Of a stretch of DNA of 24,251 nt, positions 1 through 24,251 are shown piece by piece. The position numbers and the translations under genes were made by a program. The stretch is from a virus, in IMG/VR virus record IMGVR_UViG_3300039018_000010, positions 1 to 24,251 of that record, one strand, 5' to 3'. The notes under the pieces were generated by a model that ran no database searches, was not told the origin of the DNA, and was given only the letters and a program-made list of their open reading frames with translations. The first letter of the stretch is position 1. Each line of letters begins with the position of its first letter.

Positions 1-2
1 AG

Positions 3-197
3 CATGGCAGAATTGTGTTAAATTCGGAAGAAGATTGGGATGAGTTTGTAGACCAGTTAATCCTGTTCCCTGCACAAGGGGTTCACGATGACTTGCCTGA
101 CTCCCTTAGTTACATTGACCAACTTGCAGTCACTTCGTATATGGAAGAAGATGACTCCGAGGATTGGCAACCAGTAGATATTATTAGTGGGGTATAA
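3..197 (+). CDS. Terminase large subunit, C-terminal end (partial)
   Basis: This reading frame is already open at the left edge, so only the last 64 codons of the gene are present. A GTG at 15 would make a stand-alone 60-aa protein, but the sequence reads as the tail of a terminase nuclease domain. The stretch VDQLILFPAQGVHDDLPDSL matches the end of TerL proteins, where an HDD(L/x)xD(A/S)L motif supplies an acidic metal ligand of the RNase H-like headful nuclease. TerL is the ATP-driven motor that cuts concatemers and pumps DNA through the portal. The portal gene starts one base after the stop, the usual terL-portal order. The ATPase part lies outside the window. The identification rests on a short stretch plus position, but both agree. 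Confidence 0.8.
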   Translation, partial: HGRIVLNSEEDWDEFVDQLILFPAQGVHDDLPDSLSYIDQLAVTSYMEEDDSEDWQPVDIISGV

Positions 198-198
198 G

Positions 199-2169
199 AT
201 GGAATATCAAGAACCAACCGAGTCCGACAAGGAAATAGTTAACTTTGTTGTTAACCATTGTGATCGTTGGAGGGATTGGAGAGATGTTAACTGTCTTGAT
301 GATTGGCTAGAGTACGAGCGTATCTTTAATGGTGAGTGGGATGCCCAAGACAAAACCCGTGACTCCGAGAGAAGCCGAATAGTTACCCCCGCTACCCAAC
401 AAGCCGTAGAGACACGCCATGCTGAGATCATGGAAGCCATCTTTGGTCAGGGTGAGTTCTTTGACATCCAAGACGATATTCGTGATGTCAATGGTAGCCC
501 CCTAGATGTTGAAGCTATCAAGGCTCAACTCATGGAAGACTTCAAAGTAGACAAGATTCGCAAGTCTATTGACCAGATTGAGTTACTTGCTGAGATTTAT
601 GGTACGGGCATCGGTGAGATTGTTGTCAAAACAGAGAAAGTCTTTGTTCCCGCTACTCAGGCAATACCTGGTCAGATGGGACAAGCTGCTATTGGTGTAG
701 AGGAAAGAGACCGCATCGCAGTCAAGATTGTTCCTGTTAACCCCCGTAACTTTTTGTTTGACCCCAATGGAACATCTATTGATGACTGTATGGGTGTGGC
801 TATTGAGAAGTATGTCTCCATCCATAAGATAGTCAAAGGTCAAGAAGAAGGCATCTACCGCAAGGTAAAGGTCGGTACTGACTCGATGGATACAGACTTA
901 GAGCCTACCCAAGAAGTTACTCAGTACGAAGATGACAAAGTAAAACTTCTTACTTACTATGGATTAGTCCCCCGTGAGTACCTAGAGCAGTTGGAAAACG
1001 AAGATGGTGAAGTAGAGGATTTCTTCCCTGAAGACACCATCCAAGATGAGTATTCCGATTTGGTCGAAGCAATCGTGGTGATTGCCAATGATGGAACGCT
1101 TCTCAAAGCAGAAGCCAATCCATACATGATGAAAGACCGCCCAATCCTTGCTTATCAGGACGATACAGTTCCTAATCGCTTATTGGGTCGTGGTACTGTT
1201 GAGAAGGCTTACAACTCACAAAAGGCTATAGATGCCCAAGTGCGTTCACACTTAGATTCACTAGCCCTGACAACTAGCCCAATGATGGCTATGGATGCCA
1301 CTCGCCTCCCCCGTGGTGCTAAGTTTGAAGTAAAGCCAGGTAAAGCTATCCTGACAAACGGCAATCCCAATGAGATTCTGTTCCCGTTCAAGTTCGGCAA
1401 TACTGATGGTTCTAACCTGACGACTGCCAAAGAGTTTGAACGTATGCTTTTGATGGCAACAGGAACTCTTGACTCTCAGGGAATGATTACTGCTGTCTCC
1501 AGAGATGCTGGTCAGGGTGGTATTTCGATGGCTACTGCTTCGATTATCAAGAAATACAAGCGTACCTTGGTGAACTTCCAAGAGGATTTCATGATCCCCT
1601 TCATCACCAAAGCCGCCTATCGCTATATGCAGTTTGACCCCGAGCGTTATCCTACTGTGGACATGAAGTTCATTCCTACGGCAGCGCTTGGAATCATCGC
1701 TAGAGAGCATGAGCAACAACAGTTCATTGCCCTACTACAGACTCTTGGCCCGAATACACCTGTTTTGCCTATCATTTTGAAGGGCATCATGGCTAATTCT
1801 TCTCTGTCAAACAGATTTGAGTTGATTGAGATGCTCGACAAGATGGCTGTTGCTGATCCACAAGCTCAACAAGCGGCTCAGATGCAACAACAATTGGCTA
1901 TGCAACTGGCACAGGCTCAGATTGCTGTCCAAACTACACAAGCAGAGCAGAATAAGGCAGAGGCTCAGAAGTTGTTAACAGAGGCGCAATTGATGCCTAT
2001 TGAGTTGCAAGCTAAGAGCATGGCGGCTAACACCAAGAACCTCCCTACTGACGATGCTTTGGCTTCAAAAGAGTTTGATAAGCGTGTCAAAGTTGCTGAA
2101 TTGATGCTTAAAGAAGCTGATATTCAGAACAAGGCCAAGATTGTTGAAAAACAGATGACTAGAGCATGA
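199..2169 (+). CDS. Portal protein (head-to-tail connector)
   Basis: A 656-residue protein placed between the terminase end and the scaffold gene. It should form the dodecameric ring at the capsid vertex through which DNA is packaged and which seats the tail. The N-terminus is acidic and Trp-rich, followed by a mixed core with a VNPRNFLFDPNG stretch typical of P22-type portals. The last ~110 residues are a Gln/Ala-rich helical region (AQQAAQMQQQLAMQLAQAQ and onward), as in the C-terminal barrel or crown helices of portals. The length is close to P22 gp1 (about 725 aa) and longer than T7 gp8. I chose ATG 199 over in-frame GTG 187 because GTGGGG at 187-192 is spaced like a ribosome site for 199 and the terminase stop is at 195-197. 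The P22-like assignment is by motif and order, not a search. Confidence 0.88.
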   Translation: MEYQEPTESDKEIVNFVVNHCDRWRDWRDVNCLDDWLEYERIFNGEWDAQDKTRDSERSRIVTPATQQAVETRHAEIMEAIFGQGEFFDIQDDIRDVNGSPLDVEAIKAQLMEDFKVDKIRKSIDQIELLAEIYGTGIGEIVVKTEKVFVPATQAIPGQMGQAAIGVEERDRIAVKIVPVNPRNFLFDPNGTSIDDCMGVAIEKYVSIHKIVKGQEEGIYRKVKVGTDSMDTDLEPTQEVTQYEDDKVKLLTYYGLVPREYLEQLENEDGEVEDFFPEDTIQDEYSDLVEAIVVIANDGTLLKAEANPYMMKDRPILAYQDDTVPNRLLGRGTVEKAYNSQKAIDAQVRSHLDSLALTTSPMMAMDATRLPRGAKFEVKPGKAILTNGNPNEILFPFKFGNTDGSNLTTAKEFERMLLMATGTLDSQGMITAVSRDAGQGGISMATASIIKKYKRTLVNFQEDFMIPFITKAAYRYMQFDPERYPTVDMKFIPTAALGIIAREHEQQQFIALLQTLGPNTPVLPIILKGIMANSSLSNRFELIEMLDKMAVADPQAQQAAQMQQQLAMQLAQAQIAVQTTQAEQNKAEAQKLLTEAQLMPIELQAKSMAANTKNLPTDDALASKEFDKRVKVAELMLKEADIQNKAKIVEKQMTRA

Positions 2170-2405
2170 ATCAGGAACTTCAGAAGTACTATGAGGAACG
2201 CTTCTCAATGATGTCCACACAAGGTTGGATAGAATTGATGGAAGATGTTGACAAAATGATAGAACCTTTGAATAATATTTCAACAATTGCAGATGAAAAA
2301 AGTCTACAATTCAGAAAAGGTGAGTTATCTATACTTATTTGGCTGAAAAACTTGAAACAAGTCAGCGAAAGAGCATTTGAGGACTTAAATGAGAAGAATG
2401 TATGA
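2166..2405 (+). CDS. Small acidic helical protein of unknown function
   Basis: A 79-residue protein whose ATG overlaps the portal stop (ATGA at 2166-2169), implying translational coupling with the portal. It looks wholly helical: an N-terminal helix (ELQKYYEERFSMM), a central acidic helix and a C-terminal helix with LSILIWLKNL. It has no signal peptide or recognised catalytic motif. Small proteins at this place between portal and scaffold are common in uncultured podoviruses and usually have no assigned function. A role in head assembly or as an early-acting helper is possible but not shown by the sequence. The reading frame is convincing because of the exact junctions at both ends. Confidence 0.72.
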   Translation: MNQELQKYYEERFSMMSTQGWIELMEDVDKMIEPLNNISTIADEKSLQFRKGELSILIWLKNLKQVSERAFEDLNEKNV

Positions 2406-2616
2406 ATTTGCCTGTGTAAATGGGCATAAAACTTCGAGACTTGTTGTTTATGAGACAGCGAGTTTTATGTGTGAGTGTGGTGAGGAATCTCATCGCACTT
2501 TATCTGCGCCTTATTTTAGGCTTGAAGGATGGTCTGGTTCATTCCCAACGGCTCACGCCAAGTTTGATAAAAGCCATAACGACAAGTTAAAGTCTGAGCG
2601 CAAACTCAACTCATAA
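2389..2616 (+). CDS. Small zinc-knuckle-like (FmdB-like) protein
   Basis: A 75-residue protein starting inside the end of the previous gene. ATG 2389 is preceded by an AGGA at 2380-2383, five bases away; an in-frame ATG at 2398 would remove three residues. Near the N-terminus it has Cys9 and His13 (CVNGH), then Cys28 and Cys30 (CECG). This resembles the short zinc ribbon of FmdB-type regulatory proteins, with an H in place of one Cys and C-x-C instead of C-x2-C. After the knuckle comes an aromatic stretch (FRLEGWSGSFP) and a charged tail. Metal binding is inferred from residue spacing only. Similar one-domain ribbons sit beside portal or scaffold genes in other phages; their role is not known to me. 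Confidence 0.7.
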   Translation: MRRMYEFACVNGHKTSRLVVYETASFMCECGEESHRTLSAPYFRLEGWSGSFPTAHAKFDKSHNDKLKSERKLNS

Positions 2617-2673
2617 GCAATTATGCCGAGTTGAATCTCCTACAACCGATTGACGGCAGGAAAAGGAAAAAGT

Positions 2674-3417
2674 ATGTTAGTTGATGATGACAAAGAAGAG
2701 TTGGGTGAGTTACAGATCGAAGAGCAGAAGATCGAGCAAAAGCCTGAACTTCCTGAAAAATACAGGGAAAAAAGTTTAGACGAGATTGTGAAGATGCACC
2801 AAGAGGCTGAAAAGCTAATTGGAAAGCAAGCACAGGAAGTAGGCGAGGTCAGAAAGTTAGCCGATGAACTCATCAAACAGAACCTTGGTTCACGACAGCA
2901 ACAAACTAGACAGGAAGAGCCTGAAGTAGATTTCTTTGAGAATCCACAGAAGGCAATTCAGAGGACAGTTGATAATCATCCTGACATCCAAGCGGCACGA
3001 CAAGTAACGCTAGAGATGAAAAAGGCACAAATTCAGCAGAGGTTGGCGCAAGAACATCCTGACTTTGGTGAAATCGCCAGAGATCAGGATTTTGCAAATT
3101 GGGTGAAGTCTAGCCCTGTTCGCATTAAAATCTTTGAGCAAGCCAATTCTGGATATGATTTTGACTCTGCCAATGAATTGCTATCGACCTATAAACAACT
3201 ACGTTCTGTTAAACAGAAGCAAGTAAGTGATGAGGGCGAGGTAACTCGCAAACAGAACTTAAAAGCAGTAGGTGTAGATGTAGGTGGTTCTGGTGAATCA
3301 TCAAAGAAGGTATACCGAAGGGCAGACCTTATTCGGCTCAAAATGCAAGACCCAAATCGATATGACGCTTTAAGTGAAGAAATCATGCAAGCCTATCAAG
3401 AGGGTCGGGTTCGTTAA
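2674..3417 (+). CDS. Capsid scaffolding protein
   Basis: A 247-residue, highly charged, helix-rich protein directly upstream of the major capsid gene, the classic scaffold position. The N-terminal half is acidic and Lys/Glu/Gln-rich (LPEKYREKSLDEIV then KMHQEAEKLIGKQAQEVGEV), predicting long coiled coils. The C-terminus ends in a conserved-looking helical segment (RADLIRLKMQDPNRYDALS) and a basic tail (QEGRVR), the kind of coat-binding end found in P22-type scaffolds. Scaffolds guide coat subunits into a procapsid and leave before or during packaging. I chose ATG 2674 because AAGGA at 2663-2667 is six bases upstream; an in-frame TTG at 2650 lacks a good site. No protease motif is seen, so this is scaffold only. 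Confidence 0.82.
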   Translation: MLVDDDKEELGELQIEEQKIEQKPELPEKYREKSLDEIVKMHQEAEKLIGKQAQEVGEVRKLADELIKQNLGSRQQQTRQEEPEVDFFENPQKAIQRTVDNHPDIQAARQVTLEMKKAQIQQRLAQEHPDFGEIARDQDFANWVKSSPVRIKIFEQANSGYDFDSANELLSTYKQLRSVKQKQVSDEGEVTRKQNLKAVGVDVGGSGESSKKVYRRADLIRLKMQDPNRYDALSEEIMQAYQEGRVR

Positions 3418-3435
3418 ACTTTAGGAGATTTAATC

Positions 3436-4398
3436 ATGGCATATCCAACACCAGCGGTTACAGTAACCACCGCAGACAAGTTCATCCCAGAAATCTGGTC
3501 AGATGAAATCGTAGCCTCATACAAGAAAAATCTTGTTATGGCAAACCTCGTAATGAAGATGAACTTCAAGGGTAAGAAGGGTGATGTAGTACACATTCCT
3601 TCACCTACCCGTGGTAACGCTACAGCGAAAGCGGCATCTACTGCCGTTACTCTGATTGCCGATACTGAGACAGAAGTTCTGGTTAACATTAACCAACACT
3701 TTGAATACTCACGTTTCATTGAGGACATCGTTGAAGCACAAGCCTTGAACAGCTTGCGTCAGTTCTATACTGCTGATGCTGGTTACGCTCTGGCTCGTCA
3801 AGTAGACACTAGCTTGATCCAATTGGGTCGTGCATTCAATGGTGCTACTGTCGGTACTAACGACTATGCAACTGCTGCGGCTTCTACCAAGGCTTTCGTT
3901 GGCGGTGATGGCACTACTGTTTATAACAGTTCTACATCCAATGCTTCTGCTTTGACTGATGCCGCTATTCGTCGTACGATTCAGCGTTTGGATGACAACG
4001 ACACTCCTATGGATGGTCGCTTCTTCATCATTCCTCCTTCAAGCCGCAACACGTTGATGGGTCTTGCCCGTTATACTGAACAGGCTTTTGTGGGTAATGG
4101 TAATGCAATCCGCAATGGTGAAATCGGTCAACTGTATGGTATCCCCGTGTTCACATCTAGCAATGCTGATACTGCTGCTGGTAACTCTACAACAGATCGT
4201 ATCTGCTTGATGGGTCACAAGGACGCTATGGTCTTGGTTGAGCAAATGGGCATTCGCTCACAGACTCAGTACAAACAAGACTACTTGGCTACTTTGTTCA
4301 CATCTGACACACTTTATGGTGTGAAAGCAATGCGTACAGCCGCTACTGTTGGTGCAGCTTTGTCTTCTAGCGCATTTGCGTTAGCAGTTCCAGCCTAA
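3436..4398 (+). CDS. Major capsid protein
   Basis: A 320-residue protein right after the scaffold and preceded by a clear AGGAG at 3423-3427, eight bases from ATG. The sequence has the character of an HK97-fold coat: an N-terminal arm, a helix with LVMANLVMKMNF, a beta segment KKGDVVHIPSPTRGN, a spine-helix region with ALARQVDTSLIQLG, and a late strand-rich region. It would build the icosahedral shell. Codon use is biased to T- and C-ending codons compared with the ejection genes, as expected for a very abundant product. A strong intrinsic terminator follows the stop. The exact coat family (P22 coat versus other HK97-fold groups) cannot be fixed by eye. Confidence 0.88.
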   Translation: MAYPTPAVTVTTADKFIPEIWSDEIVASYKKNLVMANLVMKMNFKGKKGDVVHIPSPTRGNATAKAASTAVTLIADTETEVLVNINQHFEYSRFIEDIVEAQALNSLRQFYTADAGYALARQVDTSLIQLGRAFNGATVGTNDYATAAASTKAFVGGDGTTVYNSSTSNASALTDAAIRRTIQRLDDNDTPMDGRFFIIPPSSRNTLMGLARYTEQAFVGNGNAIRNGEIGQLYGIPVFTSSNADTAAGNSTTDRICLMGHKDAMVLVEQMGIRSQTQYKQDYLATLFTSDTLYGVKAMRTAATVGAALSSSAFALAVPA

Positions 4399-4409
4399 TA
4401 GTTGCCTTT

Positions 4410-4441
4410 TCCCCTCGCCTTAATCGGTGGGGGGATTTTTT
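4410..4441 (+). terminator. Intrinsic terminator after the major capsid gene
   Basis: Ten-base-pair G+C-rich stem (4410-4419 with 4426-4435, two G-U pairs), six-base loop TTAATC, then T6. It lies 11 bases after the capsid stop and immediately upstream of the ribosome site of the next gene, so it can only reduce, not end, expression of the downstream structural genes. Confidence 0.85.
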
Positions 4442-4459
4442 ACTTCAAGGAGATTTATT

Positions 4460-4783
4460 ATGGCAGCAGCAACAGCAGTTACTTCCCGCAGGGGAAATGA
4501 CCAGTTCCGTGGTCTATTTACAGACACTTGGGACGTTACCTGTACTCTTGATAGCGCATCAGTATCTACTGTATCTACCGCTACAGATACAGTTACAGTA
4601 CCAGGCGTAAAATTAGGCGACATGGTTATCGGTATGGCAATTGGAGTTTCTGAGGCAGGTTTGGTTCGTAGAGCCTATGTTTCAGCCGCTGACACAGTTA
4701 CTATCGTGACTTACAACCCTACAGGCAGTTCTGTAGACTTGGCATCAACTACATTGAACCTTATTGTGGCTCGTGCAGTTTAA
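4460..4783 (+). CDS. Putative capsid decoration or small beta-rich virion protein
   Basis: A 107-residue protein between two terminators and next to the major capsid gene. ATG 4460 follows AAGGAG (4447-4452) by seven bases; longer in-frame starts would run back into the terminator hairpin. The chain is rich in Thr, Val, Ala and Gly with alternating patterns, e.g. VTVPGVKLGDMVIGMAIGV and AYVSAADTVTIVTYNPTGSS, ending in a Val/Ala strand. This pattern of short strands is seen in a family of small phage head or tail surface proteins. Its place directly after the coat gene and strong ribosome site suggest an abundant virion protein such as a cement or decoration protein. Function is inferred from position and composition only. 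Confidence 0.7.
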   Translation: MAAATAVTSRRGNDQFRGLFTDTWDVTCTLDSASVSTVSTATDTVTVPGVKLGDMVIGMAIGVSEAGLVRRAYVSAADTVTIVTYNPTGSSVDLASTTLNLIVARAV

Positions 4784-4785
4784 TT

Positions 4786-4812
4786 AAAGGGGGCTAATAC
4801 CCCCCTTTTTTT
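4786..4812 (+). terminator. Intrinsic terminator after the decoration-type gene
   Basis: G5 at 4789-4793 pairs with C5 at 4801-4805 around a seven-base loop, extended by A-T pairs, followed by T7. It starts two bases after the stop of the preceding gene and abuts the GGAG (4813-4816) of the next one. Confidence 0.85.
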
Positions 4813-4821
4813 GGAGTTTTT

Positions 4822-4998
4822 ATGGCTACTTTTCGTTGTTTACAGTCGGGAAACACAGTAACTTTCACCTATCAGCATGATATTGATAGCATGAAAGGTC
4901 ATCAAGGATACGTTCTTGTTGAGGAAACTCCAAAGAAAGACGAAGATAAACCTAAGTTGGGCAGACCAAAAAAAGAGGTTTCAAATGTCGGAAATTGA
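4822..4998 (+). CDS. 58-aa protein with AT-hook-like tail
   Basis: ATG 4822 lies five bases after GGAG (4813-4816), and the frame runs to TGA 4996-4998. The N-terminal ~33 residues form a compact domain (MATFRCLQSGNTV, then a QHDIDSMKGHQGY segment) of a type I recall from other phage structural clusters. The C-terminal part is charged and contains KLGRPKK, which resembles the GRP core of an AT-hook minor-groove binding motif. DNA binding is possible but rests on a seven-residue motif; the hook usually has Arg-Gly-Arg-Pro, and the first Arg is replaced here. The gene overlaps the start of the next gene by 14 bases. I cannot assign a function. Confidence 0.68.
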   Translation: MATFRCLQSGNTVTFTYQHDIDSMKGHQGYVLVEETPKKDEDKPKLGRPKKEVSNVGN

Positions 4999-5188
4999 TC
5001 CAAGAGAATTTGGCAAGTTGGAAGCCCAAGTTGAGGCTTTACAGAACGAAGTCCATGCACTTCGCCAAGATATTAAAACGCTTTTAGAAATGGCTAACAA
5101 GTCTAAAGGTGGCTTTTTCGTTGGAATGGCTATCGCCTCTATTGTGGGCGGTATCATTTCTTTCATTGCAACCAAGCTAGTTCGATAA
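4985..5188 (+). CDS. Coiled-coil plus single membrane helix protein (holin-like or XhlA-like)
   Basis: A 67-residue protein starting at ATG 4985 inside the end of the previous gene. Residues 8-37 (KLEAQVEALQNEVHALRQD and onward) form an amphipathic coiled coil with a clean heptad pattern. Residues 43-63 (GFFVGMAIASIVGGIISFI) are one membrane helix rich in Gly, and the end is short and basic (TKLVR). This layout, a cytoplasmic coil followed by one C-terminal helix, resembles XhlA-type proteins and small holins or antiholins. It lies among virion genes, 14 kb from the lysis cassette, so a role in DNA entry or as a regulator of lysis timing is equally possible. Function is open; the gene call is good. 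Confidence 0.72.
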   Translation: MSEIDPREFGKLEAQVEALQNEVHALRQDIKTLLEMANKSKGGFFVGMAIASIVGGIISFIATKLVR

Positions 5189-5196
5189 GGATTTAT

Positions 5197-5382
5197 ATGC
5201 CTCAAGTTGGAAACAAGAAATTCCCATACACAGAAAAAGGCGAAAAAGAAGCCAAAGAGTATGGAAAGAAGAAATCTATGCCCGTTACTGTAATGATTGC
5301 TATTGGCAAGCCTAAAGCTATGCCTACCCGTGGTGGTCGTACCGCTACTAACATGATGAAGAAGTCTGGAAGAGGTAAATAA
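5197..5382 (+). CDS. Small lysine-rich protein
   Basis: A 61-residue protein with 16 Lys/Arg residues (26%). The ribosome site TAAGGA overlaps the stop of the preceding gene and is five bases from ATG 5197. The first 26 residues (MPQVGNKKFPYT, then an alternating Glu/Lys segment) resemble small proteins seen in many podovirus structural clusters; the rest is basic, with TRGGRTATNMMKKSG at the end. There are no Cys residues, no membrane helix and no enzyme motif. It belongs to a run of four tiny basic proteins here. A role as a nucleic acid-binding or capsid-internal protein fits the charge but is not demonstrated. Confidence 0.7.
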   Translation: MPQVGNKKFPYTEKGEKEAKEYGKKKSMPVTVMIAIGKPKAMPTRGGRTATNMMKKSGRGK

Positions 5383-5666
5383 TGTCATCTTTAACTGCTC
5401 CCGTTACTCTCCTTAGTGCTGTTACTGCCACAGGCGCATCCACAGCAGTTCAAGCGGATGCTGGTCAACCCGCATTCCTTCAAGTTTCAGGCATCACGAG
5501 TGCTACTGTTGCTTTGCAAGGCAGTCTGGATGGCACAACATACTCAACGATTGGTACAGCCTTAACTGGTGATGGCATTATTACTGTGGCAAATGCGCCT
5601 AAGTATCTAAGAGCCAATTGCACAGTTTATGTAACTGGAACAATCACAGCCAAGATCATGTACTGA
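5382..5666 (+). CDS. Small beta-rich virion protein
   Basis: A 94-residue protein whose ATG shares bases with the preceding TAA (TAATG), with AGAGG at 5371-5375 six bases upstream. The chain is low in charge and rich in Thr, Ala, Val and Gly, with repeated short strands (VTLLSAVTATGAST, ATVALQGSLDGTTYSTIG, YVTGTITAKIMY). The 'xxLQGSLDGTTYSTIG' stretch resembles a jelly-roll or immunoglobulin-like module found in small phage surface proteins, where a strand is followed by an S-x-D-G-x-x-(F/Y) turn. It is most likely a minor head or tail surface component. It is the only non-basic product among the tiny genes of this stretch. Confidence 0.68.
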   Translation: MSSLTAPVTLLSAVTATGASTAVQADAGQPAFLQVSGITSATVALQGSLDGTTYSTIGTALTGDGIITVANAPKYLRANCTVYVTGTITAKIMY

Positions 5667-5667
5667 T

Positions 5668-5826
5668 ATGAAAAAGACCAAAGCAGAAGCAAAAATCTCT
5701 AAGGTCTACAAAGAGTTTAAGGCGGGAACGCTTCACTCTGGCAAAGGTGGCCCTGTGGTCAAGAAGCCTAAACAAGCTATTGCTATTGCTTTATCCGAAG
5801 CAGGTATGTCAAGGAAGAAGAAATGA
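5668..5826 (+). CDS. 52-aa basic protein, DUF6496-like
   Basis: A 52-codon frame starting one base after the previous stop. Of 52 residues, 15 are Lys or Arg. The sequence contains EFKAGTLHSGKGGPVVKKP followed by KQAIAIALSEAGMS and a KKK end. That order matches a family of tiny proteins I know as DUF6496, found in phages and many bacteria: a basic start, an LHSG turn, and a helix KQAIAIALSEAG. Its role is not known. The clean family signature makes the gene call solid in spite of its length. Its TGA overlaps the next ATG (ATGA at 5823-5826), so the two are probably translationally coupled. Confidence 0.78.
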   Translation: MKKTKAEAKISKVYKEFKAGTLHSGKGGPVVKKPKQAIAIALSEAGMSRKKK

Positions 5827-5969
5827 AACAAGGTCTATACGCTAACATCAATGCCAAACAAGAACGCATCAAAGCAGGTTCTAAGGAAAAGATGCGTAAG
5901 GTTGGCTCTAAAGGCGCTCCTACTGAGGCGGCATTTAAGGCTGCGGCTAAGACCGCAAAGAAGAAATGA
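5823..5969 (+). CDS. 48-aa basic protein
   Basis: A 48-codon frame linked to both neighbours by ATGA overlaps. Fourteen of 48 residues are Lys or Arg. The motif MKQGLYANINAKQERIKAGS followed by KEKMRKVGSKGAPT is one I recognise from many small phage proteins of unknown function ('GLYANI.AK..RI.AGS.EKMR..G..GAPT'). The C-terminus is an Ala/Lys helix ending KTAKKK. There are no Cys residues and no membrane segment. The product is likely to bind nucleic acid or pack inside the capsid, but that is inference from charge and place alone. Confidence 0.75.
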   Translation: MKQGLYANINAKQERIKAGSKEKMRKVGSKGAPTEAAFKAAAKTAKKK

Positions 5970-6259
5970 AATCTCCTGCTTGGCAAACAAAAGAAGGAAA
6001 AAACCCCAAGGGGGGCTTGAATGCCAAGGGAAGAGCATCGTATAATGCAGAAACGGGTGGCAATTTAAAACCACCAGTAAAGTCGGGAGATAACCCTCGT
6101 AGGGCATCCTTTTTAGCACGAATGGGCAATATGCCTGGCGCTGAGATGAAAGATGGGAAGCCTACCCGACTCCTATTATCTCTTAGAGCTTGGGGCGCAA
6201 CGTCCAAGGAAGACGCTAAAGCCAAGGCTAAAGCGATCTCTAAGAGGAATAGTAAATGA
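5966..6259 (+). CDS. Basic protein, DUF6321-like
   Basis: A 97-residue protein with 22 Lys/Arg residues, starting in an ATGA overlap. It contains SPAWQTKEGKNPKGGLNAKG, then GNLKPPVKSGDNPRRASFLA and a Lys/Ala-rich helical end. This is the signature of a family I recall as DUF6321, found in phages including cyanophages, always small and basic, with no assigned function. Conserved Gly/Pro/Asn turns suggest a folded core rather than a disordered tail. It closes the run of tiny basic genes and overlaps the next gene by four bases. The family name is from memory and should be confirmed by a profile search. Confidence 0.78.
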   Translation: MKSPAWQTKEGKNPKGGLNAKGRASYNAETGGNLKPPVKSGDNPRRASFLARMGNMPGAEMKDGKPTRLLLSLRAWGATSKEDAKAKAKAISKRNSK

Positions 6260-6591
6260 GGCCAACCTCAGTCGGAATTAGCCCTACAGCAAATACGCTG
6301 ACTACTGTTTACACAGTACCTACGGGTTACTACGCCAAATTTACTGTCATGTATATCCACAATACGGGTGGATCGACAAAGCACATCACAGTCCAATGGT
6401 ATGACGCAAGTACAGCTACCACCTTAGACATACTTACTAATTACGACTTTACTGCCAAAACATATCTTCAGTTTGATGGCAATGCTTATATCGTATTGGA
6501 AGAAGGCGATAGGATTCAGATTACTACTCAAAGTGCAAGTACATTTAGTTTTATTGCAACATTTGAAGTTTCAGGAGCGCAACGAACATGA
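6256..6591 (+). CDS. Small beta-sandwich virion protein
   Basis: A 111-residue protein with ATGA and ATGAC-type overlaps at both ends. The sequence alternates short strands: ANTLTTVYTVPTGYYAKFTV, HITVQWYDASTATTLDIL, AYIVLEEGDRIQITTQS and FSFIATFEVSG. This is the pattern of a small phage jelly-roll family with a 'TVPxGYYAK' strand and a final FSxIATFE strand that I have seen near tail tube genes. It has no Cys and few Lys. It is probably a virion surface or collar protein. It lies just before tail tube A, so it may sit at the head-tail junction. Confidence 0.72.
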   Translation: MRPTSVGISPTANTLTTVYTVPTGYYAKFTVMYIHNTGGSTKHITVQWYDASTATTLDILTNYDFTAKTYLQFDGNAYIVLEEGDRIQITTQSASTFSFIATFEVSGAQRT

Positions 6592-7232
6592 CCTACTTAG
6601 AACTTGTTAACGATGTGTTGGTTCGCTTGCGTGAAAGCACAGTAGAAACTGTTGCCGAAACAGCCTATTCTTCTTTGATTGGCAAGTTTGTCAATGATGC
6701 TAAAAGACAGATTGAAGACTCCTACAACTGGAATTGCCTTACTCAAACAATCACAGTAACGACTACTAGTGGTACAAGTTCTTATGCTTTGACAGGTGCA
6801 GGACAGAAGTTCCGTGTCAACGATGCTTTGAACACAACCAGTTTGATTGGTCTTCGCAATATTGAGTTTGTGGACATGAACCGCAAACTAAACCTTGCTG
6901 CGCCTTCACAGTCTATTCCTTCAGAGTTCTGCTTTAGCGGTGTAGATGGTAGTGGAGACACCAAAGTAGACCTGTTTCCAGTTCCTTCTGGTGCTTTTAC
7001 TTTGTTGTTTGACCTGACTATTCCACAAGCGGCTTTGTCTGCTGATGGCACATCTGTCAAGGTCTTGGACTACTTGGTGACTCAGAGTGCGTATGCTCGT
7101 GCTTTGATTGAGCGTGGTGAAGATGGTGGAACAAACTCTAATGAGGCTTATGCCTTGTTTAGAGGAATGCTCTCTGATGCAATTGCATTGGAGTCCACTC
7201 GTTATCCTGAAGACAACTTTGTGGCGGTCTAA
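6588..7232 (+). CDS. Tail tubular protein A-like (head-tail adaptor)
   Basis: A 214-residue protein at the place of T7 gene 11. The N-terminus is helical (TYLELVNDVLVRLRESTVE, then IGKFVNDAKRQIEDSYNW), followed by a strand-rich centre and a C-terminal helix with AYARALIERGEDGG. The 'vNDAkr.IEdsynW..L...' stretch is typical of the tail tube A family in many podoviruses. In T7, gp11 forms a ring between the portal and the nozzle and helps carry DNA during ejection. The gene is coupled to the next by TAATG. The family call is by pattern; a P22 gp4-type adaptor is a less likely alternative. Confidence 0.82.
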   Translation: MTYLELVNDVLVRLRESTVETVAETAYSSLIGKFVNDAKRQIEDSYNWNCLTQTITVTTTSGTSSYALTGAGQKFRVNDALNTTSLIGLRNIEFVDMNRKLNLAAPSQSIPSEFCFSGVDGSGDTKVDLFPVPSGAFTLLFDLTIPQAALSADGTSVKVLDYLVTQSAYARALIERGEDGGTNSNEAYALFRGMLSDAIALESTRYPEDNFVAV

Positions 7233-8776
7233 TGGCATCAGCACTTCAAAGTTACAGTCTCTCAGCGCCAGGCTTCTATGGCCTGAATACTGAAGATTCT
7301 CCCCTTGATCTAGGGGCTGGCTTTGCCTTGGTTGCGACAAACGTGATCTTGGATCAGTATGGTCGTATTGGTGCTAGAAAGGGTTGGTCAAGGGTTAACT
7401 CTTCCTCTGGAAACCTTGGCGCTAACGATGTTGGTGTCATCCATGAATTAGTCCAGAATGATGGGACTTTGACAGTTCTTTTTGCTGGCAACAACAAGAT
7501 ATTCAAGCTCGGTACTTCTAATGCGGTGACTGAGTTGACCTATGGTGGTGGTGGTTCTGCCCCTACTATCACGGCATCTAACTGGCAATGTGCATCCTTG
7601 AATGGCATTGCATACTTCTTTCAAACTGGTCACGATCCATTGATTTATGATCCCGCAGTAAGTACAACTACTTATCGCAGAGTGTCTGAGAAGTCTGGTT
7701 ATGTAGCTACAGTTCCTCAAGCCAACATTGCTATTTCAGCATTTGGTCGTCTTTGGGTAGCTAATACATCTACAGACAAAGTAACTGTTACCTTCTCTGA
7801 TCTGATTGCAGGTCATGTATGGGGTGGTGGCACTTCAGGCTCATTAGATGTCTCCCGTGTGTGGCCTAATGGTGCTGATGAAGTGATGGGCTTGGCAGCT
7901 CACAATGATTTCTTATTTATCTTTGGCAAGAAGCAGATTCTTGTTTACTCTGGTGCTTCTACACCAGCATCTCTCGTTCTGAGAGACACAGTAGGTTCTA
8001 TTGGGTGTATTGCTAGAGATACCATACAAAGTATTGGTACTGATGTTGTTTTCTTGTCAGACTCAGGTATTCGTTCATTGATGAGGACTATCCAAGAGAA
8101 GTCTGCACCTTTGCGAGACCTTTCTAAGAATGTTCGATTTGATTTGGAATCCTCCTTGTCTGGAGAAACACTAGCAAACGTCAAATCTGTTTATTCAGAG
8201 AAGAATGCTTTTTATCTGCTTGTTCTGCCAGCTACTTTGCAAGTCTATTGCTTTGATACCAAACAATCTCTGCAAGATGGTGCTTCCCGTGTAACCAAGT
8301 GGGATAATATTTCACCAACCTCACTAAGATCGTTGCGTAATGGAGACTTGTACATTGGAAAGAACGGCTACATTGGTAAGTATGATGGTTATCTTGATGA
8401 TGCTTCTACTTATCGATTCCTGTACTACACCAACAATGCCGACTTAGGAAACCCTAATCAGATTTCCATTCTTAAGTCTATTACTGCTGTTGTAATTGGC
8501 GGTTCTAACCAGTTCTTGACAATTAAGTGGGCTTTTGACTATTCAGGTGCTTATCAGTCAGAGAACGTCTTTATCCCACCCCAAGGCTATTTTGAGTATG
8601 GGGTTGGTGAGTATGCAGTTGCAGACTACTCAAGCGGAATCCCAATTAAAGCATTGACAAGTAATGCTTCAAGTGCAGGTAAAATTGTGCAAACTGGTTA
8701 CGAAGCCACTATCAATGGCACTCAGTTGTCAATTCAGAAAATTGAACTTCAAGCCAAAGAAGGCAAGATAGGATAA
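7232..8776 (+). CDS. Tail nozzle-type structural protein (tail tube B / P22 gp10-like)
   Basis: A 514-residue, strand-rich protein. The start ([20 protein letters not shown]) and the phrase [16 protein letters not shown] are hallmarks of a common phage family in which an early 'a.nv.ld..G.l..R.G' motif opens a beta-propeller. Repeated blocks with aromatic-Gly turns follow ([46 protein letters not shown]), as expected for propeller blades. In T7 gp12 and P22 gp10, such proteins form the hexameric nozzle under the adaptor ring and hold the fibres. The length is shorter than T7 gp12 (about 794 aa) and close to P22 gp10 (about 470 aa). It sits between tail tube A and the fibre, which agrees. Confidence 0.8.
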
Positions 8777-8778
8777 AT

Positions 8779-10935
8779 ATGAGCAATTATTCAAAATCCA
8801 CTAACTTTGCAACCAAAGATAATCTTTCGCCTGGCAATCCTTTAAAGATTGTTAAGGGTACTGAGATTGATACTGAGTTCAATAATATTGCAACTGCCAT
8901 TGCGACTAAGACAGATAACTCCTCTGCCACCATTACTGGGGGTACGATAAATGGTGCGGTGATCGGTGGAACTACTGCCGCTGCGGGAACTTTCACCAAC
9001 CTTACTGTTAGCACCTCCGCTACGATTGCTTCTGCCGCTATTAGTGCAGGAACAATCAATGGTGCGGTCATCGGTGGCTCATCTCCACTTGCTATTACTG
9101 GCACGAACATTACCGCAAATACTGGCTTTAGTGGCCCATTGACAGGTGCAGTAACTGGTAACGTCACAGGTAACTTAACGGGTGCGGTTACAGGCAATGT
9201 CACAGGTAACGTAACTGGCAATCTGACAGGCAATGTAACTGCTGCTTCTGGCACTTCTACATTCAACAATGTGACCATCTCTGGCGCATTGGACATGGAT
9301 AGCGGTACAGCGGCAACCATTACTGGTTTGGCAAGCCCTACAAACGATTCTGATGCGGCTACCAAGGGTTATGTGGATGCACTTGCCCAAGGTATTGATG
9401 CCAAAGCCTCTGTGGTTGCGGCTACTACTGCAAACATCACATTGTCTGGCGCACAAACCATTGATGGTATATCGGTTGTTGCGGGTGATCGGGTCTTGGT
9501 TAAAGACCAATCTACTGCTTCTGCTAATGGTATTTACTTGTGTGCAACAGGTTCTTGGACACGCACAACTGATGCCGACACTTATGCTGAATTGGTAGCG
9601 GCTTTTACCTTTGTTGAAAGTGGCACTGTTAACGCTGACTCAGGTTTTATCTGCACAATAGATGCGGGTGGGACATTGGGAAGCACATCGATTACATGGG
9701 CGCAGTTCTCAGGTGCGGGTCAGATAACGGCTGGCGCAGGTATGGTTAAGTCTGGCAATACTCTAAATGTTCAATCTGCATCAAATAGCCGTCTTGTTGT
9801 TGGCGCAGATGAGATTGACTTAGCAGCCTCTGGTGTAACACCAGGCACTTATCAATCTGTCACAGCCGATGCCTATGGACGTATCACTTCTGGTACGAAT
9901 CCAACGACTATTGCTGGCTATAACATCACAAATGCTTATACCAAAACTGAGATAGATTCGATCTTTGGTTCTACTACTGCGGCAGCTACTTCTGCATCTA
10001 ATGCGGCTACCTCTGCTTCCAACGCTTCAACAAGTGCCTCTAACGCTTCTACAAGTGCAAGCAATGCGGCTACTAGCGAATCCAATGCGGCAGCCTCCTA
10101 TGATGCCTTTGATGACCGATATTTAGGCTCTAAGTCAACTGCGCCATCTGTTGACAATGACGGAAACGCTTTGCTGACAGGTGCTTTGTACTGGAATACA
10201 GCAGTAAACACTTTGTATGTGTGGACAGGATCGGCTTGGTCACAAGCGGCATTTACTGCTTCTGGCTTTGCTACTTTGACAGGTACTGAAACCCTGACAA
10301 ACAAGACCCTGACAAGCCCTGTCCTGACTACTCCTCAGTTAGGTACTCCTGCTAGTGGTGTTTTAACCAATGCTACAGGTCTTCCTTTATCTACTGGCGT
10401 AACAGGCACTCTACCAATAGCAAATGGTGGTACAGGTGCATCTACTCTAGCAGGGGCTAACATCCCTGTTGTCAATGTTGCCAACACCTTTACTGGTACA
10501 CAGACTTTCTCAGGTACATCATCTGCTCAAGCCATTGTTCTAAACGATGCAGCAGAGGTAGCAACAGTATCAGCAACTGCGGCTACTGGAACGATTAACT
10601 ACGACATTACAACTCAGTCTGTTTTGTACTACACAAGTAACGCAAGTGCTAACTGGACAGTTAACTTTAGAGCCTCTAGCGGTACTTCATTGAATACTTT
10701 GATGAGTACAGGTCAATCAATGACTGTGGCTTTCTTAGTCACTCAAGGCTCTACTGCTTACTACAACTCTGCTGTTCAAGTGGATGGCACTACTTCTGGA
10801 GTCACTACTAGGTGGCTAGGTGGTGCGCCTACTGCTGGTAATGCTAGTGGCATCGATAGCTATCGTTATTTGATTATCAAGACAGGTAGTGCGACTTTCA
10901 CAGTCTTGGCAAGCAACACACAATTTAAGGCTTAA
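8779..10935 (+). CDS. Tail fibre protein with repeats
   Basis: A 718-residue Thr/Ala/Gly/Ser-rich fibre. The N-terminus ([19 protein letters not shown]) is typical of the virion-attached end of podovirus fibres. Then come two INGAVIGG blocks, eight TG(N/A)(V/L) tetrapeptide repeats (residues 122-153), a domain near 195-310 with [19 protein letters not shown], five heptads TSxSNAx (404-438) that should form a trimeric coiled coil, a short YVWTGSAW domain, a [10 protein letters not shown] region, and a strand-rich tip near 580-718. The layout is of a trimeric fibre that reaches the host receptor. I see no intramolecular chaperone or sugar-degrading motif. Host recognition is the likely role, shared with the next gene. 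Confidence 0.85.
9142..9237 (+). repeat. Eight 12-base repeats coding TG(N/A)(V/L)
   Basis: Eight in-frame 12-base units encode [12 protein letters not shown] tetrapeptides in the tail fibre. The units differ mostly at synonymous positions, so the repeat is kept at the protein level. The spacing suggests a beta-helix or beta-spiral shaft segment. Confidence 0.85.
9988..10092 (+). repeat. Five 21-base heptad repeats coding TS(A/E)SNA(A/S)
   Basis: Five consecutive 21-base units each encode a seven-residue TSASNAA-type heptad within the tail fibre. Third codon positions vary freely. Ala/Ser/Asn heptads of this sort form trimeric coiled-coil stalks in phage fibres. Confidence 0.88.
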
Positions 10936-10939
10936 CACT

Positions 10940-12898
10940 ATGCCATTACAAGCAACAAGTGGTGCGGCTTCTTATGATGCCTTTGGTGGTGGTGCGGCCG
11001 CTGTTCCTCAATACATTGAGGATGTGTTTTCAACTTACCTTTATACAGGCACAGGTGCGGCTCAGACAATTACCAATGAAATTGACTTGTCTACTAAGGG
11101 AGGCTTGGTTTGGATAAAAGGCAGAAGTGGCGCAACTGGTCATCGTTTAACTGATACAGCAAGAGGTGTTACAAAATCTTTAGCATCAAATTCTACTGCC
11201 GCAGAAGCAACTGAAACCACAGGATTAACTGCGTTTGGCACAACTGGATTTACGATTGATACGGATGCGGATTACAACACCTCTGCGGCTACCTACGCCT
11301 CATGGACATTCCGCAAGCAACCAAAGTTCTTTGATGTTGTGACTTTTACAACTGATGTAAATGGGTATGCACTTGTAAGTCATAATTTGGGGTCAACTCC
11401 TGCGTTTGTAATAACAAAAACAACATCATCAGGCGGTAGTGATTGGGCTTGTTACCATAAAGATTTAAATGGTGGCGTTAATGCTGGAAGATACATTATT
11501 CGTTTAACCCAAACCGGTGCGGCTGACAACCCAGTTGGCGCAAACAATTGGATTGTCCCAACTTCTACAACTTTAGAATTTCCAGCGGGTATTTGGTTAA
11601 GTGGTAATACAACACATGTGGCGTATGTGTTTGCAAGCAACGCAGGAGGCTTTGGTCTGACTGGTACAGACAATGTGATTTCGTGTGGGTCGTTTACGAC
11701 TGACGGAAGTGGTAACGCTACTGTCAGTCTTGGCTATGAGCCGCAGTGGTTGCTGATGAAAAACTCAAGCGGAACAGCGGATAGTTGGGTCATTCTTGAC
11801 AATATGCGTGGCTGGAATACCTCAACGAATGATGCGGCACTGTTTCCCAATGCTTCTTCAGCAGAAGGGGGTGGCGATTACGGAACGCCAAATGCCACTG
11901 GATTTACTGTGGCAAATATGGGCAACACTAAAGACTTCATCTACATAGCCATTCGTAGAGGCCCGATGAAAGTGCCTACGAGTGGGACTAGTGTGTTTGC
12001 GCCTTTGACTTACACAGGAAATGGAACATCTGGTCGTTACATCAGCGGTGCTGGCTTTCCTCCTGATTTAATAATTCAAACAGCAAGGTCAGCTTCTGAA
12101 AACAGAGAATTTGATGACCGATTAAGAGGCGGTGGAAGCACAGCAATGAACGCTTTGTTTTCCAACTCAACCAACGCAGAAGCAACAGACTCAGGTTCTG
12201 TTCAGTTGCTCAACCAAGATGGATTTACTGTTCGTTCTTTTGGTAACGGCTCTAGTGTTACTTACATTGGTGAATGCTTCAGACGTGCCCCCAGCTTCTT
12301 TGATGAGGTTTGCTATACAGGGACTTCAAGTGCAAGGACTATTACGCATAACTTAGCGGCAGTGCCTGAGTTGATGATTGTAAAGTGCAGAAGCACTGCT
12401 AGGGCATGGCCTGTTTATGCGGCTCCTCTTGGAAATACAGAAGAGCCTAGGTTAAACGAAAGCAGTGCCTCTGGTTCTAGCACTTCTTGGAACAGTACCA
12501 CACCAACTAGTTCTGTATTTAGTGTTAGCAATGGGTCTATAGTTAACGCCAGTGGGGACACCTATGTAGCCTACCTATTTGCAACCTGCGCTGGTGTTTC
12601 CAAAGTAGGAAGCTACACAGGAACAGCTACTACAAAGCAAATTGATTGTGGCTTTACAGCAGGTGCAAGGTTTGTCCTTATTAAGCGAACTGACAGCACT
12701 GGTGATTGGTATGTGTGGGACACAGCACGAGGAATTGTGAGTGGCAATGACAGCTACCTTTTATTAAATTCAACTGCTGCCGAGGTTACCAACACAGATT
12801 ACATTGACACATATAGCGCAGGTTTTGAGATTAGTTCAACTGCGCCAGCCGCTATCAATGCTTCAGCAGGAACATTCGTGTTCCTTGCGATTGCCTAG
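10940..12898 (+). CDS. Multi-module tail or receptor-binding protein (DUF7483-like modules)
   Basis: A 652-residue protein immediately downstream of the fibre gene. I chose ATG 10940 (AAGG at 10927-10930); an in-frame ATG at 10889 lies inside the fibre gene. The start contains AASYDAFGGG, also present as AASYDAFDD in the fibre. The rest reads as six tandem modules of about 100 residues (about 30-127, 130-235, 245-340, 351-449, 453-550 and 553-652). Each has a YTG(T/N) strand, a hydrophobic strand ending in Lys (FVLIKRT, LMIVKCR, LVWIKGR), a W.(V/I).D..RG turn, an NSTAAE-like loop, GFT(V/I) and a final aromatic strand (VAYVFASN, VAYLFATC). This matches what I recall as DUF7483, found in phage tail proteins. 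Receptor binding is inferred from the position. Confidence 0.8.
   Translation: MPLQATSGAASYDAFGGGAAAVPQYIEDVFSTYLYTGTGAAQTITNEIDLSTKGGLVWIKGRSGATGHRLTDTARGVTKSLASNSTAAEATETTGLTAFGTTGFTIDTDADYNTSAATYASWTFRKQPKFFDVVTFTTDVNGYALVSHNLGSTPAFVITKTTSSGGSDWACYHKDLNGGVNAGRYIIRLTQTGAADNPVGANNWIVPTSTTLEFPAGIWLSGNTTHVAYVFASNAGGFGLTGTDNVISCGSFTTDGSGNATVSLGYEPQWLLMKNSSGTADSWVILDNMRGWNTSTNDAALFPNASSAEGGGDYGTPNATGFTVANMGNTKDFIYIAIRRGPMKVPTSGTSVFAPLTYTGNGTSGRYISGAGFPPDLIIQTARSASENREFDDRLRGGGSTAMNALFSNSTNAEATDSGSVQLLNQDGFTVRSFGNGSSVTYIGECFRRAPSFFDEVCYTGTSSARTITHNLAAVPELMIVKCRSTARAWPVYAAPLGNTEEPRLNESSASGSSTSWNSTTPTSSVFSVSNGSIVNASGDTYVAYLFATCAGVSKVGSYTGTATTKQIDCGFTAGARFVLIKRTDSTGDWYVWDTARGIVSGNDSYLLLNSTAAEVTNTDYIDTYSAGFEISSTAPAAINASAGTFVFLAIA
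11027..12895 (+). repeat. Six tandem ~100-residue protein modules
   Basis: Six diverged copies of one beta-rich module fill most of the protein. Shared marks are the YTG strand near the module start, a (L/I)(I/V)K strand about 30 residues later, an NST(A/N)AE loop clear in copies 1, 4 and 6, and a closing aromatic-Ala strand. Copies 2 and 3 are the most altered. The repeat is visible only in protein; the DNA copies have diverged. Confidence 0.65.
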
Positions 12899-12913
12899 AC
12901 TTAAAGGACTTAT

Positions 12914-13414
12914 ATGCAAATACGAATCAAAACAACAGGCGCAGTCATGTACGAGGCAGAATTTCGTGCATACACAAAAGCCAATGGTGGCCCATCATGG
13001 GAGACAACAACAACTGAAGTCTTAGAGGCTTTGGGTGCTGATGTAGTCTTTGAAGGCCCACAAGCTACAGGTGGAACTGTTTACCAATACTCTCAAGCCT
13101 CTGGTGTAGAGCAGATTGAGGGTAAGTGGTACACAAAGTACATCCTTGGCCCTGTCTTTATTGACCAAGTGGTAGATGGTGTAACTACTACTGCTGCTGA
13201 ACAAGAAGTGGCTTACAAGGCTTCTAAGGATGCTGAACAGGCTAAGAGTGTTCGTGCTTCTAGAGATGAGAAACTGAAAGACTGTGATTGGACACAAGTA
13301 GCTGATGCTCCTGTTGACAAAGCAGTATGGGCTACCTATCGTCAAGCCTTGCGTGATGTCACTACGCAGACAGGTTTCCCTTGGACTATTACATGGCCTG
13401 TTGAGCCACAATAA
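12914..13414 (+). CDS. Tail fibre assembly chaperone-like protein
   Basis: A 166-residue protein after the receptor-binding genes. AAAGGA (12903-12908) is five bases from ATG 12914. The C-terminal half contains ASRDEKLKDCDWTQVADAPV followed by a VWATYRQALRD helix and GFPWTITWPVEP. That is the signature of the phage tail assembly chaperone family (Pfam Phage_tail_APC, PF16778, from memory): 'R..LL..tDWtqlpDap...a...YRqaLRdi......pw...WP..P'. The N-terminal ~90 residues are a separate domain of unknown nature. In other phages this family sits next to fibre genes and is thought to help fibre folding or attachment. The family call is strong; its action here is inference. Confidence 0.83.
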   Translation: MQIRIKTTGAVMYEAEFRAYTKANGGPSWETTTTEVLEALGADVVFEGPQATGGTVYQYSQASGVEQIEGKWYTKYILGPVFIDQVVDGVTTTAAEQEVAYKASKDAEQAKSVRASRDEKLKDCDWTQVADAPVDKAVWATYRQALRDVTTQTGFPWTITWPVEPQ

Positions 13415-13423
13415 GGAGCAATC

Positions 13424-15364
13424 ATGGCTGTAACTAGCGCACAAATTGTAGATTTCTTAGTAGCAAACCCTGGCATGACTGATGCCCAGATTGTTGCGGC
13501 TATGGAGACTTTTCAAATCTCTCCTGCTCAAATGGCTAGTGCTGTTGGGCTAAAAGAGGCTGAAGTTGTTGCTCGCATCGTTCCTGTTCTTGCCCAAGAT
13601 GTAGCTCAAAATGGTTTATATACTCAAACAATAGCCAATAATGAAACTGGGCAAACAGAAATTACTCAACGTACTTTGCCTCTTGGATTCAATGCCTATC
13701 AAGATGAATCTGGTCAATTAAGTTATAGCCGAGTTGATCCAGCAAAACCAGACAAAATTCAACTTTATGGCTCTCAAGGTGAGTATCGTGGTGAAGAAAA
13801 AATTACCACTAGTACGCAAGACCTGATTAGAAATCTTGGCCCAATTGCTTTAGCGGCAGGTGGTTCGGCACTAGTTCAAGGATTGTTGGGCGGTGCGGCT
13901 ATTGGTGCGGCAGGAACTGTTGGCTCTACTGGCTTAACAATGGCTGAACTTGCTCAACTAGACTTAGCTCTTGGTGGTGCTGGTGGCACTGCGGGTGCAA
14001 CTGCTCTTGCTAACTCTTTAACTACTGGTGCTTTGACAGGTACATTGACTAACCTAACTGGTGGTAGTGGTACTGGTGCTTTGACAGGTGCTTTAGGAGG
14101 TACTGTTGCAGGAATGGGTGGCGGTACTGGCTTAACGGCAGGTGCAGGTGGTCTAGGTCTATCTACTACTGGTGCGGGTTTAGGTGCGGCAGGTACTGGT
14201 GCAGGAATTACGGCAGGTACGGGCTTGGGAACTGGTGTTTTAGCGGGTTCTGGTCTTGGAACTACTTTGCTTGGTACAGGCGCAGGAACTGCTTTAGGCA
14301 CAGGTGTTCTTGCGGGTTCTGGCTTGGGTACTACTCTTGCGGGCCTTGGTGCAGGCGGCAGTCTTTTAGGCACGGCAGCAACTGGTTTGGGTGTAAACAA
14401 TCTTGCTAATTTGCTTTCTGGTGGACTTGGTACTGCGGGTAATCTGCTTCAGATGCAACAATCTAAGGAAGCGGCTCTTGCTGCCCAAAAAAGAATTGAT
14501 GCTGAGACTTCTGCTGCCAAGCAATCTGCGGCTTTCCGCCCTATCGGAATGACGACTCGCTTCGGTACTTCACAGTTTGCAGTTGATCCTGTAACAGGTC
14601 AATTGACAAGCGCAGGTTACACACTAAGCCCTGAAGCTAAGAATGCTCAAGATAGATTGGTTAAGTTAGCTGAGTCTGGTTTGCAACAAGCAGAAGGCGC
14701 TCAACAAGCATTTGAACCACTACAAACTGGCGCTCAGAGTCTATTTAAACTAGGTCAAGGGTATCTTGCTGAAACTCCTGAAGCAGTTGCGGCAAATTAC
14801 TTGAAGAGTCAAATGGCTCTCTTGCAACCAGGCAGAGAGATAGAGTTAGCTAATCTGCAAAACAGACTCGCTCAACAAGGTCGTACTGGTCTTTCTGTGG
14901 CTCAAGGAGGCACTATGGGTGCTACTACTCCTGAATTACAGGCTCTCTTTAATGCTCGTGCTAGACAAGAGGCTGAGTTAGCGGCTAATGCTCAACTTGC
15001 TGGTCAAGCGCAAATTCAGTATGGAGTAGGATTGCTTGGTCAAGGTGCTGGCGCTATGGGTCAATACTATGGTGGTCAACAACAGGCTTATGCGCCTTAT
15101 ACGACTGCTTTGGGACAAGTGCAAGGTCTTGAGACTGCTGCACAACAACCTCTTCAAATGGGTGCGTCTCTTGGACAAACAGCATCTACTGCGGGTGCTA
15201 GGGTTGGTGCTTTAGGCTTAGAAGGTGCAAATATTAGTCAAAGATTGGCGACGGGTGCTAATGCTACAACCAATCCTTATGCTCAAGCATTGATGGCGGC
15301 AGGTAACCCAAATGCCATGTTTGGTCAATCACTTGGCAATGTGTTTGGCGGTCTATTTTCGTAA
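13424..15364 (+). CDS. Large Gly-rich internal virion (ejection) protein, first of three
   Basis: A 646-residue protein with no Cys, opening the block of ejection-type genes. Residues 4-52 form a small helical domain with a repeated 'aQIv..m' pattern (SAQIVDFLVANPGMTDAQIV). Residues about 140-340 are almost pure Gly/Ala/Leu/Thr with a 23-residue repeat (LGTGVLAGSGLGTTL at 268-282 and 291-305). The C-terminal 300 residues are Gln/Ala-rich and helical (LLQMQQSKEAALAAQK; ARQEAELAANAQLAGQAQI). Such proteins in podoviruses are ejected with the DNA and build a channel through the envelope; the Gly/Ala stretch looks able to insert in membrane. No lysozyme or transglycosylase motif is seen. The role is inferred from order, length and composition. 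Confidence 0.72.
   Translation: MAVTSAQIVDFLVANPGMTDAQIVAAMETFQISPAQMASAVGLKEAEVVARIVPVLAQDVAQNGLYTQTIANNETGQTEITQRTLPLGFNAYQDESGQLSYSRVDPAKPDKIQLYGSQGEYRGEEKITTSTQDLIRNLGPIALAAGGSALVQGLLGGAAIGAAGTVGSTGLTMAELAQLDLALGGAGGTAGATALANSLTTGALTGTLTNLTGGSGTGALTGALGGTVAGMGGGTGLTAGAGGLGLSTTGAGLGAAGTGAGITAGTGLGTGVLAGSGLGTTLLGTGAGTALGTGVLAGSGLGTTLAGLGAGGSLLGTAATGLGVNNLANLLSGGLGTAGNLLQMQQSKEAALAAQKRIDAETSAAKQSAAFRPIGMTTRFGTSQFAVDPVTGQLTSAGYTLSPEAKNAQDRLVKLAESGLQQAEGAQQAFEPLQTGAQSLFKLGQGYLAETPEAVAANYLKSQMALLQPGREIELANLQNRLAQQGRTGLSVAQGGTMGATTPELQALFNARARQEAELAANAQLAGQAQIQYGVGLLGQGAGAMGQYYGGQQQAYAPYTTALGQVQGLETAAQQPLQMGASLGQTASTAGARVGALGLEGANISQRLATGANATTNPYAQALMAAGNPNAMFGQSLGNVFGGLFS
14225..14338 (+). repeat. 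69-base imperfect tandem repeat (23 residues) in the Gly-rich region
   Basis: The segment 14225-14269 recurs at 14294-14338, a period of 69 bases. Both encode LGTGVLAGSGLGTTL, with synonymous differences only. It lies within a longer Gly/Ala/Thr low-complexity stretch. Confidence 0.8.
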
Positions 15365-15373
15365 GGAATCATC

Positions 15374-17089
15374 ATGGCTGAAAGTATGGTAGCGGGTCTA
15401 TTTGGTTTGACTCCACAAGCGTATCAAAACCAACAATACAACCAAGACCTTAAAAGAGGAACTGAGTTAGCAGCACTCGATCCTGGTGCTGCGGCTCGTG
15501 CCAATTTGATGGCAAGTGTTGGTCAACTCGGTCGTGGTTTTGCGGGTGCTTTGGGTGTTCAAGACCCTCAGTTGCAGATGATTACGCAACAAGCGCAGTT
15601 ATTGCAAGGCTTGAACTTGCGTGATCCACAGTCTTTAGAGGCGGCGGCAATACAGGCCAACCAAATGGGCAATACGCCATTAGCCATAAAACTGTTTGAC
15701 TTATCAGATGCGGCAAGAGTTAGAGCGCAACAGATGCAAGCACAAAAACAGGTTTCTTTGGCGCAACTTGTTGCACAACGTGCATATCAGCCTGGCACTC
15801 CGGAAAGACCCCAAATGTTGGATGTTCAAGAGCGTGAGCAGATGGCAGATCAAGGCACTCCAATGCCTGAGAACATTCCTGCGGTTGCGCCGAGTTTCGA
15901 CATTGGCAGAGTAGCCCCTGAGTTGATGGGTACTTCAGCAGGGCGAGCAGAGCTTAAAAACTTAGCTGAAGCGCAATCCTTTGTTGAGGCTGCGTCTGCA
16001 ACACAATTGGCATCACAATTGTTTAATCCCGATGGCTCACGAAACAAGGCTGTTGAAGCACAACTAAGGCAAAGTCTGTCGGGTCAGAAAATATTGAAAA
16101 GTGTACAGCCTGAAACAAAAATCTTGAAAAAGGGCGACACACTTGCCACACTTAATCAGGCAACTGGAACTTATGACGTGGTAACACCAACTGGAGTTGT
16201 CCCAACGCCAGCAGGTGCTAATCCAATTACTGCAATGCTTCAGTCTGGGTCAATTACGCCAACAGTAAGAGCGTATGCGGCTGAACTTGAAACGCAGTGG
16301 CCGAGTTTGGATGCTGATGAAAGACGAAATGAGTTGTCAAAATTGGCAACTAAAAATCAAACCGCAACAAAAATAGCACAAAAAGATGCTGAAACCAAAG
16401 CAGGCGGCGGTGAGAAGGTTCAGTCAAGCAAAGTCACTCCAAATGGCACAACAATCATTGTTATGAAAGACGGCACAACAAGGGTTGTGTCTGCTACAGG
16501 AGAAAACTTAACAGGCCAAGCAAGGGCTGACGCAATTATTGCATCAGAAGAATTTGGCGCAACAACACAAGGTACTAGGGCACAAGCAAGGGTTAGTGGT
16601 GAATTGACATCAAAAGAAGTGGGTGCAGCGTTTGCTCAGATTGGCAAAATCAAGAAAAACATTGGCAATATTGATGATGCAATTAAAGCCATTGACGATG
16701 GCGCAAGCACAGGTGTTATTGCAAGCAAGTTTCCAAATATTACAACGGCATCAATTACGTTGAACAATGTTAGAAGTCAGTTGGGCTTGGATGTGATTGG
16801 ATCAGTTACTTTTGGTGCTTTGTCGGAGGGCGAACTTAACCTTGCTCTTGACACCGCCCTTCCAACAACTTTACGCCCCCAAGCGCTTAAACAGTATTTG
16901 ACCGAGAAAAAAGCTGCTCAAGAAAAGTTAGTTGGATATTTGACTAAACAAATTTCTTACCTCAACAAGCCAGGCAACAATTTGTCGGGTTGGTTGGAGC
17001 AAGCTGGAAGACAAGGACAGTCAAACTTACCCGCTAGTGCGGCAGACATACCTTCTGGCGTAATTGTAAAGAAAAAAGAAGGTAAATAA
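15374..17089 (+). CDS. Internal virion (ejection) protein, second of three
   Basis: A 571-residue helical protein starting ten bases after the previous stop. The N-terminus MAESMVAGLFGLTPQAYQNQ, then LDPGAAARANLMASVGQLG, matches a family of structural proteins I know from many uncultured podoviruses. There the second ejection gene begins 'MA.SM...LFG.tP..yq..q'. The middle is Gln/Ala-rich helix. A Lys/Gly/Thr stretch near residues 240-275 and again near 350-375 (TTIIVMKDGTTRVVSATG) forms a short strand domain. The C-terminus is helical and basic (SGVIVKKKEGK). No peptidase, transglycosylase or membrane helix is evident. It probably works with its two neighbours in DNA delivery. Confidence 0.7.
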   Translation: MAESMVAGLFGLTPQAYQNQQYNQDLKRGTELAALDPGAAARANLMASVGQLGRGFAGALGVQDPQLQMITQQAQLLQGLNLRDPQSLEAAAIQANQMGNTPLAIKLFDLSDAARVRAQQMQAQKQVSLAQLVAQRAYQPGTPERPQMLDVQEREQMADQGTPMPENIPAVAPSFDIGRVAPELMGTSAGRAELKNLAEAQSFVEAASATQLASQLFNPDGSRNKAVEAQLRQSLSGQKILKSVQPETKILKKGDTLATLNQATGTYDVVTPTGVVPTPAGANPITAMLQSGSITPTVRAYAAELETQWPSLDADERRNELSKLATKNQTATKIAQKDAETKAGGGEKVQSSKVTPNGTTIIVMKDGTTRVVSATGENLTGQARADAIIASEEFGATTQGTRAQARVSGELTSKEVGAAFAQIGKIKKNIGNIDDAIKAIDDGASTGVIASKFPNITTASITLNNVRSQLGLDVIGSVTFGALSEGELNLALDTALPTTLRPQALKQYLTEKKAAQEKLVGYLTKQISYLNKPGNNLSGWLEQAGRQGQSNLPASAADIPSGVIVKKKEGK

Positions 17090-17090
17090 A

Positions 17091-19022
17091 ATGGCTAAAT
17101 TTAGTTACGAAGTTACCATTCCCAATAGCGGAACTTATGAGGTGGAGTCTGACAAAGAATTGTCAGACGCAGACGCATATAAATACGCTTTAGCACAAGT
17201 AGCGCCATCGGCTCAGATATCGCAACCTAAACCACAAAAATCAGGTGGCCTTGCTGACCTACTCATTGGCGCTGCTGAAACTGCATTGACACTAGGCACT
17301 GCGGCTACAGGCGGTTTATTTGGCACAGTTGGCGGGGCAATAACTGGCGCTCGTGAAGAAATAAAAGCTGGCAGATTTGGCACACCACAGGCGGCTCGGG
17401 CTATTAGTGAACGTGCGGGGGCTGGAGCGCAACAATATACCTATATGCCAAGGACTGAGGCGGGCATGGAGCAGGTTCAAGCTATTGGGCAAGTTGCAGG
17501 ATTGTTGCCACCCGTATTGCCTGGTGCTTTGCCTACTGGTATGTTAAGTCAGTCTGTCCGGCAATCTGCCCCCATTGTGTCGGCTACAGCACTGCGTGGC
17601 GCTGATGCAGTTAGACAGGGTACAGGCCAAGTGGTTGCCGCAGCCAAAAAGACACCAACCATTGTGCGTGAGTCTTTAGGTTTGGATGTTGAGCCGACAA
17701 CCCAAACAACTCGTGGAAGTGCTGGCGCTGCCGCTACTCCAATGGGTCTACAGAGAGAACAAACTGCAGAAAGTCTTGGTGTAAAACTTACACTCGGTGA
17801 AAAAGAGCGTGACCCCTCACAACTTGCCTTTGAAAAAGAGGCAGTTAAAGGGCCGCTTGGTCAACCATTGATAACCAGAGCAGAGCAAAATAATCTTTCA
17901 ATTATGCAAAGATTTGATGAATTGCTTGATGAAACAGGTGCTGAAGTTGCACAAAAAGGAGACATAGCTGTGACGGGCAACAAGTTAATTGATGCCCTTT
18001 CATCCGGCTATGCAGGCGCAAAAGCAAAAACCAAAGCGGCTTATGACAAAGCAGAAGCTCAAGGTGAACTTGAATCTCCTACATCAATAACAAGTGTTGC
18101 CGACTACTTAAATCAAAATGCGCCAGAGGCTTCTGTTGCGCCAATTTTAAAAGTAGCTAGAGAAAAGGGCATATCGCTTGGCATCTTTGAGCAAATGGAT
18201 GATGGCACTTTGCAGGCAAAGCCATCTACTTTGGCAGACGTAGAGCTTTTACGTAGGTCAATTAACAAGTCAATTGGTATCGATCCTACAAACAAAAATT
18301 TTGGTCGAGAACTTAAAGACGTAATTGATCTGTCAACTGAAGGGTTGGGAGGTGAGGCTTACAAGCAAGCAAGAGCACTTCGCAAGCAACAAGCTATTAA
18401 ATACGAGGGTCGCGCAATTGTTGCCAACTTGTTGACCAAGGTTCGTGGGCGTGATGATCCAAAAATTGAGGCAAGCCAAGCATTTCAAAAGTCTATTCTT
18501 GGTGCAACACCTGAAGAAATCACATTTCTAAAAAGAGTTTTGTTTACCAGTGGTAAAGATGGTCAACAGGCTTTTCGTGAATTGCAAGGCGCAACCATTG
18601 ATTATTTACGCAAAGAGGCCGTAAAGAAGGGTCGCACTGATTCTCAGGGTCGTCCAGTAGTTGACACTGGCGCGGTTCGAAACGCAACAGAAGCGCTTGA
18701 TGCCAATGGTCGGTTAGATATTATGCTTGGTAAAAAAGGTGCACAAAATATCCGCGACATAAACGAAGTCTTGAGTTACATCAATACAGTCCCGCCTGGC
18801 ACTCTCATCAATAATTCAGGAACGGCAGCTACATTACTGCAAAATCTTAGCGCAATTGGTGCTGAAACAGCTTTAACAGGATATTTTTTCGGCATTCCAG
18901 CGCCTGTTTTGACTTCATTGCGATTGGGAATTAATCAAATTAAAACAAACAGGCAAAACGCCAAACTTAAAGCCAGAATAAATCAGGCTTTGAATGAAGC
19001 AGAAAAGGCTCAAAAGCCATGA
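17091..19022 (+). CDS. Internal virion (ejection) protein, third of three
   Basis: A 643-residue protein one base after the previous stop. The N-terminal 35 residues (FSYEVTIPNSGTYEVESDKE and the following 'LSDADAYKYAL') form a short strand-helix module that opens many phage ejection proteins. Residues 52-87 are hydrophobic and Gly-rich (LLIGAAETALTLGTAATGG), a likely membrane-active segment. Long charged helices follow, e.g. GVKLTLGEKERDPSQLAFEK and a Lys/Ala region near 310-325. A last hydrophobic stretch (ETALTGYFFGIPAPVL) precedes a basic helix (KLKARINQALNEAEKAQKP). It has no visible muralytic motif. Its length is below T7 gp16 (about 1318 aa) and near P22 gp16 (about 609 aa). Codon use is more A-rich than in the capsid gene. 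Confidence 0.7.
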   Translation: MAKFSYEVTIPNSGTYEVESDKELSDADAYKYALAQVAPSAQISQPKPQKSGGLADLLIGAAETALTLGTAATGGLFGTVGGAITGAREEIKAGRFGTPQAARAISERAGAGAQQYTYMPRTEAGMEQVQAIGQVAGLLPPVLPGALPTGMLSQSVRQSAPIVSATALRGADAVRQGTGQVVAAAKKTPTIVRESLGLDVEPTTQTTRGSAGAAATPMGLQREQTAESLGVKLTLGEKERDPSQLAFEKEAVKGPLGQPLITRAEQNNLSIMQRFDELLDETGAEVAQKGDIAVTGNKLIDALSSGYAGAKAKTKAAYDKAEAQGELESPTSITSVADYLNQNAPEASVAPILKVAREKGISLGIFEQMDDGTLQAKPSTLADVELLRRSINKSIGIDPTNKNFGRELKDVIDLSTEGLGGEAYKQARALRKQQAIKYEGRAIVANLLTKVRGRDDPKIEASQAFQKSILGATPEEITFLKRVLFTSGKDGQQAFRELQGATIDYLRKEAVKKGRTDSQGRPVVDTGAVRNATEALDANGRLDIMLGKKGAQNIRDINEVLSYINTVPPGTLINNSGTAATLLQNLSAIGAETALTGYFFGIPAPVLTSLRLGINQIKTNRQNAKLKARINQALNEAEKAQKP

Positions 19023-19111
19023 AAGATTGGGTTGAAGCAATCATTGCTTCGGCCTGTGTTGCTTGCTTTGTCATAGTTTGTAGCTACATTATTGTTTGGG
19101 CGTACCCGTGA
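19019..19111 (+). CDS. 30-aa membrane peptide
   Basis: A 30-codon frame that starts in an ATGA overlap with the third ejection gene and ends in a GTGA overlap with the next one. The product is MKDWVEAII then a long hydrophobic helix (ACVACFVIVCSYIIVWAYP) with three Cys, so nearly the whole chain is one membrane span. Exact coupling on both sides is the main support. It may be a tiny holin-like or regulatory membrane peptide. At this length a chance frame cannot be ruled out, although without it 85 bases would be empty in a genome where no other such gap exists. Confidence 0.5.
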   Translation: MKDWVEAIIASACVACFVIVCSYIIVWAYP

Positions 19112-19260
19112 AATGGCTACTAGTGCTGTCAATGTTGTTTACATTGGTGGCATCTAGTAAGGAAAAAACTGAATATCGTTGTGTTAGATGGGCATGGACA
19201 GGTGATGTTTACAACCGAAAAGTAGTATGCCTTGAGTGGCAAAAGGTAGAAAAGAAATGA
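19108..19260 (+). CDS. 50-aa secreted or membrane-anchored protein, GTG start
   Basis: The GTG at 19108 overlaps the preceding TGA (GTGA) and the frame runs to TGA 19258-19260. Residues 1-16 (MKWLLVLSMLFTLVASS) are a short signal sequence. The mature part has a compact Trp/Cys pattern, YRCVRWAWTGDVYNRKVVCLEW, shown here as the pieces YRCVRWAWTG and DVYNRKVVCLEW, with Cys25 and Cys41 able to form a disulfide in the periplasm. I recall very similar small proteins ('YRCv.W.WTGDVYNRKVVCLEW') in many phages near lysis genes; no function is known to me. ATGA coupling to the next gene supports it. An ATG at 19113 is out of frame. Confidence 0.68.
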   Translation: MKWLLVLSMLFTLVASSKEKTEYRCVRWAWTGDVYNRKVVCLEWQKVEKK

Positions 19261-19760
19261 TTCCCATCGATCCTCTAACCGCTTTAGCTGGCATACAGTC
19301 AGCCATCAGCATGGTCAAGAAGGCTGCGGGTGTGGCCCAAGATTTAGGCTCACTTGCGCCCATGATTGGGAAGCTCTTCGATGCCAAGTCAACTGCTACC
19401 AAGGCCATGCTCCAAGCCAAGCAGTCTGGCAAAGGCTCAAACATGGGAACGGCCTTGCAGATCGAGATGGCCTTGGAGCAGGCCAGAGCATTCGAGGAAG
19501 AGCTAAAAATGCTTTTCATGCAGACTGGCAAGATCGATGTCTGGAACAAGATCAAGGCCAGACAGGCCGAGATGGACCTTGCTGATGCCAAAGAATTGAG
19601 CGCATTGAAAGCCGCAGATAAGAAAGCCAAAGAAAAAGAACAAGAGATGAATGAGCTGGCCATGATCATTGGCGGTGTGGCTTTTGTCTTGTTTCTGGTG
19701 TTCATTGGAGTCAATGAATTGATGACCTTTTGTGAAACCACTAGAAGGTGTGGTCGGTGA
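19257..19760 (+). CDS. Helical protein with a C-terminal membrane segment
   Basis: A 167-residue protein starting in the ATGA at 19257-19260; an in-frame ATG at 19236 would overlap the previous gene more without a better ribosome site. The N-terminus PIDPLTALAGIQSAISMVKK begins a long amphipathic region, followed by charged helices (ALEQARAFEEELKMLF; VWNKIKARQAEMDLADAKE) and a Lys/Glu coil. Residues 136-154 (MIIGGVAFVLFLVFIGVNE) are one membrane helix, so the large domain probably lies in the cytoplasm, or inside the virion. A relative with the same plan is common in podoviruses between ejection and lysis genes; its role is unknown. Codons here are markedly richer in GCC, AAG and GAG than in the ejection genes. 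Confidence 0.72.
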   Translation: MIPIDPLTALAGIQSAISMVKKAAGVAQDLGSLAPMIGKLFDAKSTATKAMLQAKQSGKGSNMGTALQIEMALEQARAFEEELKMLFMQTGKIDVWNKIKARQAEMDLADAKELSALKAADKKAKEKEQEMNELAMIIGGVAFVLFLVFIGVNELMTFCETTRRCGR

Positions 19761-19912
19761 ATGAGTATCAGAAGACCTTTGATATGTGCCTCAAGATATT
19801 CGTTTACGGGTGCGTGGCTTTGTACTTCTTAGGTTTTCTGAAGTTTTTACCTGATGATCTGTCTGACAGAATTGTCAATCTTCTACTTGGAAAGGTTGGT
19901 CTTGGTAAATGA
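19757..19912 (+). CDS. 51-aa single-span membrane protein, GTG start
   Basis: GTG 19757 overlaps the preceding TGA (GTGA) and the frame ends at TGA 19910-19912, itself overlapping the next ATG. Residues 13-30 (KIFVYGCVALYFLGFLKF) form one membrane helix. The C-terminal part (LPDDLSDRIVNLLLGKVG) is an amphipathic helix. The competing ATG at 19761 gives only a short open frame. The small size and location make it a candidate antiholin, pinholin or other membrane partner of the lysis genes, but the sequence does not decide. Confidence 0.65.
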   Translation: MNEYQKTFDMCLKIFVYGCVALYFLGFLKFLPDDLSDRIVNLLLGKVGLGK

Positions 19913-20118
19913 AGTACATACTTGTATTTGTAGCTTTTATGCTACATGGCTGTGATGAGAAATATCGCTATTTTTGCCAAAACCCAGATAATTTCCATGC
20001 TGAACCATGTCAAAAACCTAGATGCCAGTTCACTCAGACTTGTCCTGAATACTTGGTTGCCCCAATCTTGGAGAAAAAAATCAATGATGTCCAACCAGAA
20101 ACAAAAGTTAACAACTGA
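19909..20118 (+). CDS. Cys-rich small lipoprotein or secreted protein
   Basis: A 69-residue protein linked by ATGA to the previous gene. The first 14 residues (MKYILVFVAFMLHG) are a short signal sequence ending in LHG-C15, a weak lipobox, so lipidation at Cys15 is possible. Four more Cys (23, 34, 39, 45) with Pro and aromatic residues between them (YFCQNPDNFHAEPC; CQFTQTCPEYL) fit two disulfides in a small periplasmic fold. I recall similar phage proteins with 'NP.NF.A..C..P.C...Q.CPeyL' in this position, function unknown. The C-terminal 35 bases overlap the next gene in another frame. Confidence 0.68.
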   Translation: MKYILVFVAFMLHGCDEKYRYFCQNPDNFHAEPCQKPRCQFTQTCPEYLVAPILEKKINDVQPETKVNN

Positions 20119-20596
20119 CGAGATTGAGGTAAGAATTTGGGCGTTTGTTGTGATTTCGGTCACTCTTATTCTTACATTTATCGTAATTTCCTTGCTCTAT
20201 TCGGTCACTTTTGTCACTCAGCCTATCAAAAGCATGGCCCCAATTGACCAAGCCTATACCAAGATGCTCAACGACATTGTTCTTTTGATCGTGGGCGGTA
20301 TTGGTGGAGTTATTGGCAAACGGGCTATGTCTAGTGCTTCTAGGGCGTTTAATCCTCCAACGCAACCGATGTGTCAACCAATGGGCTATGGAGGCGGCGG
20401 TTTTAACTCGTCCTATGCCCCTCCGCAATCTGCGTATGGTTTGCCTAGTCAACCATTCGGTGCTATGCCTGTTTGGAAAAACCCCGAGTTGGATGAGAGT
20501 TGGACACCTGGCCCTCCTCCGACTACCCCTCCTGAACACCTAGAAGATGACCAAGAGCGTGAAGAACTGGCTCAAGCAAGAAAAGAGGCTGAATAA
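20084..20596 (+). CDS. Two-helix membrane protein, holin candidate
   Basis: A 170-residue protein starting at ATG 20084 (a second ATG is at 20087), with GGAG at 20070-20073; longer frames to 19946 would overlap the previous gene entirely. Residues 18-40 (RIWAFVVISVTLILTFIVIS) and about 62-78 (LNDIVLLIVGGIGGVIGK) are two membrane helices, separated by a short polar loop. The remaining ~90 residues are a Pro/Gly-rich cytoplasmic tail with an acidic, charged end (DDQEREELAQARKEAE). Position just upstream of Rz and the endolysin, and two helices, fit a holin. The long Pro-rich tail is unusual for a holin. Holin function is inference; the topology is plain. Confidence 0.7.
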   Translation: MMSNQKQKLTTDEIEVRIWAFVVISVTLILTFIVISLLYSVTFVTQPIKSMAPIDQAYTKMLNDIVLLIVGGIGGVIGKRAMSSASRAFNPPTQPMCQPMGYGGGGFNSSYAPPQSAYGLPSQPFGAMPVWKNPELDESWTPGPPPTTPPEHLEDDQEREELAQARKEAE

Positions 20597-21093
20597 TGCT
20601 ACCAATCCCTCTCCCGTGGCTGATTGTGGGTGTGATGGTATCTCTCTTTGGTACATATCAAGTAGGACACCATTATGGGTGGCTAGAGCGTGATAACGAC
20701 ATGAAGATCGCTATTGCCCAAAAGAATGAAGAATCTCGTAAAACAGAACAGCAACTGAACGAAAAAATCAACCAAAACGCTACTAAATTATTGGAGGCTA
20801 CCAATGCTATCAATCAAAAGACTTCTGCCCTTGCTGTTGCCAATCGTGCTGGCAAGTTGCGCCTCTGCCCCACCAGTTACATACAAGCCCCCACAAGTGC
20901 CTCCATTGCCCCCACAGATACAAAAGCAACCAGCCAACCTGACAGACAGGCTAATGAACCTTCTGATGCCGAAAGAGCAACAATCGATGCCATCGCAGAA
21001 ATAGTAGCGCAAGGTGATAAGAATACTGTTGCTTTGAATGCTTGTGTGGATTCTTACAATCAGATGAGAGATTTACTAAATGGTAACAAGTGA
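20596..21093 (+). CDS. Rz: Rz-like inner-membrane spanin
   Basis: A 165-residue protein whose ATG shares bases with the preceding TAA. Residues 7-22 (PWLIVGVMVSLFGTYQ) form an N-terminal membrane anchor. After it comes a periplasmic coiled coil (about 37-85, e.g. NEKINQNATKLLEATNAINQ) and a Pro/Thr/Ser linker, with Cys91 and Cys150. This is the i-spanin plan: inner-membrane anchor plus a long periplasmic helix that joins an outer-membrane partner and fuses the two membranes in the last step of lysis. The partner Rz1 is nested inside it in the +1 frame. The next gene, an endolysin, overlaps its end by 14 bases. The family call rests on topology and context. Confidence 0.85.
   Translation: MLPIPLPWLIVGVMVSLFGTYQVGHHYGWLERDNDMKIAIAQKNEESRKTEQQLNEKINQNATKLLEATNAINQKTSALAVANRAGKLRLCPTSYIQAPTSASIAPTDTKATSQPDRQANEPSDAERATIDAIAEIVAQGDKNTVALNACVDSYNQMRDLLNGNK
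20793..20797 (+). promoter_or_regulatory. Ribosome binding site inside Rz for nested Rz1
   Basis: GGAGG at 20793-20797, preceded by TT, lies six bases upstream of the out-of-frame ATG 20804. It is among the strongest ribosome sites in the window, placed in the middle of the Rz coding region. It decides the start of the nested gene. Confidence 0.8.
20804..21004 (+). CDS. Rz1: Rz1-like outer-membrane spanin lipoprotein, nested in Rz
   Basis: A 66-residue protein wholly inside Rz in another frame. Residues 1-18 are a lipoprotein signal (KRLLPLLLPIVLAS) ending in the lipobox LASC with Cys19. The mature chain is Pro-rich (APPVTYKPPQVPPLPPQIQK), the hallmark of o-spanins, then a short helix (NLTDRLMNLLM). 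It would be lipid-anchored in the outer membrane and bind the Rz coil to span the periplasm. The nested arrangement is the same as in lambda and many other phages. A GGAGG six bases before ATG confirms that the frame is translated. This pair also shows that the host is Gram-negative. Confidence 0.88.
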   Translation: MLSIKRLLPLLLPIVLASCASAPPVTYKPPQVPPLPPQIQKQPANLTDRLMNLLMPKEQQSMPSQK

Positions 21094-21673
21094 ACAATTA
21101 GCTAGATTACATATTGGTAATCAATGGTTAGATGCCCTGAATGCCACTTTTGAGCGTTTTGACATTTCCAATCCCCTTAGACAAGCGGCTTTCATTGGTC
21201 AATGTGGACATGAATGTGGGAACTTTAAGATGCTCGAAGAAGGGTTATCTTATTCTGCGGCTGGCCTGATGAAGACATGGCCCAAGCGCTTTGATGCTAC
21301 TAAGGCTCAAGCGTGTCAGCGAAATCCAAGGCTCATTGCCAATTCTGTTTACGCAAATCGTATGGGAAACAGGGATGAAGCCTCTGGGGATGGGTATCGT
21401 TTCCGAGGCCGAGGATGTATACAATTAACTGGCTCTAGCTCGTATTTTCATGCAGGGAAGGCTCTAGGAGTTGACTTCTGGGCAGACCCCGATCTTGTTG
21501 CTACACCTCAGTATGCAGCGCTCACAGCAGGATGGTTTTGGGATACCCACAAGCTAAACCAGTATGCAGACTCCCAAGATTACAAAACTTTAACCAAGAA
21601 AATCAATGGTGGGTTTATTGGCCTCGATGACCGAATCAAGCACATTAACCATGCGTTAGAGGTTCTTATTTAA
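21080..21673 (+). CDS. Endolysin, glycoside hydrolase family 19 type
   Basis: A 197-residue protein with the GH19 (chitinase-like) lysozyme signature. AAFIGQCGHECGNFK (residues 36-50) carries the general-acid Glu45, and MLEEGLSYSAAGLMKTWPKRF (given here as LEEGLSYSA plus LMKTWPKRF) carries the second acidic residue Glu54. The substrate-cleft motif YRFRGRGCIQLTG spans 106-118. Phage members of this family cut bacterial peptidoglycan rather than chitin. There is no signal peptide, so a holin is required for access to the wall. The length is typical for a single-domain enzyme; no separate wall-binding domain is present. The gene overlaps Rz by 14 bases and its 3' end overlaps the convergent - strand gene by 18 bases. 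Confidence 0.92.
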   Translation: MVTSEQLARLHIGNQWLDALNATFERFDISNPLRQAAFIGQCGHECGNFKMLEEGLSYSAAGLMKTWPKRFDATKAQACQRNPRLIANSVYANRMGNRDEASGDGYRFRGRGCIQLTGSSSYFHAGKALGVDFWADPDLVATPQYAALTAGWFWDTHKLNQYADSQDYKTLTKKINGGFIGLDDRIKHINHALEVLI

Positions 21674-21850
21674 ATCTTTATAAGCCTGAAGCGCTGTCTT
21701 CAGATCGCACTCAAGCTGCTGAATGCGGTCATCCTGTTCGCACAGTTTGACGTAGCACTCGCCTGCAAAATCAACCAGGCTCTCGCGCTCCCAAATATCA
21801 AACTTGGGCATTTGAATTTGGCGCTTGCGCCAGCCGCTTTGGTTAGTCAT
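21656..21850 (-). CDS. 64-aa acidic coiled-coil protein
   Basis: A 64-residue protein starting at 21850 (ATG overlapping the upstream gene's TAA). The first ~20 residues are basic (GWRKRQIQMPKFDIWE), the rest is an acidic helix (LCEQDDRIQQLECDLKTAL) with a heptad pattern. It has two well-spaced Cys in the helix (37, 48) and one at 32. It is the last gene of the leftward operon and its 3' end runs 18 bases into the endolysin gene. A start at 21952 would overlap the upstream gene completely, so the shorter form is chosen. I do not recognise a family; a DNA-metabolism accessory is a guess from context. Confidence 0.62.
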   Translation of the reverse strand: MTNQSGWRKRQIQMPKFDIWERESLVDFAGECYVKLCEQDDRIQQLECDLKTALQAYKDLNKNL

Positions 21851-22034
21851 TGATCTCTTTCTTTGAAGGTGCGTCCAGTTCAAGGCGGTAATACTTGGCA
21901 GGCATCTTGGCGTTCTTGTCCAGTTGCTTACGCAGCCACTCAGCGCCGCCAAGTTCTTGCAAGATCATCCAATGTCTATCTGACATCCGGACTTGTCGTC
22001 CTAGTAGGGGTTCAGGTGGTTTCGGTCTTGGCAT
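21843..22034 (-). CDS. 63-aa small basic protein
   Basis: A 63-residue protein, start at 22034, with coupling overlaps at both ends. The sequence has MPRPKPPEPLLGRQVRMSDR, then WMILQELGGAEWLRKQLDK. The phrase 'GG.eWLRk.ld' after 'v.ms..hw..l..lGGa' looks like a small ribbon-helix-helix or helix-turn-helix family of phage and plasmid proteins: a basic strand followed by a two-helix unit. Binding to DNA, for example as an operon autoregulator, is therefore plausible but unproven. The ribosome site of the first ATG is weak; a second ATG at 21986 would give 47 residues beginning MSDRHW. Confidence 0.62.
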   Translation of the reverse strand: MPRPKPPEPLLGRQVRMSDRHWMILQELGGAEWLRKQLDKNAKMPAKYYRLELDAPSKKEIND

Positions 22035-22200
22035 TTTGTCTTAAATGTTTACCAGTTATTCTTCTGACCCAGCAAAGCTGGCAGTTCCATTTTGCGCCCA
22101 TGTCAACCCCGCCCTCTGGCGGCTTGTCAGCCTGGCACTTGGTGCAAAACTTTAACTTATGCACAGGAGTGACTAGGCCCATTTGAATCGGTGGCATCAT
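22012..22200 (-). CDS. Small zinc-ribbon protein
   Basis: A 62-residue protein starting at 22200 in a TGATG overlap with the upstream gene, with AGGAG nine bases upstream. Residues about 18-43 hold two C-x2-C knuckles (FCTKCQADK and WNCQLCWVRR), the classic four-Cys zinc ribbon. A basic C-terminal tail (RRITGKHLRQNAKTE) follows. Ribbons of this size in phage early operons include recombination endonuclease- or transcription-associated proteins, but no catalytic HNH residues are visible here. It is best called a zinc-binding protein of unknown role. Confidence 0.7.
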   Translation of the reverse strand: MMPPIQMGLVTPVHKLKFCTKCQADKPPEGGVDMGAKWNCQLCWVRRITGKHLRQNAKTETT

Positions 22201-22415
22201 CAGCGCACTCTCCTAAGAGGTGACGAATCCAAAACGCGCTCACGCTCGGGCGGTGGGGGCGGCATAACCTCACTAGGCGGTGTCCAACCATGCTTGCGCC
22301 AGAGCGCTTGCACATCAGCGCCTGACTCCCATTTAAACTCTACAACGCCATTTTTGCCCATTTTGGTGGGAGTTGACGGGTAACTAATCTTTGAATATGG
22401 TGGTTTTTCTAACAT
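22200..22415 (-). CDS. 71-aa protein of unknown function
   Basis: A 71-residue protein with an AAGGAG (complement of 22421-22426) five bases before ATG 22415. The core KNGVVEFKWESGADVQALWRK followed by HGWTPPSEV resembles small phage proteins I have met in early operons, with a 'W..GADVQALWRKhGWtPPSE' pattern and a Pro-rich linker (VMPPPPPERERV). No Cys, membrane helix or catalytic motif is visible. Both ends overlap or nearly touch neighbours, which supports the frame. Confidence 0.72.
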   Translation of the reverse strand: MLEKPPYSKISYPSTPTKMGKNGVVEFKWESGADVQALWRKHGWTPPSEVMPPPPPERERVLDSSPLRRVR

Positions 22416-22424
22416 GATGTCTCC

Positions 22425-22625
22425 TTAAAAAGGTATTTGATCCCATTCCCAATGTTCGCACTCAACTGTGCCAGTTATCCATTCTAGTGGCGGCGCTGCT
22501 CCATATTGTTGACAGATGCCTGTCTCAAAATTGTTACACTGTCGGCAATTGACTTGGATAGTATTGATCTGTTTGATTTGGCTGTCCAAATGTCTCTTGA
22601 TTGCGTTTATTTCGATTAAATTCAT
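22425..22625 (-). CDS. 66-aa Cys-rich small protein
   Basis: A 66-residue protein starting at ATG 22625, which has AGAGG (complement of 22635-22639) nine bases upstream. Its first 92 bases overlap the 3' end of the helicase gene in another frame. The C-terminal half has Cys36, Cys39 and Cys46 and a final Cys60 before EHWEWDQIPF (VNCRQCNNFETGICQQYG and TVECEHWEWDQIPF). Together they form a four-Cys metal site. This C-x2-C-x6-C...C-x(W)-W..D.IPF ending is a pattern I recall from small proteins of Burkholderiales phages. The function is unknown. A start at 22652 would be possible but has no better ribosome site. Confidence 0.7.
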   Translation of the reverse strand: MNLIEINAIKRHLDSQIKQINTIQVNCRQCNNFETGICQQYGAAPPLEWITGTVECEHWEWDQIPF

Positions 22626-24222
22626 AGTCTTTGACCTCTGTGTATTTTCCATTTTTACGGGTTGCAATCCTAACTGGCTCTTCAATGTTGTGAAACTCAA
22701 GCCATTCAAGCGCTTCTTGTGTGCCTGATGGCATAGATTTATTCTCCCTTCGCATCCACCAGTTCTCGGCCTTTTGCCTAGCATAGCCAATGTGACTGAA
22801 ACAAACCCATTCAGTAGCAACCCGAAGCAGGCCAGCGTAGTAGTCAACCCTCAATGAATCTGGCTTGCCTTCCTTTCGGTGCAGGCCGTAGTCAACTCGG
22901 GTCACATCGTGCCAAATCAGTTCTGAAATGCTTGCCTGATTCGATAAGAGCGCTGCCAATGAAACCTTGGCATCAAGTGGTTTGGCCTCTTCCTCTCGGA
23001 TTTGACCACCGCAATGAATGCAAATGAGAGCTGCGGGTGCATTGCGTTCACCGCAATCTGGGCAAATGCTGTAAGGCGCTTCCTGAGTGCCTGACCTCTT
23101 CTTAGCCCTGCCTTGGATCGTATCCACTGGCCCAAGGCGCTCAACTGTGTCGGTGAAGTCAAGCACCAGGCAATCGGTCTTGCCATCTGCAATGCGAGTG
23201 CCTCGCCCCATGCCCTGCACATAAAGCACTGGCGACCTTGTGGGCCTGCACCAAATAATGCAGTCAACGTCCGGCACATCAAAGCCAACCGACAAAGCCA
23301 AGACAGTGACCAAGCAGTGAATCTGATGCTCCTTGAACTGGCGAATCAGGTCTTCGCGCTCTTGCTTGGGGGTTTCGCCGCAGACCACCGCGCTGACAAT
23401 GCCAAGGGAATTTAGCTTGTCTGCAAGGCTTTCAGCGTTTTTGACACTCGGTGTAAAGGCTATCCATTTCTTGCGCTCTGAGGCGATTTTGGAGGCTTCT
23501 GCGGCTACTTTGGAAAGGTATTTTTCAACCTCGCGGGAAAGTTCGCCAATCTTATAGTCTCCATTGGCTATTCCAACGTGGCTTGCATCAATGCGGGTTT
23601 CAATGCGGTCTGGTGGGACAAGCGGGGCAATGAACTTGGCATCAAGCAATTCGCGCATGGAGACTCGGCTTGCAATGCCTGTGAACAATGGCTCATCCCC
23701 ATCAGTCAGCCAAACGCCATTGCCCCTAAAAGGCGTGGCGGTCATGCCAACAGTCCTGAATTCGCAAAGTTCACCCAACTTGGACAAGAAGGTGCGGTAC
23801 ATCCCTGCATCGCCTGCCTTCTGGCTCACCAGATGAGCCTCATCAATCACCACGGCTTTGATGTTGCCAAGCAGGTGGAATGCCTTGTGGATGCTGCCAA
23901 TGGTGGCAACAATTACATCGGCGTTGTACTTCTTTGTTCCAAGACTAGCGCTGACAAAACCAACGCTGATGTTGGGCGGTAATAAGGCTCTGAGTTTGGC
24001 CGCATTCTGCTCGGCCAGTTCCTTGGATGGAACTAGCACCACAGTGCGCGGGTGGAAAAGAGGCCATTGATCCCACATTTGGCGCACAATCTCGGCGCAG
24101 ATCACCGACTTGCCTGCGGCGGTGGGTAGCACAAGCAAGGGGATGTCGTGATCCTCTTGGTGCTTAGTCCACCATGCAAACAGGTCTGTGACTGCGCGAG
24201 ACTGATAGTCACGAAGGATCAA
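22534..24222 (-). CDS. SF2 DEAH helicase with zinc ribbon, RadD-like
   Basis: A 562-residue superfamily 2 ATPase. In order: a Q-like motif LRDYQ, Walker A LPTAAGKS (32-39), DEAH (127-130), TAT (161-163), motif VI with the Arg finger QGMGRGTR (336-343), then a zinc ribbon CPDC (387-390) and CIHC (401-404), and a ~150-residue C-terminal domain with an aromatic stretch near its end. Helicase core followed by a CPxCG ribbon is the plan of bacterial RadD (YejH), a DNA-repair ATPase; phage relatives help replication or recombination. I chose TTG 24222 since GAGGAG lies seven bases upstream; the in-frame ATG 24246 sits five bases from the window end and cannot be judged. Walker A has Ala in place of the usual Gly (PTAAGKS). 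Confidence 0.85.
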   Translation of the reverse strand: MILRDYQSRAVTDLFAWWTKHQEDHDIPLLVLPTAAGKSVICAEIVRQMWDQWPLFHPRTVVLVPSKELAEQNAAKLRALLPPNISVGFVSASLGTKKYNADVIVATIGSIHKAFHLLGNIKAVVIDEAHLVSQKAGDAGMYRTFLSKLGELCEFRTVGMTATPFRGNGVWLTDGDEPLFTGIASRVSMRELLDAKFIAPLVPPDRIETRIDASHVGIANGDYKIGELSREVEKYLSKVAAEASKIASERKKWIAFTPSVKNAESLADKLNSLGIVSAVVCGETPKQEREDLIRQFKEHQIHCLVTVLALSVGFDVPDVDCIIWCRPTRSPVLYVQGMGRGTRIADGKTDCLVLDFTDTVERLGPVDTIQGRAKKRSGTQEAPYSICPDCGERNAPAALICIHCGGQIREEEAKPLDAKVSLAALLSNQASISELIWHDVTRVDYGLHRKEGKPDSLRVDYYAGLLRVATEWVCFSHIGYARQKAENWWMRRENKSMPSGTQEALEWLEFHNIEEPVRIATRKNGKYTEVKDYEFNRNKRNQETFGQPNQTDQYYPSQLPTV

Positions 24223-24229
24223 GTTCTCG

Positions 24230-24235
24230 CTCCTC
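24230..24235 (-). promoter_or_regulatory. Ribosome binding site supporting a TTG helicase start
   Basis: On the - strand, GAGGAG (complement of 24230-24235) is seven bases from TTG 24222. It lies downstream of the in-frame ATG 24246 and therefore can only serve the shorter TTG form. The frames upstream of it look like the end of another gene (…MLEERELDPS then stop). Confidence 0.6.
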
Positions 24236-24251
24236 AAGCATGACATCTGCC

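Follow-up and report, generated by a model that had tools for sequence, protein, structure and literature searches.

Two hairpins with adjoining T-tracts, one directly behind the major capsid protein (MCP) gene and the other behind the small gene that follows it, were found to be real and widely kept among related phages, and they are most likely leaky intrinsic terminators, the case being firmer for the first of them. It is probable that both are read by the host RNA polymerase and close the capsid transcription unit, and that the tail genes are started again by a candidate promoter, PB, embedded in a coding sequence further downstream. The whole stretch of DNA analysed, hereafter the window, is a virus record of 24,251 bases, i.e. 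a 24-kb fragment, with head genes of the SU10/P22 type according to profile matches (Table 1). Megablast of positions 3001–8000 against named phages gave zero matches, and Rfam (gathering score) and tRNA scans of the window returned no hits. Plus-strand ORFs continue far past both hairpins, to about position 21673, and the two hairpins do sit between the MCP gene and the tail, ejection and lysis genes, as the initial annotation had placed them.

Table 1 Features of the window discussed in the text (1-based positions)
Feature	Position	Strand	Evidence or remark
Portal gene	187–2169		Head gene
79-aa ORF	2166–2405		Hosts candidate promoter PA
Candidate promoter PA, TTGACA-N17-AATAAT	2248–2276	+	Inside the 79-aa ORF; 11/12 consensus bases
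Scaffold-like gene	2650–3417		By position; phrog_13678, unknown function
MCP gene, 320 aa	3436–4398	+	phrog_267, E 7.6e-50; PF19821, E 3.7e-12
Hairpin 1 (stem of T1, a probable intrinsic terminator)	4410–4435	+	10 pairs, loop 6, −18.6 kcal/mol
T6 tract of T1	4436–4441	+	Read from the sequence
107-aa gene	4460–4783	+	Predicted all-beta protein
Hairpin 2 (stem of T2, a probable intrinsic terminator)	4789–4804	+	5 G-C pairs
T7 tract of T2	4806–4812	+	Read from the sequence
58-aa gene	4822–4998	+	After T2; directly behind the MCP hairpin in 5 relatives
DUF6321 gene, 97 aa	5966–6259	+	PF19846, E 2.9e-24; hosts candidate promoter PB
Candidate promoter PB, TTGAAT-N18-TATAAT	6017–6046	+	Sigma70-like; inside the DUF6321 gene
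SU10-type head-tail adaptor gene	6588–7232	+	PF24175, E 9.1e-12
Endolysin-like Glyco_hydro_19 protein	21080–21673		Profile match

The initial annotation described two hairpins, followed by T6 and T7, that bracket a gene for a 107-aa protein, and all of its coordinates were confirmed in the sequence. Hairpin 1 has the structure TCCCCTCGCC-TTAATC-GGTGGGGGGA and is followed at once by its T-tract, while hairpin 2 is GGGGG-CTAATA-CCCCC with a single C before the T-tract and a stem that can be extended via flanking A-T pairs, giving −12.4 kcal/mol with the flanks. Both are located in short gaps just behind a stop codon, and both combine the GC-rich hairpin and the adjoining U-tract that define an intrinsic terminator. 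The GGAG found immediately 3′ of the T7 tract is the likely ribosome-binding site of the 58-aa gene. Hairpin 1 is the top terminator-like site of the window by the criteria of the folding-energy scan; in dinucleotide shuffles of the whole 24 kb (n = 60) there were 0.05 terminator-like hairpins per strand at −18 kcal/mol or below and 1.4 at −12 kcal/mol or below. A loose consensus scan of positions 1–20000 returned 18 sites compared to 17.5 in shuffles, which is no enrichment and makes that count uninformative by itself, and the loose counts were replaced by the energy-based scans.

Relatives were taken from two IMG/VR scans with MCP queries, in which 80 of at least 597 and 80 of at least 599 loci were kept. 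With two genome contigs and the window added and 13 contigs seen twice subtracted, 148 records were obtained; the window's own copy (L081) was left out of the relatives. Two records lacking the MCP end (L052, L156) and three too short for site 1 (L011, L098, L132) were dropped, the site 1 search region of L044 was extended upstream due to a shifted frame, and the genome contigs L164 and L165 enter the hairpin counts and are absent from the promoter and codon scans. The records are not independent of each other and many are fragments. One relative, L166, carries at 7217–7954 on the minus strand a gene for a queuine tRNA-ribosyltransferase-like protein (phrog_887, E 7e-69).

A hairpin of −10 kcal/mol or below is present at site 1 in 143 of the 143 examinable records, representing 56 distinct sequences, and at site 2 in all 127 that have a complete 107-aa gene, representing 50. 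Both hairpins are therefore retained in relatives with the same gene order, a point on which the initial annotation had made its reading depend. The limit of −10 kcal/mol is a low bar, because shuffled gaps retain runs of G and C, and 38% of the gap shuffles at site 1 and 42% at site 2 pass it. The native hairpin energy was reached by only 1.0% of 1620 shuffled gaps at site 1, which makes this site secure on energy, and by 9.1% of 1660 at site 2, where the case is statistically weaker and leans on the T-tract and on the fact that no record lacks the hairpin.

The pairing itself was addressed by an arm-swap test, in which the 5′ arm of one hairpin version was combined computationally with the 3′ arm of a different one, and from which two records with hairpins over-extended in the conservation scan (L047, L149) were excluded. 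At site 1 the mean energy changed from −17.6 kcal/mol in native hairpins to −12.3 kcal/mol in swapped ones, and 84% of 2718 combinations were weaker than both parents, so that the arms show compensatory pairing and selection maintains it. The effect at site 2 was small (−13.2 to −11.7 kcal/mol, 47% of 2318 combinations weaker than both parents), because almost all stems there are G5/C5; the pattern behind the stop codon is a constant G-run, loop and C-run. With regard to stem polarity, the 5′ arm is C-rich at site 1 in 140 of 143 records, the exceptions being L130, L136 and L139, which have no 107-aa gene, whereas all 127 records have a G-rich one at site 2; this holds despite sequence replacement. 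The constant polarity was considered as a functional signal and set aside, as slow turnover of paired bases accounts for it equally well.

A T-run of at least four within 10 nt accompanies the hairpin in 125 of 143 records at site 1 (129 by another anchor) and in 88 of 127 at site 2 (85 by another anchor), the anchor being misplaced for L130, L136 and L139 at the former site and for L097 at the latter. In the near set (L001–L080 and the window) the figures are 78/79 and 56/72. The U-tract is lacking at site 1 in four of the 143 records (L084, L088, L125, L155), and 39 of the 127 have no T-run of four at site 2; since the tract is absent or short in these relatives, the hairpin may serve another role there. 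When strong terminator-like sites were placed relative to the MCP stop in 126 loci, 111 fell in the interval from 0 to +100 and 68 from +300 to +500. There are further peaks at +700 (39 hits, about 123 loci) and, a small one, from −2000 to −1800 (11). The window has a hairpin at 5131–5153 within a 67-aa membrane-protein-like gene, to which the +700 peak probably corresponds; as that gene is without nearly fixed codons, the peak was not accepted as functional and is read as a coding coincidence.

The protein encoded between the two hairpins has no Pfam match, and its PHROG match, phrog_19253, is of unknown function. Its AlphaFold2 model is all-beta with a pLDDT of 85.4. Foldseek found no match to this model in PDB at E ≤ 0.001 and 17 matches in BFVD at the same limit, most of them to uncharacterised proteins of phages or to segments of longer ones. 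The 107-aa protein may be a decoration protein or a short fibre. After deduplication 53 such proteins remained, of which 49 were aligned. In five relatives (L112, L130, L136, L139, L149) no match to the 107-aa protein was detected in the sequence available, and these have a single hairpin of −20.4 to −23.8 kcal/mol in the 52–60 bases separating the MCP gene from the 58-aa gene. There is thus one hairpin per gene, and as the relatives without the gene show one hairpin only, hairpin 2 seems to be gained or lost together with the 107-aa gene, although L130, L136 and L139 are near-identical in this region and the five therefore amount to about three cases.

The 107-aa gene is also swapped as a cassette among phages with nearly identical flanks (L005, L006, L010). 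In the comparison of L005 with L010, one of four aligned pairs, identity is 96–100% through the MCP end, hairpin 1 and the first bases of the gene, 28–88% inside the gene and 88–100% from about hairpin 2 onward. Out of 206 record pairs with MCP 3′ parts more than 93% identical, 71 are less than 75% identical in the 107-aa gene, and 37 of these 71 share a 58-aa gene of more than 90% identity; the pairs are non-independent. The 58-aa gene is itself less than 75% identical in 38 of the 206, so the exchange is not confined to the 107-aa gene. That the hairpins, besides acting as expression valves, mark the constant limits of a slot in which a virion surface gene is exchanged is a rather unlikely extension of the terminator reading; if it is true, an insulated unit from PA to T2 and a separate PB unit would balance expression whichever allele is present.

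Around the MCP stop, a sigma70 scan requiring at least 10 of 12 consensus matches yielded two widely recurrent positions, which are PA and PB. A third promoter-like position, about 1850 bases before the stop, was found in 15 of 132 records. None of the scanned records has a 10/12 site in the gap that separates the MCP stop from the 107-aa gene; from −1800 to +1000 of the stop, only L044 has a site of at least 10/12 (at +300), and from +2200 to +6000 there are three promoter-like sites, two of which are PB itself (L041, L055) and one isolated.

PB is situated downstream of the two hairpins and ahead of the genes for a 111-aa protein, the adaptor and the tail. Its form in the family is TTGAAY-N18-TATAAT, the window's copy scores 10/12, and its −35 and −10 hexamers are spaced within the 16–18 bases of sigma70 promoters. 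The −10 hexamer coincides with a Tyr and an Asn codon of the DUF6321 gene. In the peptide-pattern set (82 distinct sequences from 98 records) Tyr is encoded by TAT in 81/81 and Asn by AAT in 81/81, while the neighbouring Asn is AAT in 55 and AAC in 27. A deduplicated set collected free of the pattern gave TAT for Tyr in 77/79, AAT for Asn in 76/76, four of the 80 having Lys in place of Asn, and TTG in 75/80. A score of at least 10 at PB is reached by 76 of 80 relatives compared to 9.2% after random synonymous recoding, and none of 500 column-swap nulls, which keep relatedness, reached 76 (mean 15.7, max 65). Such near-fixation at synonymous positions points to selection on the bases themselves. 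Nearly fixed codons make up 25 of the 2337 columns of the scanned genes; among two-fold codons 20 of 345 columns are nearly fixed, and the only adjacent pairs of this kind (n = 72) are the one of PB and one where the 79-aa and 75-aa genes overlap. This analysis, i.e. two-fold codons together with the column-swap null, replaced a log-likelihood ranking of codon pairs that had placed Ser/Arg/Val pairs above PB. An IMG/VR scan with DUF6321, in which 80 of at least 583 were kept, some on contigs already seen, showed TAT AAT in 39 of 39 distinct sequences. As an outgroup, 11 named phages with a DUF6321 gene were used and the motif was located in nine. Three of them, in which the peptide is identical or almost so, keep Tyr-Asn and none of these has TATAAT, the codons being TAT AAC in HTVC115P and TAC AAC in HTVC033P and Lederberg; TAT is used in six of the eight having Tyr and TTG for Leu in one of nine. 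In this control, which comprises few sequences, it is the Asn and Leu codons that favour PB.

At PA, a score of at least 10 is found in 60 of 86 deduplicated relatives compared to 18.7% after random synonymous recoding, which is modestly above the column-swap nulls (n = 500; mean 30.6, max 58). PA, the weaker of the two candidates, probably drives the scaffold and MCP genes. In the same 79-aa ORF, the codons GTC AGC GAA at 2361–2369 are nearly fixed (71/76, 83/88 and 72/77) without obvious reason, 20–28 bases ahead of the start of the next gene.

Taken as sequence signals, these elements suggest the following order of events. The capsid unit would start at the sigma70-like PA, ahead of the scaffold and capsid genes, and T1 would halt most polymerases, making the capsid mRNA the commonest. 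Polymerases passing T1 would transcribe the 107-aa gene and mostly halt at T2, and the remaining ones would supply the few small genes that extend to about position 6000. PB, acting from within the DUF6321 coding sequence, would then start the adaptor and tail genes afresh, so that there would be a capsid unit from PA to T1/T2 and a tail unit from PB onward, the latter independent of readthrough at T1 and T2 because it begins anew. The initial annotation had left three ways by which the downstream genes might be reached, namely leaky readthrough, an antitermination factor or promoters of their own. For the adaptor and tail genes the last is best supported, by the conservation of PB; the 107-aa gene and the handful of small genes ahead of 6017 would be the only ones to need readthrough; and antitermination lost ground, as the two families searched for (PF06530, PF03589) were absent from 17 records.

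The reading depends on which polymerase transcribes these genes. The T7-type RNA polymerase family (PF00940) was detected in none of 16 relatives of 30–68 kb and in none of the phages A-4L, Pf-WMP3, TR020 and CHP58, while T7 itself was detected in the same search. Four full-length relatives were fetched, and family scans of some of the proteins of three of them (G005, G006, G008) showed that G005 and G008 carry genes for DNA polymerase, primase, exonuclease and helicase and G006 one for a primosomal-type protein; no RNA polymerase family was matched among the 19 scanned proteins. As neither the T7-type polymerase nor another RNA polymerase family was matched in these searches, the host polymerase is the likely reader. 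A scheme like that of T7, with a phage-encoded single-subunit polymerase, its own promoters and T1 as a homologue of Tphi, would suit the matching place of the hairpin in a similar gene order, yet it is largely refuted with respect to PF00940 by the search above and is also at odds with the SU10/P22-type head genes, so it is hardly tenable. Late operons of lambdoid phages rely on antitermination, and a Q-, N- or put-like mechanism carrying late polymerases past T1 and T2, with the hairpins acting early or on stray transcripts, would have a parallel there and would agree with the plus-strand ORFs extending so far beyond both. However, the two antitermination families are missing in all 17 records, the window included, with a positive E. 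coli control, the window has no Rfam hit at the gathering score, and PB would render antitermination needless for the tail genes; this explanation is very improbable.

Two further alternatives concern what the elements do rather than what reads them. The hairpins may mainly define mRNA 3′ ends and shield them from 3′–5′ exonucleases, once the transcript has been processed or ended by Rho, while terminating little themselves, in which case the capsid mRNA would be abundant through stability. The stems are indeed present in all records, even those with a missing or short U-tract, and UUCG-type loops, which resist nucleases, recur among the hairpins; the T-run of at least four at site 1 in the window and throughout almost the entire near set, however, is needless for protection alone, and such a role in place of termination seems unlikely. 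The TATAAT of the DUF6321 gene might likewise be some other nucleic-acid site, such as a protein-binding site or an RNA element, or an effect of codon choice. Isolated frozen codons elsewhere in the scanned genes and the prevailing TAT for Tyr in the outgroup fit this, but the frozen bases together make up a −10 hexamer that lies 18 bases from a nearly frozen TTG, and the three named phages with Tyr-Asn use AAC, just as the outgroup seldom uses TTG for Leu. An explanation other than a promoter is judged doubtful.

The principle of a post-capsid terminator is already known. In T7, Tphi lies within the 65-base gap between the MCP gene (gene 10) and gene 11, and according to the published account its readthrough is needed for the expression of genes 11 and 12 (PMC5592923). 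Hairpin 1 resembles Tphi as a hairpin with a U-run directly behind the MCP gene and ahead of the tail and other downstream structural genes. Unlike T7, which has one terminator and its own polymerase, the phages studied here possess two hairpins, SU10-type head genes and a candidate promoter of their own for the tail genes, and a phage single-subunit polymerase as the reader of the hairpin was not found in the 16 relatives. Directly after its MCP gene, the T7-like Pseudomonas phage LUZ100 carries what appears to be a strong terminator; the excerpted text on this phage describes a promoter for the phage polymerase and does not mention a second gene bracketed by hairpins (PMC10134795).

Among 13 named phages examined, nine have a terminator-like hairpin in the gap behind the MCP gene, namely T7, A-4L, Pf-WMP3, TR020, CHP58, P-SCSP2, D6E, S45-C18 and Jace, with poor tails in CHP58 and Jace, and the remaining four (phiSASD1, Javan262, CRP-3, Rita) have none. 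Four cyanophages with an MCP identity of about 32–35% are among the carriers. A-4L and the other named carriers differ from the window in having other genes behind the MCP gene, where annotated. A moron is an additional gene that brings along a promoter and a terminator of its own, and the 107-aa gene is similar to one in that it is a small gene with its own trailing hairpin, gained or lost together with it, absent in some relatives and swapped among close ones; it differs in lacking a 10/12 sigma70-like promoter directly upstream in the scanned records. In the open-licence literature searched, no description was found of a second hairpin that belongs to an exchangeable gene, of host-type signals replacing a phage polymerase, or of a promoter for tail genes located inside a coding sequence.

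Exact 5′ and 3′ ends that can be tested follow from the terminator and promoter reading, and the frozen synonymous codons suggest a route to phage promoters in metagenomes for which there are no RNA data. Hundreds of copies of the capsid protein must be produced, against a few for the tail parts, and capsid and tail genes adjoin each other despite these unequal needs. The answer of T7 is its own polymerase and one terminator, and the phage group described here, known from metagenome contigs, appears to use host-type signals alone, i.e. two terminators plus a promoter that lies within a gene.
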